The translations under genes and the position numbers were made by a program. Shown here one piece after another: positions 1 through 64,000 of a stretch of 64,000 bases of DNA. Origin of the DNA: Rhodothermia bacterium (lineage in GTDB: Bacteria; Bacteroidota; Rhodothermia; Balneolales; Balneolaceae); contig JAUICM010000006.1 of the NCBI GenBank assembly GCA_030427885.1, positions 124,001-188,000 on the forward strand, in the 5' to 3' direction. The notes beneath the pieces were generated by a model that was not told the origin of the DNA, ran no database searches, and was given only the letters and a program-made list of their open reading frames with translations. The first letter of the stretch is position 1, and every line of letters starts with the position of its first letter.

Positions 1-672
1 TTTCTATATTCCCGATCAGAATTAAAAAAATATGGTAGCTGGATGAGTCACATTGATAGTTATGAACACGAGTACCTGGGAGCATTCGGGTACCTTCCTA
101 TTTACAGGGCCCTCAAAGCATTTGGAGAAGAAACACCCTGGGGTGATTATGATTTCGGTGCTGATCCGGATTCCCTTATTCTGGGTGGCGGAAGCGGAGA
201 ACATCCGGGGTTGGTTGTTCATGAACTGGCAAGTTGTGTGGCTCAGTTTTTATATCATCAGGCAGACGATGATTTCAAAGAAGAGTTGGAGGATGAAGAG
301 TTCCAGTATCTGAAAACCTTCATTTACCGACAAAATAGTGACATCCTCGAATTCTGTGAGTGGCCGTTGGATAGATATGTTAGTTTTGGGGAAATGCTCA
401 GTTCTGACCGAATGGTTACTCCTTTTGATGAAGAGAGCGATATTGACGGAATGATGGAGGATTGGTTTATCCGGAATATGGGCGAGTTCGTGTATTATTC
501 TCTACCGGATCTGAATCCGGAACACGATAAACTCAAAGCAATGTTTAAGGGAGTTGAGATCCGTCCACTGTATGAAAATGTGGTATGTCCGCCACCGGGA
601 TATCCACCGAAAGGAGGTAAGATCGAAATAAACGGGGAATCAAAATGGGGATATCACCGCTGGTTCAGTTGA
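1..672 (+). CDS. Unknown protein, 5' end cut by the window edge
   Basis: The frame is open from base 1. The first in-frame ATG is at 43, but the codons before it (FLYSRSELKKYGSW) read like normal protein and there is no stop, so the gene probably starts outside the window. The visible C-terminal ~223 residues are acidic and rich in aromatics, with a GEHPGLVVHELAS segment and a Pro-rich CPPPGYPP stretch near the end. There is no signal peptide in the visible part and no domain I recognise. It converges on the cupin gene. The stop TGA (670-672) is the left half of a palindromic TGATCA whose right half is the stop of the opposite gene, so the two genes abut with no spacer. Function unknown. Confidence 0.7.
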   Translation, partial: FLYSRSELKKYGSWMSHIDSYEHEYLGAFGYLPIYRALKAFGEETPWGDYDFGADPDSLILGGGSGEHPGLVVHELASCVAQFLYHQADDDFKEELEDEEFQYLKTFIYRQNSDILEFCEWPLDRYVSFGEMLSSDRMVTPFDEESDIDGMMEDWFIRNMGEFVYYSLPDLNPEHDKLKAMFKGVEIRPLYENVVCPPPGYPPKGGKIEINGESKWGYHRWFS

Positions 673-1176
673 TCAGGCTCTGGTCAGCCGCTGTATGATC
701 TCTTCATGTTGCGGAAAATTGTTGATAAACTGATCCCTTTTTGCCAATTCAAAATCCTCGAAGTCAAAACCCGGTGAGACCGTACAGCCTACAAGTGAAT
801 AAGTTCCGTTTTCAAGAACCTCAGAAGCAAACCAGATATTTTTCGGAACGACAAATTGGGGGAGCTGATTTCTGTGGAGGTTCAGTCCTATTTCCTGGGT
901 GGAATACTTGCCGGCCTGATCGATCATATGAATGATCAGCGGATCTCCTTCATAGAAATGCCACATCTCATCCTGCCTGATCCTGTGAAAAGCTGAAAAA
1001 TTGCCAGTTGTGAGCAGGAAGTATATTCCAGTGGAATAATTACGTTCACCCGTAAAAATATCTCCTAAAACATCCTGGGGAATACTTCCGGCACTGCGGT
1101 ACGTTTCTTTGTAGAAACCACCCTCAGGATGTTCCGTTAATTCCAGCTGTTCAACAAGTTCTTGTATTCGGTTCAT
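673..1176 (-). CDS. Cupin-fold protein of the DUF985 family
   Basis: A 167-residue protein opening with an RIQELVEQLELTEHPEGGFYKETYRS segment (split here: HPEGGFYKETYRS is the hallmark), the usual start of DUF985 cupins. The beta-rich core has SAFHRIRQDEMWHFYEG and the C-terminal SLVGCTVSPGFDFEDFEL, both typical of the family (yeast YML079w-like fold, about 160-200 residues). No signal peptide, so cytoplasmic. The natural ligand of the family is not settled. The ATG at 1174-1176 has a strong minus-strand Shine-Dalgarno (AGGGAGGA, about 1183-1190), unusual for this phylum, and it lies in the end of the adjacent palindromic repeat. It is convergent with the unknown gene on its 3' side. Confidence 0.85.
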   Translation of the reverse strand: MNRIQELVEQLELTEHPEGGFYKETYRSAGSIPQDVLGDIFTGERNYSTGIYFLLTTGNFSAFHRIRQDEMWHFYEGDPLIIHMIDQAGKYSTQEIGLNLHRNQLPQFVVPKNIWFASEVLENGTYSLVGCTVSPGFDFEDFELAKRDQFINNFPQHEEIIQRLTRA

Positions 1177-1179
1177 ATC

Positions 1180-1315
1180 AAGTCCTCCCTTGAGAGAGGT
1201 GTCATTTTTGGTTTATCAAAAAGACGGAGGGTGTAAAATTACATGCATGACACCCCTCAGAAAGTTCGAAGAACATATTCGAACTTTCGTCTCCCCTCAA
1301 GGGGAGACTTTATTT
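1180..1315. repeat. MITE-like palindromic intergenic repeat
   Basis: This stretch fills the gap between the cupin and M16 genes. Its left end (AAGTCCTCCCTTGAGAGAGG) is an imperfect inverted copy of its right end (CCCCTCAAGGGGAGACTT). Inside are a second inverted pair (GAGGTGTCA / TGACACCCCTC) and two hairpins: a GAAAGTTCGAA arm paired with TTCGAACTTTC at 1260-1288, and a perfect 8-bp stem with TCAA loop (GTCTCCCC / GGGGAGAC) at 1289-1308, followed on the plus strand by TTTATTTT. There is no ORF. The layout suggests a small non-autonomous element or a palindromic repeat. The nested hairpins may also end transcription of the M16 gene on the minus strand. No copy was found elsewhere in this window by eye. 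Confidence 0.5.
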
Positions 1316-1328
1316 TGGTTCTATTCAA

Positions 1329-4163
1329 TTAATTCCCTTCACCCACTTCCTTACTGATCAGGATCGGTTTACCAAATCCCAATTGTTCCAGACGATCCAT
1401 CTGCGTTTTTGCATCTCCAACAATCAGGTAGATCATCTTATCAGGATTCGCATACTTTTCTGCCAGTTCTGAGATCCGGTCGATGGTCATATCTTTAACG
1501 ATCTCTTGCTGATCTTTCACATAATCAGGCGACCAGCCATAATCACTGATATTCTCAAGCATATTCAATTTAGCACCTAAAGTCTCAAAGCGACGTGCAC
1601 TGCTTTTTAGAAGGAAGCTTTTGGTGGTTTCAAGATCGGTTTCGGTGAAAGTTTGCGGGTACTCTTCAAGTATCTCTTTTACAAGTGCGGCTGATTCGTA
1701 CGTCACATTGGTTCTCACCCCACTGCTGATGGTGAAAGGTCCGGGAATATCAGATCCCGAGAATCCGGAACCGATTCCGTAGGTGTAACCTTTACCTTCC
1801 CGTAGCTCCTGCGTGAAACGGGATGCGAACCCTCCGCCTCCAAGGATGTAATTCATGACGGTGGCGGGGTAGTAATCAGGGTCTGTTTCCGGCATAGACA
1901 TGTATCCGAACCGGATCACTGATTGCTTGGCACCGGGAACATCATAGAAATATACTTTGGAGGAAGTTGGAGCATTCGGAAAATTGAGTTCAGGGAATTG
2001 TATTACCTTTTCTTTCCACCTGTTCTCAATACCGGAGAGGGAAGCTATAACATCCGATCTGGTTACAGAGCCTACGACCAGATAGCTGGTTTCGGTTGGC
2101 GACAGATTATTCTGGTAATAGGATTTCAGATCGTCGATCGTGATTGATTCCACCGTCTCAGTAGTTCCAATAGTATTATAGGACAATATGTTATCCTCAC
2201 CGTACAAGAGCTTGTTGTAAGTATTGGTAGCAATACTGTTTGGATTGGCGCTCTGAGAAGCGATCTGACTCAAAACGCTTTGTCGGGCCAGATCAAATTC
2301 ATTTTCATCCCAGCGTGGTTCCAGCAACATTTCTTCAACAAGCGCCATCGTTTTATTATAGTTTCTTGCCAGGGTAGTTCCGGTAATACTGATACTCTCT
2401 CTGGCGGAACGAATATTGATAGATGCCCCTAATTCATCAATAGCTTCTTCGAGCTCCTGAGGAGTTTTATTGGCGGTTCCGCGGGTCATGACCTCAGCCA
2501 TCAAATTGGCGGTTCCCACTTTCGATGGTTCATCAAGAAGTAATCCACTTTTGATCTTAAGCTCAAACTGAACCAGCGGTAATTCGTTGTTTTCGATACC
2601 ATGGACTTCAATGCCGTTTGAGGTTTGTGCTTCCCAAACATTGGGTACTTTTACATCGGGGCTTTCACCATATGGAGGTTCCTGAGTCCTGTCGAAGCTG
2701 GTTGGGGTACGTTTGTATTCTGTTTCTTCAGGGAGTTCAAAAGACTCGCCTTCCGCATTCTGAACGATCTGTTCTTCAACCACTTCAGCAAGCTCGGAGC
2801 CAGTTAATGCCAGTTCTTTCTGTCCCTGTGGTACAAAACTGGTCGCGATGAAATTTTTTCCTTTGATGTATTTCCCATACACTCTCATGATATCCTCGCG
2901 GGTAACAGCCAGACTCTTTTTGATATCTTCGTTTATGTATCCGGGATCACCTGCAAAGATATTATACTGAGCCAGATTAAATGCCTTGCCGAGCACACTG
3001 GATAAACCATTATAGAAATTGGTTTCAATGCCAGCTTTGATCCGATCCAGATCAGCATCGGTAAATCCCTCTTCTTCAAAACGGGCAAAACCTTCATTTA
3101 CTGCAGACTCCACATCATCCAGATCCGTATTCGGGAAAGCGCGAACCAGTAGAGTGATCTCACCAGACAACTCTGAATTACTGCTGAACAAATTCACACT
3201 GGATGTGAGTTCTTTTTCATCAATAAGTACTTTGTTGAGCGGAGCTTTTTTTCCTGAAGCCAGAAGCTGGGCAAGGATATCAAGGGCATAGGAGTCAGGA
3301 TGGTAGGTATCTACTCCGGGCCATACCATTCTCAGTTCAGGAAGCCGGGCAAAGTTATCTTCGTAGTACAGTTTCTTGGTTTCGGTGACTACAGCAAGTT
3401 GATCGGGAAGGGGAGTGATTTCCTCACCACGCGGGATCTCATCAAAATATTTATGTACCCATTCTTTGGCCTGGTCAAAATCAAAATCACCGGCAATAAC
3501 CAAAGTCGCGTTATTTGGTACATACCATTTGCGGTAGAAATCTTTTACATCTTCCAGGGTTGCAGCCTGAAGGTCTTCCAGTGAACCGATCACCTGCCAG
3601 TTGTATGGATGGTCTTCCGGGTACAGGTTTTTATCTACCACATAATTGGCATGACCATAAGGCTGGTTGTCATAACTCTGGCGCTTTTCATTCTTAACCA
3701 CCTGCTTTTCTTTGGCAACCACAGCTTCGGTCACCGTGTTGATGAAGAATCCCACTTTATCGGCTTCCGCCCAGATCATTTTTTCGAGAGCATCATTAGG
3801 AACCGTCTGGAAATAATTGGTCCGGTCTCGGCTGGTGGAACCGTTGGCACCAGAACCTCCAATACGTGAACTCATTTTATCAAGACCACCTTTACCAAGA
3901 TTTTCAGATTCAAGGAAAAGCAGGTGTTCAAACAGGTGAGCAAAGCCGGTACGACCTTCAATCTCGCGGGCAGAACCTACATGGAATGTCAGGGCTACAG
4001 CCGTGACAGGATCAGATTCATCTTTATGAAGGATCACCTCGAGGCCGTTATCTAAAACAAACTTCTCGAAATTAACAGTGAAATCATCCTTTTTTTGATT
4101 TGTGCAGGATAGCAGTACCAACGCCATTGAAAGGCTTAGAAAAGCTTTGAATCGGGTATTCAT
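1329..4163 (-). CDS. M16 family zinc metalloprotease, lipoprotein
   Basis: A 944-residue, two-lobed M16 (pitrilysin-like) peptidase. A lipoprotein signal ends at Cys20 (LLSC). The N-terminal lobe has the inverted zinc motif HLFEH (His76, Glu79, His80) with the downstream Glu region KEKQVVKNEK at about 151-160 giving the third ligand. The C-terminal lobe (from about residue 510) has the Arg/Tyr-type GGGGFASRFTQELREGKGYTYG segment of the non-catalytic M16 half. Such periplasmic or outer-membrane-anchored enzymes degrade peptides, and some cleave secreted peptides. The gene is monocistronic: about 195 bp upstream separates it from the divergent propeller genes and a palindromic repeat lies downstream. 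Substrate unknown. Confidence 0.93.
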   Translation of the reverse strand: MNTRFKAFLSLSMALVLLSCTNQKKDDFTVNFEKFVLDNGLEVILHKDESDPVTAVALTFHVGSAREIEGRTGFAHLFEHLLFLESENLGKGGLDKMSSRIGGSGANGSTSRDRTNYFQTVPNDALEKMIWAEADKVGFFINTVTEAVVAKEKQVVKNEKRQSYDNQPYGHANYVVDKNLYPEDHPYNWQVIGSLEDLQAATLEDVKDFYRKWYVPNNATLVIAGDFDFDQAKEWVHKYFDEIPRGEEITPLPDQLAVVTETKKLYYEDNFARLPELRMVWPGVDTYHPDSYALDILAQLLASGKKAPLNKVLIDEKELTSSVNLFSSNSELSGEITLLVRAFPNTDLDDVESAVNEGFARFEEEGFTDADLDRIKAGIETNFYNGLSSVLGKAFNLAQYNIFAGDPGYINEDIKKSLAVTREDIMRVYGKYIKGKNFIATSFVPQGQKELALTGSELAEVVEEQIVQNAEGESFELPEETEYKRTPTSFDRTQEPPYGESPDVKVPNVWEAQTSNGIEVHGIENNELPLVQFELKIKSGLLLDEPSKVGTANLMAEVMTRGTANKTPQELEEAIDELGASINIRSARESISITGTTLARNYNKTMALVEEMLLEPRWDENEFDLARQSVLSQIASQSANPNSIATNTYNKLLYGEDNILSYNTIGTTETVESITIDDLKSYYQNNLSPTETSYLVVGSVTRSDVIASLSGIENRWKEKVIQFPELNFPNAPTSSKVYFYDVPGAKQSVIRFGYMSMPETDPDYYPATVMNYILGGGGFASRFTQELREGKGYTYGIGSGFSGSDIPGPFTISSGVRTNVTYESAALVKEILEEYPQTFTETDLETTKSFLLKSSARRFETLGAKLNMLENISDYGWSPDYVKDQQEIVKDMTIDRISELAEKYANPDKMIYLIVGDAKTQMDRLEQLGFGKPILISKEVGEGN

Positions 4164-4359
4164 GAATAGTAGTAATTAAAATTATACAGAGACCAACCAA
4201 AGACGAATATAATTCGCAGAAAGTTACCGGTTTGTTAAAGAATGCGTATTGAACATTGGAAGTAAACACCACACAGATATGCGATTTTGATGGCTCAACT
4301 GAATAAGATACATTCAGGCTAAATATTTGTAAAGACTTACATAATTCCCGGGGCAAGGT

Positions 4360-5493
4360 ATGAATACACAGATCACTCTCCTTTTTTTAACTCTGGTTGT
4401 ACTTACAGGCTGTACTGAAAACAAAGCACAAAAGAAGAATGCAGCAACTGATTTCGATCCAGAAAAAATCACTGTTGAGATCGAGGTTATGGAGTTCGAG
4501 CCAACACCGGAAGGAGAACCGGCTTTCTATTCAGTGTCGGATTTAAGAGTGGATAATGAAAATAATATCTACCTGTTCGATCCACAGCTTATGAAGATCA
4601 AAGTGTTTAATTCTGAAGGTGAACAACTGGTTGAGTTTGGCAAAGAAGGTAAAGGTCCGGGTGAATATGAAAGACCCCGTTCCTTTTATCTTAATAAGAA
4701 GAATGGAGATTTAATGATCTTCGACAGAAATGCGGCACGCTTAACCCGATTCAATAAGGAGGGGGAAGTAAAAGAGCTGATACCAACCGAAGTAATTAAA
4801 GTGATGCCTAAATTCTTACGGGATGGGGACAGAAATATAGTTATAAACCCAAGTTTTGATAGTGATACTCTTGCGATGATAGCGGATGACTCATTCAATC
4901 CGATTTCTGAATTTTTGTCTACCAGTGAATACGGTGAAGGTTTGGAGAAAATTCAAAGAGCGATAAACATATCCTCCGGCAGTGCATTAGCTTATAACGA
5001 TCACTTCTATTTTGCCCCGGTGGTGTACTCAGGCGAGATCTATGATTATGTGTTCGATCCCGGTTTGAATAACTATTTACTGAACAGAAAGATAGTGAGT
5101 ACGCCGGTTGATCAGCCATTTGAGGTGCTATCAAATAACAGTAAACGACAAGCAAGTGTGCGTTTCTTCAGTCCGGAAGGGGAACTCTCAGTATTGTTTT
5201 TATCTGGAAGTAATGGTTTGTATAAATATGAAGATGATATCTTCCACTTCGTAGGGAGAGAAGAGGGAAACAAACGGATATTTGGGGTGGAATTGTTTGA
5301 TGAACAATGGAATTATATCGGATTTAAGGAGATCAGATCTATTGAACTTGATATCAATGATGAAGATGCTCCGCAACGAATATCTTTTGTAATAGAGGAT
5401 ATAGATCGGAATGGGATTTTCTATGGCCGGCAACGGAATGAATACGGAGACTGGCAGGTGATAAAAATGAATATTGATACTTCAAATCTGTAA
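4360..5493 (+). CDS. Six-bladed beta-propeller lipoprotein (propeller 1)
   Basis: A 377-residue lipoprotein with lipobox LTGC (Cys18). The rest is a repetitive beta-rich fold with blade-like units (VDNENNIYLFDPQLMKIKVFNSEG) and the family motif GKGPGEY at about 97-103, the hallmark of the Bacteroidota six-bladed beta-propeller (NHL-like, DUF5128/BF3164-type) proteins. No catalytic motif is visible, so a binding or scaffold role at the envelope is likely but inferred. It is the first of three tandem plus-strand propeller genes. Only 9 bp separate it from the next, so the two are probably co-transcribed. The gap of about 195 bp upstream is shared with the divergent M16 gene and should hold the promoter. 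Confidence 0.85.
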   Translation: MNTQITLLFLTLVVLTGCTENKAQKKNAATDFDPEKITVEIEVMEFEPTPEGEPAFYSVSDLRVDNENNIYLFDPQLMKIKVFNSEGEQLVEFGKEGKGPGEYERPRSFYLNKKNGDLMIFDRNAARLTRFNKEGEVKELIPTEVIKVMPKFLRDGDRNIVINPSFDSDTLAMIADDSFNPISEFLSTSEYGEGLEKIQRAINISSGSALAYNDHFYFAPVVYSGEIYDYVFDPGLNNYLLNRKIVSTPVDQPFEVLSNNSKRQASVRFFSPEGELSVLFLSGSNGLYKYEDDIFHFVGREEGNKRIFGVELFDEQWNYIGFKEIRSIELDINDEDAPQRISFVIEDIDRNGIFYGRQRNEYGDWQVIKMNIDTSNL

Positions 5494-5502
5494 ACTGCAT
5501 TA

Positions 5503-6765
5503 ATGCATAGATACTTTCTGTTAAATGTTCTGTTAGTCTTTCTTCTGATTCAGTGTTCCAAAGAACCAGAACCGGAAAATTTGGCTCCTGAAATACAAAA
5601 AGAAGAAACAAAACAATCAGAGTTACCGGAAGTGCTTGAACCAATATCCATTCTGGATGAAATTCCGGAGCATATTCAGAAAATCGAAAATGTGACCATT
5701 TTTCCCGGAGATACGGAACCTACTCATACCATAGAACTGATCTCCGAACAAACCTTTGGAAGTACAGAGGAGATCTACATAGCACATATACTAGGGGCTG
5801 AGGAAGATGATAATGGCAGAGTGGTTGTATGGGGCGCAGATACAAATTACGAACAGATCCTGAACGTATTTAATGCTGATGGAAGCTTTTATAAACAATT
5901 GGGAAGAAGGGGAAGGGGCCCGGGTGAATATGGGCCAGTGGTAGATTTATTGGTAAAATCCGGAAAAATATATGTAAGTGATCATACCAGTAAGCGTTTA
6001 AATGAATATTCTGTAAAAGATTATTCCATTTTACGTTCAATTCTGCTGGAGACCTGGGAGAGTAAAGATGATTTCAGGTTCGGTTATGCTGAACCACTAA
6101 GTGACGGTAATTATTTAGTTTATTTTTTGGACTCACCTTCTAAGTTTGGAAAGCTCGAGATCAGGATACAGGTAATGGATGATAAAGGCACTGCGATGCC
6201 TTTTGAGCCACTCGTTTTTCCAGCTGGAATAAGGATCAAAGTAGGGGAATCTTTACGGCCAACAATGCCGGTAAATTTTACGGGTTCCACCGAATTGGCA
6301 GTGTCAGATGAAGATGAACTTTATGTTATATGGACCAGAGAGTTTTTGATCAGGAAATACGATTCTGAGGGACGATATGTATCATCGATCTATTATCCCA
6401 TTCAGGGGGCACCTTTTGACCTTGATGTGTATGTAAATTCAGGACCATTCACTCCCAATGCCCGGCTCATAGAAAAAGGATTTTCTGAGATGGATGAGGA
6501 ATTTCCGGAAACGTTCCCGGTGGTCCAAAGAATAAAGGTGGATGATGAAAACAGGATATGGTTGGCGGTGCCCAGAGGTGAGCGACAAGATATCTTTGAA
6601 TGGTGGATTCTCGAAGAATCTGGTGAATTGCTGGCTAAACTAGTACGACCAAAATATCCACATATATATGATATCAGAAACGGGCATTTGTACAGCAAAC
6701 AAATAAATGAAGAAACTGATGAGGAGTATGTGGTTAAGTACCGGATAGAGTTGAGGGAGCTTTAG
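5503..6765 (+). CDS. Six-bladed beta-propeller lipoprotein (propeller 2)
   Basis: A 420-residue exported protein. The N-terminus is a signal peptide ending at Cys18 (LLIQC); Gln at -1 is unusual for a lipobox, but the Ser/Lys/Glu/Pro-rich linker that follows (about 19-60) is typical of lipoproteins. The propeller motif GRGPGEY is at about 137-143, preceded by a blade ending NVFNADGSFYKQLG. It is longer than its neighbours because of the acidic N-terminal linker. It sits 9 bp after propeller 1 and 54 bp before propeller 3; that second gap has a small hairpin. Divergent in sequence from propeller 1 outside the motif, so an old duplication. No function can be read beyond a likely binding surface. 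Confidence 0.83.
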   Translation: MHRYFLLNVLLVFLLIQCSKEPEPENLAPEIQKEETKQSELPEVLEPISILDEIPEHIQKIENVTIFPGDTEPTHTIELISEQTFGSTEEIYIAHILGAEEDDNGRVVVWGADTNYEQILNVFNADGSFYKQLGRRGRGPGEYGPVVDLLVKSGKIYVSDHTSKRLNEYSVKDYSILRSILLETWESKDDFRFGYAEPLSDGNYLVYFLDSPSKFGKLEIRIQVMDDKGTAMPFEPLVFPAGIRIKVGESLRPTMPVNFTGSTELAVSDEDELYVIWTREFLIRKYDSEGRYVSSIYYPIQGAPFDLDVYVNSGPFTPNARLIEKGFSEMDEEFPETFPVVQRIKVDDENRIWLAVPRGERQDIFEWWILEESGELLAKLVRPKYPHIYDIRNGHLYSKQINEETDEEYVVKYRIELREL

Positions 6766-6779
6766 CCACTATATTACTC

Positions 6780-6800
6780 CTCGTTCCTATGTGACGAGAT
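6780..6800. repeat. Short hairpin motif shared with the 10.85 kb repeat
   Basis: The gap between propellers 2 and 3 holds CTCGT-TCCTATGTG-ACGAG (5-bp stem). The 16 bases TCCTATGTGACGAGAT (6785-6800) recur with two changes as ACCTACGTGACGAGAT at 10846-10861, downstream of propeller 4. This looks like a remnant of the same dispersed palindromic repeat. It is followed by a run of A, not T, so it is not a convincing plus-strand terminator. Confidence 0.4.
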
Positions 6801-6819
6801 AAAAAAAATTCAAGCCTTA

Positions 6820-7971
6820 ATGTTTAAAAAAATCCACTATTTAGTTTTACTGATCCTGATTTTTGTAATTCCCTTCTGTGCGGAAAAAACCAGGGGTGTC
6901 TCAGGAAATGATGGGCCTTCTGTCAAAGAGTTGAACGAGTATCAGGTTCTGGAGGTCGATCAGGATCTGATACTCGGATTACCAGTACGTCTAAAGTTTA
7001 ACACAAACAAACGGGAACTATTCGTTCAGGATCTGGCAAACTGGAGTGTGATCAGTATCGACAGTACAGGAAAAATGGCAGGCAAATTTGGAAGGAGGGG
7101 CAGGGGACCTGGAGAGATTCAACGACTGGATGATTTCTTTTTTACAAATGAGCATCTTTATTTAGTGGATGGAGCCCAATTCCTGATCCATAAGTACAGC
7201 CTCGAAAACGGGGAACACCTCTCGTCTCTGAATTACGGTGATATACTGATGAAAATGGAGGGCCGGGAAAATAATCGTGCTTCATTAATACCAAAGCTTC
7301 CATTGATAGATAATAACAATCAGCCTTTTGTTACACTGAACGGGGAGGTACTTATCCCGTTCGGTTCGGGTGGAAAATATTTGTATCAGTTAACTGACTG
7401 GGAAGGAAATAAACTGGCGAATATTGCAGAGATGCCGCTTAACTGTAGTGCAACTGAAGAAGAAGTCAGGAAAGCTTTGAAAGAAAGAGTAGTACCGGCT
7501 TCGGATGAGTGCCTTACTTTTCCTGTACACGATCATTCCAATCCTGACGAATTGTATATAGTGTATAGCGCTGTTCCGAAAATAGAGAAGTACAGTTTAT
7601 CCGGAGAAAAACTGTGGACGAAATTGATCCCGAAAATGCCAGAGATGGATTCACTAATGATCGATCTGGAAGAAGTGGTAAGGAGCGATCCGGATAGGCC
7701 GGTTTCACATCTGACTGTCAGAAAGTACATTTCTGGACGGAGCGGAAACGAGGGAGATTTGTACCTTCTTACCTATAACAATCTCATCACTCCGGAAACT
7801 CCAGTGAGGCCTGTCTGGATACACCATTTTGATAAAAACGGGAAATTGATTGAGAGACTTAAAATTAAGTCAGAGCAAGACCTGAATTATTATCCCGGAA
7901 TAGATTTCGTTGAGAATAGAATGTATATGCCGGTATTCAGAGATATTGAGATTCGCAGTTATAGTTTTTGA
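6820..7971 (+). CDS. Six-bladed beta-propeller lipoprotein (propeller 3)
   Basis: A 383-residue protein with a hydrophobic signal ending at Cys20 (VIPFC), probably lipid-anchored though the lipobox is loose. The blade motif GRGPGEI is at about 94-100, preceded by VISIDSTGKMAGKFGR. Beta-rich repeats follow to the end (FDKNGKLIERLKI near the C-terminus). Two internal cysteines (PLNCSATEEE and ASDECLTF), about 30 residues apart, could form a disulfide. It ends the first run of propeller genes; about 270 bp of non-coding DNA follows before the AraC-type gene. Expected to sit in the periplasm or at the outer membrane. Ligand unknown. Confidence 0.83.
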   Translation: MFKKIHYLVLLILIFVIPFCAEKTRGVSGNDGPSVKELNEYQVLEVDQDLILGLPVRLKFNTNKRELFVQDLANWSVISIDSTGKMAGKFGRRGRGPGEIQRLDDFFFTNEHLYLVDGAQFLIHKYSLENGEHLSSLNYGDILMKMEGRENNRASLIPKLPLIDNNNQPFVTLNGEVLIPFGSGGKYLYQLTDWEGNKLANIAEMPLNCSATEEEVRKALKERVVPASDECLTFPVHDHSNPDELYIVYSAVPKIEKYSLSGEKLWTKLIPKMPEMDSLMIDLEEVVRSDPDRPVSHLTVRKYISGRSGNEGDLYLLTYNNLITPETPVRPVWIHHFDKNGKLIERLKIKSEQDLNYYPGIDFVENRMYMPVFRDIEIRSYSF

Positions 7972-8244
7972 TTCGAATCTAGTTCCATCGAATATCGATC
8001 CTTTGGTCGTTTAGAATGCGATGGATTAATGGACCGAATTTCAAGTGACCGATTTTGATCCAACATGCCGGAGGCTGATTTTTTAACTTAAATTTATATT
8101 TTATCCCTAAATAGAGATAAAACAGTAAATAAAATTTTTATCTATGAGGATTAATTAGTTAATTGGGCGAGCTTTAGAAAACAGGTTTTGGTAGAGAGGA
8201 GTGGTTAACAAAAAATAGTAACCACTAATACGCTTTAGGAAAAT
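7972..8244. promoter_or_regulatory. Upstream region of the AraC-type gene with two dyads
   Basis: AT-rich non-coding stretch with two inverted repeats: TTTTATC / GATAAAA (8099-8122, 10-nt spacer) and a perfect GTGGTTA / TAACCAC (8201-8207 and 8219-8225, 11-nt spacer). The second ends 19 bp before the ATG of the AraC-type gene, a plausible place for an autoregulatory operator or for a leader hairpin. No clear TAnnTTTG -7 box was found. Confidence 0.35.
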
Positions 8245-8577
8245 ATGAAAGAGATTGAGCTGGCATTGGATGTGTTGGTGGAGAATATCACCTCCATACA
8301 TACGGTGGCGGAATGGGCGGAAGAAATGGGCTACGAGTCCGAAAAATATTTTACCCGCAAAATAAGGGCCCATTATAAAAAGAGTCCCTATAAGATCATT
8401 GTGGAAAAAAGGGTGCAAAGAGTTAAGGAAGAGCTAAAGAATTCCCCCGAAGAAATTCTTTTTTCTATCGCCCTTGATCTCGGGTTTTGTGATAACAATG
8501 CTTTGTACAAGTTTATTAAACGCCATACGGGTAAAACACACAGCCAGTTGAAATGGGAGAGTGAAATGGGAGAGTGA
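8245..8577 (+). CDS. Stand-alone AraC-type helix-turn-helix DNA-binding protein
   Basis: A 110-residue protein that is almost only an AraC/XylS DNA-binding domain. The first HTH is VAEWAEEMGYESEKYFTRKI; the long linker helix follows (SPYKIIVEKRVQRVKEEL), then the second HTH, FSIALDLGFCDNNALYKFIK, and the family end motif HTGKTHSQLK. There is no ligand-binding or receiver domain, as in many small Bacteroidota AraC-type regulators. The last seven residues (WESEMGE) and the stop are encoded by the first two copies of a 13-bp tandem repeat, so the natural C-terminus has been overwritten by repeat sequence. It lies between propeller 3 and the MauE-like gene and is the obvious local regulator, but its targets are inferred. 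Confidence 0.82.
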   Translation: MKEIELALDVLVENITSIHTVAEWAEEMGYESEKYFTRKIRAHYKKSPYKIIVEKRVQRVKEELKNSPEEILFSIALDLGFCDNNALYKFIKRHTGKTHSQLKWESEMGE

Positions 8578-8653
8578 AATGGGAGAGTGAAATGGGAGAG
8601 TGAAATGGGAGAGTGAAATGGGAGAGTGAAATGGGAGAGTGAAATGGGAGAGT
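8550..8653 (+). repeat. Eight perfect 13-bp tandem repeats
   Basis: The unit GAAATGGGAGAGT occurs eight times head to tail with no mismatch, then GAAAATTTTT. The first two copies lie inside the 3' end of the AraC-type gene. Thirteen is not a multiple of three, so each copy shifts frame, and a TGA arises across the unit junction. Each unit holds ATG GGA GAG TGA (a Met-Gly-Glu mini-ORF) with a GGGAG Shine-Dalgarno-like run 6-7 nt before the next ATG. Perfect identity points to recent slippage expansion. Copy number would change the spacing to the next gene but not the AraC product. Confidence 0.97.
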
Positions 8654-8738
8654 GAAAATTTTTCTCTTTTAACTTTTAAAAAATAAATTTATTAAAAATA
8701 TATCACATATATGTATGTATCTGTAAAAAAATGTTTTG

Positions 8739-9065
8739 ATGAACCAGTTAGGAGAATGGAAACCTCAAACGGAGAATTTAAAGTTAATGTTTAGAGATTT
8801 AGTCAAATGGACGCTTTTACTTTCGCTTATTAGTGCAGCAATTATAAAAATAGTAAATCCCCCTTTGTTTCTTCCTTATTTTAGTGAAATACCGATAACC
8901 TCGGAGCTTTCTATATACTTTTCTTTGATTTTCTTTAGTGGATTTCAAATTCTGATTACAATTCTCGCTTTAATTCCAAGATTCTCGAATAAAGTTTATA
9001 AACCAATATTTATGACATTCACAGTATTAAGTGTGTTAAGCCTGAATGCACTTTTTTTGGGGTAG
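8739..9065 (+). CDS. MauE/DoxX-like membrane protein, N-terminal part before a frameshift
   Basis: This frame gives about 108 residues (ATG 8739; a TTG lies just before at 8736). It has three hydrophobic segments: VKWTLLLSLISAAIIKIV (followed by NPPLFLPYFSEIP), SIYFSLIFFSGFQILITILAL, and FMTFTVLSVLSLNALFLG. The helix-KxxNP-helix layout matches the first three helices of MauE/DoxX-family membrane proteins, which partner with quinone- or thiol-redox proteins. The frame stops at TAG 9063, right after a C-T7-G4 run, and the missing fourth helix is found in the -1 frame directly downstream. The protein is therefore short only because of this shift. It lies between the 13-bp repeats and the Cys-rich exported protein. 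Assignment rests on topology and pattern, not on a search. Confidence 0.6.
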   Translation: MNQLGEWKPQTENLKLMFRDLVKWTLLLSLISAAIIKIVNPPLFLPYFSEIPITSELSIYFSLIFFSGFQILITILALIPRFSNKVYKPIFMTFTVLSVLSLNALFLG

Positions 9066-9202
9066 AAGTGAAAACAGAGTGTTTAGGATGGGTTACACAG
9101 GAGCAAAACTTTCAAATTCTATCATTAAAGAATATTGGTATAACATTATGTGCTTTATTTCTAATGTATAGCAATAAAAATCCAATCAATAACAAAACAT
9201 AA
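9056..9202 (+). pseudogene. C-terminal part of the MauE/DoxX-like protein in the -1 frame
   Basis: Read in the -1 frame, the T7G4 run continues as FFGVEVKTECLGWVTQEQ and then a fourth hydrophobic helix, ILSLKNIGITLCALFLMY, ending at TAA 9200-9202, 3 bp before the GTG of the next frame. The ECLGW site falls where MauE/DoxX proteins carry a Cys-containing motif before the last helix. Joining both parts gives about 153 residues, the usual family size. The frame-0 codons CTT TTT TTG GGG TAG contain a T TTT TTG heptamer, a legal -1 slippery site (HIV-1 uses U UUU UUA). The break may be programmed frameshifting, homopolymer phase variation, a true inactivation or a sequencing error; the sequence alone cannot decide. 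Confidence 0.6.
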
Positions 9203-9214
9203 AAAGTGAGAATC

Positions 9215-9490
9215 ATGAATAAAAGAATACGCAAAATGGGAACTTTTTTTTGTGCGATGCTTATAGTTTCTTTTTTTAGCATTGGCTCCGTACAGGAAAT
9301 ATCCCCAAATACAAACGAAATCAGTTTAACAACAGAGTTGAACGAATCTAGTTCATTGCTAATTGTCGACCCTCCTGAGTGTGTTTGCGCAGAAAGGAAG
9401 GGATGGTTATTTGGAATGTGTAAAGGGGCTACAACTCGGGTATGTGAAGGAGATACTGAGTGTAATGAAACCTGCGGTACTCCTGAATAA
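9215..9490 (+). CDS. Small exported protein with six cysteines
   Basis: A 91-residue protein if it starts at ATG 9215 (an in-frame GTG lies at 9206). The N-terminus has basic MNKRIRK, then a hydrophobic core (FFCAMLIVSFFSIGSV), a Sec signal peptide without a lipobox. The mature part has a Ser/Thr/Asn-rich spacer and a compact C-terminal domain with six Cys (PPECVC, GMCKG, RVCEG, ECNETCGTPE), an even number suited to three disulfides. No family recognised with certainty; it recalls the small Cys-bearing NVEALA-type exported proteins found next to propeller genes in Bacteroidota, but no NVEALA motif is seen. A weak hairpin terminator follows, so it may be the last gene of the AraC/MauE-like transcript. 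Confidence 0.7.
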   Translation: MNKRIRKMGTFFCAMLIVSFFSIGSVQEISPNTNEISLTTELNESSSLLIVDPPECVCAERKGWLFGMCKGATTRVCEGDTECNETCGTPE

Positions 9491-9495
9491 ATTAT

Positions 9496-9531
9496 AAAAA
9501 GGTGATCTTTAATCTAAGGGTCACTTTTTTT
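9496..9531 (+). terminator. Probable Rho-independent terminator after the Cys-rich gene
   Basis: AAAAGGTGA pairs with TCACTTTTTTT around an intervening loop (a GTGA/TCAC core extended by A-T pairs, one bulge), ending in a run of seven T. It lies 6 bp after the stop of the Cys-rich gene and 20 bp before propeller 4, so propeller 4 may have its own promoter or be read by partial read-through. Confidence 0.5.
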
Positions 9532-9551
9532 AAAAATTTGAGTAAAAGAGT

Positions 9552-10583
9552 ATGTATTTAAAAAAGGTTGTATTCCTTTCTGTTATTTCTTTGTTCTCTA
9601 ATAATTTCTCCTTTGCACAGCTAGATGGGCTGATCTATAATCCTTATGATCTTTGGATTGTTGACGCTGATACAGTATTAGTAAATGATATTGCTGATAA
9701 GCAGAATACACTTAAGTTATTCGATCTAAAGGATGAAGAATTAATTGCATCAGTAAGAAGCGGAAGAGGTCCGGGTGAGGTAAGTTCAATTGCTTATAAA
9801 AGAAGTACTTTATATTCAAATGGAGATATATTTATCTGGGATTCAGGACGTAAAAGGATGACCCGTTATACTTCTGAACTAGAATATAAAACAGATGTTC
9901 GTGGAGGTAAATTTCTTGGAAGTATATTTCAGGCTGCTTTGATCAACGACAGTACTTTACTTACGGTGGGAGTTGGGGAAGGGTTTTTTAAGGTATGGAG
10001 AATCAAAAATAATAGGGTTACTGAAAAATCTCTTTTGTGGAGCATTAGCGAAGGAGAGTATGAGGAATTATCGCCACTCATTAATTTCACCCTACTTCAA
10101 ACGCTATTTTTCGATAACTTTAATGGAATTTTATATATAAGCTTCGAATTTTCCTCAATGGTAATAGGAATTGAGGAAACTGGAATTGTATTTATAAATC
10201 AGGAGCCGGATAACATTCCTCTTCCCCCACCTGATGAGGAATCAGAAAGAAGCGGGCGTTATAGTTTGCCTGTTATGGGGAAGCATCCGGAGGGAGCACG
10301 TGATGTATCGGCAGGAGGTGATTTTGTATATGTACTGTTAAACGGCGAAAAAATCTCAAGAATGCAACAGTGGAGATATCTTGTGAATTTCGAAGCCTTG
10401 ATTGAGAAAGTATATCATGCAGAAAGGTTGCTAAAATACGATAGGTTTACAGGGGAATTTATAGGGGAGATAAATCTACCAATCCCGGCGAGGCAGGCCA
10501 AAGTTCAGGGGGATACAGTTTATTTATTGAACACGCTTGGCGATGAACCCATCATCCGTAAATATAAGTTGGACGAACTGTAG
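9552..10583 (+). CDS. Six-bladed beta-propeller exported protein (propeller 4)
   Basis: A 343-residue protein with a Sec signal peptide (cleavage likely after NNFSFA, before QLD). Unlike propellers 1-3 it has no Cys lipobox, so it is probably soluble in the periplasm or secreted. The hallmark GRGPGEV is at about 71-77, earlier than in its neighbours because the N-terminal linker is absent. Blade-like repeats follow (NGDIFIWDSGRKRMTRYTSE; LLKYDRFTGEFIGEI near the end). It follows the Cys-rich gene after a terminator-like hairpin and is followed by the palindrome-rich gap. It probably shares a role with the three upstream lipoproteins. Ligand unknown. Confidence 0.82.
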   Translation: MYLKKVVFLSVISLFSNNFSFAQLDGLIYNPYDLWIVDADTVLVNDIADKQNTLKLFDLKDEELIASVRSGRGPGEVSSIAYKRSTLYSNGDIFIWDSGRKRMTRYTSELEYKTDVRGGKFLGSIFQAALINDSTLLTVGVGEGFFKVWRIKNNRVTEKSLLWSISEGEYEELSPLINFTLLQTLFFDNFNGILYISFEFSSMVIGIEETGIVFINQEPDNIPLPPPDEESERSGRYSLPVMGKHPEGARDVSAGGDFVYVLLNGEKISRMQQWRYLVNFEALIEKVYHAERLLKYDRFTGEFIGEINLPIPARQAKVQGDTVYLLNTLGDEPIIRKYKLDEL

Positions 10584-10595
10584 AATTTTGAACTT

Positions 10596-10862
10596 CATCT
10601 CGTTCCAAAGGTCATTCTTAGGAATGCAGTCTTGAAGTTCCAGCTTCCAACTCTATTTTCTAATCCCATCCTCAGTCATCTGGGATTAATCCCCTTCTGT
10701 TTAAAGACTTCCAATTTTAACAAGCGAGGGGTTTCAACCCTGAAGTATCAGTAGAAACCAGAGAGCAATATTAAATAGCCGCCCCACCTGGCGCATTCTA
10801 TGTTAAACCCTCTTGATTTTAACATAGAATGCGCTAGTTTAAGGGACCTACGTGACGAGATG
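10596..10862. repeat. Palindromic repeat region bounded by CATCTCGT / ACGAGATG
   Basis: Part of a 549-bp gene-free gap. CATCTCGT (10596-10603) is the inverted copy of ACGAGATG (10855-10862). Inside are imperfect hairpins (TTCC...GGAATGCAG around 10604-10628; GAAG...CTTC around 10636) that resemble the CTCGTTCC/GGAATGC palindromic repeats scattered through many bacterial genomes. The right end also matches 6785-6800. No ORF longer than a few dozen codons. Likely an intergenic repeat, perhaps two units fused. Confidence 0.4.
10791..10834. repeat. Perfect 17-bp inverted repeat
   Basis: GCGCATTCTATGTTAAA (10791-10807) and its exact reverse complement (10818-10834) flank a 10-nt loop CCCTCTTGAT. 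This is the strongest hairpin in the window, but no T-run follows on either strand, so it is better explained as a repeat-element core or protein-binding dyad than as an intrinsic terminator. Confidence 0.9.
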
Positions 10863-10947
10863 AACGCAGATAACACGAATGTAGCAGATGATCACGGAAG
10901 GTATAATAGGTTCCGCGATCAGCCGCCTGATCTGCCTGATCCTTGTT
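10862..10947. repeat. Degenerate palindromic repeat (AACGCAGATAACACGAAT type)
   Basis: GATCACGGAA (10890-10899) pairs with TTCCGCGATC (10911-10920) with one G-T pair, flanked by AGCAGAT / ATCTGCC outer arms. The wording CGCAGATAACACGAAT...CCGCGATC...ATCTGCCTGATCC recalls the dispersed palindromes common in Bacteroidota and Chlorobi. The rest of the gap, to the RND gene at 11133, holds nothing I can identify apart from the presumed RND promoter. Confidence 0.4.
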
Positions 10948-11132
10948 CGAATAATCCCCACCTGACGCATAGGTAAAGCTGAGATTCCTGAAAACTAAAA
11001 TTGGGTTATAAGCGTCATTAGCACCAGAACGATAACGACTAAACCCAAAAAAATCCCATTTCCCTACTATTTCAATAGTTTGTCTGCTTCAAATTAATTA
11101 CTATCCACACTAAGTAACTAAAATCACTCCAT

Positions 11133-14100
11133 TTGCTTCTTCGGAAACCTATAGCTTCGGTCATCCTGGTTCTGGCGGTTCTCATCTTTGGTGGGATCAC
11201 GCTTTCGCGGCTCTCTATTGAGCTGTTACCGGATGTTACTGAACCGACTTTATTAGTGACCACCAATTACACTGGCGCCCCGGCTATGGATGTGGAGTAC
11301 CGGATCAATGAGCCTTTGGAGAGGTATCTGGGATCTGTTCGGGGAGTAAGGAGCATAAAAGGATTGGCTCGGCAAGGACAAAGCCTCATCTTTCTCAGCT
11401 TTGACTGGGGAACGGATATGGATCTGGCGTTCCTGAATGTTCGGGAGAAGCTGGATCAGGTCAGACCTATGCTTCCTGATCAGGCCGGACGTCCGCAACT
11501 AATTTATTCCTCGGCTTCAGATGAACCCATTGCGACACTGGCACTGACTTTAAAAAATGTACCCGAAGAAAGTTTCCGGAACAGGCTGGAGTTGAAGCGC
11601 TGGACGGAACAGGTGTTTTCACGCCGACTCGAACAGCAGGAAGGAATAGCACAGGCTTTATTGGTCGGAGCCGTAGAGCCGGAAGTTCAGATCAAATTTG
11701 ACCCCAAGCTGATCGACCGTTTTGGACTTACACTCAGTCAGGTCGAACGCGTCGTACAGGAAGCGAATTTATTTTCCACTACCGGTGAACTGCGGGATGG
11801 ATGGTATCGTTATGCTCTGAAGATCCAGAGCCGGATTGAGTCCATCGAAGATATTAAACGAATACCGGTGATCTCTCTGGCAAACGGACGTGTGATCAGG
11901 CTGGATGAGATCGCTGATATTGACATCGGGGAAGCTGATCCGACTTCCTTCGCTCTGCTGGATGATCAGGAAGTGTTGAATGTGCTGGTTAAGAAGGAAT
12001 ATGGTTCTAATACAGTAACCGTTTTTGAGACTTTAGGGAAGGTATTGGACGAAGTAGAGGAGCAGAATCCGGATATCAATATTGAAGTGATCAGCGAAGA
12101 TGCCAGCTACATCGAGAATTCGGTATTTAATTTGCTTCAAACTCTGATCATTGGGGGAATACTGGCATTCATCGTACTATTCCTTTTTCTGGACGATATC
12201 CGAAGCCCGTTTACCATCGGCGTTTCAATTCCGGTAAGTATCTTCCTCACTTTTGTGGTGATGTACTTATTCAATATTCAGCTGAATATCATTTCTCTCA
12301 GCGGACTTACTCTGGGGATCGGTTTATTACTGGATAATTCGATCGTGGTACTGGAGAACATAAACCGTTACCGTCAGCAGGGACTGGACCGGTACGAAGC
12401 GGCAGCCAAAGGCACTAAAGAAATAGCCTTGGCAGTATCTGCTTCTACGTTTACTACCATCTCAGTATTCCTTCCGCTTATTTTTCTGGGAGGATTTGAA
12501 GGAGCTTTTTTCAGGGATCTGGCGGCTACGTTATCAATCAGTTTGCTTTCATCGCTGTTGGTTGCCCTGGTGATCCTTCCTGTATTTGTGGCCAACATCA
12601 GCAGTTCCAGGAGTTCAAAGATACTGAGTAAAGTTTCGAAAGGATTAGATAAGATCATCAGCAGTTATGAGTCCGGCCTGTCGAAGATCATCAAGAAGCC
12701 GGTTCCCATTCTGTTATCCGCACTGGCTTTAGTGGCACTCTCATTCTGGATCTTTATGCTGGTCCCGAAATCAACGCTACCTGAAAGTGAACCGGAGCGA
12801 ATCGAATATGTGGTAACCATGCCGGGAAATACAGCCTTGCGTTCTGCAAAGCAGGCTTCCATCACCATGACTAATTTTATTGAACGGGAAACCGGTATCA
12901 GCGACATCCTTTCGATCGGAGGCTATACCGATAATATCAGTCCGAAGTCTATCCAGAACGAAGGGCTTAACAAATTCAGGATTTCGGTACCTGTAACCGG
13001 CGTCGATGAGATAACAAAAGTACGATCAGTCTTTAGAGGATTGGCTCAAACGTATTCCTCATGGTCATTTGAGGATCAGGATCAGTCCGGTTTTGGAAAT
13101 ACAGTAACTGGTACCACGGAAGAACCAGTACAACTTAGTATAGTAGGCACAGATCGTAAGGTGAGTAAGAGAGTAGGAACTGCCCTGCAGAAATATATGT
13201 CTGCCAGCTTCGGGGATATGCAACTCACAGAAAAGTATCCTCAGACCGTGGATGTGTACCAGATCAAATTCAAACCGAAGGAATTACTAGCATTCGGTAT
13301 TTCAGAAGGAGAGGTGATCCGTTACCTCGAATCTTTGACACGCGGAAGTTTCGTTACAGACTGGAACCGTCAGGACGAGCAGATCGGCATTCGCTTGTAT
13401 GGCGGTCAGACTGCATTTGCCGATCCTACCCAGATCAAGCTGAACATTAAGGATAAGATCATTCCACTGAGCCATCTCGCAGTTGTTGAAGAAGTGAAAG
13501 AAGCTGAACAACTGGAGCGGTCCGAGCAGTCCGCGATCCTGACCTACAATACCAACTTCTCTTCGGCCGACTGGTGGTGGAACTCCGGCGAAATAGAGGA
13601 CAACATTCAGGACTTTATGCAGCAAACAGGCTATGAGATAAGGACAGGCGGTTCAGCATTACAGATGATCGGACTGTTGAAAGAGCTGGGTTTGCTTCTC
13701 GGAATCAGTGTGATCTTGATCTACCTGATCCTGGCCATCCAGTACGAAAACCTGAAATATCCTCTGATCATCATTTTGGCGATTCCCTTCGCATGGATCG
13801 GATCTGTTTTTGCTCTTTATGTATTCGGGGTGAGCCTGAATGCATTGTCTTTTATGGGAGTCTTGGTCCTAACCGGTATTGCAGTAAACGACTCCATCCT
13901 GAAAGTTGATTTTATGAGAAGATATTATGATGAAACCGGAGATCTGGACGAAGCGATCAGTCAGGCTGGAATAAACCGGTTCCGTCCGGTTGTGATGACC
14001 AGTATTACCACTATTTTAGGATTGATCCCGATGTTGCTTCCTTTCGGGGATGGATATGTATTGCGTCAATCCCTGGCAATTGCCCTGATAGGAGGTATGG

Positions 14101-14174
14101 TTACCAGTACGATCCTGACCCTGTATCTGATCCCGCTTATTTTCAGGTTAATAACCCCAAAAGAACGAACATAA
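11133..14174 (+). CDS. RND efflux transporter permease (first of two)
   Basis: About 1013 residues with the classic RND layout: TM1 (ASVILVLAVLIFGGITLSRL) followed by the porter motif LPDVTEPTLLV, a large periplasmic loop, TM2-6 with LSGLTLGIGLLLDNSIVVLEN (the TM4 Asp-Asn pair of the proton relay), a second loop from about 545, and TM8-12 (LGISVILIYLILAIQYE; MGVLVLTGIAVNDSILKV). It belongs to the AcrB/CzcA superfamily; substrate not predictable. The start is TTG 11133; no in-frame ATG precedes it before the stop at 11115, and the usual first residues are present, so TTG is likely real. The adaptor gene follows after 11 bp and a second permease after that. Confidence 0.92.
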   Translation: MLLRKPIASVILVLAVLIFGGITLSRLSIELLPDVTEPTLLVTTNYTGAPAMDVEYRINEPLERYLGSVRGVRSIKGLARQGQSLIFLSFDWGTDMDLAFLNVREKLDQVRPMLPDQAGRPQLIYSSASDEPIATLALTLKNVPEESFRNRLELKRWTEQVFSRRLEQQEGIAQALLVGAVEPEVQIKFDPKLIDRFGLTLSQVERVVQEANLFSTTGELRDGWYRYALKIQSRIESIEDIKRIPVISLANGRVIRLDEIADIDIGEADPTSFALLDDQEVLNVLVKKEYGSNTVTVFETLGKVLDEVEEQNPDINIEVISEDASYIENSVFNLLQTLIIGGILAFIVLFLFLDDIRSPFTIGVSIPVSIFLTFVVMYLFNIQLNIISLSGLTLGIGLLLDNSIVVLENINRYRQQGLDRYEAAAKGTKEIALAVSASTFTTISVFLPLIFLGGFEGAFFRDLAATLSISLLSSLLVALVILPVFVANISSSRSSKILSKVSKGLDKIISSYESGLSKIIKKPVPILLSALALVALSFWIFMLVPKSTLPESEPERIEYVVTMPGNTALRSAKQASITMTNFIERETGISDILSIGGYTDNISPKSIQNEGLNKFRISVPVTGVDEITKVRSVFRGLAQTYSSWSFEDQDQSGFGNTVTGTTEEPVQLSIVGTDRKVSKRVGTALQKYMSASFGDMQLTEKYPQTVDVYQIKFKPKELLAFGISEGEVIRYLESLTRGSFVTDWNRQDEQIGIRLYGGQTAFADPTQIKLNIKDKIIPLSHLAVVEEVKEAEQLERSEQSAILTYNTNFSSADWWWNSGEIEDNIQDFMQQTGYEIRTGGSALQMIGLLKELGLLLGISVILIYLILAIQYENLKYPLIIILAIPFAWIGSVFALYVFGVSLNALSFMGVLVLTGIAVNDSILKVDFMRRYYDETGDLDEAISQAGINRFRPVVMTSITTILGLIPMLLPFGDGYVLRQSLAIALIGGMVTSTILTLYLIPLIFRLITPKERT

Positions 14175-14185
14175 CAGTAATAACT

Positions 14186-15262
14186 ATGAGAGAGTTGAAC
14201 CAACGATCCAATTTGATTCATTACAAAAGCCTGTTTGGGCTTTTGATAGGAATTACCTTATTGAGTGCTTGTATTGGTAAAAAAGAAAAACCAGAGGCAC
14301 CGGATCCTGAAAGTGTGGAGATTCTCCCGGAAGTGGTTTTCTCTGTAGTAGATAATAAACCACTACAGTTTTATATCGAAAGCAGAGGAGTGGTGGAGCC
14401 GCTGGAACGGATTCAGATCATTCCAAGGGTAAGCGGATTTGTGGAAGAGAGTAATATCAAAGAGGGAAAAAAAGTAAGTAAAGGCGATATTCTGCTCCAG
14501 TTCAATCAGGAAGAATGGAAGAGCCGTGAAGAAGAAGCTCACAACCAATACCTGGAAAAGAAAGGGGTATATGATGTTGAGATGAGGATAAGAGGGGCTG
14601 GCGCTGTTGATACCAGCGGCTATCGAATTACATCAGGATTGGCTGATGCCGAGCTGGCCTGGAAGAGGACACAGCTTGAACTGAGCTATACGACTATTAA
14701 AGCTCCTTTCTCAGGATATATATCAACGAAAGAGATCATCACTCCGGGAGCATATATCGGGGCGGGAAAAGAACTCGGAATTCTGATCAATATGAGTAAG
14801 GTTCGGATTCGGTTTGATGTGCTTGAGTCAGAGATCAGTTCCCTTAAGCCCGGAATGGGAGTTGAACTGGAAGATCCGAGCGGGGAACAATACTCCGGAA
14901 CTATTGTGGCAATCTCACCGGAAATAGACATTGAGTCAAAGACGGGGCAGGCAATTGTGGAAGTTAACAATCCTGATAATCGTCTGAAGACGGGGATGAC
15001 GGTGGATGGAAGAGTTCATATCAGAAGTGTGGAGGGCAAAGTGAGGATTCCACGGGCAGCTTTGCTTGAAAGAGATGGCAGAAAATTGGTATTCAGGCTG
15101 AATGGAGATGAGGTTGAATGGATCTATGTGACCCCTGAAGCCATGAATACGGAATGGGTAATCATCAATCATGAAGAGATCAATCCGGGAGATACCTTAG
15201 CAGTTGACAAGCATTTTACCATCACTCATCAGCAACGGGTATTGCCACTGGTAACCAATTAA
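14186..15262 (+). CDS. RND periplasmic adaptor (membrane fusion protein), lipoprotein
   Basis: A 358-residue HlyD/AcrA-type adaptor. The lipoprotein signal ends at Cys29 (LLSAC). The biotinyl-lipoyl half motif VEPLERIQIIPRVSGFV is at about 73-90, then a short coiled hairpin (EEWKSREEEAHNQYLEKK), the second lipoyl half (YTTIKAPFSGYISTKEI), the beta-barrel (LKPGMGVELEDPSGEQYSG) and the membrane-proximal domain (VEGKVRIPRAALLERDGRKL). It links inner-membrane RND pumps to an outer-membrane channel. It sits between two RND genes (11 and 13 bp gaps) and presumably serves both. No TolC-like channel gene is nearby. Confidence 0.93.
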   Translation: MRELNQRSNLIHYKSLFGLLIGITLLSACIGKKEKPEAPDPESVEILPEVVFSVVDNKPLQFYIESRGVVEPLERIQIIPRVSGFVEESNIKEGKKVSKGDILLQFNQEEWKSREEEAHNQYLEKKGVYDVEMRIRGAGAVDTSGYRITSGLADAELAWKRTQLELSYTTIKAPFSGYISTKEIITPGAYIGAGKELGILINMSKVRIRFDVLESEISSLKPGMGVELEDPSGEQYSGTIVAISPEIDIESKTGQAIVEVNNPDNRLKTGMTVDGRVHIRSVEGKVRIPRAALLERDGRKLVFRLNGDEVEWIYVTPEAMNTEWVIINHEEINPGDTLAVDKHFTITHQQRVLPLVTN

Positions 15263-15275
15263 GATCCGGGATGTT

Positions 15276-18200
15276 TTGAAAGAACTTCTTTCCAGAAAAT
15301 ATCTGATCTCTTTTTTCTACATCATTGTATGTATTGCCGGAGTTATAACCTGGAGGAATATTCATATTGAAAATACTCCGGAATTAAACCTGCCTTCGAT
15401 GACCGTAAATTATTCCTGGGGAAGTACTGTTCCTGAGATCATGGAGCAGGAGATCACACGAAAGGTGGAAAGCGCGGCAAGTAATTTAAGGGATGTAACT
15501 GAGATCAATTCTATTACTCAGGAAGGTCGCAGCTCTGTTACTATTAAGTTTAATAAAAATGCCCCGGTTGATTTCAGATCGCTTGAACTCAGGGAATACC
15601 TGAATCTGCTGGAAGATGACCTTCCCTCGGAGGTATCGCCGGTTTCAATAACACGTTCAGTACCCGAAGAACTGGAAGATCAGCAGACATTCATGGTGTA
15701 TACCCTGAGCGGTGAATATGAGCCACGAAAACTGCTGGACTATGTTCGCCAAACCATTAAGCCACAGCTATTGGGCTTAGAGGGATTATCAGAAGTAAAA
15801 GATCAGGGAGTGGATGACCCGGCGCTGATGATCGAGTTCGACCGGTTTAAGCTGGAGAAATACAATTTATCTCCACGAACTTTGATGATGCAGGTGAGAG
15901 AGCGGCTCAACTGGAGAAGCTCAGGGTATACCGAGAATGGTGGTTCACGATATAGTATGGTAATACCTCCCCAGTACTCGAGTACAACAGATATCGGAAA
16001 TATGAAAATAGCTTTGCCCGGTGCACTGAAGCAGATTAATCTTTCTGAAATAGCCAATGTGAAAGTGACGGATTTTCCTGCTAAATCGAAACGCAGGATA
16101 AACGGAAGTCCGGCTCTTACTATTGAATTTGTGAAGGAGAGTGGAGCGGATGCCATGACTCTGGCTCGTGATATCATCAACACGATGGAAGAGATCAGGA
16201 GTACCCTTCCCGAAGGCATGAAACTTCGTCTTCAGGTCGATTCCACTGAGATACTCCGCGACCAGTTCGATCAGCTGGCATTACAGGCGATGATAAGTGC
16301 CGTATTAGTATTTCTTGTTGTTTTTGTTTTCATACGAAAACTGAGAGCTCCTTTTGTGATTGCCGGAAGTGTGCTGTTTTCCATATTGATGAGTTTGATC
16401 ACGCTATACCTGTTTAACTATACCCTGAATGTGATCACTCTGGCAGGACTTACCATTGCATTCGGTATGCTCATTGATAATGCTGTAGTTGTCTTTGAAC
16501 AGGTAAATCCGGGCTTGCCTTCAGATCGGGAAGAGAGATTAGAACATGTACGAAAAGAGCTTCCAAAATCTGTGGTCCCGGTACTTGGAAGTACATTTAC
16601 CACAGTTGGTATTTTCCTGCCACTGTTGTTCGCGGTGGAGGAATTAAGGCTGTTTTTAATGCCGCTGGCCGTAGCTTTAACGATTACCCTGATCTGTTCG
16701 GTGATCATAGCTTTTACGTGGATTCCATATTCATTGATTTGGTTATCGCCAACAGGTAATAAGGATTCAGAGAAGAAAAGATCGAGGAAGAAATGGTTCA
16801 GACCGCGTACAATTCTGAAACTATTGGTTTGGAGGAGAAAACTACGATGGGTTCTCTTACTGGGTGTGATAGCAGCGGTGGGCTTACCTCTGTTTCTGAT
16901 CGAGGAACCCTTATGGGAGGAAGAAACGTGGTGGCCGGAATTTACCCGTGTCTATTTTGATAACCGGGATGTCATTGACCCATGGATCGGAGGCATAACC
17001 TACCGTTTTGTGAATGACACCTATTTTGGCAATCCCTGGCGAAGAAATAATCAGGAGTTTATCAGTGTGAATATTTATTCCCCACAAGGCACGCCACTTT
17101 CAGAAATTGATAAAATCGTTGCAAGCTATGAGAAGATCGCAAAACCTTATGAACATGCCTTCAGCTATTACGAAGCGCGGATGTCAGAATACTATGGCGC
17201 CAATATTCGTTTTGCGGTAGACCCTGACTTCAATTTTAAGAGGGATCCCTATATGTTTTATGGTGAAGCACAGTTTCTGGCAGCGCGAACCGGAAACGTT
17301 GCGATATCGGTTCAGGGACTTAATATTCCGGGTATCAGTACAGGATTTGGAGGGAGTTCCTCTTCCTATTCGATCAGGCTTTCCGGTTATTCGTATGATG
17401 AACTCTACGAACTGGCAAGGGAGATCGAACGTCGTTTGGTGAAGAACCGGAGGGTCAGAGAAGTGGATGTAAACTCAACTTCTTTTTATTCCCGGACCGA
17501 TTTTCATCAATATGTACTGGAGCTGGATAATGAAAAAATACTTTCTCGTGGCCTGAACAGAGCAGAATTGATACAAGGCCTGAGTCTGGACCTAAATCCT
17601 CAGAACAGCTTTGGTAAGGTAGAATTTGGTGGACAGGAAATGTATCTGATGGCTAGGAATGAAGCAGATGATTTTTATGAAGAAGACCTGATGGAGAATA
17701 TCAGGGAAACCAATACTTCCAGTTTTGATCTCGCTTCATTCGGAACAATTAAAAAAGAGAAAGCCCTTACCGAGATACGTCGTCGGGATCAATCTTATTT
17801 CAGGACTGTGACACTGGATTTTTTGGGTAACTACCGAATGGGAAGAGACTTCATTGAAAAAACGCTGGAAACTGTTCCGGTTCCGGTTGGTGCAAAGATC
17901 GATTTTGGAAGTTATTCCTTCAATTTCGGGGATGAAGAGCAAAGCAAAAATCTTTGGCTTATTGCATTACTCAGCATACTGAGTGTCTGGATGATCGTTT
18001 CAGCTTTACTCGAAAGCTGGTCTGGTCCTTTGTTCGTTATTCTTGCGATTCCCTTTTGTGGACTGGGAATTATGGTTGGAACGCTGGGTAATGATCTGGC
18101 CTTCGATCGTGGCGCTATCGCTGGTGCATTACTGGGTATCGGGGTGGTGGTAAATAATGCGATCTTGTTAACTCATCAGAAACAGCTGGAATACAGTAAA

Positions 18201-18413
18201 GGGATCAGGGGATTAAGGTGCTGGTATTATGTGTTCAAAAAGAAGATGAGAACGATCATAATAACCACCACTACCACCGTATTTGGATTGCTACCGATGC
18301 TGTTAATAGGAACCAATGAATTCTGGGAGAGTCTGTCCGTTATTGTAGTTTGGGGACTGATGTTTAGTACGGTGCTGGTGATCCTGTTTGCCGGGCTTTG
18401 GAGTAAGAAATGA
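15276..18413 (+). CDS. RND efflux transporter permease (second, divergent)
   Basis: A 1045-residue RND permease with TM1 (LISFFYIIVCIAGVITW), the early porter segment (IENTPELNLPSMTVNYSW), TM4 with LTIAFGMLIDNAVVVFEQV (Asp-Asn pair), and a C-terminal membrane half (IALLSILSVWMIVSALLE; LGIGVVVNNAILLTHQKQ), where TM10 has Asn-Asn. The second periplasmic loop is unusual: after a basic linker (KKRSRKKWFRPR) there is a long Tyr/Trp/Phe-rich stretch (LWEEETWWPEFTRVYFDNRD) and a Gly/Ser-rich GFGGSSSSYS, quite unlike the first permease. The start is TTG 15276. Its stop overlaps the start of the next lipoprotein gene (ATGA). It may form a mixed pump with the first permease through the single adaptor. 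Confidence 0.9.
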   Translation: MKELLSRKYLISFFYIIVCIAGVITWRNIHIENTPELNLPSMTVNYSWGSTVPEIMEQEITRKVESAASNLRDVTEINSITQEGRSSVTIKFNKNAPVDFRSLELREYLNLLEDDLPSEVSPVSITRSVPEELEDQQTFMVYTLSGEYEPRKLLDYVRQTIKPQLLGLEGLSEVKDQGVDDPALMIEFDRFKLEKYNLSPRTLMMQVRERLNWRSSGYTENGGSRYSMVIPPQYSSTTDIGNMKIALPGALKQINLSEIANVKVTDFPAKSKRRINGSPALTIEFVKESGADAMTLARDIINTMEEIRSTLPEGMKLRLQVDSTEILRDQFDQLALQAMISAVLVFLVVFVFIRKLRAPFVIAGSVLFSILMSLITLYLFNYTLNVITLAGLTIAFGMLIDNAVVVFEQVNPGLPSDREERLEHVRKELPKSVVPVLGSTFTTVGIFLPLLFAVEELRLFLMPLAVALTITLICSVIIAFTWIPYSLIWLSPTGNKDSEKKRSRKKWFRPRTILKLLVWRRKLRWVLLLGVIAAVGLPLFLIEEPLWEEETWWPEFTRVYFDNRDVIDPWIGGITYRFVNDTYFGNPWRRNNQEFISVNIYSPQGTPLSEIDKIVASYEKIAKPYEHAFSYYEARMSEYYGANIRFAVDPDFNFKRDPYMFYGEAQFLAARTGNVAISVQGLNIPGISTGFGGSSSSYSIRLSGYSYDELYELAREIERRLVKNRRVREVDVNSTSFYSRTDFHQYVLELDNEKILSRGLNRAELIQGLSLDLNPQNSFGKVEFGGQEMYLMARNEADDFYEEDLMENIRETNTSSFDLASFGTIKKEKALTEIRRRDQSYFRTVTLDFLGNYRMGRDFIEKTLETVPVPVGAKIDFGSYSFNFGDEEQSKNLWLIALLSILSVWMIVSALLESWSGPLFVILAIPFCGLGIMVGTLGNDLAFDRGAIAGALLGIGVVVNNAILLTHQKQLEYSKGIRGLRCWYYVFKKKMRTIIITTTTTVFGLLPMLLIGTNEFWESLSVIVVWGLMFSTVLVILFAGLWSKK

Positions 18414-18727
18414 GGAAGGGAATTTCATATGCTTGTTTCTTGGTGTTGCTGGCTTGTTCCGGTGATTCGACAACAGAGAAATCGGACTACCATATAGCAG
18501 ATGCAGAAGAGAAGGAAATAAAAGCTATCGCAGATACTATTCTTACAAATAATGCAGAGATTTTGATAGGTATGATTGATACTTCCTGGAGTTTCGAGAA
18601 GAGTTATTCCAATAAAGAATTGGGAATAGCAGAAGGCGGGAAATATTTTGTTAGCTCTCCGGTTACCAATGATCTCTACGTTGTCTATGAAGACCCGGAA
18701 TTTCTGCTTGTTAAGTACTCTTTTTAA
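18410..18727 (+). CDS. Small lipoprotein at the end of the RND operon
   Basis: A 105-residue protein with lipoprotein signal ending at Cys16 (LLAC). The mature part is acidic, with no recognised domain. It overlaps the second RND gene by four bases (ATGA), so it is almost surely translated with it and may be an accessory of the pump; that is inference from position only. Its stop lies 15 bp from the stop of the convergent minus-strand gene. Confidence 0.72.
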   Translation: MRKGISYACFLVLLACSGDSTTEKSDYHIADAEEKEIKAIADTILTNNAEILIGMIDTSWSFEKSYSNKELGIAEGGKYFVSSPVTNDLYVVYEDPEFLLVKYSF

Positions 18728-18742
18728 AAGAAAACTTAGCTA

Positions 18743-20209
18743 TTAAAGCACGATAACCAGTTCCAGAATATCGAGAAAGAATTCTGAACTAAGGGCTACA
18801 ACTATCATCAGGATGTTAATGATGGCATGTATACCGATGGTATAGAACAGGTAGGATAAGCGTCCTTTCTGGAGATATTTTGAACTATCGAAGGATGTAA
18901 GAGCGAAACCTGATAACCAGATCAATACAAATAGAATAGAGAGTACAATAATAGTCACTTCACTTGAACCTGTTAGGAACAGGATCAGCATCACACTCAC
19001 CAACAGGAAATCCAGATGAAATACCCAGGTATATAAACTGAGCACCTGGCTTATGTGCCGCATTGACTTGCTAGGAAAATACAGCCATGCAACACCAATG
19101 GTCATCATGATCAGAGTGAGCAAAAATCCGGTTACGAATAGAGAGAAGTAATTATGGCCCGCAATACCAAGTTGTGGAAGGTAATGGAACAAGGCTTCCA
19201 GACCGGTTTCTGAAAAACAAGTTTTTGCGAAGAAATAGGAAACGATACCACTAAACACTGCGTGCTGAAAGAAAAGGAAAATACCACTGGCAAGAGCCCT
19301 CTCCCGGTATCTCATTACATCATCTACAAAAAACCTTTTCGCAGTGAAATAGCGGAACATCAGATCCCGGTAGATCGGGGAGACCTTCATATGTACTCCC
19401 ATCGAGATCCAAATGAGAATGAATACAAAAACAACCCAGTTAAAACCATCACCGGTTTTCAATGGTTTGGGAATGGGGAGAACAAAAGTTCCGTCATCAG
19501 CTCGTTGTGTTAAAGCTGTCTTGAAAGCAGGGTAATCACTAATGGCATTTTTGAACCAGTCGGAATCAACCATCACACCGGGCGGCTCCTGTTTCATCAG
19601 TTCATCAAATTGTGACAGATCATTTCGGGAGTAGTTTTTCGAAAAGTAGTAATACCCTGATGTTATCGGTTCTGAGAAATGATCTGTTCGGGTAAAAGCA
19701 AAGTTCAGCGCATTGAAATCACCCGTATTGATCTCATAGAATTCAGCATCGGTGTGATTGCTCAGAGAATCAAGAACAACTGAGAACAAAGATCGAAACT
19801 CTTCATTGAACGACTGACTACTGGCATACAAGCCAAACGCATTTACAAAGTTGTAGTTCTTATAACGTTCGATAAGATTCTTATACTCATAAATCAGGTC
19901 ATTCAGATTTTCTGAAACAGCTGTACGGGTCATATAATGTTTATCAGCCCTGATGAGGATACTGAAATTGCGACCACTAAGACTATCCAGCAGGGCTTTG
20001 TTAACCGGATGGGAAAGCTCAATAAACTGAACTCCGGTTTCTTCGAATAAGCCTAGATCAGTGAGCTGCTCCCTCATATTATCCGGAGCATTCCAGTGAA
20101 CACCAATCGGAAAAGGAATATCCTGAGCTTTCAGGGGAGTGGAGAAAATTAAAAGAAGGCCTGCACACAGCAGAATTAAGTTCGCCAAATATGTGCGTAG
20201 TGTTCTCAC
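18743..20209 (-). CDS. Unknown membrane protein with a large periplasmic N-terminal domain
   Basis: A 488-residue protein. A signal peptide (LANLILLCAGLLLIFSTPLKA) precedes about 230 residues of soluble domain (starting QDIPFPIGVHWNAPDN), with alternating helix/strand segments such as TGVQFIELSHPVNKALLDSL that hint at a TIM-barrel or glycosidase-like fold, unproven. About six membrane helices follow from about residue 260 (NWVVFVFILIWISMGVHM; FFQHAVFSGIVSYFFA; LLTLIMMTIGVAWLYF; DFLLVSVMLILFL; VTIIVLSILFVLIWLS; IHAIINILMIVVAL); the polytopic half vaguely recalls Yip1-type domains. The ATG directly follows the miaB stop, so it is the last gene of a five-gene minus-strand run. Function unknown. 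Confidence 0.8.
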   Translation of the reverse strand: MRTLRTYLANLILLCAGLLLIFSTPLKAQDIPFPIGVHWNAPDNMREQLTDLGLFEETGVQFIELSHPVNKALLDSLSGRNFSILIRADKHYMTRTAVSENLNDLIYEYKNLIERYKNYNFVNAFGLYASSQSFNEEFRSLFSVVLDSLSNHTDAEFYEINTGDFNALNFAFTRTDHFSEPITSGYYYFSKNYSRNDLSQFDELMKQEPPGVMVDSDWFKNAISDYPAFKTALTQRADDGTFVLPIPKPLKTGDGFNWVVFVFILIWISMGVHMKVSPIYRDLMFRYFTAKRFFVDDVMRYRERALASGIFLFFQHAVFSGIVSYFFAKTCFSETGLEALFHYLPQLGIAGHNYFSLFVTGFLLTLIMMTIGVAWLYFPSKSMRHISQVLSLYTWVFHLDFLLVSVMLILFLTGSSEVTIIVLSILFVLIWLSGFALTSFDSSKYLQKGRLSYLFYTIGIHAIINILMIVVALSSEFFLDILELVIVL

Positions 20210-21568
20210 TTAGGCTTCTACAGCTGCTCCGTAATATTCGGTAATCGTTGTTTTTCTGATGGGACGTGCGATAAGAGTTGCAGAGGTAGTATCGGTGATC
20301 TCAACTTCAACATAATCGCCTTTTTCAAAATCCATGCGATCGAAAACAACGATCTTATTGGTATCAGTTCTCCCACTCATTTGTTCATCAGAACGCTTAC
20401 TGGTGCCTTCAACTAATACCAGATGATGTTTTCCTACCTCGGTCAGATTACGTTTTTTCTGAATATTCATTTGTTGAGAGATGATCTCAGAGAGTCTGCG
20501 CTTTTTGATATCCTCAGGCACATCATCCTCAAATTTTCGGTAGGCGAGTGTTCGCTCACGTTCAGAGTAAGCAAACATATACGCGAGGTCATAGCCCACT
20601 TCTTTCATCAGGCTCATAGTGCCGTAATGTTCTTCTTCAGTTTCACCACAAAAGCCCGCAATGATATCCGTTGAAAGTGAAACTCCCGGAATGATTTCTC
20701 TCATCTTTTGAACCAGACTGAGATACTGTTCCCGGGTGTATGGACGTCTCATGCGTTCGAGCATAGAGTCGCTGCCGGCCTGAGCCGGTATGTGAATGTA
20801 GTTACACAGATTTGGACGCTCTGCGATCAAATGCAGAAGATCGTCGGGGAAATCTTTAGGATGAGGGGAAGAAAATCGAAAACGAATTTCCGGATTGATC
20901 ATACTTGCAGCATCCATCAGGGTAGTGAAAGTATTTTCACCATCCTTGTAAGAATTCACATTCTGGCCAAGAAGAGTAACCTCTTTATAGCCTTCATCAC
21001 TAAGTTGCCTGATCTCTTTGAGGATACTTTCCAGTGGTCTGCTTCTTTCACGGCCACGGGTAAACGGCACCACACAGAACGAACACATGTTGTCGCAGCC
21101 ACGCATGATGGATACAAATGAAGAAACACCATTTCCTGTTGTACGGACAGGGGCGATATCAGCATAAGTTTCTTCGAGTGATAAAAGCACATTTACTGCT
21201 TTACGTCCGTCTTCAACTTCAGCAAGAAGGCGGGGGATATCACGGTAAGCATCCGGACCGACAACGATATCAACCAAATGCTCTTCTTCAATGATCTTGT
21301 CCTTGATACGCTCGGCCATACACCCTAGTACACCCACAGTAAGTTCACTGTTTGTCTTTTTGAGGCTTCGGAATTCCTTGAGGCGATTCCAGACTTTAGT
21401 CTCTGCATTTTCACGAATAGAACAGGTATTAACCAGAATAACATCTGCGCTCTCAGCGTCTTTAGCAACCGTCATGCCATCTTCCAGAAGGATCGAATTT
21501 ACGATCTCCGAGTCTGCAAAGTTCATCTGGCAGCCGTAGGTTTCTATAAAGAATTTCTTGTTACTCAA
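20210..21568 (-). CDS. miaB: MiaB, tRNA-2-methylthio-N6-dimethylallyladenosine synthase
   Basis: A 452-residue radical-SAM methylthiotransferase that adds the 2-methylthio group to i6A37 in tRNAs reading UNN codons. The N-terminal UPF0004 domain has its three [4Fe-4S] cysteines ([34 protein letters not shown]). The radical-SAM motif CDNMCSFC (CxxxCxxC) follows in [20 protein letters not shown]. The C-terminus has a TRAM domain ([22 protein letters not shown]). Length matches the family. Full set of iron-sulfur ligands, so active. It lies 40 bp after pyrE and directly before the unknown membrane protein. Confidence 0.97.
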
Positions 21569-21608
21569 AATACTGTACTTAAAACGTGAATTTAGAAATT
21601 AGGGTGAT

Positions 21609-22253
21609 CTAGTCGTTTGGCCAGGTGTCAGGACTGACTCTCCAGCTTGCCAGTTGTTCGAGATCTTCGCTTGAAACGAAGCCTTTTTCAACGGCAACTT
21701 CCACCAGGGTATTATAATCAGTTAGGTTAAATACGGGAACGTTAACTTTTTCAAAATTCTGAGAAGCTTTTTCAAATCCGTAGTTGAAAATAGAGATAAC
21801 AGCCAGAACTTCCGCTCCCACAAATTGCAGTGCATTTACGACAGAGATCGATGAACCTCCGGTTGAGATCAGATCTTCGATAACCACCGTGGATTCACCT
21901 TTGGCAACACCACCCTCGATCTGGTTGCCCATACCATAGGTTTTTGGTTTGGCTCGTACATAGGCTAAAGGTTTATCAAGAGAACCTGCTACCCATGCAG
22001 CATGAGGGATGCCCGCCGTAGCGGTGCCAGTAACCACATCAATTTCAGGAAATTCATTTTCTATGATCTTAACAAACTGAGCCGCGATCTTTTTGCGGAT
22101 CATTGGGTGCCTGAGGGTTAGCCTGTTATCACAGTAGATAGGAGAATTCCAACCCGAGGCCCATGTAAATGGCTCGTTTGGGCGCAAAATAACTGCATTA
22201 ATATCCAGCAGATCGCCCGCTAATTCCCGTGCAAATGTGGTATCTATAATCAT
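21609..22253 (-). CDS. pyrE: Orotate phosphoribosyltransferase
   Basis: A 214-residue enzyme that joins orotate and PRPP to form OMP, step five of de novo pyrimidine synthesis. The phosphoribosyl-pyrophosphate motif is VVIEDLISTGGSS. Other family marks are PFTWASGWNSPIYCDNR near the N-terminus, the VVTGTATAGIPHAAWVA segment, and the lysine loop YVRAKPKTYGMGNQIEG. Length is normal for bacterial PyrE. Cytoplasmic. The gene lies in the minus-strand run between pgpA (37 bp) and miaB (40 bp). Confidence 0.97.
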   Translation of the reverse strand: MIIDTTFARELAGDLLDINAVILRPNEPFTWASGWNSPIYCDNRLTLRHPMIRKKIAAQFVKIIENEFPEIDVVTGTATAGIPHAAWVAGSLDKPLAYVRAKPKTYGMGNQIEGGVAKGESTVVIEDLISTGGSSISVVNALQFVGAEVLAVISIFNYGFEKASQNFEKVNVPVFNLTDYNTLVEVAVEKGFVSSEDLEQLASWRVSPDTWPND

Positions 22254-22290
22254 CCTGATTTTTTTTTAACTGACTTCCCGAATCGTATTC

Positions 22291-22776
22291 TTAAGCGATG
22301 TCGAAAATATTTGGGAACACAAAAATAAGAGTTTTTAAACATATAAATGCATAAAAACCTGCAATTAAATCATCAAGCAATATACCTAAACCACCCCCGA
22401 TCTTTTGAGCATTGTTGATCCCGAATGGCTTCCAGATATCGAAGATCCTGAAAAGAAAAAAACCGGTGCTAAGTAGTAAGATATCAGGGAGTAAGTAGGA
22501 GCTTAGCGGGATGGAAATAAAAGCAAGTGCCTGGCCTGCAAATTCATCGATCACCATTTGTCCGGGATCCTTTCCCCATTTTCCTTCACAAGCTTTTGCA
22601 GACCAAAGTGTGAGTAATGAGCATAAGATCACGAATCCTAAAATGCCTGCAAGAGGCTGATATTGCAGTAAAAAATAGCTTGGTATCAGGGCAAACAAAC
22701 TACCAAAAGTGCCCGGAGCTTTAGGCAGTAAACCGGATCCAAAACCCGTACCAATAAAAAGTTTAAGAGCATTCAT
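22291..22776 (-). CDS. pgpA: Phosphatidylglycerophosphatase A
   Basis: A 161-residue membrane phosphatase that removes phosphate from phosphatidylglycerol phosphate to give phosphatidylglycerol. Family motifs are GSGLLPKAPGTFGSLFAL near the N-terminus and DPGQMVIDEFAGQ (acidic active-site region) in the middle, with three to four hydrophobic segments and ILLDDLIAGFYAFICL at the end. It overlaps pgsA by one base (ATG of pgpA shares a base with the pgsA stop), so the enzyme making PGP and the enzyme using it are translationally linked. Confidence 0.93.
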   Translation of the reverse strand: MNALKLFIGTGFGSGLLPKAPGTFGSLFALIPSYFLLQYQPLAGILGFVILCSLLTLWSAKACEGKWGKDPGQMVIDEFAGQALAFISIPLSSYLLPDILLLSTGFFLFRIFDIWKPFGINNAQKIGGGLGILLDDLIAGFYAFICLKTLIFVFPNIFDIA

Positions 22777-23360
22777 TATAGAGATCTTTTAAAGACCGCT
22801 CTGTTCACATAGATATATTCCAGGCCCGAATAAACCGTTACAAAAGTAACGAATAGCATTAGGTAAAACAGAATATCGGTGGATAGTAAATACCGAACCC
22901 AGTCTCCTAGAAAGAAATTAACACTCTCGAACAGGCCAACTGCAAGGCCGATATATAAAAAGACCATTTGAATGGAAGTCTTGGCTTTTGCAGTAAAGCG
23001 GGTTGCCATCGGGAGCTGCTTTCTTTTTGAATAAATTCTGAGAAAAGTGATAGTAATATCTCTGATCACAATAAGTGCAATAGCCCACCAGGGGAACTGA
23101 TCAGAAGCGATAAAAGGCAGTACAATAAACCCACTGAAGGTCAGGAATTTATCGGCAAGAGGATCCAGAAAGATACCAAGTTCACTTTCGGATTTATATT
23201 TACGGGCAAAATATCCATCAAAATAATCGGTAACTGCAGCTACTACATATACAGCTACTCCAACGGTTTTCAGCCAGAAATCATCCTGGAAAAACAGAAC
23301 CAGAAAGACCGGAGACAGTATGATCCTGATCGTACTTAGAATGTTTGGAACTCTTTGCAT
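22776..23360 (-). CDS. pgsA: CDP-diacylglycerol--glycerol-3-phosphate 3-phosphatidyltransferase
   Basis: A 194-residue inner-membrane CDP-alcohol phosphatidyltransferase producing phosphatidylglycerol phosphate. The defining D-x2-DG-x2-AR...G-x3-D-x3-D motif is present in DYFDGYFARKYKSESELG followed by IFLDPLADK. About five membrane helices; the N-terminus NILSTIRIILSPVFLVLFF is typical of PgsA. First gene of the minus-strand run pgsA-pgpA-pyrE-miaB-unknown; its promoter should lie in the 134 bp shared with divergent cinA. Confidence 0.95.
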   Translation of the reverse strand: MQRVPNILSTIRIILSPVFLVLFFQDDFWLKTVGVAVYVVAAVTDYFDGYFARKYKSESELGIFLDPLADKFLTFSGFIVLPFIASDQFPWWAIALIVIRDITITFLRIYSKRKQLPMATRFTAKAKTSIQMVFLYIGLAVGLFESVNFFLGDWVRYLLSTDILFYLMLFVTFVTVYSGLEYIYVNRAVFKRSL

Positions 23361-23494
23361 CCCCGAAGATAGGAATATTTTGATTAGTAGATAGAGAAAA
23401 GGAAACCGGATTTATTGAAAAAATAGATCAGATAAGACTAACAAGCTCAGTTTAATGTTGGCAATTGGGCAATGGAATTTGGAATTTCCTGACC

Positions 23495-24781
23495 ATGAAA
23501 GCTCAGATCATCTCTATCGGTAACGAACTCCTAATTGGCGACACTATTAATACCAATGCATCCTGGCTTGGACAGTTCTTAAATGAGCTTGGGATTGATG
23601 TAACACGTGTACATACGATCTCGGATGAGAAGGAACTCATTATGGAAACTGTTAAGCAGAGTATGAATGAATCGGATCTGGTTATTACAACAGGAGGATT
23701 AGGGCCGACTCATGACGACATTACCAAAACCTGCATTGCAGAACTTTTTGGAGTACAGTTGATCAAAAACCAGGAAGTGGACGATTATGTTCGTGACCTT
23801 TTTAAAAAAAGGAATCTGCCATTTTCAGAATCAAATGCCTGGCAGGCTATGGTACCGGAAAATTGTGAGGTGCTATTCAATAAAGCGGGTACTGCTCCGG
23901 GTATGTGGTTTAACGAAAATAACTGCTTTTTAGCAGTGCTGCCTGGGGTGCCTTATGAGATGAAGTACCTCATGAAGAGAAGAGTGGCTTCAAAACTTGG
24001 GAAAGAAGTAGACGATATCGGGTTTATTCATACAAAGTATCTGAAAATTGCAGGGATCGGGGAAAGTACGATAAGCGATCACTTGCTGGGAGATCTGTCA
24101 GATTATCTGAATGAACATACTTCTTTGGCGTTTCTCCCTTCATTTGGGCAGGTAACATTAAGAATTACTGGGAAAGGAAGTTCGAAGGAAGAAGCGGAAG
24201 AAAAAGCATCAAAGCTTGCAGGTCTGATTCACAAAAAAGCAGGCTCTTACATTTATGCGGATTCCAAAGAAATGACTTTAAGTGAGAGTGTTGGGAAATT
24301 ATTGATCGACAAAGGCCTTAAGATAACGACCGCTGAGAGTTGCACGGGCGGCTTGATATCGAGTACCATTACTGACATTTCAGGAAGTAGTGAATATATG
24401 CTTGGTGGCATTGTCTCCTACGATAATTCAGTAAAAACCGGACAGCTGGGAGTTCTTCAATCAGATCTGGATTCAGTAGGAGCTGTGAGTAAAGAAGTTG
24501 CACTTCAGATGGCCAGGGGGGTAGCCGAAAAGCTTGGATCAGATATTGGGATATCAGCCACCGGAGTTGCCGGGCCAACCGGAGGAACTGATGAAAAACC
24601 AGTTGGTACAGTTTGGATCGGATTTTATGGTTTAGGACAACATTTTGCGGTAAAGGCGTTTTTTAGCAAAGACCGGCTTGTTAACAAGGAGCGAACCACA
24701 GTCATCGCCCTGGAAATAGTCCGTCGCGTACTGCTCGGAATTGAGGAGCTTCCATACGAATTAAAGAAAGAAACACTTTGA
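23495..24781 (+). CDS. cinA: CinA-family protein (nicotinamide-nucleotide amidohydrolase)
   Basis: About 428 residues from ATG 23495; an in-frame TTG at 23465 would add ten residues (GNGIWNFLT), but homologues begin at MKAQIISIGNELL, so the ATG is chosen. The N-terminal MoaB/MogA-like domain (COG1058, ADP-ribose pyrophosphatase type) has TGGLGPTHDDITK and LPGVPYEMK. The C-terminal PncC deamidase domain (about 265-428) has TAESCTGGLISS and ISATGVAGPTGGTDEKPVGT; this part deamidates NMN in NAD recycling. Its stop overlaps the TTG start of the next gene (TTGA), so the three genes cinA, receptor-like and ftsX look like one transcript. Confidence 0.94.
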   Translation: MKAQIISIGNELLIGDTINTNASWLGQFLNELGIDVTRVHTISDEKELIMETVKQSMNESDLVITTGGLGPTHDDITKTCIAELFGVQLIKNQEVDDYVRDLFKKRNLPFSESNAWQAMVPENCEVLFNKAGTAPGMWFNENNCFLAVLPGVPYEMKYLMKRRVASKLGKEVDDIGFIHTKYLKIAGIGESTISDHLLGDLSDYLNEHTSLAFLPSFGQVTLRITGKGSSKEEAEEKASKLAGLIHKKAGSYIYADSKEMTLSESVGKLLIDKGLKITTAESCTGGLISSTITDISGSSEYMLGGIVSYDNSVKTGQLGVLQSDLDSVGAVSKEVALQMARGVAEKLGSDIGISATGVAGPTGGTDEKPVGTVWIGFYGLGQHFAVKAFFSKDRLVNKERTTVIALEIVRRVLLGIEELPYELKKETL

Positions 24782-26757
24782 TCAGATCAGCCTGGTTACT
24801 TACCGGAATAGTTGCGTGCTCTGTATGTTTCAGCCATACTTTGATGGCTCAGGACTCGCTGGAGACTACTGTTCCGGATTCCGTTCAGGCCGATTCTGTC
24901 TTGTCGCAAAAACCGTTTCCAGATACTACAAAAGTAGAAGTAGAACCGGAACCAGTACCTGAGGGGATCGTTCCGTGGACCAGATCAGAAATAATACTGA
25001 CTGAGGTTACCAATGATAGTTTGCTCAGGTGGGAGATATGGCCCAATTGGGGAGATTATTATGCATACCGGAGAGATGTGATCTCATACCGGCAGGGGAC
25101 TGTTGGTCGGGTAGATGCGTTCGATATTGCCGGGTTCGAACCCTATGAACAATTCCTTTCTTTAGAAGGGATCGATCTTAGAGATCCGTTAACAGGATAT
25201 GTGAATTACAACTATGTACCCAATCTGAAGATCGGTAAGGTGCTTGAAAGTAACTATGGTTCATATCATTCGGAAGTTCGCATGAAACAATATCACATTC
25301 TTGCACCGATAAGCTATCTCAATTATGATGAGGCTAAGTATAATTACCGGAATCTGGAGTTTATGGTCACCCAGAATTTTACCGAAAGAACGAATCTGGA
25401 AATCTCATTCTGGGATCGAAGGGATGGGGATAGTTATCCGAATAATGAAGTGAACGGAAATCAGATCGTCCTGCGTGGTTATCATTATCTGAATAACAAA
25501 TACCAGCTACGGACGGTGTTCATACGAAATCAGTTCGATAGCGATGAATCCTTTGGATATAGTTACAGTGATTCGGTTGCATTCCCATTCGACAAATTTA
25601 CAGCTCCGTCAAGAGTAAATGGACGTGGATCAAATAAATTAAGAAGAGATTTTATTGTTGGTTTGTATCACCGAAAAGACACTTCAGGTGTGGAAGATAC
25701 CGGAATTGAGTTGAGCAATACGAAGAATGAGTTTGGCTTGTCTTACCCTTCTGATACCCTTTCATGGGAGCTATCAGGTTTAAAAGCCAGAGCCTTCAAA
25801 CGCATAGGTACCAAAGCACTTGGACTTACAGCAGATGGAAGCTGGAGCTATTTCAATTTCAGAAAAAGCAGATCTTTTAGCCTGGATAACTGGAATATAG
25901 CCGAGTTGAATACGCAGTTCTATTTTCAGCCAGTTGCTGGTGTTGAAGTGAATGCCGTGGGTTCATTCAAAAGCAGAAGTGATGGGTTCACAGGTTACGA
26001 TGCAGGAGTAGGCCTTAGCCTGAATCCCATTGAACAAATGAGGGTGTATGGAAATGCGACGGTATTCAGCAGGATTCCAACCATACAGGCATTATACTGG
26101 CAGTCGCTGGTAATACAGGGTAATCCTGATCTTGAAAATGAAGAAGGGATATCTGTGTTTGGAGCTGCCGATCTGAATGCAGGTGATTATGTGAAGTTCG
26201 GGATTAAAGGGCGCTGGAAACAGGCAACCTCAGGAACTTACCTCATCCCCGACAGTACATTTACCAATAGTGATGATTACAGCCTTCTTTCAGGAACAGT
26301 GTATGGGAAATTTGAAAATCGATTGTTTGAGTTTGAGAGTTCAGCTACGGTTCAGGGATTGAATAATCAGATTCCCAGCTCTGAGCTGGAAGCAAATAAC
26401 CTGAACAACCGCAGGTTATGGATTCGGAACAGTGGTTTTGTAAAAGGTTATGTGTTCGACCGGGCCGCTTATTTGAAGATGGGATTGAAGACGATCCTGT
26501 CTCCACAGTATTATGGGAGCCGCCTGTTTGTAACCGGTGCTCAATACTGGCAGGCCAACAGTTATACAGAATCTGATATTCCATCTTTTTTCCGGATGGA
26601 TGCTGAATTATCGGCCAGAGTTCGTGGAATTATGGTTGTGATCAGATGGGAAAATCTACTTGACGGATTCGGTCAGGCAGGATACTTTGAGGCGGCAACA
26701 TTCCCAATGCCGCAACGACGTTTAATAGTGGGTATAAGAGCCCAATTCAGGAACTAA
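24778..26757 (+). CDS. Outer-membrane TonB-receptor-like beta-barrel protein
   Basis: About 659 residues from TTG 24778, needed to include the signal peptide (SAWLLTGIVACSVCFSHTLMA, cleavage before QDSL); the next in-frame ATG, inside that signal, would remove it. After a Pro/Glu-rich linker comes a plug-like domain (VDAFDIAGFEPYEQFLSLEG...VNYNYVPNLKIGKVLES), then amphipathic strands to the end, closing RRLIVGIRAQFRN with the aromatic/charged pattern of a barrel terminus. It lacks the N-terminal CarboxypepD-like domain and a clear TonB box, so it could be a TonB-dependent receptor relative or a porin. Placement between cinA and ftsX is odd. Substrate unknown. Confidence 0.75.
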   Translation: MIRSAWLLTGIVACSVCFSHTLMAQDSLETTVPDSVQADSVLSQKPFPDTTKVEVEPEPVPEGIVPWTRSEIILTEVTNDSLLRWEIWPNWGDYYAYRRDVISYRQGTVGRVDAFDIAGFEPYEQFLSLEGIDLRDPLTGYVNYNYVPNLKIGKVLESNYGSYHSEVRMKQYHILAPISYLNYDEAKYNYRNLEFMVTQNFTERTNLEISFWDRRDGDSYPNNEVNGNQIVLRGYHYLNNKYQLRTVFIRNQFDSDESFGYSYSDSVAFPFDKFTAPSRVNGRGSNKLRRDFIVGLYHRKDTSGVEDTGIELSNTKNEFGLSYPSDTLSWELSGLKARAFKRIGTKALGLTADGSWSYFNFRKSRSFSLDNWNIAELNTQFYFQPVAGVEVNAVGSFKSRSDGFTGYDAGVGLSLNPIEQMRVYGNATVFSRIPTIQALYWQSLVIQGNPDLENEEGISVFGAADLNAGDYVKFGIKGRWKQATSGTYLIPDSTFTNSDDYSLLSGTVYGKFENRLFEFESSATVQGLNNQIPSSELEANNLNNRRLWIRNSGFVKGYVFDRAAYLKMGLKTILSPQYYGSRLFVTGAQYWQANSYTESDIPSFFRMDAELSARVRGIMVVIRWENLLDGFGQAGYFEAATFPMPQRRLIVGIRAQFRN

Positions 26758-26758
26758 A

Positions 26759-27643
26759 ATGAGCTTTAATTACATCCTAAGAGAAGGATTTACTGGAATC
26801 AGGCGGGCAAAGTTGGCTGCTACAACATCTATTTTTTCTTTATTTGTTGCCATCCTGTTATTAGGCATACTCTCAAGAGTTTCTTACAACATCTATATGC
26901 AAGCCATGTCGATCAAAGACCTGATCGAGATCGAGGTGTTCCTGTTCGATGTTGACGATCAGACCACCCGGGGGATAGCTCAGACTCTTGAAAACGAGGA
27001 GTCGGTTCTTGAGGTGTCTTATATCTCTAAAGACAGTGCCTCAGCAATCATGCTTCGTGATTTTGGTCCGGGAGCCGAGGAACTGGTGGAGCTGAATTTT
27101 CTTCCAGCCTCTTTCAAACTAAAAGTTGATACCGAGGCTGGTTCATCCCAGATCGAATCACTGGTATCGCGAGTTCAAAATCTCAGAGGTGTGGATGAGG
27201 TACAATACAATGCCAGCCTGCTGAAGATCATGGAATCAAACCTCAATATGTTCTCAATGGCTGGGGGAGGGATAGGCTTGTTGATACTTTTGACAGCAGT
27301 TGTGCTGGTTTATAACACGATCCGGTTAACCATTTATGCCAAACGTGAACTCATACGTGCTATGAAACTGGTGGGTGCAACCAACAGCTTTATTCGAAGT
27401 CCCTTTATAGTGGAAGGAATTCTGCAGGGGATTATAGCAGGAGCACTGGCCGTGGTGTGCGTCTTCTTTGTATTTGAATTTGTGATCCCGGTTTATGTAC
27501 CAGAAATAGGCCTTCTTTCCTGGCCATTCGGGCGCTGGTATTTTCTGATAGGAGCAATGTTTGGACTCTCAATTCTTATGGGATGGTGGGGAAGCCGGCT
27601 AGCTGCACGCAAGTTCATTGCTGAGACCTATATCTCCGGCTAA
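26759..27643 (+). CDS. ftsX: Cell division protein FtsX (permease-like)
   Basis: A 294-residue FtsX. TM1 is SIFSLFVAILLLGILSRV; the periplasmic ECD has a VEVSYISKDSASAIMLRDFG-like region (seen here as LEVSYISKDSASAIMLRDFG) and LPASFKLKV; three C-terminal helices (IGLLILLTAVVLVYNTI; IIAGALAVVCVFFVFEFVI; WYFLIGAMFGLSILMGWWG) and the coupling motif ELIRAMKLVGATNSFIRSPF follow. It works with the ATPase FtsE to control peptidoglycan hydrolases at the septum. No ftsE is adjacent, which is common in Bacteroidota. It starts 1 bp after the stop of the receptor-like gene. Confidence 0.93.
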   Translation: MSFNYILREGFTGIRRAKLAATTSIFSLFVAILLLGILSRVSYNIYMQAMSIKDLIEIEVFLFDVDDQTTRGIAQTLENEESVLEVSYISKDSASAIMLRDFGPGAEELVELNFLPASFKLKVDTEAGSSQIESLVSRVQNLRGVDEVQYNASLLKIMESNLNMFSMAGGGIGLLILLTAVVLVYNTIRLTIYAKRELIRAMKLVGATNSFIRSPFIVEGILQGIIAGALAVVCVFFVFEFVIPVYVPEIGLLSWPFGRWYFLIGAMFGLSILMGWWGSRLAARKFIAETYISG

Positions 27644-27645
27644 AT

Positions 27646-27722
27646 CAATATTCAACAAGGAATTTGCAACATTCAGATTAAAAGTTGAATGTTCAGTGTT
27701 TAATGTTGTCTATTGAATATTG
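27646..27722. repeat. Nested inverted repeat between ftsX and fur
   Basis: CAATATTCAA (27646-27655) and TTGAATATTG (27713-27722) form a perfect 10-bp outer stem; AACATTCA (27668-27675) and TGAATGTT (27686-27693) form an inner stem. The structure sits between two convergent genes, so it may act as a bidirectional terminator, although there is no T-run. It overlaps the 3' end of the Fur gene and supplies its last residues (SNIQ) and stop. Confidence 0.6.
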
Positions 27723-28216
27723 CTTAAACTACTCTTCTTCGAAGCGGCTTGCCTGGCTTCACATGCTTCTTTATCTGTACAGGTTCCGTAAAAGTGAAGT
27801 GAATGAGATGAGATGTCCATTCCATGGATCTTGCCCAATAATTCCTGTATCTCACCAATACGTGGATCACAAAACTCCAACACATGCCCGCATTCATTGC
27901 AGATGATATGATCATGCTGTTGATAAGCATAAGCCCGTTCGTAGTAATACTGGCTTTTACCAAATTGCTGGCGCTGAACCAATCCGCATTCAACCAAAAG
28001 ATCAAGAGTGTTATATACTGTGGCCCGGCTAACACGTGTTCCCGCTTCCTGCATCCTGAAATAGATATCATCAGCATCAAAATGGCCGTCGGCTCTGTAA
28101 ATTTCTTCGAGAACCATGAAACGTTCTGGGGTCTGTCTTTGGTTACCTTCTTTCAGATAAGATCTGAATATCTCTTTAACAAGTTGAATAGTATCTTCGT
28201 GTGCCGGATGTGCCAT
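27710..28216 (-). CDS. Fur-family metal-responsive transcriptional repressor
   Basis: A 168-residue winged-helix regulator. The N-terminal helices and recognition region read QTPERFMVLEEIYRADGHFDADDIYFRM and RVSRATVYNTLDLLVECGLV. The dimer domain has HDHIICNECGHVLEF (the first CxxC of the structural zinc site plus His ligands) and CTDKEAC near the C-terminus for the second Cys pair. Members bind Fe(II), Zn(II) or, for PerR, sense peroxide; the sequence does not tell which. The last few residues come from an intergenic inverted repeat. Its promoter faces the acyl-CoA ligase gene across 116 bp, so it may control that region or itself. Confidence 0.93.
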   Translation of the reverse strand: MAHPAHEDTIQLVKEIFRSYLKEGNQRQTPERFMVLEEIYRADGHFDADDIYFRMQEAGTRVSRATVYNTLDLLVECGLVQRQQFGKSQYYYERAYAYQQHDHIICNECGHVLEFCDPRIGEIQELLGKIHGMDISSHSLHFYGTCTDKEACEARQAASKKSSLSNIQ

Positions 28217-28332
28217 AGGATGAAATTATTTTCCGAAATATACGACTTGTTAAGATGCTTTTGAAACCCGTGCATTATTCAGGAAGAATCTTATATTCTT
28301 TTTGGAGCATTCAGGAATAAAACACAGAGTAT

Positions 28333-30216
28333 ATGCCAATAGTAGTCCCTTTTGAAACACTTACGGATCTCTATAAAAATCTGGCCACTAAATATGTGGG
28401 TAAGAATAAATCGCCTTTCCATCATAAACTGGATCCGGCCGGGAGTTATGAACCTGTGTTTTGGGATCAGCTGAAAGACGATGTTGAATCCGTAACAGGC
28501 TACCTAATTGAGAAAGGAATAGAGCACGGCGATCGTGTTGCGATCCTGAGCGAGAACCGATATTACTGGGCAGTGGTTGATCTGGCTATACAGCTTGTTG
28601 GGGCTGTGAATGTATCATTGTACACTACACTTCCTGCCAGCCAGTGCGAGTTTATTCTGCAGGATTCTGAGTCGAAATTGTTTTTTGTTTCAACGGGTAT
28701 TCAGCTCAAAAAAGCGGTGGAAGTATTTGATAACTGTCCGGATCTGGAACAGGTAATTGCGTTTGATAAACCAAAAGTAGAGTCGTTGATGGATAACGAC
28801 TATGTACAAATGTTTGATGATGTGTTGATTGAGGGGTCAAAATATTTTGCAAATCATGAGAAAACGGTTCACAAGCGCAGTAATGAAGTAAAGCCGGAAG
28901 ATATCTCAACCCTGATCTATACTTCCGGGACAACAGGTCGCCCGAAAGGAGCCATGCTTACCCATCATAATATTGTGAGCAATGTAAAAGCTGCTACCCA
29001 GCATATCTATTGGGATGAGAATGACCGGCTGCTTTCGTTTTTACCACTTTGCCATTCTTTTGAAAGAACAGCAGGGTATTATGCAATGATCTCAAGTGGT
29101 GCAGAAATCTATTATGCAGAAAGCGTGGATACGGTTTCAAAGAATATGCCTGAGGTTAAGCCAACGGTGATGATCAGTGTTCCACGGTTATTTGAGAAGA
29201 TCTATAACCTGATCATCAAAAGTGTGGAAGAAGGAAGTGATACCAAGAAAAAGATCTTTAACTGGGCGGTTGAAGTAGGCCGGAAATATTCAGAAGGAAA
29301 ACGGGGAATGGTATCACTCCAGAAAATGATCGCCGATAAACTGGTCTTCGACAAGCTCAAGCAGCGCACCGGGGGGCACATCAGGATCTTTGTAGCGGGA
29401 GGTGCAGCACTTCCACCGGATATTGATCTATTCTTCCGCTGTGCGGGATTACCAATTATTCAGGGATACGGACTTACCGAAACTTCACCTGTTATGGCTG
29501 CCAATAAACGAGGAGAAGAAACTATTGGAATGGTCGGGACGGTAATTCCCGGTGTTACCGTTGGTATTCAACGACTCGAAGATGGAAAGATAATAGCTTC
29601 TCTTAGTGGCGAGGACTATCCGACAAATCTCACATCTGAAGCCGGTGAGATATTATGCAAAGGCCCTAATGTGATGAAGGGCTACTGGAAAAATGAAGAT
29701 GCTACAAAGGAAATGATCGACGATGACGGCTGGCTGCATACCGGTGATGTGGGACGCTTTGTAAACGGAAATCTGCAGATCACCGACCGTATCAAACATA
29801 TGATCGTGAATGCTGGTGGTAAAAATATTTATCCTGGTCCGATCGAGGATATGTTCAAATCCAGTAAGTGGATCGATCAGCTGGTGGTAGTTGGGGAAGC
29901 TCAGAATTACATGGCTGCACTGATCGTACCCGATTTTGATGCCATCAAGAAGTTTGCAAAAGATAACGGGATCGCTTTTTCATCGATCGAGGACCTGATC
30001 GAAAAAGATGAGATCAGGGATATCTACAAAAAAGAAATGCGAGCGTTTTCTAAAGACCTGGCTTCGCATGAAAAGATCCGTGATTTCAGATTACTGGCAA
30101 ATGAATTCACAGTAGAAACAGGAGAGATCACTCCAACACTGAAAGTAAAAAGACGGGTTATAGCCGATAAATTTGGCCACCTGATTGAAGATATTTTTAA
30201 AGATGACAATAACTAA
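28333..30216 (+). CDS. Long-chain acyl-CoA synthetase (AMP-binding)
   Basis: A 627-residue adenylate-forming enzyme that activates fatty acids to acyl-CoA. The P-loop-like motif is LIYTSGTTGRPKGAM; others are the A4/A5-type QGYGLTETSPVMAANK, GWLHTGDVGRFVNGNLQITD (A7/A8 hinge), and the catalytic lysine in the ETGEITPTLKVKRRV C-terminus. The size and the long linker between A3 and A5 fit FadD15/ACSL-type enzymes rather than short-chain ligases. Cytoplasmic or membrane-associated. It is followed after 24 bp by an unknown propeller-like protein and divergent from the Fur gene. Confidence 0.95.
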   Translation: MPIVVPFETLTDLYKNLATKYVGKNKSPFHHKLDPAGSYEPVFWDQLKDDVESVTGYLIEKGIEHGDRVAILSENRYYWAVVDLAIQLVGAVNVSLYTTLPASQCEFILQDSESKLFFVSTGIQLKKAVEVFDNCPDLEQVIAFDKPKVESLMDNDYVQMFDDVLIEGSKYFANHEKTVHKRSNEVKPEDISTLIYTSGTTGRPKGAMLTHHNIVSNVKAATQHIYWDENDRLLSFLPLCHSFERTAGYYAMISSGAEIYYAESVDTVSKNMPEVKPTVMISVPRLFEKIYNLIIKSVEEGSDTKKKIFNWAVEVGRKYSEGKRGMVSLQKMIADKLVFDKLKQRTGGHIRIFVAGGAALPPDIDLFFRCAGLPIIQGYGLTETSPVMAANKRGEETIGMVGTVIPGVTVGIQRLEDGKIIASLSGEDYPTNLTSEAGEILCKGPNVMKGYWKNEDATKEMIDDDGWLHTGDVGRFVNGNLQITDRIKHMIVNAGGKNIYPGPIEDMFKSSKWIDQLVVVGEAQNYMAALIVPDFDAIKKFAKDNGIAFSSIEDLIEKDEIRDIYKKEMRAFSKDLASHEKIRDFRLLANEFTVETGEITPTLKVKRRVIADKFGHLIEDIFKDDNN

Positions 30217-30240
30217 GAGCAGCTGAGAATCAATTTTAAG

Positions 30241-31224
30241 ATGTCATTAAAACACGAGTTGCTGATTCTGGGTTCACGCAATGCTAAAGAAGCCGATCAG
30301 GAGCTATCAAGAGAGCAGGTTCGACCGGTACAGATACTTACCAGAGATGGCGTTATCCATGCAGTTGGTTTTTTCGATGATTGGGGCAAGGTGGGAGTAA
30401 GCTCCATTGTTCATCATCCTGATATCAAGAATACCCTTTTTGTTTCTGTCAATGATGAGATCAGAAGACTGAACGTTGTAACGAGGGAGTATTCCGTATT
30501 GAATATTCCACGGCTGGCAGATATCCACGATCTTCACTTTCATGATGATCTTTTATGGATATCAAACACTGAATATGATGAAGCCATAGCATATGATGTA
30601 TTCAGGAATGAGGTGAAAGAAAGAAGGGCTTTGGAGATATACCGGGTAAAACTGGACGAACTGGAAGAAGGAGCGGAAAAGGTAAAAGATCGATTTCACT
30701 GTAATCAGGTTTTTAAGGATTATAATGGTGATCTGTGTGTACTTATTCATCACATCAGCGGGTGGCAGTTCTATAAAGTGGTATTCGAAATGTTAGTCCG
30801 GCGACAGGGAGATGGCGGTGTGATAAATTTGGAAACAGGAGAGATACATCAGCTGAAATTGCAAAGTCCGCATTCAGTTAGATTGGTACAGGGACAATAC
30901 TGGATTCAGGACAGTACAGACCATTCAACTAAGATATTTGACAAAGAATGGAACCTGATTGATTCTGTTAATAATGGCGGGTTTGGAAGAGGAATGGATT
31001 TCTCAGAAAAAGAGAATGTGGCTTATGTTGGTATTTCAGCCACTAGAAAAAGATATCTAAGGGTTATCCCTGCTGGCGGGAAACACGATAACCGTGTTTT
31101 GGTTCTTGATATCCGATCCAAAAAAGAACTTGAGTCGATCTCTGTTCCTAATATCGAGCAGGTGGATAATGTATATATCCTGGACGGAGTGCTTAAGGAT
31201 ATGCTAAGCAGCCTTTCCGACTAA
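30241..31224 (+). CDS. Unknown cytoplasmic beta-propeller-like protein
   Basis: A 327-residue protein with no signal peptide or membrane segment. The sequence alternates short strands and turns with blade-like units (HPDIKNTLFVSVNDEIRRLN; HDDLLWISNTEYDEAIAYD; QYWIQDSTDHSTKIFDKEWN), pointing to a WD/YVTN-like propeller, and is related at best to the DUF4915-type fold. His/Asp-rich spots (DIHDLHFHDD) could bind metal or act in catalysis. It sits 24 bp after the acyl-CoA ligase, so they may be co-transcribed. Unlike propellers 1-4 it lacks the GRGPGE motif and is not exported. Function unknown. Confidence 0.75.
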   Translation: MSLKHELLILGSRNAKEADQELSREQVRPVQILTRDGVIHAVGFFDDWGKVGVSSIVHHPDIKNTLFVSVNDEIRRLNVVTREYSVLNIPRLADIHDLHFHDDLLWISNTEYDEAIAYDVFRNEVKERRALEIYRVKLDELEEGAEKVKDRFHCNQVFKDYNGDLCVLIHHISGWQFYKVVFEMLVRRQGDGGVINLETGEIHQLKLQSPHSVRLVQGQYWIQDSTDHSTKIFDKEWNLIDSVNNGGFGRGMDFSEKENVAYVGISATRKRYLRVIPAGGKHDNRVLVLDIRSKKELESISVPNIEQVDNVYILDGVLKDMLSSLSD

Positions 31225-31231
31225 GGGAAAA

Positions 31232-31603
31232 TTACTCCCCTTCGCTTTTTCGGGCATCTCTGAACGATTTTACTGCTCTTATCAGGTAAACGAGACACAT
31301 CAAAAACATTGCGGTTTGCGCATAAATTGCAAGTGGACGTGAAACCCCGGAGCCTCCGATAACATCAATAATTCCAGGTATTGAACCCACTGTACCTAAT
31401 GCACCTAACAGAGCAAGAGCAGCTGCCGCGTGCATCATATGTTTGCGAAGCTTTTCCTGTTTGGCGAGATTGCCAAAGATCACAAAAAAGACTCCAAAGA
31501 AAAGGGGGATCAGAGCGGTTATACTGTCTTGTCCGGTTCCGAAATAAGAAGCCAGTCCCAGGATTCCAAGTAATATTCCCAAAGAAATTGTTAGCTGCTG
31601 CAT
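31232..31603 (-). CDS. Small four-helix membrane protein
   Basis: A 123-residue protein with four hydrophobic segments (ISLGILLGILGLASYF; ALIPLFFGVFFVIFGNLA; HAAAALALLGALGTVGSI; IYAQTAMFLMCLVYLIRAV) and a charged C-tail (KSFRDARKSEGE). No known motif. It ends the four-gene run cysteine desulfurase - LOG - DUF1499 - this gene, starting 1 bp after the DUF1499 stop. Inner membrane. Function unknown; similar small proteins occur widely in Bacteroidota. Confidence 0.78.
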   Translation of the reverse strand: MQQLTISLGILLGILGLASYFGTGQDSITALIPLFFGVFFVIFGNLAKQEKLRKHMMHAAAALALLGALGTVGSIPGIIDVIGGSGVSRPLAIYAQTAMFLMCLVYLIRAVKSFRDARKSEGE

Positions 31604-31604
31604 G

Positions 31605-32060
31605 TTATTTGTTGATGATACTATTAAGTTTTCGGACGATCTTTTTGACCCGTCTTTTGTTCACCCCAAGATCGTAATAACCAATACGACTTGCACTTCT
31701 AAGATACACAACTGATTTACCGGATGTATCTCCGTTTTCAACCACCGCTATCACATCATCTTTCCAGCCAAATACGGGTATCCTGAAAACCGCATCAATT
31801 CGATTTGAGGAAGAGTCCTGATCAATTGAGAAGGCATTTAAGCGTTGCAAAGCATCGTTCACAGATTCAAATACCGTGGACGTATCTGCAGGAACCTCAA
31901 TAACGATACGTGCACAATTGGGTGAATCGGGACATTTTGGAAGTTTAGCATCCGGATCCATTCTTGAAGAAATGTCTCTATAAGGCATCGAACAGGATGT
32001 TAATATAAAAAGGGCAGAAAACAGGGTTAATAACACTGTATTCCGAGGTCTGAATTTCAT
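31605..32060 (-). CDS. DUF1499 lipoprotein
   Basis: A 151-residue lipoprotein (lipobox TSC, Cys23). The DUF1499 signature CPDSPNCARIV follows at about 43, with two Cys that could form a disulfide. The rest has the family's beta-alpha pattern (VFRIPVFGWKDDVIAVVENG; GKSVVYLRSASRIGYYDLGVNKRRVKKIV). The role of DUF1499 is not established. Its ATG overlaps the LOG stop by four bases, indicating translational coupling. Confidence 0.88.
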   Translation of the reverse strand: MKFRPRNTVLLTLFSALFILTSCSMPYRDISSRMDPDAKLPKCPDSPNCARIVIEVPADTSTVFESVNDALQRLNAFSIDQDSSSNRIDAVFRIPVFGWKDDVIAVVENGDTSGKSVVYLRSASRIGYYDLGVNKRRVKKIVRKLNSIINK

Positions 32061-32599
32061 AACTCAGAATTCAGTATTTCAAAACAATCTTCGAGTTCAG
32101 GAACAATATGAAAAAGAGATACACTTTTATCAGTAATAAAGTTCTCATCCAGTGCTTTATCCACGAAAACCTGAAGTCCGTCGAAATATCCATTCTTATT
32201 TATAAGAATAATAGGTTTGTTGTGTATTCCAAGCTGGCGCCAAGTCAGAATTTCGAAGAATTCATCCAGGGTTCCATAACCGCCCGGAAGCACCACAAAA
32301 GCATCTGAAATACTCTCCATCATAGCTTTTCTGGTATGCATATCCTGAGTTTCATGCAGGGTGGTTACCCCGGTATGCACAACTTCAGCCTTTTTTAAAG
32401 CGGTGGGGATAATGCCTATCACCTCACCATTCCCTTCCAATGCTGCGTTTGCTACTAAGCCCATCATTCCAACTTTTCCTCCTCCATAAACAATACTCCA
32501 TCCATTTCTTGCTATCTGCTTTCCGGCCTCTACAGCAAGAGAGCTGAGTTCAGTATCATTGGGGGTTCTGGAACCGCAGTAAACACAGATCTTCTTCAT
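32057..32599 (-). CDS. LOG-family protein (TIGR00730, nucleoside 5'-monophosphate phosphoribohydrolase-like)
   Basis: A 180-residue Rossmann-fold protein with the LOG motif PGGYGTLDEFFE and the substrate site VYGGGKVGMMGLVA. Plant and bacterial homologues cleave ribose-5-phosphate from cytokinin nucleotides or from AMP/GMP-type nucleotides (PpnN-like). Bacterial members of this short class are generally called LOG or TIGR00730; the physiological substrate here is unknown. It overlaps the cysteine desulfurase stop by one base and the DUF1499 start by four. Confidence 0.93.
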   Translation of the reverse strand: MKKICVYCGSRTPNDTELSSLAVEAGKQIARNGWSIVYGGGKVGMMGLVANAALEGNGEVIGIIPTALKKAEVVHTGVTTLHETQDMHTRKAMMESISDAFVVLPGGYGTLDEFFEILTWRQLGIHNKPIILINKNGYFDGLQVFVDKALDENFITDKSVSLFHIVPELEDCFEILNSEL

Positions 32600-33762
32600 C
32601 AGACCAGGGCAAACATTCTGCTTAAAACCATTTTAAGCTTTTCTACAAAGTAGTCTACATCTTCAGATGTATTCTTCTTACCAAAGCTAACTCTGATACT
32701 TGAATTGGCAGCATTATCCTCAATTCCGATTCCTGTTAGTACGTGAGATGGCTCCACTGCACCAGAAGTACATGCTGATCCATTTGAAACACATATTCCC
32801 TCAATATCAAGATTGAGTAATAACATCTCGCCATCGATACCTCTGCCTTCATTATCGGTGAATGAAAGATTCAGTATATGTGGTACTCCATGTTCCGCAT
32901 CACCGTTGATGGAGTAGTTACAGAAATCAAGAGTGGACTCCAGTTTTGCCAGCAATTCTGCACGTAATGTACTGAAGTGAGCAGTGGCTTGTTCCATTTC
33001 AGCGACAGACAGTTCAAGTGCTTTGGCAAATCCAACAACACCCGGAACGTTAATAGTACCGCCTCTGCGTCGACGCTCCTGTGAACCACCCGTCATCCAG
33101 GGGATCCAGCGAGAGCCATTACGAACATACATGATCCCGATACCTTTTGGTCCGTAGATCTTATGAGCACTACCACTAAGGAAATCGAGTCCGAGATCTT
33201 TCACATTGACCGGAAGTTTACCCAGGCTCTGAACAGTATCGGAATGAACGGGAATATTCTTTGAACGACAAAGTGCAGCGATCTCTTTGATCTCGTTTAT
33301 TGTTCCAACCTCATTGTTAACATGCATGAGGCTAACCAGAGCCGTTTTATCAGTAATAACTTTATCGACAGCATCAGCTGTAATTTTACCGGAAGCTTCA
33401 GGATGAGCAAAAACAGGTTTAAAGCCATTCATTTTCGCCATTTGAATGGGATGTAAAACCGCATGATGTTCTATTTCTGAAGTGATCAATTCATTCTTAT
33501 CACCTGAAACAGCCATCACACCTTTGATCACGGCATTATCACTTTCTGTTCCTCCACTGGTGAATATGATCTCAGAAGGCTCTGCATGGATCAGATGGGC
33601 AATTTTCTCCCGTGCATCTTCTACTACAACTTTAGATTTTTGACCAAGGTGATGTGCAGAATTTGCATTCCCATAATTCTCTTTCATGAATGGGAGCATA
33701 GCATCCAGTACCCTTTCATCAATAGGGGTGGTTGCGGCGTGATCCAGATATAGAGTTCTCAT
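32599..33762 (-). CDS. Cysteine desulfurase (NifS/IscS-like)
   Basis: A 387-residue PLP enzyme that takes sulfur from cysteine for iron-sulfur clusters and tRNA thiolation. It starts with the usual YLDHAATTPIDERVLDAM, has the PLP-binding lysine in DFLSGSAHKIYGPKGIG, and the mobile catalytic Cys loop in SNGSACTSGAVEPSHVL. The loop is of the group I (IscS/NifS) type. No iscU or regulator is beside it; instead it heads an operon with LOG, DUF1499 and a small membrane protein. A terminator 60-odd bases upstream separates it from the T9SS-secreted protein gene. Confidence 0.95.
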   Translation of the reverse strand: MRTLYLDHAATTPIDERVLDAMLPFMKENYGNANSAHHLGQKSKVVVEDAREKIAHLIHAEPSEIIFTSGGTESDNAVIKGVMAVSGDKNELITSEIEHHAVLHPIQMAKMNGFKPVFAHPEASGKITADAVDKVITDKTALVSLMHVNNEVGTINEIKEIAALCRSKNIPVHSDTVQSLGKLPVNVKDLGLDFLSGSAHKIYGPKGIGIMYVRNGSRWIPWMTGGSQERRRRGGTINVPGVVGFAKALELSVAEMEQATAHFSTLRAELLAKLESTLDFCNYSINGDAEHGVPHILNLSFTDNEGRGIDGEMLLLNLDIEGICVSNGSACTSGAVEPSHVLTGIGIEDNAANSSIRVSFGKKNTSEDVDYFVEKLKMVLSRMFALV

Positions 33763-33824
33763 AGATTTTTTTACTTGCGAAATTGGGCGACAAAAATACT
33801 CAAATCCTCATTGAAAATCAGACA

Positions 33825-33859
33825 ATAAAAAAGCTCCCGGACCAAGGCCAGGGAGCTTT
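33825..33859 (-). terminator. Rho-independent terminator of the T9SS-secreted protein gene
   Basis: On the minus strand AAAGCTCCC pairs perfectly with GGGAGCTTT (33830-33838 and 33851-33859; 12-nt loop), followed by TTTTATT. It lies 22 bp after the stop codon of the large secreted protein and before the cysteine desulfurase start. Confidence 0.88.
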
Positions 33860-33880
33860 CCATTCATCAATCGTACTGGT

Positions 33881-36391
33881 TTACTTGAGCAGTACCAGTT
33901 TCTTATTCTGAGAAAGCCCGTTCACCTTGAGCTGATAGATATATACTCCGCTTGAAAATGCTTTTGCATCCCAACTAACAGTATGCTTTCCGGCACCATA
34001 ATTGGTATCTAATATGGTAGCTACTTTCTGACCAAGCAGATTATAAACAGACAGATATACATGGGAAGAAGCAGAAAGGGTAAACGGAATGTTTGTAGTA
34101 GGGTTGAATGGATTTGGGTAATTTTGTTGTAATTCAAATCCGTCAGGTATTTCATCTTCTACCTCATTGGAGACCGGAACGGTGGAGTAGAGTACTTCAC
34201 CGCTTTCAACATCAAGGTAGATGAAAAGTGAATCGTTATAATACGCACCTGAATTCTCATCAAAGGCATAGGCATAATAACTTGCTTTCCATGTTACCGG
34301 AGCACCGGGAGTAGGATCAGGAGGGTAGTCCCAGTACTCGTGCAGGATCTGGATATCCATATCCCAATACCATTCCAGCCCGGATTCATTCATCATTGCA
34401 AAGAAATCACCTCCACCAGATTGTTCAAATATTACGGCAGCGGAATCACTGTCAATATAGGTTTCTGGTAAAACCTGCATGCTGCTGAAATCCAGGTCAC
34501 CTTCAATGTCTTCCTCCCCGAAATACCCATTCACATAAACTTCGTCAAGTGAAACGTTAAGTGAAATGGCAGAATCGATCACCGAATCATAAGCGTAGAT
34601 TTCCCAGCTATAGGCATATCCGTCAGGATCAATAGTCATCATAGGATCATCCATTGATTTCTGATGGGCAGCAAGTATATTTTTAAACTTACCACGGCTT
34701 GATTCTTTAAATACAGGAAGATGATTATTGTAATTAGTACTTCCACCCATGATAACCGGATCATGATCAAAACCTGCTAATTCATCTTCAGCAATTTCAA
34801 GTGCCTCCGAAAATGTAATATGTGAAGGGCTGTCCTCATAACGTTCACTAATATTGTGAAGTAACTCTCCGGTCTCAGCATCCACAAAAACTTTCAGATA
34901 TGCTTCAATATAGGTGCCAGTCATAAAATCATATTTCATCCCTTCATAGTTTGCGATCCACATTACTGGTGCAGAAGTGGTAGGATCTGGTGGATATTCC
35001 CAGAATTCATGAATAATCTCCAGATCCATATACCAGATTGCAAACGTTCCGGAACCCAGTCCACCGGAAGTGCTGAACTCGGCTCGGAAGTCGGCACCAA
35101 CAGCTTCTTCGATCACATGTGCGGCTGAGTCACTGTCAATGTAATTTTCTGGTAAAGCTTTAATATCAGAGAAACTAACCGTATCAGGGAGTTCTGCTTC
35201 TTCAGGGCCTATATATTCATAGAACTCGGCTCCAAATGGAGTGACTCCGATGGCAAATGCTGAATCTTTGACTGCATCATAACCATAAATCTGCCATTCT
35301 ATATTCACACCTTTTGGGTTGATAAGGAAATCGAAAGGATTCTCCGGATTCTCGGCTTCAATAGCTCCTTTACTTCTCGATCTTTGGGCATAAATATGAC
35401 TGATGGGTCTCGGAACCATTAAACCAGACATGCCGCCACCGTCCTCAAACGAAGTGCTGTCATCAAAAAAATCGACCAGCCCGGTAAAGCTTGAACCACC
35501 TCCAATGATCACCGGATCATTAGCTAAGCCATCGATCACTGGTTGAGCGATTTCTAAAGCCTCACTAAAAAGAATAGGCTTAAAATCCAGTTTGAACAGA
35601 TCAATATTCCTGAGGGTATCATCAGGTGCAGTTGTCGAATTAACGTCGATGGAATCTATCTCAAAGTCATCATTAGTATCATAAAGGTAGATATCAGGAA
35701 AAAAGAAATCATTCTCATTCCCATCATTACCGACCTGGAACAGATTAAACCCAACCGGATAATAAGTTCCCTCTCTTACAAGTGAGACCTCATAATATCC
35801 CGTGGTTGTATCAACAGTAGCGGCATATACGATATCAGGGCCACCAGTTTCTTCATCACACTCCTCGTTTTCACAATCATCATCCATTAAATCATAAGGT
35901 GTTCCGGCAAGTATCACGGCCACTCCATTATATCCATGATGATCCATTTTAGCCCGGGTCTTCTCCATCACTTCCTTGTCGACCTGACCGGAAACCACAA
36001 ATTCGCCACCCGTATCGGCTGTAGTGAACTGGAAGATGTATGGAGAAGCAAGTTGTAAGCCACTTACTCCCACAGCTCCGGTTAGTACAGCTGTAAAATC
36101 CGTGTTGTCAGGGAAATCAGCATAGAAAACCACACGAGTGCCATCTTCACTGATCTTCAACCCTGTATATTCAACACTATCTTCTGGCTCGATAAAGAAA
36201 TGCAGGCCGCTTTCAAATGGATCTTCAGCCTGTGTATCTAAAAAAACAGCGGAAGTAAATTCCAATACAACAGAATCTGTTTCAACTGCTACAGCACCAT
36301 TTTGGGGATAGGTGCTCGCTACTTGTAAACCTTGAGCTAATAAAGGAAGGCCTACCAAACTAAACATAATTGATAGTATCAGGTTCTTCAT
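33881..36391 (-). CDS. Large T9SS-secreted protein with a duplicated PepSY-like domain
   Basis: 836 residues from ATG 36391, the start giving signal peptide MKNLILSIMFSLVGLPLLAQ; a frame-open extension to 36472 adds 27 residues before it and is unlikely. Residues about 23-125 form a bacterial Ig-like domain (SbsA-type, STYPQNGAVAVETDS). About 130-270 holds a Cys-bearing acidic domain (DDDCENEECDEE). Then two tandem units of about 240 and 210 residues (about 274-515 and 525-736) share FSEALEIA, DPVI-GG, YIDSDSAA, the segment EFWEYPPDPT/EYWDYPPDPT and a final VDAETGELL/LDVESGEVL. The end is a T9SS type A sorting domain (LQQNYPNPFNPTTNIPF, from about 752). Secreted or cell-surface; function unknown. 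Confidence 0.85.
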   Translation of the reverse strand: MKNLILSIMFSLVGLPLLAQGLQVASTYPQNGAVAVETDSVVLEFTSAVFLDTQAEDPFESGLHFFIEPEDSVEYTGLKISEDGTRVVFYADFPDNTDFTAVLTGAVGVSGLQLASPYIFQFTTADTGGEFVVSGQVDKEVMEKTRAKMDHHGYNGVAVILAGTPYDLMDDDCENEECDEETGGPDIVYAATVDTTTGYYEVSLVREGTYYPVGFNLFQVGNDGNENDFFFPDIYLYDTNDDFEIDSIDVNSTTAPDDTLRNIDLFKLDFKPILFSEALEIAQPVIDGLANDPVIIGGGSSFTGLVDFFDDSTSFEDGGGMSGLMVPRPISHIYAQRSRSKGAIEAENPENPFDFLINPKGVNIEWQIYGYDAVKDSAFAIGVTPFGAEFYEYIGPEEAELPDTVSFSDIKALPENYIDSDSAAHVIEEAVGADFRAEFSTSGGLGSGTFAIWYMDLEIIHEFWEYPPDPTTSAPVMWIANYEGMKYDFMTGTYIEAYLKVFVDAETGELLHNISERYEDSPSHITFSEALEIAEDELAGFDHDPVIMGGSTNYNNHLPVFKESSRGKFKNILAAHQKSMDDPMMTIDPDGYAYSWEIYAYDSVIDSAISLNVSLDEVYVNGYFGEEDIEGDLDFSSMQVLPETYIDSDSAAVIFEQSGGGDFFAMMNESGLEWYWDMDIQILHEYWDYPPDPTPGAPVTWKASYYAYAFDENSGAYYNDSLFIYLDVESGEVLYSTVPVSNEVEDEIPDGFELQQNYPNPFNPTTNIPFTLSASSHVYLSVYNLLGQKVATILDTNYGAGKHTVSWDAKAFSSGVYIYQLKVNGLSQNKKLVLLK

Positions 36392-36555
36392 AATACCATT
36401 CCCCCTTTTTGTTGAAAAGAAATATGTATTCGAATTAACCAAAATTTCATATAAAAAGCTTTTTATTTCCATAACTCTTTAATCTGTGTAAAACTTTAAA
36501 AGGTTGTACATTCGATCAGTTAAGACCAATTCAAAATCAATTCCTTACAAAAAAA

Positions 36556-37749
36556 ATGGCTAAACTCACTCTCAAAGACATCGAAGTAAAAGGAAAAAAA
36601 GTACTTATGCGCGTTGATTTTAACGTGCCCATCATCGATGGAAAGATCACAGACGACAACAGGATCGTTCAGGCCCTTCCTTCTATCAAATATGTGATCG
36701 AGGCCGGTGGCCTGTTAATTCTCACGAGCCACCTGGGAAGACCTAAAGGTGAGCCCGATCCCGAATTTTCACTCAAACCTGTTGCAGACTATTTATCAGG
36801 ATTAGTTGAAACAAAGGTCCATTTCGCAGAAGATTGTATTGGTGAAAAGGCTTCATCAGTAATCGGTTCTGCTGAATATGGCGAAATTGTGGTATTAGAG
36901 AATGTTCGCTTTCATAAAGAAGAAACTGACAACGATGATGATTTCAGCAAAGCTTTGGCTTCTCATGCTGATGTATTTGTGAATGATGCTTTCGGAAGCA
37001 GTCACAGGGCGCACGCTTCAGTTGCAGGAGTTACCAATTATCTGCAGCCATCTGTTTCAGGATTTCTGTTAGAAAAAGAGATAAAATATCTGAGTGACAG
37101 TGTGAACGACCCGGACCGTCCATTTGTAGCTATTTTAGGTGGAGCCAAGGTATCAGATAAAATACCGGTGATAGAAGCGTTGCTGAATAAAGTGGATACC
37201 ATCATTATCGGAGGGGGTATGGCATATACATTCCTGGTAGCCAACGGTAAATCTGTAGGTAAGTCGTTGTTGCAGGAAGAAATGATATCTACTGCAAAGC
37301 AATTGATGGAAACCGCTAAAGAAAAGGGTGTAAACCTGATGCTCCCGTTCGACTTTGTGATCGCTGATGATTTCAGTAACGATGCGAATCAGGAAGTTGT
37401 GGACGAAGATAATATCAAAGACGACTGGGAAGCACTGGACATAGGGCCACAATCAGCAATTTCATTTGGTAATGTCATTAAAAATGCAAAAACTGTGGTT
37501 TGGAATGGACCAATGGGTGTATTTGAGATGCCAAGTTTTGCAGAAGGTACAAATGCGGTTGCTCAGGCACTTGTTGAAGCCACAGAGTTTGGTGCTACTA
37601 CTATTATTGGAGGTGGGGATTCTGCTTCAGCCATAAAGCAGGCTGGACTGAGTGATAAAGTTTCTCATGTTTCCACTGGTGGTGGAGCCAGTCTTGAATT
37701 TCTTGAAGGCAAAGATCTGCCGGGAGTAAGCAGCTTAACAGATAAGTAA
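36556..37749 (+). CDS. pgk: Phosphoglycerate kinase
   Basis: A 397-residue glycolytic enzyme that transfers phosphate from 1,3-bisphosphoglycerate to ADP. N-terminal signature [12 protein letters not shown]; substrate loop [27 protein letters not shown]; nucleotide site [16 protein letters not shown] and the C-terminal [11 protein letters not shown]. Full length, start at the expected [14 protein letters not shown]. Cytoplasmic. The gap of about 165 bp from the divergent secreted-protein gene holds its promoter. The next gene starts 11 bp after its stop, so some read-through is possible. Confidence 0.98.
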
Positions 37750-37760
37750 AAACCTAGAGG

Positions 37761-39725
37761 ATGGAATATAAAAGTAACATTACAAAAGCACTTCTTGGGG
37801 TGCTTTTGTTGTATATAGGATCAGTAACAGCAAATGCCCAGGTTAAAGAATTTGGTGAGGTCAACCCTGAGGAATTCAGTGCATATCCGGAAGAATATGA
37901 CAGTACAAGTTCAGCGGTATTACTTTTTGCTAGAGGGGATGTTTCTTTCGACTCAGAATACACTGGCTACATTACCTATCATAAACGAATCAAAATAATT
38001 ACTGATGAAGGGTTGGAAAATGGAAATGTAGAAGTAGTGCTCAGAAAGGATTACGACCAGGATGTAAAACAAATCAAAGCTGCTACTTATCACCTGTTGG
38101 AAAATGGTGAAATAGAAAAGTTCGAAATGGATAATGATCAGATCCTTGAATCCGATTACAATGAAGATGTACGCTTAAGTAAATTTACTCTGCCTGCGTT
38201 AAAAGCCGGAGCTATTATAGAATATAGCTACAGAAAAAGGTTTGGTAATCCTTTTATGTTACCAGATTGGACCTTCCACGATTTTATCCCGGTTATGTGG
38301 AGTGAGTATGAGTTGGAACTGCCACTGGCTTTAAACTACAGATTGATTTTCAGAGGTGATTCTCTGGATCAAAATGAGGTACGTAAATCCGGATTCTCTG
38401 GTGATGAAGTTCAAAACTTATATTTGGTAAAGAAGGACTTACCTCCGGTGGAGGATCTTCCGTTTCTAATAAACAGGGATGATCATATTTCAGAAGTAAA
38501 GACACAGCTGATAGGAACCAGAATACCCGGAAATATCCCGCGCAATTTTTTTAAGAGCTGGGACGATATAGCTAAAGAAGTAAATAACAGGGACGATTTT
38601 GGAAGGCAACGTTTGAATGGTACCATGAAGGATAAAGTACACGAGCTTGTCAATGATGAAATGGATGATCTGAAGAAAATTGAAATTTTATATGATTTCG
38701 TTTCACAGGAGATCAACTGGGATGGACACTATGGGGTAGTTAGTGAGCAGGGAATCCGGGATGCCTATAAAAATAAGTCTGGTACTATTGCTGATATCAA
38801 CCTTATGCTCGTAGAGATGCTGAAGGAAGCAGGGGTTAAGGCAAGTCCTGGACTTGTAAGCACAAGGTCTAATGGAACAATTTTATTTGACTATCCACTC
38901 GTTGGGCAGTTCAATGTTACACTTGCAGTAGTTGAGCTGGAACAAACTGCTTTTGCCCTGGACGCATCACTTGGAAAACGATCATATCTGTTCTCTCATC
39001 CAAGGAATTTATATCGAAATGCTTTTGTAGTCAGGGAAGATGACTCCTATGGGTGGTTATTAACACTACCGCTTGATGATACCATTGAAAGAACATTTAT
39101 GAGTTATACTCTATCGGATAGCGGAAGAGTTGAAGTGACAATGATGGGAAGACTTAAAGGCGCATTTGCTGTTTCAGTCCGGTCAAAAGCGGAAGAGTTG
39201 TTTCCCGAAAAGTACTGGGAAGAAAGGTTATCAGATCTGGAAGAACTGGAAGTAGATTCGGCAAGTTTTGGTTCATTTGAGGATTTAAACGAACCTCTCA
39301 CCTACGAAACACACTTCTCGTATAAAATAAATGACGGACTTTCTTCAAACGAATCCGTCATTTATTTGCAGCCTTTTTTGTTTTTAAAAGACGAGGAGAA
39401 CCCTTTTAAAAAACCAACCAGGAAATTCCCGGTTGAGTTCAGTTACCCTTATTCAGAACAATTTCGAATTCAGGTTCAGATACCTGATGGTTACGAAGTT
39501 GATGAAATGCCAGAGCAGGTTCAGTTTGCATTACCTAATAATGGGGGCTATTATAGATTCAACCTTAGTGCCCGGGGAAATATAATTTCAGCAATGTCAC
39601 AGTTAGATATTAAAGGAGTGAGCTATAGTCCGGATGAATATGAAGCTATCAAAAAAGTTTTCCAGCTTAAGGTAGACGCCGAAAACTCTATGCTTGTTTT
39701 AAAAAAGGTTAATAGTAGCGATTAG
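37761..39725 (+). CDS. DUF3857 / transglutaminase-like exported protein, catalytic residues lost
   Basis: A 654-residue exported protein (signal peptide [15 protein letters not shown]). The DUF3857 N-terminal domain covers about 50-240 ([40 protein letters not shown]). The transglutaminase-like core follows ([15 protein letters not shown]), but where active members have a GDC(K) motif this one has [12 protein letters not shown] (no Cys), and FNH is FNVTLAVV (no His). Only the Asp of ALDAS remains, so it is probably non-enzymatic. The C-terminal beta domain ends with [26 protein letters not shown], a DUF3858-like tail. Paralogue of the two genes at 47918 and 49890. Role unknown. Confidence 0.86.
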
Positions 39726-39756
39726 TATTTATATTGCTGTATATTCAAAGAAATAA

Positions 39757-39774
39757 AGCGCAAGGAATTGCGCT
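39757..39774 (+). terminator. Small hairpin after the DUF3857 gene
   Basis: AGCGCAA / TTGCGCT (7-bp perfect stem, GGAA loop), 31 bp after the stop codon. The following ATTGTTGC has few T, so termination would be weak; it may instead be a processing or stability hairpin. Confidence 0.4.
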
Positions 39775-39808
39775 ATTGTTGCATTAAGAGACGTACTAAA
39801 TATTTGTT

Positions 39809-40783
39809 ATGGAGCAAAGTCGCAAAGAATTTTTTAAAAAGTCAGTTCTGGGTTTAGGGGTTATAACTGCCGCATGCGAATCAGCAGCAAAAGGATCACA
39901 GCAAATACAAAAACCACTCGTTATCTCAACATGGGATCATGGCAAGCTTGCTAATGAAGTATCCTGGAAAATGCTCAAAGAGGGCAAAAGTTCATTAGAT
40001 GCAGTGGAAGCCGGTGTGATGATCGTGGAATCAGATCCTGAGGCCCGGACAGTGGGGTTGGGTGGATACCCTGACAGGGACGGATTTGTGACGCTCGATG
40101 CCAGTATCATGGATCATGACAGTCGTTGTGGCTCGGTTGCTTTCCTTCAGCATATTGAAAACCCCATCGCAGTTGCCCGAAAAGTGATGGAGGAAACACC
40201 CCATGTGATGCTGGTTGGAGAAGGGGCACTTCAATTTGCACTTGAACAAGGATTTGAGAAGATCAACCTGCTCACCGAAAAGTCGAAGAAGGACTGGGAA
40301 AAATGGCTCGAGAAGTCAAAGTATGAGCCGGTTATCAATATCGAGAATCATGATACCATCGGAATGCTGGCGATCGATAATGATGGACGGATCTCAGGTT
40401 CCTGTACCACCAGTGGCGCATCCTATAAAATGCATGGAAGGGTAGGTGATTCACCGATCATAGGGGCAGGACTTTTTATTGATGGTGAAATTGGAGGTGC
40501 GGTTGCAACCGGTCTCGGAGAAGAAATGATCCGCACGGCATCCGCTGCTATGATCGTGGAACAGATGCGGCATGGAGCTGATCCTCAGGAAGCATGTGAT
40601 GAGATCGTGGATCGAATCATCCGCAAGAATGGAGGGAAAGATGTGCCTCAGGCTGCATTTATAGCCGTGGATAAATATGGAAACTATGGGGGAGGCAGTG
40701 TGCATAAAGGCTTTACCTATGCGATCTGTACAAATGAGATCGAGAACACCATCAAAAAGGCAAAGTTCAAACTTACTTCTTGA
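39809..40783 (+). CDS. N-terminal nucleophile hydrolase of the asparaginase / glycosylasparaginase family
   Basis: A 324-residue Ntn-hydrolase precursor. The autocleavage and nucleophile motif HDTIGMLAID puts the catalytic Thr at residue 183, and the SCTTSGASYKMHGRVGDSPI region after it is typical of glycosylasparaginase (AGA) rather than plant-type isoaspartyl peptidase. The N-terminus looks like an export signal (KEFFKKSVLGLGVITAACESA), with a twin-residue RK rather than RR and a possible lipobox TAAC (Cys23), so periplasmic or lipid-anchored location is probable. It would split the GlcNAc-Asn bond or beta-aspartyl peptides. Upstream gap of 83 bp holds the hairpin described above. Substrate inferred from family only. 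Confidence 0.9.
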   Translation: MEQSRKEFFKKSVLGLGVITAACESAAKGSQQIQKPLVISTWDHGKLANEVSWKMLKEGKSSLDAVEAGVMIVESDPEARTVGLGGYPDRDGFVTLDASIMDHDSRCGSVAFLQHIENPIAVARKVMEETPHVMLVGEGALQFALEQGFEKINLLTEKSKKDWEKWLEKSKYEPVINIENHDTIGMLAIDNDGRISGSCTTSGASYKMHGRVGDSPIIGAGLFIDGEIGGAVATGLGEEMIRTASAAMIVEQMRHGADPQEACDEIVDRIIRKNGGKDVPQAAFIAVDKYGNYGGGSVHKGFTYAICTNEIENTIKKAKFKLTS

Positions 40784-40894
40784 TTTAAGGCCCAATTTTC
40801 GGTACTTATTACCAATTAATAATTACTTACCTACCTATTCTTTTTTATGAGCTGAAAGCTACGATTTGATTTTCATTAACTAAGTAAGAGAGAA

Positions 40895-42085
40895 ATGAAA
40901 TCCTTATGTATAGTAGTAGCTTTACTTATAACAAACAGTCCGTTATTTGCACAACCTCTTATTAATTCAGCTTTTTCAATGAGAGGACTGAATACCAATG
41001 TCAAAAGTTTGTCTCTTGGAAACGCAGTCACATCACTTAGCGGATCATACGGAGACCCTCAGATCAACCCAGCGGGAATAGAGCTAAAAGAGTCTCTTCA
41101 ACTCTCTTATACCAGGAATGAATTTGAGGTAGAGTCAACAGACAGGATCATCTCAGCGGTTGTGGGGTTTAACAAGTCAACATTTTCTCTTGCGTTCAGG
41201 AGAGTATTTGGAGGATATCTGGCGAATCTGGCACGTGAACCAGTAGCTTATACCAGATTTAATAGCCATGAAAATTATTTCGGGCTAAGCTATTCGATCT
41301 CTCTTTTATCGCATTTGAGAGTTGGAGCGGGTGTTAATTATCTGGAGTCTACTGGTGGTTATGGAAGTTATTTTAGTCAGCATAGGCATAAAGAGCAAAA
41401 TGACTGGAGCGCTGATATCGGAATTCAATACAAATACCCAATTAAGGTGGATGAGAAATTCATTCTTGAGCCAAAGTTCGGATTTTCAATAACGGACTTT
41501 GGGAAAGGCATCAATTACTACTCGAGTGAGAAAAGTCATACCGCACCACTTCCCGGAAGAATGAGATTGGGGACAGGTATTTCAATTCAGACACTTGAGA
41601 AGATAAAAGGAAAGTATTTTCTGGGATTGAGTGTAACGGGAGATATTTCTAAAACACTTAACAGGTACGAACGAGCCGTGATTGGATCAGACACCTTATA
41701 CAGAGCCATGAACCCATTTGATGAGTTAATGGAAACCTGGACACCGTTAGAATATTTTGATGGACAGAAATACAACACAGTCTCAGTTACTGAGCAGCTC
41801 TGGTTTCATGCCGGGATAGAGTTTCAGGTACTGGAGTCGTTCTTTTTGAGATGGGGCTTTCAGAAAGCCCCGGATTATGATAAGCAATTGGGGTACAGAT
41901 CAGTCGGTTTTGGTGTGGATCTGTATTATCTGGTTTTCGATTATAATCACATTCTTATCAGGAATGGGGAAAGATTCAGAGATGACTATTATTCCAGTTT
42001 AGCAGGACCTCACTGGCAGCTCACTGCTCGTTTTCCGTTTGATGGGAAAAGACCAAGAACTATTCTGGATGATTTTTTGAAATAA
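40895..42085 (+). CDS. PorV/PorQ- or FadL-like outer-membrane beta-barrel protein
   Basis: A 396-residue exported protein (signal LCIVVALLITNSPLFA, cleaved before QPLINSAF). The start of the mature chain (SAFSMRGLNTNVKSLSLGNAVTSLSG, then DPQINPAGI) has the GNAxxxxxxDP(x)NPAGL pattern shared by PorV/PorQ-type and OmpP1/FadL-type barrels of Bacteroidota. About 14 amphipathic strands follow (FSLAFRRVFGGY; HLRVGAGVNYLES; KYFLGLSVTGDISK). PorV helps T9SS cargo through the outer membrane; FadL-type takes up hydrophobic compounds. I cannot tell which is meant. Monocistronic. Confidence 0.72.
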   Translation: MKSLCIVVALLITNSPLFAQPLINSAFSMRGLNTNVKSLSLGNAVTSLSGSYGDPQINPAGIELKESLQLSYTRNEFEVESTDRIISAVVGFNKSTFSLAFRRVFGGYLANLAREPVAYTRFNSHENYFGLSYSISLLSHLRVGAGVNYLESTGGYGSYFSQHRHKEQNDWSADIGIQYKYPIKVDEKFILEPKFGFSITDFGKGINYYSSEKSHTAPLPGRMRLGTGISIQTLEKIKGKYFLGLSVTGDISKTLNRYERAVIGSDTLYRAMNPFDELMETWTPLEYFDGQKYNTVSVTEQLWFHAGIEFQVLESFFLRWGFQKAPDYDKQLGYRSVGFGVDLYYLVFDYNHILIRNGERFRDDYYSSLAGPHWQLTARFPFDGKRPRTILDDFLK

Positions 42086-42087
42086 AA

Positions 42088-42114
42088 AAGAGAGACGCAT
42101 TAGCATCCCTCTTT
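42088..42114 (-). terminator. Hairpin terminator of the WG-repeat operon
   Basis: Read on the minus strand, AAAGAGGGATGC pairs imperfectly with GCGTCTCTCTTT (about 42091-42114), followed by TTTTATTT. Fits the end of the DUF1800-DUF1501-WG-WG operon. A second hairpin (ATTCAGT / ACTGAAT, CCTC loop, 42136-42153) lies between it and the stop codon. Confidence 0.55.
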
Positions 42115-42164
42115 ACCTACTTGACTAGTCAGTCAATTCAGTCCTCACTGAATATTCGTAAAGT

Positions 42165-43217
42165 TCAGTTCGTTGGAAACCAGATGTATTTTCCTGATCT
42201 GTCGATGTAACCATATTCTTCTGCAACATCTTCCCCTTCAGCAACATACATAGTTACACGGGCTAAACCGTTATAAAAGGGTTCAACCTCATCAAATTTC
42301 GGAGAGGTAATCTGGTTGCCTTCTTTGTCAATAAAAGTCCATTTGTTGTTTATGAAAACCGGAGCACGACCTTCGCTGAAACTCCGAACCTCATCAAATT
42401 GCTCAGCGATCACAAAAGCACCACTGCGATCTATGAATCCATATTGATTACTGGATTTTCGGGCTGGTGCCAGGCCATCCCCAAATTTACCAGCTGATAT
42501 GAATTGTGGATTGATCGAAACATTTCCATTTCCGTCAATAAATCCCCAGCGGTCACTTACTCTCACGGCTGCCAGATTATTGGAAAAGGGGAGTGCTTCA
42601 GAATATTTGAGATCGATTACGGTATTTCCCGATTTATCAATATATCCATACAGGTTGTCGTCCCGAACCAGCGCCCGCCCGTCATAAAACATATTTTCGT
42701 CAATGTAATCCATATCATCCGGACGGTTAACCGATTCGATCTCGTTTCCGTTCTCATCGATGTAATAATAATCAGAGTAATCCAGGGAGCGCACGAAAGC
42801 ACGGCCATCAGAATAAGAATGGGCTTCTCTGAAGCGGGGGTTAACTGCAAAATCTCCTTTTTTGTTGATATAACCCCAGCGTCCATCCAGGCGAATGGCG
42901 GCTTTACCTTCATTGAAAGACCGGATATCCTGAAAGGCTCCCTCGATTACGAATTCACCTTTAGAATTCATGTATTTCCATTCCCAGTTTTCACGAACTG
43001 CAGCCAGTCCGTCAGAAAAATCACGTGCAGATTGCAGAGTTGGTTCGATGATCATAGCACCATCAGCATTGATATAGCCCCAACGTCCGTCCAGAAGTAC
43101 CGGATACAGCTCCACAGCATTATTGTCATCATCTTTGCCCAGAACCCCATCAACAATATCACAAGCTGAAAATATTAGGAGAGCAATAAGTGGAATAAGA
43201 AAAGTAAAAGATTTCAT
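42165..43217 (-). CDS. WG-repeat lipoprotein (copy 1)
   Basis: 350 residues from ATG 43217, which gives lipoprotein signal MKSFTFLIPLIALLIFSAC (Cys19); the open frame extends 28 residues further upstream, but that part overlaps the preceding gene and has no signal character. The mature protein is nine WG (beta-hairpin) repeats of about 37 residues, e.g. GRWGYINADGAMII, YGYIDKSGNTVI, WGFIDGNGNVSI, the last ending RSGKYIWFPTN. WG repeats are structural; ligand unknown. It lies 10 bp after its paralogue in a four-gene operon and probably has the same location, on the envelope. Confidence 0.88.
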   Translation of the reverse strand: MKSFTFLIPLIALLIFSACDIVDGVLGKDDDNNAVELYPVLLDGRWGYINADGAMIIEPTLQSARDFSDGLAAVRENWEWKYMNSKGEFVIEGAFQDIRSFNEGKAAIRLDGRWGYINKKGDFAVNPRFREAHSYSDGRAFVRSLDYSDYYYIDENGNEIESVNRPDDMDYIDENMFYDGRALVRDDNLYGYIDKSGNTVIDLKYSEALPFSNNLAAVRVSDRWGFIDGNGNVSINPQFISAGKFGDGLAPARKSSNQYGFIDRSGAFVIAEQFDEVRSFSEGRAPVFINNKWTFIDKEGNQITSPKFDEVEPFYNGLARVTMYVAEGEDVAEEYGYIDRSGKYIWFPTN

Positions 43218-43227
43218 AGTTGTATGA

Positions 43228-44268
43228 TTATCGTGTTGGATACCAAATGTATTTTCCGGATCTGTTGATGTATCCGAAACGGATATTTTCGTTTTCACCA
43301 AGCTGAACCCTGGCTATTCCGTTAGTAAAGCTCTCCGCTGCATTAAAAGGATCATTGATCACGATCTTTCCGGATTCTCTGGAGATAAAGAACCACCGGC
43401 TGCTGATGCGAACAGCTGACATGTTTTCTGAAAATGATTTCACTTCCCCAAACTGGAAAGGGATCACATTTTTACCTGTTTTATCGATGAAGCCTACATA
43501 GTCGTTTTCTCTTACCCAGGCACGGCCTTCTGCAAATACTCCGGCTTCTTCAAACTTTGGGGTGATAACTGGATTGCCGGCATTATTGATGTATCCCCAG
43601 CCTTCGTTGGTCAGTACGGGGGCCAATCCATCTGAGAATTCGCCGGCATCAGAAACCTGAAAATCAGGGTCAATCACTTCAGTTCCTGTTTTATTGATGT
43701 ATACCCATCCATCAAAAGTTTCCACAGCAGCAAGTTCTTCTGAGAACGCACGTGCATCACTGAATTTGAGCTCAATACTCAGGTCGCCGGTTGTAGCCAC
43801 ATAACCCCAGAGCCCATCATCACGGACCGCTGCCAGACCTTCAGAGAATGATCCCGCAAAGTCGTATTGAGGATCTATAACAAAATCACCGGAGCTGTTA
43901 ATAAATCCATACTCACCGCCAGGCATTTGAGCCGGAGCAAGATCGCCTGAGAAATCACCCGCCACACTGAAACTGGCAGGGATCGTTAATTTCTTAGCCT
44001 CTTTCGATACATAACCCCAGGTGGTTCCAATCCGGACAGCTGCATAGCCACCCGAAAATTCACGGGCTTCATCGTATTCCGGATTGATCACCATATTTCC
44101 ACTATTGTTGATGTAACCCCATTTCCCGTTAAGTAAAACCGGATGAAGGGTTACAGTTTCTTTATCATCTTTGTTACCGGTAATTCCATCCACAACGGAG
44201 CAAGCTGAAAGCATGAGGAGGCTTACCAAAGAGATCAGGAGAGCAAGTAATTGTAGTTTTTTTTGCAT
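43228..44268 (-). CDS. WG-repeat lipoprotein (copy 2)
   Basis: A 346-residue lipoprotein (signal ending LMLSAC, Cys23) with nine WG repeats (GKWGYINNSGNMVI, YGFINSSGDFVI, WGYINNAGNPVI...). The N-terminal linker (SVVDGITGNKDDKETVTLHP) and the last repeat (RSGKYIWYPTR) closely match copy 1, so the pair arose by tandem duplication; middle repeats have drifted. Start is 6 bp after the DUF1501 stop, so it is co-transcribed with it. Binding partner unknown. Confidence 0.9.
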   Translation of the reverse strand: MQKKLQLLALLISLVSLLMLSACSVVDGITGNKDDKETVTLHPVLLNGKWGYINNSGNMVINPEYDEAREFSGGYAAVRIGTTWGYVSKEAKKLTIPASFSVAGDFSGDLAPAQMPGGEYGFINSSGDFVIDPQYDFAGSFSEGLAAVRDDGLWGYVATTGDLSIELKFSDARAFSEELAAVETFDGWVYINKTGTEVIDPDFQVSDAGEFSDGLAPVLTNEGWGYINNAGNPVITPKFEEAGVFAEGRAWVRENDYVGFIDKTGKNVIPFQFGEVKSFSENMSAVRISSRWFFISRESGKIVINDPFNAAESFTNGIARVQLGENENIRFGYINRSGKYIWYPTR

Positions 44269-44274
44269 AGTTCT

Positions 44275-45903
44275 CTATTTGATTAAAGTCATTTTGCGTG
44301 ATCGTTTTCCAGACGATGTTTGAAGCGTGTAGATGTACATTCCACTGGCAAGACCCGAAGCATCAAAATTTACTTCATAAGATCCGGCACCTTGCCTTTG
44401 CTTTACCAGCACCGCCACTTCCCGTCCTGACGTATCGAATACCTTCAAAGAAACATCACTGTTCACAGCCAACTGATAACTGATCACTGTATTTGGATTA
44501 AATGGATTCGGGTAATTCTGATCCAGATTAAAGGTGATTGGTGTGGAATCAGGTTCGGTTCCGGTTACAAAGGCATTAACAAAACCCAGCTCATCAAACT
44601 CACCCTGAAGTACGGTTTCAGTGTCGTTTACTTCAAGTCCAAACCAGGTGTTCAGAATAGAAGTGTAGATCGAACGGTAGTCTGTAGAGAAAATGGGATC
44701 TCCGGAATTATCCAGATCGGTGAGGTTGGCGTGTTCACCATAGATCCCACCATTCACAGGCCCAAAGAGCATTACCGGTGCCGAAGAACCGTGATCCGTT
44801 CCTTGTGAATCATTTTCGTCCAAAGTTCTTCCAAATTCAGAAAAGGTCATGGTGAGCACACGATCATCCTGGTCGTCTGATGCGAGGTCGGCATAGAATG
44901 CATTCACTGAATCTGCAATATCGGCCAGAAGATTAGCATGCCCACCATCAGTTGACCCTTGATTGTTATGGGTATCAAACCCTCCCTTCGAAACGAGAAA
45001 TACTTTGGTTTGAAGTCCGCCCCTGATCAATCTTGCCACAACAGACAGACTTCTGGCTAATCCCGAGTTTGGATATTCTGCTAAATTGGAAGCCTGATCA
45101 GCAGCATCCTGGATGGATTCCAGATATTTGAAGGAGCTGTTCGCGATCTTACGGGCAAAAGAAAGTGAGCGTCCAAAGTCATTATCGGGCACTTCATCTT
45201 CATTATAAAATCCCCCTTGCTCCAGGAATTGCGCAAATTGATTGGCCCCTCCGAAAGTAACACCCAGGTTACCGAATTCACTTTGAAAAAGATTCGCTGA
45301 ACCACCGATTCGAACACCCAAAGGAAACTCAGGAGGATTGGCAATAAAATCAGGATTGTCTTCAACCAGATAACGACCGGCCCAGCCCGTACCCAGATTC
45401 ATATCAGCAGCACTGCCCGAGGTCCATATATCTGTAGCACGGGCATGAGACCGGTTTGGATCTTCATAACCTACATTATTGATTACAGCCATATTTCCGA
45501 TATCCCACAAAGATTGAAGTGAACTCATCGCAGGGTGCATTCCGATCTCATCACTCAGGAGAACGGATTCTTGCTTCGAGATCGCAATGGTAGGTCGTTT
45601 CTGATAATACACGTCGTTCTCTACCGGGATGATAGTATTCAAGCCATCATTACCACCACCCAGCTGAATGAGAATCAGAACGCGATCATTATCAGCACCT
45701 ATCAGACGGTTCAGGAATTTTGTGCGGGCCATGGCATTAACTGGAAGTCCACCAAGCATCAATCCGGAACCGAGGGCTCCAATTCCCAGAGTGCTCAAAA
45801 AACTACGCCTTGTAAAACACCGGTGGTCATGTTCATGAGCCTCGCCATGTTTGAGGCTTGCACCATGTCTGTTCTTTTTGGAATGAGAATGATTATCACA
45901 CAT
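44275..45903 (-). CDS. DUF1501 protein with Tat signal and T9SS sorting domain
   Basis: A 542-residue DUF1501 (sulfatase/alkaline-phosphatase-like) protein. The N-terminus is a long His-rich n-region (seven His in about 28 residues, CDNHSHSKKNRHG...) followed by a twin-arginine signal TRRSFLSTLGIGALGSGLML. The core includes LIQLGGGNDGLNTIIP, TFSEFGRTLDEN, and GTDHGSSAPVMLFG, typical of the family. The C-terminus is a T9SS type A domain (NLDQNYPNPFNPNTVISYQL, last about 85 residues). So it should cross the inner membrane folded by Tat and the outer membrane by T9SS. DUF1501 genes pair with DUF1800, here 8 bp upstream. Function of the pair is not established. Confidence 0.92.
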   Translation of the reverse strand: MCDNHSHSKKNRHGASLKHGEAHEHDHRCFTRRSFLSTLGIGALGSGLMLGGLPVNAMARTKFLNRLIGADNDRVLILIQLGGGNDGLNTIIPVENDVYYQKRPTIAISKQESVLLSDEIGMHPAMSSLQSLWDIGNMAVINNVGYEDPNRSHARATDIWTSGSAADMNLGTGWAGRYLVEDNPDFIANPPEFPLGVRIGGSANLFQSEFGNLGVTFGGANQFAQFLEQGGFYNEDEVPDNDFGRSLSFARKIANSSFKYLESIQDAADQASNLAEYPNSGLARSLSVVARLIRGGLQTKVFLVSKGGFDTHNNQGSTDGGHANLLADIADSVNAFYADLASDDQDDRVLTMTFSEFGRTLDENDSQGTDHGSSAPVMLFGPVNGGIYGEHANLTDLDNSGDPIFSTDYRSIYTSILNTWFGLEVNDTETVLQGEFDELGFVNAFVTGTEPDSTPITFNLDQNYPNPFNPNTVISYQLAVNSDVSLKVFDTSGREVAVLVKQRQGAGSYEVNFDASGLASGMYIYTLQTSSGKRSRKMTLIK

Positions 45904-45911
45904 AATGCGGC

Positions 45912-47510
45912 TCAGATTAATTGATAAGCGGGTAACTGGATCAGATAAGAGATATACTGTCTCAGATTTTCGGCAAATGTATCCTGGTAAAAGAGCTTTC
46001 CATCTTTATCAGAGTTGGCCGTCCACTCATACCACGGAATATTCCCAAGCAGGATCTTTGTTAGGTTGATCTTGTATGGGGGAAAACCGGAGACATCAGC
46101 AGCAAGGGCAGGGTTCCCGGCAAAGTCTTCTTCCACTTCTCTGATACCAACCTGATCGAGTGGGAGTGAAAGCACATGTTCGGCAATATCTTCAGCGAGG
46201 GAAAAGGGGTTTGATGGGTCAGAGACTTTTTCAGCGATCCGGATCGGGTCATACAAACTTCCTGCTTCATCATATCCATAGATGATATCGGTAAGGTTAT
46301 CCCATCGTGAAGGCATCAGATTCGTATTAAGCCAGGTATAATGTCCCGGGATTCCGTCAGAATCAGGAGGATTATATCCGGACCATCCAAAAACTGTTTC
46401 AGGTCGCAGTAATTCTTCATTCAGTTCCTGCATTCTGAGCCTGATATATTCTTTAAGCTGGGCTGAAGGGGTAATCTCGAACTGACGAAGGAAACTCATA
46501 AAGATTTCAGCAGGACTCTTGATCCGTGCGCCCATGAACCGTGATTCATAGAAATGGGCACTGGATAGTAGTTTCTTAAGTATTGCAGCGATATCAAAAT
46601 TCACAGAAATACAGTACTCAGCCAGATCCTGGATTACACTGTTATCCGGTTCAGCACTTACAAAGAACACATAAAGCTTTCGGCATATAAACCAGGCTAC
46701 CTCGCTTTCACGTTTCTGAAATATCAGATCCACCACTCCATCAAGGTCGAAGTTGCCGGAATTTCCAAGTATGGTTTTAGAGGAAGCATCATGCCGGCTT
46801 TCATCAAAATAACTATTGATCGTAGTGTCGTTTACTCTCCATCCGGTTATTGCCCTGGCAACTTCAGCAACATCATATTCAGTGTAATTATCATTACCTG
46901 TTCGGTCTTTGGGCCCTAAGGTGAAGAGTTCCATAAGTTCCCGGGCAAAATCTTCGTTAGGCTGGCCTGCACGATTATTATAATTGTTCAGGTAATACAC
47001 CATGGCGGAGTTCTTGCTCGCTGCCCGTACTAGTTCTTTGAAATCACCCAGTCCATCAGTTTGAAGAAGTTTGTAATATTTATAGATATGGCTTGCATAA
47101 CTTTGTGGTGCTTTTCCGGGGAGGTCATTCATATTCTGGTAAGAAACCGCAAAATGATTACTCCAGAACAGCATCATTCTTTCCAGCAAACCACCGTTAT
47201 ACATTCGGTCCATCCATCGGAACTGGATATCATAAATATCCAGTATATCACCGGAAGTACTGTTGTTATACCAGGCAGGATCATCAGGGAGAACGGCTGA
47301 AACAGCTTCATCTACCAGAGTATTGACAGCATTCTCGGCAGATCCAAGGGAACGAACCCGGTTCAGATCATTGATCTTATTTCCAAAGTGCGTTCGGCGA
47401 ACCAGATGTGAAGCGGTTGTTTTATTCCATGACCCGGAATAAGGCTCTAACCCAGCCTTGTAGGATGTGTTGATGACAGAGGGAAACTCCATGATACTGC
47501 TTTGATTCAT
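45912..47510 (-). CDS. DUF1800 family protein
   Basis: A 532-residue DUF1800 protein. Family marks are HLVRRTHFGNKINDLNRV near the N-terminus, MLFWSNHFAVSYQNM, the conserved NEDFARELMELFTLG (with GNDNYTEYDVAEVARAITGW after it), and a C-terminal GYNPPDSDGIPG...LNTNLMPSRWDNL. No signal peptide is visible, which is also seen in some relatives, though an export route would be expected for a DUF1501 partner. First gene of the minus-strand operon DUF1800-DUF1501-WG-WG. Molecular role unknown. Confidence 0.9.
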   Translation of the reverse strand: MNQSSIMEFPSVINTSYKAGLEPYSGSWNKTTASHLVRRTHFGNKINDLNRVRSLGSAENAVNTLVDEAVSAVLPDDPAWYNNSTSGDILDIYDIQFRWMDRMYNGGLLERMMLFWSNHFAVSYQNMNDLPGKAPQSYASHIYKYYKLLQTDGLGDFKELVRAASKNSAMVYYLNNYNNRAGQPNEDFARELMELFTLGPKDRTGNDNYTEYDVAEVARAITGWRVNDTTINSYFDESRHDASSKTILGNSGNFDLDGVVDLIFQKRESEVAWFICRKLYVFFVSAEPDNSVIQDLAEYCISVNFDIAAILKKLLSSAHFYESRFMGARIKSPAEIFMSFLRQFEITPSAQLKEYIRLRMQELNEELLRPETVFGWSGYNPPDSDGIPGHYTWLNTNLMPSRWDNLTDIIYGYDEAGSLYDPIRIAEKVSDPSNPFSLAEDIAEHVLSLPLDQVGIREVEEDFAGNPALAADVSGFPPYKINLTKILLGNIPWYEWTANSDKDGKLFYQDTFAENLRQYISYLIQLPAYQLI

Positions 47511-47917
47511 ATTCCCATTTTGTCCACTGGACTTGTAATCAAGAGGGCTATTTATAGACGAATGTTACATACAGAAGTACTTTGGCCTTTAAATAATGGT
47601 TCAGGAATTTGTTCCCTACTGTACAGGAATTTTTAGATCAGACCGCCCCTGAATTGAAGAATAAAAAGTATGAGTCACTTTTATTTATTGCCCTGCAAAA
47701 GGTTATGGATATTGAAGTAGAGGGTAGAAAAAGATCAGGACAGTCTTAAATGTATTAGAAAAGGAAAATCAGAAAGAATAATAAAATGTGAGAGAATTCT
47801 ATGTTCATTAATTTAAATAGTTTGGGGCACTACTTAAAAACAAGGAGTGTTTTTGAATTTTGAAATCAAGATTTAAAAATTATTTTACCAGAAATAATAA
47901 CATATACTTATTAATAC
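47511..47917. other. 407-bp gap between DUF1800 and DUF3857 genes, with a possible tiny ORF
   Basis: AT-rich divergent intergenic region that should hold both promoters. On the plus strand, TTG 47609 to TAA 47749 could encode 46 residues (core APELKNKKYESLLFIALQKV), with amino-acid use that looks protein-like; there is no good ribosome site and no family match, so it may be a gene remnant. Otherwise I see nothing in it. Confidence 0.3.
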
Positions 47918-49888
47918 ATGAAGGGGCTGATACTTGTTGTTTGGGGATTGATGTTAGGGAGTGCTTACGCTCAAACCTACGATTTTGGGGATGTACCCAT
48001 GGAGTCTTTAGAGATGCAGGTGTATGATAAAGACTCAACTGCAAAAGCAGTGGTATTATTCGACAAGGGATTTACCGATATAGATTACAGGAATGACAGA
48101 TTCAATGTGGTCTTTAAGAGACATATTAGAATAAAAATCCTGACTGATGAGGGGCTGGACCTTGGGGATATCGGGATCAGATACAGAAGAGATGATCCTA
48201 AACAGGTGATCCGGGATATTGAAGCACAATCATATACATTGAATAGCAATGGAGAGGTTGATAAGGCATCTGTCGGAAGAAAAGACCGTTATGAAGACAA
48301 GATTGCTGACGATTTATATGAGGTCAAGTTTACGATACCGGGGTTAAAAGCCGGAAGTGTGTTCGAATATGAGTATGAGCGGTTTTCAGAGCATCCTCTG
48401 GATTTTCCTGATTGGTTTTTTCAGCGTGAGATCCCAACGATGTATAGCGAATATGTTACACGAATTCCTGAATGGTTCACTTACCTGACCGTGACCAGGG
48501 GATATCATAATTACTTTGTTAAAGAAGAAGTACCATATAACGACAGGATCATGTTCAGAGACTCCTATGGTGGGGCTGCGGATTTAAGTTATTTAGGTAA
48601 TCAGAGTACCTACGCGATGAAAGATATTCCTGCGATCGGCGATGAGCCCTACATGCGGGCTAGCGTAGATTATCTGGCTCACCTCAGGTTCAAGCTTTCC
48701 GTGTTTCACCCACCTGGAGGAGATATAACCAATTACATTGGAAACTGGAATAAAGTTGTTAAGGATCTTCTGGGTAGTAAGAACTTTGGGAAAAGGCTGA
48801 AAAGCAGCAGAACCCTGAAAAATGCATCTAAAGAAGTAATAAAGGGACTTAAGGCCGACAAAGATAAAATGATCGCCATCTATAATCATGTAGCTAAACT
48901 AATGGAATGGGATGAATCATATGGTCTGTTTATCTCAGAAGATCTTGATGATATTTATAAAGAAGGGACAGGAAGCAGCTCTGAAATTAATATGATACTT
49001 GTGCAGATGCTTAGGGAAGCCGGTTTTGAGTCACATCCTGTGACATTGAGTACCAGAATGAATGGCGAAGTGATCGGGTTGTTTCCGATCAGCAGTCAAT
49101 TCAATCATACAATAGCATATGTTGAAGTTGATAATGTTGCATACCTACTGGATGCTAAAAGTGAAAAAAGACCTTACAATTTATTGCCTACCTCAGTAAC
49201 TGGTTCTATGGGACTGGTGATGCTTAAAGATCGTCTGGTTTGGATCCCAATTCAGAACAAAGGCAAAAATGGAGTTCGGAAAATGGTAAACATCCAGATT
49301 AAGGATGAAGGTTATACCGGAACGATAACTGCTCAGAATCAGGGTTTTTTCGCTTTCGATAAACGAATTGATTTCGATTTTGACGACCTGGCCCAAAGTA
49401 TTGAGGAAAAAGTATTTGATGAAGCAGATGATGTAACTGTGGATACAGCTTATATCAGAAAAGATGTTTTAGAGGAGTCATTTGATTTTACAGCTTCATT
49501 CACTCACAAGAATAACACCTCTTCAGATGTGATATATCTGAACCCAATGTTTACTGAGCATATCGATTCCAACCCATTCAAGGTGAAAGAACGAACTTAT
49601 CCGGTAGATTATGACTATACCTTCGACCGGTCAATGGTGGTGAATATTCAGGTTCCTGAAGGATGGCAGGTGGATGAAGCTCCTCAATCTGTGCTGCTGC
49701 GATTACCGGATCAATCAGTAGAGTTCAGAAGGGTGGTTCAGGCTTCAGGAAATATGGTAGTGATCAGTTATAAATTCGCGGTTACAAAGGAGCGATTTTT
49801 GCCCGAGGAATATCAGTATTTGAAGCAGATGTACGATCAGATAGTAAATTATATGTCTGAGAATATTGTGCTAAAAAAATCGGTGTAA
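47918..49888 (+). CDS. DUF3857 / transglutaminase-like exported protein lacking the catalytic Cys
   Basis: A 656-residue exported protein with signal peptide KGLILVVWGLMLGSAYA. DUF3857 domain at about 40-260 (FKRHIRIKILTDEGLDLGDIG; FTIPGLKAGSVFEYEYERF). In the transglutaminase core the expected Cys position reads GTGSSSEINMILVQML (Ser for Cys), while the His (SQFNHTIAYV) and Asp (YLLDAKSE) are kept. It may be inactive or bind the substrate only. The C-terminal domain ends in VVISYKFAVTKERFLPEEY. Clear paralogue of 37761-39725. It begins a two-gene unit, 1 bp before the next gene. Confidence 0.88.
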   Translation: MKGLILVVWGLMLGSAYAQTYDFGDVPMESLEMQVYDKDSTAKAVVLFDKGFTDIDYRNDRFNVVFKRHIRIKILTDEGLDLGDIGIRYRRDDPKQVIRDIEAQSYTLNSNGEVDKASVGRKDRYEDKIADDLYEVKFTIPGLKAGSVFEYEYERFSEHPLDFPDWFFQREIPTMYSEYVTRIPEWFTYLTVTRGYHNYFVKEEVPYNDRIMFRDSYGGAADLSYLGNQSTYAMKDIPAIGDEPYMRASVDYLAHLRFKLSVFHPPGGDITNYIGNWNKVVKDLLGSKNFGKRLKSSRTLKNASKEVIKGLKADKDKMIAIYNHVAKLMEWDESYGLFISEDLDDIYKEGTGSSSEINMILVQMLREAGFESHPVTLSTRMNGEVIGLFPISSQFNHTIAYVEVDNVAYLLDAKSEKRPYNLLPTSVTGSMGLVMLKDRLVWIPIQNKGKNGVRKMVNIQIKDEGYTGTITAQNQGFFAFDKRIDFDFDDLAQSIEEKVFDEADDVTVDTAYIRKDVLEESFDFTASFTHKNNTSSDVIYLNPMFTEHIDSNPFKVKERTYPVDYDYTFDRSMVVNIQVPEGWQVDEAPQSVLLRLPDQSVEFRRVVQASGNMVVISYKFAVTKERFLPEEYQYLKQMYDQIVNYMSENIVLKKSV

Positions 49889-49889
49889 T

Positions 49890-51821
49890 ATGAAAAAACT
49901 ATTTCTATGCTCCTTATGTATCGTTTTGGTTTTAGGATGTTCGGGATCATCCAGGATACTGGATATTGGCTATGGGGATTATTCGAAAGAAAATTTTCTG
50001 CTAAGGATCGGAGCAAATTCTACAGTTAGAAAAAGTGAGACCGTACTTGAGGTTAAAAGTATATCTGAAGCGACTCTGAAGGTAAGTGAAGCCGTTACTA
50101 TCTATGAGAAAGAGGACAAAGACCTGGCAACTGTATATCTGGTGCATGATAGTTTCAAATCCATTGATTATATCAAAGCAAATATCAGGGATCGTAATGG
50201 AAGAATTATCAGCTCATACGATGAAGATGACGCAGCAGATATAAGTTTGTCTGGCGGTGGTACGTTCTTTTCTGATAGCCGAATAAAGATCCTGGAACTG
50301 CTGTATAACTCATTCCCCTATACTATTGAGTATGAATATCAGGTGGAGTATTCAGGACTTCTGAATTTTCCAAGATGGATGCCCCAGAAAACAGGCCAAA
50401 GCGTAGAACATTCAAAGTTCACGATCATAGATAAAGGACAGACCGGCGTAAGATATAAGGTGTTGAATTCAGAAATGGAACCAACTGTAAGTGACCAAAC
50501 TGGTTTCAAAACAATTAGCTGGGAAATGGAGAATTCCTTACCGATGTTCATCGAAGATCATGGTCCTTCAGCGCTTGACATATTGCCCTCGGTAGTTGTA
50601 GCACCCGGGAAATTCAGTATTGGGGGTTCTTCGGGAGACGCCTCAACCTGGAAAGAGTTTGGAAAGTGGTATTACGATCTGGCGCTGGAAACCAGAGAGC
50701 TTCCAGATGAGGCAAAACGTGAGATCGATAATTTGATTGAAGGGGTAGACTCTCAAAACGAAAAGGTCAGGCTTATCTATGATTTCATGCAGGAAAGGTC
50801 GCGATATGTGAGTATAGCTTTAGGAATTGGGGGATGGAAACCATATTCAGCAACATATGTATTTGAGAACAGTTATGGCGATTGTAAGGCATTGACAAAC
50901 TTTATGCAGGCAGCCCTGGAGTATATTGGTGTGAATGCTGAAGCGGTATTGATTCGGAGAGGAGATTTTACTCCCGATATGCTGGAAGATTTTCCAAGTA
51001 ATCAGTTCAACCACGTGATCCTTAGAGTTACATTAGATAACGATGAAGTTATTTGGCTGGAATGCACCAGCAAATATGTGCCTGCAAATCATATAGGAAG
51101 TGATAACGCAGGAAAATATGCGCTGCTGATAACAAATGAGGGAGGCGAGCTTATTCAGGTGCCGGAACAGAATTACACTACAAATATTCAGGATAATTTC
51201 AGATTCATAAGCGTGTCAGAGTCAGGAGATGCTTCAATAAATAGCAAAACAAAAAGCCGTGGAGAGTTGCAGGATAATCTGTTGTACAGCCTTTTACCAG
51301 TTTCAGAGAAACAGCGCGTTGAATGGCTTGAGGAGAATCTCGAAGTAGATAACAGAGAAATCACTGACTACGATCTTTCAGGCGTAAGAAAAGATACTAC
51401 TGTTGCGGAGTTCAGCTTTACGGCCGAAATCATAGGATATGGTAACACTTCAAGCAAGAGATTATATATACCAGTGAATAAAGTAAACAGCTGGAGTATT
51501 ACTATTAAAAGTGATGAGGAGAGGAATCAACCCGTTAGGTTTGCATACCCATTTAGTGAAATAGATTCAGTGATATTCAGCACCCCTCAGAACTTTACAT
51601 TTGAATCAATCCCAAGATCCGTGAGTTATTCTTTTGATTTCGGTGAGTATTCTTCAGAGATCGAGGTACTGGATGGTAACAGGGTTCTTTACAAGAGATA
51701 CATGGCCATGAAGGAGAAGAAGGTAGAGGCGGAGAGGTATGATGAACTGCAGAATTTTTTCGAGAAAGTTCGAACGGCTGATGCTCAACAGATCGTAATG
51801 GTTGCTTCTGAGTCTCAGTAA
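49890..51821 (+). CDS. DUF3857 / transglutaminase-like lipoprotein with intact catalytic triad
   Basis: A 643-residue lipoprotein (signal ends VLVLGC, Cys17). DUF3857 domain about 55-250 (YIKANIRDRNGRIISSYDED; YTIEYEYQVEYSGLLNFPRW). The transglutaminase core is complete: SYGDCKALTNFMQAAL gives the nucleophile Cys, FPSNQFNHVILRV the His, and the third position is Glu in IWLECTSKYVP in place of the usual Asp. So this member may act as a peptidase or transglutaminase, while its upstream partner lacks the Cys. They are separated by 1 bp. The usual substrate of these Bacteroidota proteins is unknown. Confidence 0.88.
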   Translation: MKKLFLCSLCIVLVLGCSGSSRILDIGYGDYSKENFLLRIGANSTVRKSETVLEVKSISEATLKVSEAVTIYEKEDKDLATVYLVHDSFKSIDYIKANIRDRNGRIISSYDEDDAADISLSGGGTFFSDSRIKILELLYNSFPYTIEYEYQVEYSGLLNFPRWMPQKTGQSVEHSKFTIIDKGQTGVRYKVLNSEMEPTVSDQTGFKTISWEMENSLPMFIEDHGPSALDILPSVVVAPGKFSIGGSSGDASTWKEFGKWYYDLALETRELPDEAKREIDNLIEGVDSQNEKVRLIYDFMQERSRYVSIALGIGGWKPYSATYVFENSYGDCKALTNFMQAALEYIGVNAEAVLIRRGDFTPDMLEDFPSNQFNHVILRVTLDNDEVIWLECTSKYVPANHIGSDNAGKYALLITNEGGELIQVPEQNYTTNIQDNFRFISVSESGDASINSKTKSRGELQDNLLYSLLPVSEKQRVEWLEENLEVDNREITDYDLSGVRKDTTVAEFSFTAEIIGYGNTSSKRLYIPVNKVNSWSITIKSDEERNQPVRFAYPFSEIDSVIFSTPQNFTFESIPRSVSYSFDFGEYSSEIEVLDGNRVLYKRYMAMKEKKVEAERYDELQNFFEKVRTADAQQIVMVASESQ

Positions 51822-51828
51822 AAAAAAT

Positions 51829-51851
51829 ATCATTAAGTACTACTTAATGAT
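51829..51851. promoter_or_regulatory. Perfect 11-bp dyad upstream of ssb
   Basis: ATCATTAAGTA (51829-51839) and its exact inverse (51841-51851) around a single C, directly after an A-run and 8 bp after the DUF3857 lipoprotein stop, 92 bp before the ssb start. It could be a dimeric repressor operator or a hairpin ending the upstream transcript; no T-run follows on the plus strand. Confidence 0.45.
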
Positions 51852-51942
51852 TCGGCATCCTGTAAAAAAATATTGTAAGGTTTTGTTCTCAGCGAAGTCT
51901 TACATTGCAAACGAAACACTAATTTAGGATACAGGATACGTA

Positions 51943-52410
51943 ATGAGTTCACTGAATAAAGTAATGTTGATCGGACGTCTGGGTCAAGATCCTGAAGTAC
52001 GATACACACAATCAAACACAGCAGTTGCAACACTTAATATTGCTACCAGCGAGCGTTATAAAGACGCAAACGGTGAGTATCAGGAAAAGACTGAATGGCA
52101 TCGTGTGGTGGCCTGGGGTCGACTTGCAGAGATCTGCCAGCAATATCTCAACAAAGGCTCACTGGTATATATCGAAGGTCCGCTTCAAACCAGACAATGG
52201 GAAGATAACCAGGGTCAGAAGCGCTATACCACTGAGGTAAAAGCACTGCAAATGACCATGCTGGACAGCAAGGGTAGCTCTGGTGGTAGTAATTCCAATA
52301 ATAGTGGAAATAACCAGCAGCCAGAGGCTCAATCACAGAACAAGCCAATGTCGAGTAATGTTGAGCTTGGTAGTAATTTTGATGACATGGACGACGATCT
52401 GCCGTTCTAA
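51943..52410 (+). CDS. ssb: Single-stranded DNA-binding protein
   Basis: A 155-residue SSB. The OB-fold reads [20 protein letters not shown]...[20 protein letters not shown]...[15 protein letters not shown], then a flexible Gly/Ser/Asn/Gln-rich linker ([15 protein letters not shown]), and the acidic tip DDMDDDLPF, the protein-interaction tail. Binds and protects ssDNA in replication, recombination and repair as a tetramer. It is followed by a strong hairpin terminator and then the GldE-like gene, an order common in Bacteroidota. Confidence 0.98.
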
Positions 52411-52428
52411 GTCGATCAGTAATGATTT

Positions 52429-52470
52429 AAAGCGGTGGTATTGAATCTCAATATCATCGCTTTTTATTTT
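52429..52470 (+). terminator. Rho-independent terminator of ssb
   Basis: AAAGCGGTGGTATTGA pairs with TCAATATCATCGCTTT (52429-52444 and 52448-52463; two G-U pairs, ATC loop) and is followed by TTATTTT. It lies 18 bp after the ssb stop. Confidence 0.88.
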
Positions 52471-52515
52471 GTAGCATCAATTAGCCTGTTTAAATTCAGC
52501 TAAAAGTAAAAACAA

Positions 52516-53901
52516 TTGATTCCCATCGACGAAGCTCACAGTTTGAATTATATGCTCGGTCAACAGTTTGGATTTTTTGCCACATCAGGTGAGATCGAGA
52601 TAGTTTCTCTGTCTGTTCAACTCGTGATAATGATACTTGGTCTGATCTTTTCAGCGCTGTTCTCAGGATCTGAAGTTGCATTTTTTTCATTAGCAAATCG
52701 GTTGGATGAGTTGGATAAGGATGAAGAATCACATTCGGCGGATCACAGGATTCTGGAAATGCTGGACAAACCGCGTCGTTTACTGGCTACCATCTTAATC
52801 GGCAATACCTTTGCTAATATCATGGCATCTGTAATGGCAGCTGTGATCACAGGAAGTCTGCTTTCTATTATTGGATTGTCAGAAGTTATTGTATATGCCC
52901 TTGAAGTAATTATACTGACCTATGCAATTCTCATACTTAGTGAGATCACTCCGAAGATCATTGCCATTAATAATCCGCTTTCGGTTTCCAGAAGATTAAG
53001 TGGATTTATTTATGTGCTGTTTATTGGTTTAAAGCCACTGGCAAAAATGATCGCTGAAAGTACGATCAGTCTGGAAAAATATCTTCCCAAGCCAACACCT
53101 AAGATGACTTCAGAAGACATTAAGACCATGGCTGAGGTGAGTGAACAGGAAGGCTCGATCAAAGAAGATGAGAGAGAGATCATCGAGAATGTGATCGAGT
53201 TCGGGACAATCACTGTTCGTGAGATCATGACTTCAAGAGTGAATGTGGTTGGAGTTGCAATTCAGGACTCGCTTGCTGATGTACTGGCTCAGATCAAAGA
53301 GCATAGCTATTCCAGAATGCCTCTTTATGAGAACGATCTGGATACAATTCTGGGAGTTATTTATGCAAAGGATGTACTTCCATACCTGAACATTGATTCA
53401 ACGGAAAATGAACCTTCTCTGAATTGGAAGACTATTTCAAGAAAGCCGCTTTTTATTCCTTCAACAAAGAAACTGGATGACCTGCTGCGGGACTTTCAGC
53501 ACGAAAAAACCCATATGGCTATAGTTGTGGATGAATATGGCGGAACGGAGGGATTGGTAACCATGGATGATATCCTCGAAGAGATCGTTGGTGATATCAT
53601 TGATGATGAAGGAGAAGAGGAGACCTTATATACTCAGTTCAAAAGTGGAATCTATATTTTTGATGCACAGATAGATCTGGACGACATGGAAGATATTCTG
53701 GAATGTGAACTTACCACAGAGGATGATGAGTATGAAACCCTGGGCGGTCTGATCTATCATTTAACGGAGAGCCTGCCTACTGTAGGTGAACGCGTTCAGT
53801 TCAGGAATCTGGAGCTTACAGTGCATTCTGTGCAGAATAACCGGATCAAAAAGGTGAGAGTGAAAGTAGACGAGCATACTAAACCTGCTCCAAAAGCATA
53901 A
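52516..53901 (+). CDS. GldE-like hemolysin/CorC-family membrane protein with CBS domains
   Basis: A 461-residue protein if TTG 52516 is used; ATG 52552 (MLGQQFGFF) is an alternative start. The N-terminal DUF21/CNNM domain has helices LVIMILGLIFSALFSGSEVA, ATILIGNTFANIMASVMAAV and VIILTYAILILSEITPKII. Two CBS motifs follow (VREIMTSRVNVVGVAIQD; HEKTHMAIVVDEYGGTEGLV), then a CorC/HlyC C-terminal domain (GIYIFDAQIDLDDMEDILEC). Magnesium/cobalt transport is proposed for the family; the ssb-neighbour position points to GldE, linked to gliding in Flavobacteria. No gldD follows: murB comes next after 10 bp. Confidence 0.88.
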   Translation: MIPIDEAHSLNYMLGQQFGFFATSGEIEIVSLSVQLVIMILGLIFSALFSGSEVAFFSLANRLDELDKDEESHSADHRILEMLDKPRRLLATILIGNTFANIMASVMAAVITGSLLSIIGLSEVIVYALEVIILTYAILILSEITPKIIAINNPLSVSRRLSGFIYVLFIGLKPLAKMIAESTISLEKYLPKPTPKMTSEDIKTMAEVSEQEGSIKEDEREIIENVIEFGTITVREIMTSRVNVVGVAIQDSLADVLAQIKEHSYSRMPLYENDLDTILGVIYAKDVLPYLNIDSTENEPSLNWKTISRKPLFIPSTKKLDDLLRDFQHEKTHMAIVVDEYGGTEGLVTMDDILEEIVGDIIDDEGEEETLYTQFKSGIYIFDAQIDLDDMEDILECELTTEDDEYETLGGLIYHLTESLPTVGERVQFRNLELTVHSVQNNRIKKVRVKVDEHTKPAPKA

Positions 53902-53911
53902 CATAATTACA

Positions 53912-54943
53912 ATGCCGTCTCCAATTGATATTAAAGAAAAGGTCTACCTGAGCCCTTATAACACTATGGGCATCCAAGCTGTAGCAGATTTTTTTGTAGA
54001 AGTGCATAGTGTTTCTGAGTTGAAAGTAGCCCTTCGGTATTCAAAAACAAATGCACTCCGGACTATGATTCTTGGAGGTGGAAGTAATGTACTTTTCACT
54101 ACCGATTTTAAAGGCCTGGTCATTCTGAATCGCATTGAAGGGGTTGAAATAGTAAGTGATTCAGATCAGGAAGTGATACTCAAAGCAGGAGCTGGTGAGA
54201 ATTGGCATGAACTGGTTCTCTATTGTGTGGATAAAGGCTATGGTGGAATCGAAAATCTGAGTTTGATACCTGGAACAGTTGGTGCTGCCCCAATTCAGAA
54301 TATCGGGGCTTATGGAGTAGAACTGGTTGATGTATTCGTTGAGCTTGAACTATTAGACAGAGAATCAGAAGATATTCGTACGCTTTCGAAATCGGAATGC
54401 AATTTTGGGTATAGGGATAGTGTATTCAAAAGAGAACTGAAGGATAAGGTCATTATTACATCAGTCACCTTGAAACTGAGTAAATCGGGTAACCCCAACT
54501 ATGAGTACGCATCTCTTAAACAAAATCTGAAAAGCAAAGGCATCGATGAGCCTACAATAAAACAGGTAAGCGATGCGGTGATTGAGGTAAGGCAAAGTAA
54601 GCTTCCGGATCCTGATGAGATCGGAAATACGGGTAGTTTTTTTAAGAACCCGGTTATACCGGTATTTCAGTATGATGAGTTAAAACAAACATTCCCGGAT
54701 CTTCCCGGATATCCAGTCACTGAGCGGCAAGTTAAAGTGCCTGCAGGATGGCTGATTGAAAAAGCCGGATGGAAAGGCAAGAGAAATGGTAATGCCGGGG
54801 TTCATGATAAACAGGCTTTAGTGTTGGTGAATCACGGGAATGCCACAGGAGAAGAACTACTGGAACTGGCTGGCCTGATACAGGGTTCTGTGAAAGAGAA
54901 ATTTGAAATAAATCTTATTCCGGAAGTAAATCTGATCAACTGA
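53912..54943 (+). CDS. murB: UDP-N-acetylenolpyruvoylglucosamine reductase
   Basis: A 343-residue FAD enzyme that reduces UDP-GlcNAc-enolpyruvate to UDP-MurNAc in peptidoglycan synthesis. FAD-binding segments are RTMILGGGSNVLFTTDFKG and LSLIPGTVGAAPIQNIGAYG; the catalytic Ser is in NTGSFFKNPV. The C-terminal part PAGWLIEKAGWKGKRNGNAGVHDKQALV matches type I MurB (E. coli length, with the extra loop). Cytoplasmic. It starts 10 bp after the GldE-like gene and is probably co-transcribed. Confidence 0.97.
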   Translation: MPSPIDIKEKVYLSPYNTMGIQAVADFFVEVHSVSELKVALRYSKTNALRTMILGGGSNVLFTTDFKGLVILNRIEGVEIVSDSDQEVILKAGAGENWHELVLYCVDKGYGGIENLSLIPGTVGAAPIQNIGAYGVELVDVFVELELLDRESEDIRTLSKSECNFGYRDSVFKRELKDKVIITSVTLKLSKSGNPNYEYASLKQNLKSKGIDEPTIKQVSDAVIEVRQSKLPDPDEIGNTGSFFKNPVIPVFQYDELKQTFPDLPGYPVTERQVKVPAGWLIEKAGWKGKRNGNAGVHDKQALVLVNHGNATGEELLELAGLIQGSVKEKFEINLIPEVNLIN

Positions 54944-55005
54944 TCAGTTAACTTTTGGAACACTTTGTCTGATCAAAGTATTTAAGTATTCATTGTTAAA
55001 CTAAC

Positions 55006-56508
55006 ATGAGATATATGAAATCGGGATATTTTAAGATCATTTATATAGCGCTGGCAGCAATTATTTTTAATGCAGCATGCGTTTCCTTTCAAACCAGTCC
55101 GGTATCGGGAAATAAAAGGGCCTATGGGTATTCATGGGAGCAGGAGTTACAGATAGGGGCTGAGGCCGATCAGGAAATAATCGCTCAGTACGGACTCTAT
55201 GAAGATGCTTCTCTAACTACATATGTTGAGCAGCTTGGCCATGAACTGGTGGAGGTAAGTCATTTTAATCGGGAAGATACCCCAGAGCAGTATCAGAATA
55301 CTGAGTTCACTTTCAGAGTATTGAACAGTCCGGTAGTGAATGCTTTTGCGTTACCGGGTGGATATGTGTATGTGACCCGTGGATTGCTATCACACCTTGA
55401 AAACGAAGCCCAGCTGATGGTGGTGCTGGGACATGAGATCGGCCATGTTGCAGCGCGACATGCATCACAGAGAGCTGCAGAACAACAGATAGGCCAGCTT
55501 GCTATTATTGGAGGAGCAGTATTGGGAGAATCGCTTGGATTTGATGGGGGCAATATACTCCAGTTAAGCAGCCAGACAGCTCAGTTGTTATTTCTAAGCT
55601 ACAGCAGAGATGATGAAAGGGAATCGGATAAGCTAGGTGTCGAATATTCCGCAATGGATGGATATGCAGCTTCAGAAGGAGGGGAGTTCTTTACTTCACT
55701 TAAACGAATTTCTGAAAAAGCAGGGCATAATATTCCATCGCACCTTTCTTCTCACCCTGATCCGGGCGAAAGAGAACAAAATATACCAAGAATGGCTGCC
55801 GAGTGGGAAGCTAAAGGCTACGAGATGGCAAAAGTAGATCGTGGCGAATTTCTCGAAATGCTTGATGGTATGATGTACGGAGATAATCCTAGGGAAGGAT
55901 TTGTTCAGAACAGTACCTTTTTTCATCCGGATCTTGGTTTTAGATTTCCGGTGCCTGATGCATTTACTTTGTATAATCAAAAAAGTGCAGTGATGCTTGT
56001 AAATGAGTCACAGGATGCGATTGTTCAATTTACAATAGACTCTGAGAATTCAAGCGCACAGGCTTCAGTTCAGGCCTTTATCGGTCAGGACGGGGTGAAT
56101 GCAATAGAACAGTTTGGAGCTAATATAAATGGGAATGAAGCATATAAAGCCATAGCTGCTGCACAAACAGAAGATGGTACTGAGCTTAAGCTGGATATTA
56201 CTGCAGTTGAATTTGAAGGAGCCATTTATCGGTTTTTAAGTTATTCTACTACTGCTCAGTTTGATGTTTACAGTGATGCATTTGCCGAGGTGACATCAAG
56301 CTTCAGGAAAGTGACCGATTCTTCGATATTGAATGTGAAACCTGTTCGTATCAAACTGAAAAGAGCGGCGAGTACAACAAGCTTTGCAAATCTACTACCT
56401 GCGCAGTTGCCTATGGGAATAGAACCGCTTGATATTGCCATTCTCAATCAGGTAGAACTGAACGAAACGATAGAGAGTGGCACCCTCATTAAGATCCCTG
56501 TTCAGTAG
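55006..56508 (+). CDS. M48 family zinc metalloprotease, lipoprotein
   Basis: A 500-residue BepA/LoiP-type protease. The lipoprotein signal ends at Cys25 (FNAAC). The zinc motif HEIGH is at 143-147, in VVLGHEIGHVAARHASQ; the third ligand is in the DERESDKLGVEYSAMDGY segment (Glu). An internal loop after it (GHNIPSHLSSHPDPGERE) is typical. A C-terminal extension of about 200 residues includes a beta domain (FRFPVPDAFTLYNQKSAVML) and ends in a LysM-like stretch (ILNQVELNETIESGTLIKIP), which could bind peptidoglycan. Likely an envelope quality-control protease. Met4 is an alternative start. Confidence 0.92.
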   Translation: MRYMKSGYFKIIYIALAAIIFNAACVSFQTSPVSGNKRAYGYSWEQELQIGAEADQEIIAQYGLYEDASLTTYVEQLGHELVEVSHFNREDTPEQYQNTEFTFRVLNSPVVNAFALPGGYVYVTRGLLSHLENEAQLMVVLGHEIGHVAARHASQRAAEQQIGQLAIIGGAVLGESLGFDGGNILQLSSQTAQLLFLSYSRDDERESDKLGVEYSAMDGYAASEGGEFFTSLKRISEKAGHNIPSHLSSHPDPGEREQNIPRMAAEWEAKGYEMAKVDRGEFLEMLDGMMYGDNPREGFVQNSTFFHPDLGFRFPVPDAFTLYNQKSAVMLVNESQDAIVQFTIDSENSSAQASVQAFIGQDGVNAIEQFGANINGNEAYKAIAAAQTEDGTELKLDITAVEFEGAIYRFLSYSTTAQFDVYSDAFAEVTSSFRKVTDSSILNVKPVRIKLKRAASTTSFANLLPAQLPMGIEPLDIAILNQVELNETIESGTLIKIPVQ

Positions 56509-56520
56509 AAACGGAAGGGC

Positions 56521-56553
56521 AAAAAAAAGAGAGGGTAGTTCATTACCCTCTCT
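56521..56553 (-). terminator. Rho-independent terminator of the TorF-like porin gene
   Basis: Perfect 10-bp stem AGAGAGGGTA / TACCCTCTCT (56528-56537 and 56544-56553) with a GTTCAT loop. On the minus strand it is followed by a run of eight T, a strong terminator for the porin gene ending at 56598; on the plus strand it may also slow read-through from the M48 gene. Confidence 0.9.
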
Positions 56554-56597
56554 ATGGTCAGTTAAAAGTAGATCAAACGATCATACAAGGAAAATTC

Positions 56598-57266
56598 TTA
56601 GAAAGAAACTCCTGCCAGAATATACAACTGCTCTGAATCTGGATTAAGAATCACAGAACCAAATAGTGGTAATGTGAAAGTATCTGTAATCACAATGTCT
56701 TTACTGGCTGAAACACCAATATTCACAAGAGCAAATTCAGTGTCGGTTGAATGCCAGCCATCACCAGCACCAATAAATACATCTGCAACATCGAATGAGT
56801 AACCTGCTTCAAAATACAGATCATCACCAACTGCACCAGAACCACCAAAAATATAATTTGCAGAAATTGAGAAAGCGTCAATTTCGTAACCAACATTAGC
56901 TTCTAAAGCATGGGTGTCAATATCAGTCCAGGATGAACCAGGATAGTAATAGTCAGTAATACCCACACTTAAGCCAAAGTCAAAGCCGTATCCGGCATAA
57001 AGATCCATTTCCTGGAACCCGTCATAACCTTGTGACCCCCAGGCCCCAACAGCAAAGCCGCTGGCTCCTAATTCCACAAATGGTTGAATAGATGGGCCCG
57101 AATAAGCAACACCACGCCATACGTAGGTGCTTACAAGGTCTGCTCCGGTACTTACTTCAACCTGTGCTTGTGCAGATGTTGAATTAAGAGCAACAAGTGT
57201 GCCTGTTATAAGCAGAGTAAATAATGCCTTTTTAAAGGCCTTCAGTGATGTGTTTAAAGTTTTCAT
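56598..57266 (-). CDS. TorF-like outer-membrane porin
   Basis: A 222-residue exported protein (signal ALFTLLITGTLVALNSTSAQA, cleaved before QVEVS). The mature chain opens VSTGADLVSTYVWRGVAYSG...SIQPFVELGASGFAVGAWGS, the TorF/MltA-linked porin opening (gene family TIGR02001), and continues as about ten short strands ending YILAGVSF with terminal Phe. Probably an outer-membrane channel. It lies 142 bp after the ammonium transporter gene on the same strand, and such pairs occur in other genomes, suggesting an uptake role for ammonium or related solutes; that is inference. Confidence 0.78.
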   Translation of the reverse strand: MKTLNTSLKAFKKALFTLLITGTLVALNSTSAQAQVEVSTGADLVSTYVWRGVAYSGPSIQPFVELGASGFAVGAWGSQGYDGFQEMDLYAGYGFDFGLSVGITDYYYPGSSWTDIDTHALEANVGYEIDAFSISANYIFGGSGAVGDDLYFEAGYSFDVADVFIGAGDGWHSTDTEFALVNIGVSASKDIVITDTFTLPLFGSVILNPDSEQLYILAGVSF

Positions 57267-57408
57267 TTTATAGTCCTTAGTTGAGTGAGTGGTTGTTAGG
57301 CTGTTCGAAATACCAAAATGAGTAGATGAACAAGGTTGGACTCCGCATGAGGGAAGAGGAATGCTCTTCCCTCAATGGAGTTCAATTTTTTGAGTGAGAT
57401 TAATGGGA

Positions 57409-58713
57409 TTATGCGATCCCTGCAGCAGTAGAAAATTCAGGATAAGCTTCTGCATCGTGTTCGTGAAGGTCAAGCCCCATTTCTTCGAGGTGACCGTTAA
57501 CACGCAGTGGGATTACCAGGTCGATTAGTTTGAATACAAGATAACTAACGCCGAAAGTCCACAGGAATGCTGCAGCAATACCGATTAGCTGAACCCCGAT
57601 GATACTAGGGTTGAACATATCACCGGTGTTGAATAATCCTGCAGCAAGAGTTCCCCATGCGCCACAAACACCGTGAACAGATACAGCACCTACAGCATCA
57701 TCCACTTTTTTCTCCAGAAGGATCATTGAGTAGTGAACAAGTATACCAGCTACTAAACCAGCGATGATGGCAAAACCAGGAGTTAAGTTAGCACAGCCGG
57801 CAGTGATACCTACAAGACCTGCAAGTACACCATTTAGAGTTACTGCACCATCAGGTTTACCGGTGGAGAACCAGCTGATGATCATTGCACCAGACGCGCC
57901 AGCACCAGCAGCCAGGAAAGTATTTAATGCGATAAGAGCGATCGAAGTATCACCTGTAGTTGTTGAACCAGCGTTGAAACCGAACCAACCTAACCAGAGG
58001 ATGAATACGCCAAGTGCAGCCAAAGGAATACTGTGACCTTTAATAGTTTGAGGTTTGCCGTCAACATATTTGCCAACACGCGGACCTACAACAATGGCAC
58101 CAGCAAGAGCAGCCCAGCCACCAACAGAGTGTACTACAGTAGATCCGGCAAAGTCAATAAATCCAAGTCCTTCAAGCCATCCACTACCGTTGAAAAGAGA
58201 ACCCCAGGCCCATGATCCGAACACAGGGTAAATAACGGCAGTAATAATAATAGAAAATATCAGGTAAGCATTAAATGCAGTTCGTTCTGCAACTGCTCCG
58301 GAAACGATAGTAGCTGCTGTTGCAGCAAATACCGCCTGAAAAAAGAAGAAGGTGTAAGACCATTCAATTGAATAATCTCCGATGGTTGATAAGGCAAAGC
58401 CATCCGTGCCGATCCATCCGCCAGCAGTGGTTCCGAACATGATACCGAAACCTACAAAGTAGAAAGCGAGACTACCAGCACCAACGTCCATCATATTTTT
58501 CATGATGATGTTGACAGCATTTTTTGCCCTGGTGAAACCGACCTCAACCATTGCAAAACCAGCCTGCATAAAGAATACCAAACAAGCAGCCAGTATTGTC
58601 CAAACGTAATTTAAATTGTCTTGCACTGTATCTGCTGTAAGGTCTTGTGCCTGAACAGAATCAGCAAATAAAACAGCGAGTGAGCATAGAAGTAATTTAT
58701 ATCGAAGCTTCAT
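57409..58713 (-). CDS. amt: Ammonium transporter (Amt/Mep/Rh family)
   Basis: A 434-residue polytopic inner-membrane protein with an N-terminal cleavable signal (LLLCSLAVLFADSVQA) before eleven helices, as in AmtB. Conserved blocks include DFAGSTVVHSVGGWAALAGA (with the pore His of the first half), WFGFNAGSTT, and DAVGAVSVHGVCGAWGTLAAG (second pore His). It conducts ammonium/ammonia. No glnK/PII gene is beside it. Its promoter lies in the region shared with divergent purB. Confidence 0.97.
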   Translation of the reverse strand: MKLRYKLLLCSLAVLFADSVQAQDLTADTVQDNLNYVWTILAACLVFFMQAGFAMVEVGFTRAKNAVNIIMKNMMDVGAGSLAFYFVGFGIMFGTTAGGWIGTDGFALSTIGDYSIEWSYTFFFFQAVFAATAATIVSGAVAERTAFNAYLIFSIIITAVIYPVFGSWAWGSLFNGSGWLEGLGFIDFAGSTVVHSVGGWAALAGAIVVGPRVGKYVDGKPQTIKGHSIPLAALGVFILWLGWFGFNAGSTTTGDTSIALIALNTFLAAGAGASGAMIISWFSTGKPDGAVTLNGVLAGLVGITAGCANLTPGFAIIAGLVAGILVHYSMILLEKKVDDAVGAVSVHGVCGAWGTLAAGLFNTGDMFNPSIIGVQLIGIAAAFLWTFGVSYLVFKLIDLVIPLRVNGHLEEMGLDLHEHDAEAYPEFSTAAGIA

Positions 58714-59024
58714 TAGTTATTGTGGTTAGTTAGTGATGAATGTAGTGAGTGTGAACTATTTCACGACTCTAACATAATTAGGTGAATACTATTTTCAAAC
58801 ATAAAAAATTAATCAAATGATAATGATATCATAAATTAATACGATTAAAAGCGCTTTTCTCTGACTTCATCGGAATTGAAAGCGCTTACTTTTTAATTAA
58901 ATTTTTTTTTGAGAGCTTCGATTTTACAAGTGTTAACAGGGGTGAATTGGGTTCATTTCTTCAAATTAATGTTCGCCAAAGTCTTATCTTTGTGCGCAGA
59001 CAATACTAATGAACTCACTATCGA
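58714..59024. promoter_or_regulatory. Divergent amt / purB regulatory region
   Basis: 311 bp between two genes that point away from each other. Two near-palindromes, AAAAGCGCTTTT (58847-58858) and TTGAAAGCGCTTAC (58876-58889), have centres 31 bp apart (three helical turns), so they could bind one regulator cooperatively; they look like LacI-family operators. Together they can also fold into a hairpin (AAGCGCTTTT / GAAAGCGCTT), followed by a T9 run (58902-58910), so an alternative reading is a terminator or attenuator ahead of purB. ATGATATCAT (58823-58832) is a further palindrome. Confidence 0.45.
58985..58992 (+). promoter_or_regulatory. Possible purB -7 promoter element
   Basis: TATCTTTG matches the Bacteroidota -7 consensus TAnnTTTG and lies 32 bp before the purB ATG. 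A matching -33 TTG at the normal spacing was not found, so this is a weak call. Confidence 0.35.
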
Positions 59025-60320
59025 ATGATCTCTAGATACTCCCGAAAAGAAATGTCAGATATTTGGACTGAAGAAAATCAGTTTCAGGCCTGGCTTGAAG
59101 TAGAATTGGCCTCATGCTGGGCATGGTCCAAATTGGGAGTGATCCCTGAAAAAGATGTGGATCTTCTGTATCAGAAGTCTGGCTTCGATCTGGATCGCAT
59201 TAAAGAAATCGAAGAACAAACCCGACACGATGTTGTTGCTTTTACAAGAGCAGTATCTGAAACATTGGGAGAGGAGAAGAAATGGATCCATTACGGACTG
59301 ACTTCAACAGATGTGGTTGATACTGCCTGGGGAGTAAGGCTGAAACAGGCGAATAAGATCATAAAGGACGATTTGGAAAGGATTATTTCAGTACTGGCCG
59401 AAAAAGCAAAAAAACACAAGTATACAGTCATGATAGGTCGGACACATGGTATTCACGCTGAGCCTACTACTTTTGGCTTGAAGTGTGCTCTTTGGTATGC
59501 AGAGATGAAAAGAAACCTGGAGCGTTTCGAAAAGGCAGCAGCCGATGTGGAATTTGGAAAACTATCGGGCTCGGTTGGAACTTTTGCGAACATCCCACCT
59601 GAGGTAGAACAGTTTACCTGTGAAAAACTGGGACTCACTCCGGCGCCTATCTCAACCCAAACGCTTCAGAGAGATCGTCATGCGTATTATATGTCGACTC
59701 TGGCTCTGATCGGATCAACTATGGAAAAGATGGCTGTTGAAGTAAGGCATCTTCAGCGCAGCGAGGTTAGGGAAGCAGAGGAAGCATTCCGGAAAGGGCA
59801 AAAAGGTTCTTCATCGATGCCACATAAACGAAACCCAATCAGTTCAGAAAATATATCAGGTTGTGCACGGGTTTTGAGAGGATACATGGTTACCGCTTTC
59901 GAAAATATCCCGCTATGGCACGAACGTGATATTTCACATTCATCTGCCGAGCGTATCATTCTTCCTGATGCTACCATACTGCTGGATTATATGCTTAGTC
60001 GCTTTTCAAATGTGATCGAAAACCTGGTTGTGTTTGAAGAGAATATGGAATCGAATATCTGGAAAACACATGGATTAGTCTTTTCTCAACGTGTGCTTAA
60101 CAAACTGATCGAAAAAGGAATCGTCCGCGAACAGGCTTACGATGCTGTGCAACCACTGGCAATGCAATCCTGGGAAGGACAAAAACCGTTCAAACCACTT
60201 ATTGAGGGAGATGAGTTTATTAGCTCTCAACTGAGTCAGGATGAGATCGATGATGCTTTTGATCTTAAGCACCATACCCGTAATGTGGATACGATCTTTG
60301 AAAGGGTGGGGTTGGCTTAG
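59025..60320 (+). CDS. purB: Adenylosuccinate lyase
   Basis: A 431-residue fumarase/aspartase-superfamily enzyme acting twice in purine synthesis (SAICAR to AICAR; adenylosuccinate to AMP). The signature is [15 protein letters not shown] (catalytic Ser loop); the active-site region H-x-T has [12 protein letters not shown] and [14 protein letters not shown], and [14 protein letters not shown] is the third conserved block. Length matches the short bacterial type (PurB of Bacillus, about 430). Cytoplasmic. Its stop is one base from the stop of the convergent ClC gene. Confidence 0.97.
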
Positions 60321-60321
60321 T

Positions 60322-62097
60322 TCAGCCGGTAAACTCGATCAGCTTTCGGCGGTAGGCAGAGAATAATTTCGATTTAGAAACGAAGCCAAGATATAATCCA
60401 TCTTTCAGAACCGGTAAGTTCCATGCTCCGGTTGACTGAAATTTCCGGATCACATCAGACATGTCCTCATCGGCATCGATGGTTGCCGGAGGCAGATACA
60501 TCAACTCTGCAACAACCAATACATCATAAAGTGAGACATCAAACATGAAACTTCGTATGTCATCGAGTGTGATGATCCCAACCAGTTTACCTTCATCATT
60601 AACAACCGGAAATAAATTTCTCTTACTGGTAGTGACCACCTTTACCAGTTCCCTGAGCGTCATTTTCGGATTGATTTTTCTGAAATTTGTTTCAAGTACT
60701 TTGCTCACATTTAGCAGAGTAAGAACAGCCTGATCTTTGTTATGGGTAAGCAGGTCTCCCTTTTTCACCAATTCTCTTGTATAAAAAGAATAGGGCATGA
60801 ATTTTTTTGTGATCAGATAAGAAATCGCCGAAACGAGCATCAATGGAATAAATAATTCATATCCACCCGTGATTTCCGCAATAAGGAATACTGCTGTTAG
60901 TGGAGCATGAAGGATGCCGGCCATTAATCCGGTCATTCCAACCAACACGAAATTACTTTCAGCCAGGGTGGTGATCTTCAGGTCATTAATGAATCTTGCG
61001 AAAAAGTATCCTGTGGATGCTCCCATGAAGATAGATGGTGCAAATACACCACCAACACCTCCGGCTCCCATGGTAAATGAAGTGGCAAATGCTTTCAGTA
61101 AGATCATACCAAGCATGAAAACCAGAATAAAATACTCGTGATCAATAAACTGTTCCAGTGAGAAGTGTCCTACTGAACTGGAAAATGTGCCATTCAGCAT
61201 CCTGTTAATAGTTTCATATCCTTCACCATACAACTCTGGTATTAGGAAAATGACCAAGCTTAGCAAGGTACCACCTACAAGGATTCTGGAGTGTTGCTTT
61301 TTCATTCCGGAAAAGAAATCATCCAGAGAGAAAGAGATCTTATTAAAATAAAGGGAAACGAACGCAGCAAAAATTCCTAGAAGTGCATAATAAGGCAGAT
61401 CCGATAATTGAAATGCCGTTTCAAGTCTGTAGTGGAACAGGTAGTCATTTCCCTGCAGGAAGATGGAAGTTATCGCTCCGGCAATAGAGGAAAGCAGGAG
61501 AGGAATGAGGGAGCTCATGGTCAGGTCAAGGCTGAAGATCTCGATCGTAAATACAATAGCTGTAATGGGAGCATTGAATATTGCAGCGATTGCACTGGCT
61601 GAAGCACAGGACATAAGAAGGATCTTTGAGCGGTAGTTGATATGCATCAATCTCCCCAGATTAGAACCAATGGCAGATCCTGTACTTACTGCCGGTCCCT
61701 CGAGACCTACCGAACCTCCAAAGCCTACTGTGAAAATACTGGTCACAATAGAGGCAAACATTCGGTATGGAGCCAGGAAACCACCTTTCCTTGAGATAGC
61801 AAATAAGGCTGATGGAATACCCTCCCCAATGCGCTCCTTGATCAGATACCTGATACCGACGGTGATCAGGATTCCGATGATTGGAAAAATAAAATAATAA
61901 GGACTGTAATAGTTCGAAAAGGCATCTGACCCGATAAAGTTCTGGATCATATGAGTGGAGTTCTTCAATGTAACAGCAACCAGACCAGTTATGAATCCAA
62001 CCAAAACGCTTAGAATGAGGATAAACTGTTCTTGTGGAATATGACGGGCCCGCCATATTAAAATTCTAGCAAAGAAATTCTTTGGAGGAGGGAGCAT
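60322..62097 (-). CDS. ClC-type chloride channel/transporter with CBS domains
   Basis: A 591-residue polytopic protein of the ClC family. The ion-selectivity motifs are present: GEGIPSALF (GSGIP-like), GGSVGLEGPAVSTGSAIGS (GxEGP), and GVGGVFAPSIFMGA (GxFxP). The G-x-E-G-P Glu fits proton-coupled exchange. Two CBS domains form the last about 130 residues (MTLRELVKVVTTSKRNLFPVV; LYDVLVVAELMYLPPATIDA). Inner membrane; exchanges Cl- (or other anions) for H+. It converges on purB with 1 bp between stops, so there is no room for separate terminators. Confidence 0.95.
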   Translation of the reverse strand: MLPPPKNFFARILIWRARHIPQEQFILILSVLVGFITGLVAVTLKNSTHMIQNFIGSDAFSNYYSPYYFIFPIIGILITVGIRYLIKERIGEGIPSALFAISRKGGFLAPYRMFASIVTSIFTVGFGGSVGLEGPAVSTGSAIGSNLGRLMHINYRSKILLMSCASASAIAAIFNAPITAIVFTIEIFSLDLTMSSLIPLLLSSIAGAITSIFLQGNDYLFHYRLETAFQLSDLPYYALLGIFAAFVSLYFNKISFSLDDFFSGMKKQHSRILVGGTLLSLVIFLIPELYGEGYETINRMLNGTFSSSVGHFSLEQFIDHEYFILVFMLGMILLKAFATSFTMGAGGVGGVFAPSIFMGASTGYFFARFINDLKITTLAESNFVLVGMTGLMAGILHAPLTAVFLIAEITGGYELFIPLMLVSAISYLITKKFMPYSFYTRELVKKGDLLTHNKDQAVLTLLNVSKVLETNFRKINPKMTLRELVKVVTTSKRNLFPVVNDEGKLVGIITLDDIRSFMFDVSLYDVLVVAELMYLPPATIDADEDMSDVIRKFQSTGAWNLPVLKDGLYLGFVSKSKLFSAYRRKLIEFTG

Positions 62098-62178
62098 TGA
62101 TGATAGCCAAAATTTTGAGCGTGCAAATATACAGAACTTTCATTCCAATTATTGGAAGCAATGCTGGAAAAATAAATA

Positions 62179-63678
62179 TCAGGAGGAAGCTGAGGAAGTG
62201 CAGAGCCTGATCAGCTCATGTCTCTTAACTTTTCCAGTGGAGGTTTTTGGGAACTCTTTGACCACTTTGAGTTCCTTGGGTAATTTGTAATCAGTAAGGT
62301 TTTTACGAAGTGATTCGCGTACTTCTTCAAGTTCAGGAGTCTTGCCATTCGACAGGGTAACGAAGGCGGTTACTTTTTGTCCCCATTCTTCATCAGGAAT
62401 ACCCAGTACAATGGCTTCTTTTATGGAGGGGAGTTTTTCAATGGCTTGTTCCACTTCAACAGGATTTACATTTTCACCGCCCGTGATGATCAGATCATTT
62501 CTCCGGGACTCAATGAATAATTGAGAAAATCCATTCAGGTGGCCATAATCACCCGTGTTAAACCAACCTTTTTTATCGAAGATCCCCTCATTTTGCTCTT
62601 TGTTATAATATCCATCAAAAACCTGGGGACCTTTCAACCAGATAGTACCTGATTGATTTTTGCCAAGAACTTTGCCTTTGTCATCACGGATCTCTAACTC
62701 ATTGGGAGGAAATGGTTTGCCCACACTTTTGATCGGCGTATAGGTGCCTGAAGGAAGCAAGGTCGGGTTGGCTACGATCTGTGCGCATGTTTCTGTCATT
62801 CCATAAGAAGAGATCAGTGGAATTCCTCTTTCAACTGATCTGCGAAGTAATTGCTCTGAAATTGGTCCTCCACCCAAAAGGATTGCTTTAAAATCACGGT
62901 GTGTTTTGAATAACGGGTCATCCAGTAATCTTTTCAGCATGGTTGGAACCAGTGATGCAGCCTGGAAACGAGTATTTTCTCCTAAGAATTCTTTGATCAT
63001 CTCTTCATGGAAAACATCCATTCTGTAAATAGCTGAGCCGTAAATGAGAGATCGCAATATGATAGAGATGCCCCCGACATGATTCAATGGAAGACAAAGC
63101 AGCCAGAAGTGGTTTGCATCAGGGCGGAAATTCTCGGCTGATGCTTTAGCTGCAGCAATGATCTGGCGACGTTTTAAGGGCACGACCTTAGGAACCCCGG
63201 AAGTTCCGGAGGTAAAGAAATACCCAAATACTTCTGATTCCTTGATCTTGGATTCATCGGGCAGCTCCATACTTCGGATATCGAAAGTAAAGGCGTTTAG
63301 AAAAAAGTTTTCGTCCATTACGATCACATCCTCGCCAAAAACGCGTCCACGGCTTCGGGTATCAGTGAAAATAAGACTTGGATTCAACTCATTGATCTGG
63401 CGTTCCAGTTCTTCCTGTGGTAGCTTTGAGTTGAGAGGGATAAATGGAATACCAAGTTTCCAGCAGGCAGCAATAGCAAAAACCAGCATATCTGAAGATT
63501 CTGACAGAAAAGCGATGGGCCATTTTAGAGAGTCAGATTTACGTTCGAGGATGTCTTTGAAGAATGCAGTAAACCTGTCCAGATCGCTATAGGTAAACAT
63601 CCCATGCTGAGAGGTCAGAAAAACCTGCTGAGGATCTGTTTTTTTAAATTCAAAAATATGTAGTCGCGATTTAAACAC
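62179..63678 (-). CDS. menE: o-Succinylbenzoate--CoA ligase
   Basis: A 499-residue adenylate-forming enzyme. Motifs: FFTSGTSGVPKVVPLK (P-loop), SSYGMTETCAQIVANP (A5), GWFNTGDYGHLNGFSQLFIES (A7/A8), and FPKTSTGKVKRHEL with the C-terminal catalytic Lys. Its position right after menC identifies it as MenE, which makes OSB-CoA in menaquinone synthesis, rather than an unrelated acyl-CoA ligase. It starts with GTG (63676-63678) immediately after the menC stop TAA (TAAGTG), so translation is coupled. Confidence 0.9.
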   Translation of the reverse strand: MFKSRLHIFEFKKTDPQQVFLTSQHGMFTYSDLDRFTAFFKDILERKSDSLKWPIAFLSESSDMLVFAIAACWKLGIPFIPLNSKLPQEELERQINELNPSLIFTDTRSRGRVFGEDVIVMDENFFLNAFTFDIRSMELPDESKIKESEVFGYFFTSGTSGVPKVVPLKRRQIIAAAKASAENFRPDANHFWLLCLPLNHVGGISIILRSLIYGSAIYRMDVFHEEMIKEFLGENTRFQAASLVPTMLKRLLDDPLFKTHRDFKAILLGGGPISEQLLRRSVERGIPLISSYGMTETCAQIVANPTLLPSGTYTPIKSVGKPFPPNELEIRDDKGKVLGKNQSGTIWLKGPQVFDGYYNKEQNEGIFDKKGWFNTGDYGHLNGFSQLFIESRRNDLIITGGENVNPVEVEQAIEKLPSIKEAIVLGIPDEEWGQKVTAFVTLSNGKTPELEEVRESLRKNLTDYKLPKELKVVKEFPKTSTGKVKRHELIRLCTSSASS

Positions 63679-64000
63679 TTAACTGATCTCTTCCAAGTAT
63701 TTTAAATCAACAGGACTTCCGAGTCCGGGCTGTTTTGAGACTCTGTAAAAACCTTTCTGTATTTCTGCTTCTCCGGGGTCAACTTCTTTTAGGTAAGTAC
63801 CGGTAGCTAAGCCATGTGCTAGTTTTTTTGAACCCAAACCGGACGCCAGTATCGCTGTTGCTGTCCTTCCAATTACACCTTCAAATGAGGTAGTTAAAAC
63901 TACTTCTATATTATGAGTAATTGCAAGCTCTTTTGTTACGATTAGCTTATTAATCCTGCCAAAGAGCATAGGTTTGAGTATCAGGACCTTACAGGCTTTT
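63679..64000 (-). CDS. menC: o-Succinylbenzoate synthase, C-terminal part (cut by window end)
   Basis: The frame is open through the window end: codons before the internal ATG at 63969 read KACKVLILKPMLFG, an enolase-superfamily barrel strand with the Lys-Pro pair, and then VVLTTSFEGVIGRTATAILASGL (the late barrel strand and helix) and LAHGLATGTYL, as in MenC. So this is the C-terminal about 107 residues; the active-site Asp/Glu metal ligands and most of the barrel lie outside. MenC dehydrates SHCHC to o-succinylbenzoate. Ahead of menE in a menaquinone operon that continues off the window. Confidence 0.87.
   Translation of the reverse strand, partial: KACKVLILKPMLFGRINKLIVTKELAITHNIEVVLTTSFEGVIGRTATAILASGLGSKKLAHGLATGTYLKEVDPGEAEIQKGFYRVSKQPGLGSPVDLKYLEEIS

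What the first reader, a model, noticed from the sequence alone, without database searches (positions are those of the whole stretch)
4360..10583. Candidate new envelope module: four beta-propellers, AraC-type domain, MauE-like protein and six-Cys peptide
Seen: three tandem propeller lipoproteins, a stand-alone AraC-type HTH, a MauE/DoxX-like membrane protein, a small exported six-Cys protein and a fourth, non-lipidated propeller, all on one strand within 6.2 kb. Known: MauE/DoxX proteins work in quinone/thiol redox reactions of exported proteins, and propellers bind partners. Inference: the MauE-like protein may supply disulfide redox state to the Cys-rich peptide, which the surface propellers then display or bind. 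I know of no described system with these parts.
Basis: partly seen in the sequence, partly recalled or inferred. Interest (0 to 1): 0.75.

Follow-up and report, generated by a model that had tools for sequence, protein, structure and literature searches.

The report
MauE–cysteine-peptide–propeller cassette beside an efflux pump
Next to an efflux pump, this bacterium carries a small gene cassette (a membrane redox-type protein, an exported cysteine-rich mini-protein and a six-bladed propeller protein, with a gene regulator) that recurs across a whole bacterial phylum, sometimes with two of the parts fused, and for which I found no described function.

Summary
Three corrections apply. (1) The MauE-like gene is broken in this assembly by a one-base frameshift (T7G4 run, 9052-9062), and its nearest intact relative keeps only one Cys of the family's CxC motif. 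(2) The conserved unit is MauE + exported Cys peptide + non-lipidated propeller, usually with a stand-alone AraC HTH; the three upstream propellers are optional neighbours, and only P1 has a good lipobox. (3) The missed partner is the RND1-MFP-RND2 pump at 11133-18413. Related cassettes sit at the orthologous pump in many Balneolales genomes, some adding a dedicated signal peptidase or a DsbA-like protein. In distant Bacteroidota, DUF6520 Cys peptides lie beside MauE in 12/12 loci; in 11/12 a propeller is fused to it or adjacent. Best reading: a disulfide-peptide maturation module in which a MauE-type oxidoreductase folds a Sec-exported peptide that the propeller binds. The mechanism is inferred, and weakest for this copy. 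A methylamine-dehydrogenase-like quinone subunit is disfavoured because the peptide Trp is not conserved. I found no paper describing the module; the nearest precedent is mauE/mauD candidate peptide clusters in Streptomyces.

The parts
8245..8577 (+). Stand-alone AraC-type HTH (110 aa), probable cassette regulator
   Evidence: PF12833 E 3e-16; similar short AraC HTHs head cassettes in L077, L079, L097, L098, L102, L105, L115, L162, L163
8549..8657 (+). Perfect 13-bp tandem array, 8.4 copies, spanning the AraC stop codon
8739..9065 (+). MauE-like 4-TM protein, N-terminal part (TM1-3)
   Evidence: 57% identical to the intact 142-aa EAC52 protein; PF07291 only 11 bits for this fragment, 30.7 bits for the EAC52 relative
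9052..9062 (+). T7G4 run: site of the single-base frameshift
   Evidence: DNA alignment with EAC52
9068..9202 (+). MauE-like protein, C-terminal part (single Cys and TM4) in the shifted frame
   Evidence: 47% identical to EAC52 residues 96-139
9206..9490 (+). Sec-exported peptide, 94 aa, six Cys in the predicted mature part (CVCAERKGWLFGMCKGATTRVCEGDTECNETCG); ATG start possible at 9215
   Evidence: relatives in EAC52, HLUCCA01 and G505; core dN/dS about 0.13 against EAC52
9552..10583 (+). P4: non-lipidated exported six-bladed propeller partner
   Evidence: AF2 pLDDT 90.3; NHL fold Z 18.8; 41-62% identical relatives
4360..5493 (+). P1 propeller lipoprotein (optional neighbour)
   Evidence: PF17170 E 1e-9; LTGC lipobox
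5503..6765 (+). P2 propeller (optional neighbour)
   Evidence: PF17170 E 1e-10; weak lipobox LIQC
6820..7971 (+). P3 propeller (optional neighbour)
   Evidence: PF17170 E 4e-7; non-canonical IPFC
11133..14174 (+). RND1 efflux transporter
   Evidence: 20 of 24 RND1 loci have a propeller within 6 kb upstream; follows P4 in L019/L113, L098, L111
14186..15262 (+). MFP, membrane-fusion (adaptor) protein
   Evidence: relatives in 48 of 96 genomes; same order with RND1 and RND2
15276..18413 (+). RND2 efflux transporter
   Evidence: conserved order RND1-MFP-RND2

Best explanation
It is a cassette for making and holding an exported disulfide-rich mini-protein. An AraC-type regulator switches it on. The peptide is exported by Sec. 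A MauE-type four-helix membrane protein, related in kind to DsbB/VKOR thiol:quinone enzymes and helped in some relatives by a DsbA-like protein, oxidises or isomerises its cysteines in the periplasm. The partner six-bladed propeller binds the folded peptide as scaffold or carrier, and the neighbouring RND pump serves the same process (peptide export, or removal of what the peptide acts on). Shown by sequence: the parts, their order, their recurrence and their fusion. Inferred: regulation by the AraC protein, disulfide transfer, peptide-propeller binding, and the pump's role.
For: Trio in EAC52. Peptide + P4 + pump in HLUCCA01. Window-type six-Cys peptide + P4 + 4-TM protein in a distant family (L110). 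Cassettes AraC - MauE (CGC[FL]G) - 4-Cys peptide - propeller - S26 signal peptidase at the orthologous pump. An S26 protein accompanies all 7 cassettes whose peptide has an [AV]xA-GPC site (6 by motif; L096 read) and was not seen in P4-type cassettes. DsbA-like CPYC protein plus CGCFG MauE in L163. DUF6520 peptides in distant Bacteroidota have MauE adjacent in 12/12 and a propeller adjacent or fused in 11/12; the fusion models as TM bundle plus propeller. A parallel route pairs GG-leader Cys peptides with a C39-type exporter, VKOR-thioredoxin proteins and propellers. The peptide core is under purifying selection (dN/dS about 0.13, 82% identical against 62% for P4).
Against: The window MauE gene is frameshifted. 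P4-type MauE proteins mostly keep only the first Cys of CxC, so a classical two-Cys relay is not possible there. P4 lacks Cys. Four P4 genes stand without a peptide, three of them in a phenylacetate (paa) operon. Several P4-type '4-TM' proteins miss or barely reach the MauE model. The pump is absent beside the EAC52 trio. P4 and the fused propellers are not demonstrably homologous beyond the fold.
Confidence: 0.5

Rival explanations
1. The peptide is a secreted bacteriocin or signal peptide; MauE (with S26 in some) matures it, the propeller gives immunity or a docking site, and the RND pump exports it.
For: Peptide types differ between cassettes while the partners persist. RND pump adjacency. 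Parallel GG-leader/C39-exporter clusters with propellers, a bacteriocin-like export route. S26 tied to [AV]xA-GPC peptides. decRiPPter reports mauE/mauD clusters with Cys-rich precursors (PMC7794033).
Against: The window-type core is more conserved than its partners (82% vs 62%, dN/dS 0.13), unlike a diversifying toxin. No known bacteriocin family reached its cut-off. The EAC52 trio has no pump beside it.
Confidence: 0.3
2. A mini methylamine-dehydrogenase-like redox protein: propeller = large subunit, Cys peptide = small subunit carrying a Trp-derived quinone, MauE (with DsbA/MauD-like) = maturation.
For: Same parts list as mauB/mauA/mauE/mauD (L163); MADH heavy chains appear among propeller matches.
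Against: Trp is absent from the mature peptides of L110, L032 and L112. P4 is NHL-like, and MADH is only one of many generic matches. No MauG- or radical-SAM-type modifier was seen beside the trios I read.
Confidence: 0.06
3. Chance neighbours in a propeller-rich hot spot beside the pump.
For: 13 PF17170 genes in this genome and arrays of propellers at pump loci. Generic MauE genes mostly lie elsewhere. P4 can stand alone.
Against: 10/20 vs 9/181 control; 12/12 and 11/12 in DUF6520 loci and nine natural fusions; trio intact at another locus in EAC52.
Confidence: 0.05

Closest known systems
mau cluster (MauE/MauD maturation of methylamine dehydrogenase)
   Same: MauE-type membrane protein, small disulfide-type exported protein, beta-propeller partner; DsbA-like partner in L163
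   Different: No conserved Trp for TTQ, NHL-type six-bladed propeller, no MauG seen, window MauE type lacks the second Cys; AraC and RND pump instead
decRiPPter mauE/mauD candidate RiPP clusters in Streptomyces (PMC7794033)
   Same: MauE (and MauD) homologues beside a Cys-rich precursor (at least 8 Cys)
   Different: Actinobacterial prediction; the passages read mention no propeller, AraC-pump context or fusion; precursors larger in Cys number
DUF6520 (PF20130)
   Same: Exported, mostly 4-Cys peptide beside MauE and a propeller, or a MauE-propeller fusion
   Different: Window peptide does not match the model; best cassette peptide only E 0.19
Bacteroidota six-bladed propellers (PF17170 DUF5128, PF15869 TolB_like)
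   Same: P1-P3 are members of PF17170 by score
   Different: P4 reaches neither curated cut-off (TolB_like 15.5 of 29.2 bits)
SOQ1 lumenal domain (thioredoxin plus NHL propeller, PDB 7djj)
   Same: Precedent, from own knowledge, for pairing a redox domain with an NHL propeller; P4 matches at Z 14.9, rmsd 3.9, 258 residues
   Different: Different architecture and organism; shared fold only

Membership tests
PF07291 MauE | Score above curated cut-off (27 bits) | tested here: not met
   Window fragment 11 bits; intact EAC52 relative 30.7 bits, met
PF07291 MauE | CxC motif between TM3 and TM4 | tested here: not met
   Window and EAC52 have one Cys (ECLG / DCLR); CxC kept in S26-type cassettes, L097, L163 and the fusions
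Methylamine dehydrogenase | Conserved Trp residues for tryptophan tryptophylquinone in the small subunit | tested here: not met
   No invariant Trp in 12 peptides; absent in the mature part of L110, L032, L112
Methylamine dehydrogenase | MADH-type propeller large subunit | tested here: inconclusive
   MADH heavy chains at Foldseek rank 22 with TM 0.46, among many generic propellers; best matches are NHL domains
Methylamine dehydrogenase | MauD/DsbA-like partner in the cluster | tested here: not met
   None seen in the window cassette; present in L163
decRiPPter mauE candidate RiPP | MauE homologue beside a precursor with at least 8 Cys | tested here: not met
   Window peptide has 7 Cys, 6 in the mature part (criterion)
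DUF6520 | PF20130 score | tested here: not met
   Window peptide has no Pfam hit
NVEALA peptides | PF14055 score | tested here: not met
   No hit for the window peptide; no hit over cut-off in 198 genomes of the phylum
PF17170 six-bladed propeller | Score above cut-off 22.9 | tested here: met
   P1 38.4, P2 41.7, P3 29.9 bits; P4 has no PF17170 hit
Disulfide-forming system (DsbB/VKOR-like function) | Thiol oxidation linked to quinone | not testable with these tools
   Needs biochemistry

The most novel reading that the evidence does not exclude
A Bacteroidota-wide, undescribed protein-maturation system in which a dedicated MauE-type membrane oxidoreductase and a six-bladed propeller (sometimes one fused polypeptide) form a private folding and holding station for a Sec-exported cysteine mini-protein. 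Two molecular routes (MauE with Sec; VKOR-thioredoxin with GG-leader/C39 export) would have converged on the same propeller-plus-disulfide-peptide output.
Probability: 0.35. Interest if true: 0.85.

Novelty: new variant of a known kind. Interest (0 to 1): 0.66.

Why it matters
MauE/DoxX and DUF5128/TolB-like propellers are common uncharacterised annotations in Bacteroidota, and DUF6520 has no paper in the library searched. A conserved trio with natural fusions assigns them a shared process and gives a testable substrate (the peptide) for a MauE protein outside methylamine metabolism. It may also point to a family of secreted disulfide peptides in free-living Bacteroidota.

Tried and rejected
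NVEALA peptide link (recalled from memory): no support. Tryptophylquinone subunit: Trp not conserved. Weak peptide hits L011-L017 and G437: neighbours do not fit (G437 also has stops inside). Weak MauE hits L007 and L008: unrelated ORFs. The own-genome PF07291 hit on C8 is an unrelated DoxX-like gene. Homology of P4 to the fused propellers by profile: only one blade, probability 5%. Promoter pattern TTTG-N17-23-TAnnTTTG: no hit in the cassette. Rfam: nothing. Literature: nothing describing the module. Whether the frameshift is real could not be resolved: no other genome of the genus turned up among the relatives searched.
Full report
What is there. The window (G000:C12:124001-188000) holds, on the + strand, propellers P1-P3 (4360-7971), a 110-aa AraC-type HTH (8245-8577), a MauE-like gene, an exported Cys peptide (9206-9490), propeller P4 (9552-10583) and then RND1, MFP and RND2 (11133-18413). 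The MauE-like reading frame is broken: it stops at 9065, while TM4 and the single conserved Cys continue in another frame to 9202. Alignment with the intact 142-aa relative in the MAG Balneola sp. EAC52 shows one base missing in the T7G4 run. The shifted part is still 47% identical to its relative, so the lesion is recent, a sequencing error, or bypassed; I cannot tell which. A perfect 13-bp array of 8.4 copies covers the AraC stop.

Is the grouping real? Searching 98 relatives with the peptide alone found two others. One (EAC52) has MauE-peptide-P4 in the same order but inserted in a phenylacetate operon. The other (HLUCCA01) has peptide-P4 followed by RND1-MFP-RND2. Searching 245 genomes of the class with a P4 model gave 27 places in 18 genomes. 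I tabulated 20 of these genes, three of which (window, EAC52, HLUCCA01) had seeded the model. At 10 of the 20 an automated rule found an exported small protein with at least three Cys ending within 600 bp upstream; the same rule fired for 9 of 181 other large genes in these and neighbouring loci. One of the ten, L110 from a distant family, carries a peptide of the window's own six-Cys type (CTCAKRV...CDGPTTRVCTGGSGCEDVCGG) with P4 and a 4-TM protein. L103, L112 and L098 have peptides that the rule missed. Four P4 genes (L097 first copy, L099, L100, L101) have no peptide; three of them lie in a paa operon, the same operon in which the EAC52 trio sits.

The pump. Using the MFP as seed and reading upstream, 20 of 24 RND1 loci have a propeller within 6 kb; one of the four others is cut by the contig end (L095), and two have propellers between RND1 and MFP (L091, L096). 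Five of these 24 loci were added because they hold P4 or a cassette, so the figure is not fully independent of P4. Many pump loci carry a second cassette type: AraC HTH - MauE with CGC[FL]G - 85-99-aa peptide with four Cys after an [AV]xA-GPC site - non-lipidated propeller - S26 signal peptidase - pump (L077, L079, L085, L086, L115, L162). By motif scan six such cassettes have the S26 protein; the seventh (L096) has one read by eye. P4-type cassettes that I read lack it. The site lies about 20-28 residues beyond the hydrophobic core, which suggests, without proving, a dedicated propeptide cleavage. L163 has AraC - six-Cys peptide - propeller - DsbA-like (CPYC; PF13462 5e-24) - MauE (1e-24) - RND2.

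Outside the order. DUF6520 peptides, sampled by their own model in 148 genomes of the phylum, gave 12 true peptide loci. All 12 have a MauE (PCSCGG type) beside the peptide; in nine this MauE continues through a fifth TM into a propeller, in two a separate protein that looks like a propeller lies next to it, and one has none. Pfam confirms MauE in fusions at E 5e-31 but names no propeller family there; the AlphaFold model of one fusion (pLDDT 81.5) is a helical bundle (2-174) plus a propeller that matches solved propellers. Several of these loci also start with an AraC-type regulator; the one I tested matches HTH_18.

The parts. P4 models as a six-bladed NHL-type propeller (pLDDT 90.3; best Z 18.8 to Brat), a fold without a specific function. 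The peptide core is 82% identical to EAC52's, dN/dS about 0.13, more conserved than P4 at 62%. In a 19-sequence MauE alignment the first Cys of CxC is nearly invariant; the second is lost in most P4-type proteins but present in L097. Several P4-type 4-TM proteins are at or below the detection limit of the MauE model, so calling them MauE-like rests on position, topology and the Cys.

Mechanism. MauE is reported in the literature as speculated to form disulfides in the MADH small subunit (PMC7794033, citing van der Palen 1997). A MauE protein next to a DsbA-like protein and a Cys peptide, and the parallel propeller clusters with GG-leader Cys peptides, a C39-type exporter and VKOR-thioredoxin proteins, make oxidative folding of the peptide the most likely task, with the propeller as its binding partner. 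For the window copy itself this is weakest: one Cys and a frameshift. Whether the folded peptide is secreted, is a signal or bacteriocin, or stays as a subunit is open; strong conservation argues against a fast-diversifying toxin, the pump and the C39 parallel argue for export.

Known or new. The closest published idea is decRiPPter's mauE/mauD candidate RiPP families in Streptomyces with precursors of at least 8 Cys. No held paper mentions DUF6520, and searches for the trio found nothing relevant. Subscription journals are mostly not held, so prior description cannot be excluded. I therefore file it as a new variant of a known kind, with a sizeable chance that it is a distinct system.

Noticed in passing
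8549-8657: Perfect 13-bp tandem array (8.4 copies) across the AraC stop codon; the period is not a multiple of three, so copy-number changes alter the spacing to MauE.
   Followed up: no
9052-9062: Single-base frameshift in a T7 run inside the MauE-like gene: pseudogene, slippage site or assembly error.
   Followed up: partly
L078 11702-13899, L162 1478-5058, L163 1251-6737, L166 10136-17218, L088 17712-17921: Clusters of GG-leader Cys-rich peptides with C39-type ABC exporter, HlyD-like protein, VKOR-thioredoxin proteins and propeller lipoproteins in Balneolaceae: bacteriocin-like systems for which I found no description.
   Followed up: partly
L171-L179: Natural MauE-TM5-propeller fusion proteins (about 500 aa) beside DUF6520 peptides and, in most, an AraC-type regulator and an S9-type peptidase.
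   Followed up: partly
L097 6448-7530, L100 5905-6930, L101 6028-7083; compare L018 5225-7029: Orphan P4 propellers within a phenylacetate (paa) operon, the same operon in which the EAC52 trio sits.
   Followed up: no
L077, L079, L085, L086, L096, L115, L162: An S26 signal-peptidase-like gene accompanies every cassette whose peptide has an [AV]xA-GPC site far beyond the signal core.
   Followed up: partly
L134-L157 (many): Other full-length MauE genes in this class lie mainly beside a purF-like amidophosphoribosyltransferase or beside an SDR-like and an enolase-superfamily-like gene; function unknown.
   Followed up: no
1329-4163; L080, L085, L086: An M16 peptidase gene flanks the cassette-pump region in several genomes; in others a Cys-rich 196-aa protein and an RpoN-like gene lie between.
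   Followed up: no

Follow-up and report, generated by a model that had tools for sequence, protein, structure and literature searches.

The window, the whole stretch of 64,000 nucleotides that we analyzed (positions 124,001 to 188,000 of contig JAUICM010000006.1 from a Rhodothermia bacterium of the family Balneolaceae), carries on its forward strand a small cassette in which one gene is broken. The cassette begins with a stand-alone gene for an AraC-type helix-turn-helix (HTH) protein (8245–8577; PF12833, 59.9 bits), which lies upstream of a mauE-like gene divided into two parts. The frame-0 part (8787–9065) consists of 92 codons and a TAG stop (9063–9065) and encodes three membrane helices, as judged by eye; the −1 frame part (9059–9202) adds 47 codons and a TAA stop (9200–9202). 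An intact gene for a small, Cys-rich peptide of the secreted type follows (9206–9490; start at GTG 9206 or ATG 9215), and an intact beta-propeller-like gene (9552–10583) with a weak, below-cut-off match to TolB_like closes the cassette. The peptide matched no Pfam or NCBIfam family, and scanning 8550–9560 for promoters and terminators returned nothing above shuffled sequence. A perfect 13-bp tandem array (8549–8657; 8.4 copies, 100% match), the sole such place in the genome, lies across the end of the AraC-type gene, covering its stop codon, and stops about 130 bp short of the ATG at 8787; changes in its copy number would alter spacing rather than the AraC-type product. Directly upstream of the cassette are three adjacent genes for 6-bladed beta-propellers (4360–7971), all three above the cut-off of PF17170.

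The split of the mauE-like gene is present in the assembled sequence, where positions 9051–9065 read CTT TTT TTG GGG TAG in frame 0. The change of frame falls in a T7G4 run (9052–9062; T7 at 9052–9058 and G4 at 9059–9062), which holds the heptamer T_TTT_TTG in the correct phase (9053–9059), as the sequence-only reading had proposed. Past the TAG the −1 frame stays open to the TAA at 9200–9202 and translates from the GGG at 9059 as GVEVKTECLGW...NNKT, a loop with one cysteine followed by a fourth hydrophobic helix (by eye). In the table of open reading frames (ORFs), frame 0 begins at a TTG at 8736 (109 codons), and alignment with a relative suggests that the ATG at 8787 is the likely start of the gene. 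Counted from this ATG, the frame-0 product is 92 residues long and the joined product 138, rather than the "usual ~153-residue size" given earlier; the relative's protein has 142 residues.

That relative is Balneola sp. EAC52 (metagenome-assembled contig NZQV01000016.1), in which the gene is intact in a single frame. Its MauE aligns with the window as two segments, each in a different frame (E 3.7e-32 and 4.7e-10), and the segment in the −1 frame corresponds to residues 90–140 of the protein (E 4.7e-10). Identity is 53 of 90 residues for the frame-0 part and 24 of 47 for the −1 part, and the −1 product aligns with the relative free of gaps across the junction. The continuation in the −1 frame therefore exceeds chance, given this match, the family score that only the joined reading attains (below) and the finding that the 141 nt of the −1 frame remained open in 0.9% of 20,000 mononucleotide shuffles. 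The relatives were to be aligned for a T8 run or an intact frame; the one Balneola gene has the intact frame, with neither a T homopolymer nor a slip site at the homologous position.

Such relatives are scarce. In the bacterial family, two of 92 genomes matched the first half, the window's own and one other (G025), and a class-wide search with the relative's MauE again found just two of 244 genomes, the window's own and that of Balneola. A search of 394 genomes of the phylum gave four matches, two of them new at an E-value of about 9e-4. Searches of the genome contigs recovered no relative with the first half and Balneola sp. EAC52 as the sole match with the peptide alignment. As this is the only intact close relative (two of 92 genomes, including the window's own), the ancestral state is drawn from a single comparison.

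The two halves belong to a single gene of the MauE type (PF07291), a family that we take to comprise MauE/DoxX-type membrane proteins. The joined reading scored 28.7 bits over profile positions 7–127, above the Pfam cut-off of 27 and close to the 30.7 bits of the relative's intact protein. On its own the first half, taken as the 109-codon frame that starts at 8736, scored 11 bits, and a Pfam scan of the second half gave no match. We thus reject the idea of two separate genes, since the halves cover separate parts of one intact protein of the relative and exceed the cut-off only when joined. This agrees in coordinates with the earlier claim of one MauE/DoxX-like gene split at T7G4 and adds to it the homology of both halves to one intact protein. 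NCBIfam gave nothing useful for either half or for the relative's MauE, and no solved structure matched the latter. An AlphaFold model from a three-row alignment was too poor for use (mean pLDDT 51), so the helices were counted by eye from hydrophobicity.

MauE-family genes are common in the bacterial family (87 of 89 genomes). A CxC-type motif between helices 3 and 4, [DENQ]C.C[FW]G, occurs in the second half of 25 of 30 loci of strong members from the same bacterial family; one of the remaining loci (L035) gave no usable frame and four others departed from the pattern. The window gene and its relative each carry a single cysteine, which we placed opposite the motif by eye; the CxC motif is a trait of the sampled members, not a Pfam criterion. 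The residues around this cysteine differ between the two proteins (ECLGW in the window, DCLRD in Balneola), so that ECLGW, earlier described as a site, is not conserved. The window genome's other MauE match (L001, 127 aa) was considered as a paralogue with the same break and is a different, intact protein.

The order mauE, Cys-rich peptide and propeller is common to the window and Balneola sp. EAC52. The two peptides are 57–63% identical, depending on the alignment, and the propeller-like proteins 62%. In Balneola sp. EAC52 the first two of these genes overlap by 4 nt, the stop of mauE lying over the start of the peptide gene. The −1 stop of the window gene ends three bases before GTG 9206, and the frame-0 stop is 140 bases away from it on the 5′ side; at that distance, any translational coupling between mauE and the peptide would be lost.

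Relatives of the propeller occur in 17 of the 244 genomes of the class, and mauE lies upstream of it at two of 20 loci, those of the window and Balneola sp. EAC52, a count with which a tblastn search of the other 19 loci with the relative's MauE agrees. These counts cover at most 1500 nt upstream, and two loci (L067 and L077) reach the contig end soon upstream, so that a mauE farther away would escape them. A Cys-rich peptide precedes the propeller at about half of the 20 loci by eye (tblastn at an E-value of 1e-3 or better backs three of 19), and a small AraC-type gene is present at about five, also by eye. Judged by these gene neighborhoods, MauE is an optional part of an AraC/Cys-rich peptide/propeller cassette.

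The cassette recurs (8245–10583 in the window and loci L058–L077) as an AraC-type HTH gene, a Cys-rich peptide gene, a propeller gene and an optional mauE, and the peptide sequences vary widely among loci. In Balneola sp. EAC52 it adjoins what we take to be an enoyl-CoA hydratase-type gene of a phenylacetate-degradation-like cluster. One further propeller (G022, L060) lies beside a similar hydratase-type gene, with no mauE or peptide visible upstream. In the portions of the literature retrieved on MauE with propellers and peptides in Bacteroidetes, and on MauE with disulfides, nothing concerned this gene. The cassette may merit a study of its own.

The conservation of the two halves bears on the age of the break. 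The proportion of changed nonsynonymous sites (pN) relative to Balneola sp. EAC52 was 0.226 before the junction (90 codons) and 0.281 after it (47 codons), similar to the neighboring peptide (0.245) and propeller (0.243) genes. Synonymous sites are far diverged, and the pN values therefore compare constraint over the whole time since the lineages split. The downstream part thus served as coding sequence for most of that time; its pN is near that of its neighbors, which leaves little time for decay, and comparison with the relative revealed no second lesion in it. Hence the break is recent, or it is bypassed, or it is an error.

We consider it probable that an ordinary, recent and tolerated one-base indel in the T run broke this optional mauE-type gene, and of the four options offered by the sequence-only reading (programmed frameshifting, phase variation, a fresh null mutation and a base-calling error) the fresh null mutation fits best. 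A change of one base in the length of the run would have put the gene out of frame, and the cell would now make, if anything, a 92-residue protein without the Cys loop and the fourth helix. Such a product suggests that the MauE function of the cassette is probably lost or weakened, although the first half, with its three helices, might still be partly functional. The optional nature of MauE in the cassette suggests, in turn, that the loss is tolerated. We infer that all three steps, a mutation in the organism, loss of function and tolerance of the loss, are probable. Taken alone, the case matters little, as it adds one entry to the genes disrupted at homopolymers.

An error in the T run during sequencing or assembly would leave the gene intact in the organism. 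The genome has a single assembly, and the similar conservation of both halves, without a second lesion, would be expected of an intact gene. Furthermore, the accessible part of the GeneTack survey expects singleton frameshifts validated by BLASTp to be mostly sequencing errors (PMC3711429), and for this reason we retain some weight for an error. However, errors in homopolymers are infrequent in this assembly. Of 35 A/T runs of seven or more in the window, 18 sit in intact ORFs, and ORFs of 80 aa or more span 94% of the window. We also surveyed homopolymers over 344 kb, made up of the window and fourteen 20-kb stretches that together sample 280 kb of the roughly 4.15 Mb. Of the 155 long runs in this set, 86 are embedded far inside long open frames. 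The survey flagged ten rows at eight sites, the mauE junction included, which were judged by frames and by eye (four sample sites from their translations, the remaining three, in the window, from the ORF table); the seven other sites resembled ordinary gene ends or noise. With no other convincing split gene among the 155 runs, a base-calling error is the less likely account, and we regard it as unlikely.

A real break could also be partly bypassed, by −1 slippage of the ribosome at T_TTT_TTG or by slippage of the polymerase on T7, to yield some full-length MauE. The gene would then be a "pseudo pseudogene" in the sense of a survey of transcriptional slippage (PMC1088944, as far as its available text goes). 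The correct phase of the heptamer, the gap-free alignment of the −1 product and a downstream half that keeps its frame are all consistent with a gene still expressed by slippage. Yet the slip site is absent from the relative, and no 3′ stimulator was found, the 100 bases from the stop (9063–9162) folding like their shuffles (z −0.15, for secondary structure free of pseudoknots). Five further in-frame copies of the heptamer are present in 48 other, intact genes of the window, among 100 heptamers of the X_XXY_YYZ type. In the parts consulted of a survey in E. coli, the most efficient motifs include H_HH.U_UU.Y, and U_UU.U_UU.G, named there for a eukaryotic system, falls outside that class (PMC4066793). 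The slippage survey, in its available text, centers on runs of nine A or T (PMC1088944), against seven T here, and deletions by transcription inside homopolymers are described in the excerpted portion of another study as rare in E. coli (PMC5574713). Programmed frameshifting is not conserved, since the Balneola gene is whole and lacks a T run where the two frames meet in the window; together with the ordinary folding and the recurrence of the heptamer in intact genes, this leaves programmed −1 frameshifting not supported. A low level of read-through at T7 may occur, but a bypass that restores some MauE strikes us as doubtful, less probable even than an error. The locus thus serves as a warning that, wherever such motifs are common, a slippery heptamer beside a stop should not be read as a sign of programmed frameshifting.

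A contingency switch, in which changes in the length of the T run switch MauE between on and off states within a population, would suit a run placed among the codons of a cell-envelope gene with a 13-bp array nearby as a sign of replication slippage, but it is very improbable, as runs of exactly T7 occur 14 times in the window, Balneola has none at the homologous place, no second allele appeared among the data compared (one genome of the genus) and phase variation found no positive support beyond the run itself. The portions of the literature retrieved on Balneola with homopolymers or phase variation held nothing on this gene. We would give equally little credence to an elaborate form of this switch, lineage-specific and acting through length change or low slippage on MauE and on the dose and oxidation of the peptide, with the 13-bp array as a second, spacing-type switch. 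If it were true, the amount and oxidation of the peptide would be affected because the mauE stop no longer overlaps the peptide start.

Set against known systems, the mauE-type gene resembles the methylamine utilization protein MauE (PF07291) in that the joined reading and the relative span nearly the whole profile and have several hydrophobic helices; it differs from the family in its broken frame. Like genes with programmed −1 frameshifting on X_XX.Y_YY.Z motifs (IS3 and IS1 elements and dnaX), it has a heptamer in the right phase before a stop. Unlike them, its arrangement is not conserved, no stimulator was found and the motif is no rarity in the window; in contrast to the IS3 and IS1 elements, moreover, the split gene lies outside any known mobile element. 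The split mauE also parallels the singleton frameshifted genes and pseudogenes of the GeneTack survey (PMC3711429), as far as its available text goes: the change of frame is backed by homology on both sides and is not shared by the relative, and the split mauE shows no notable difference from them.
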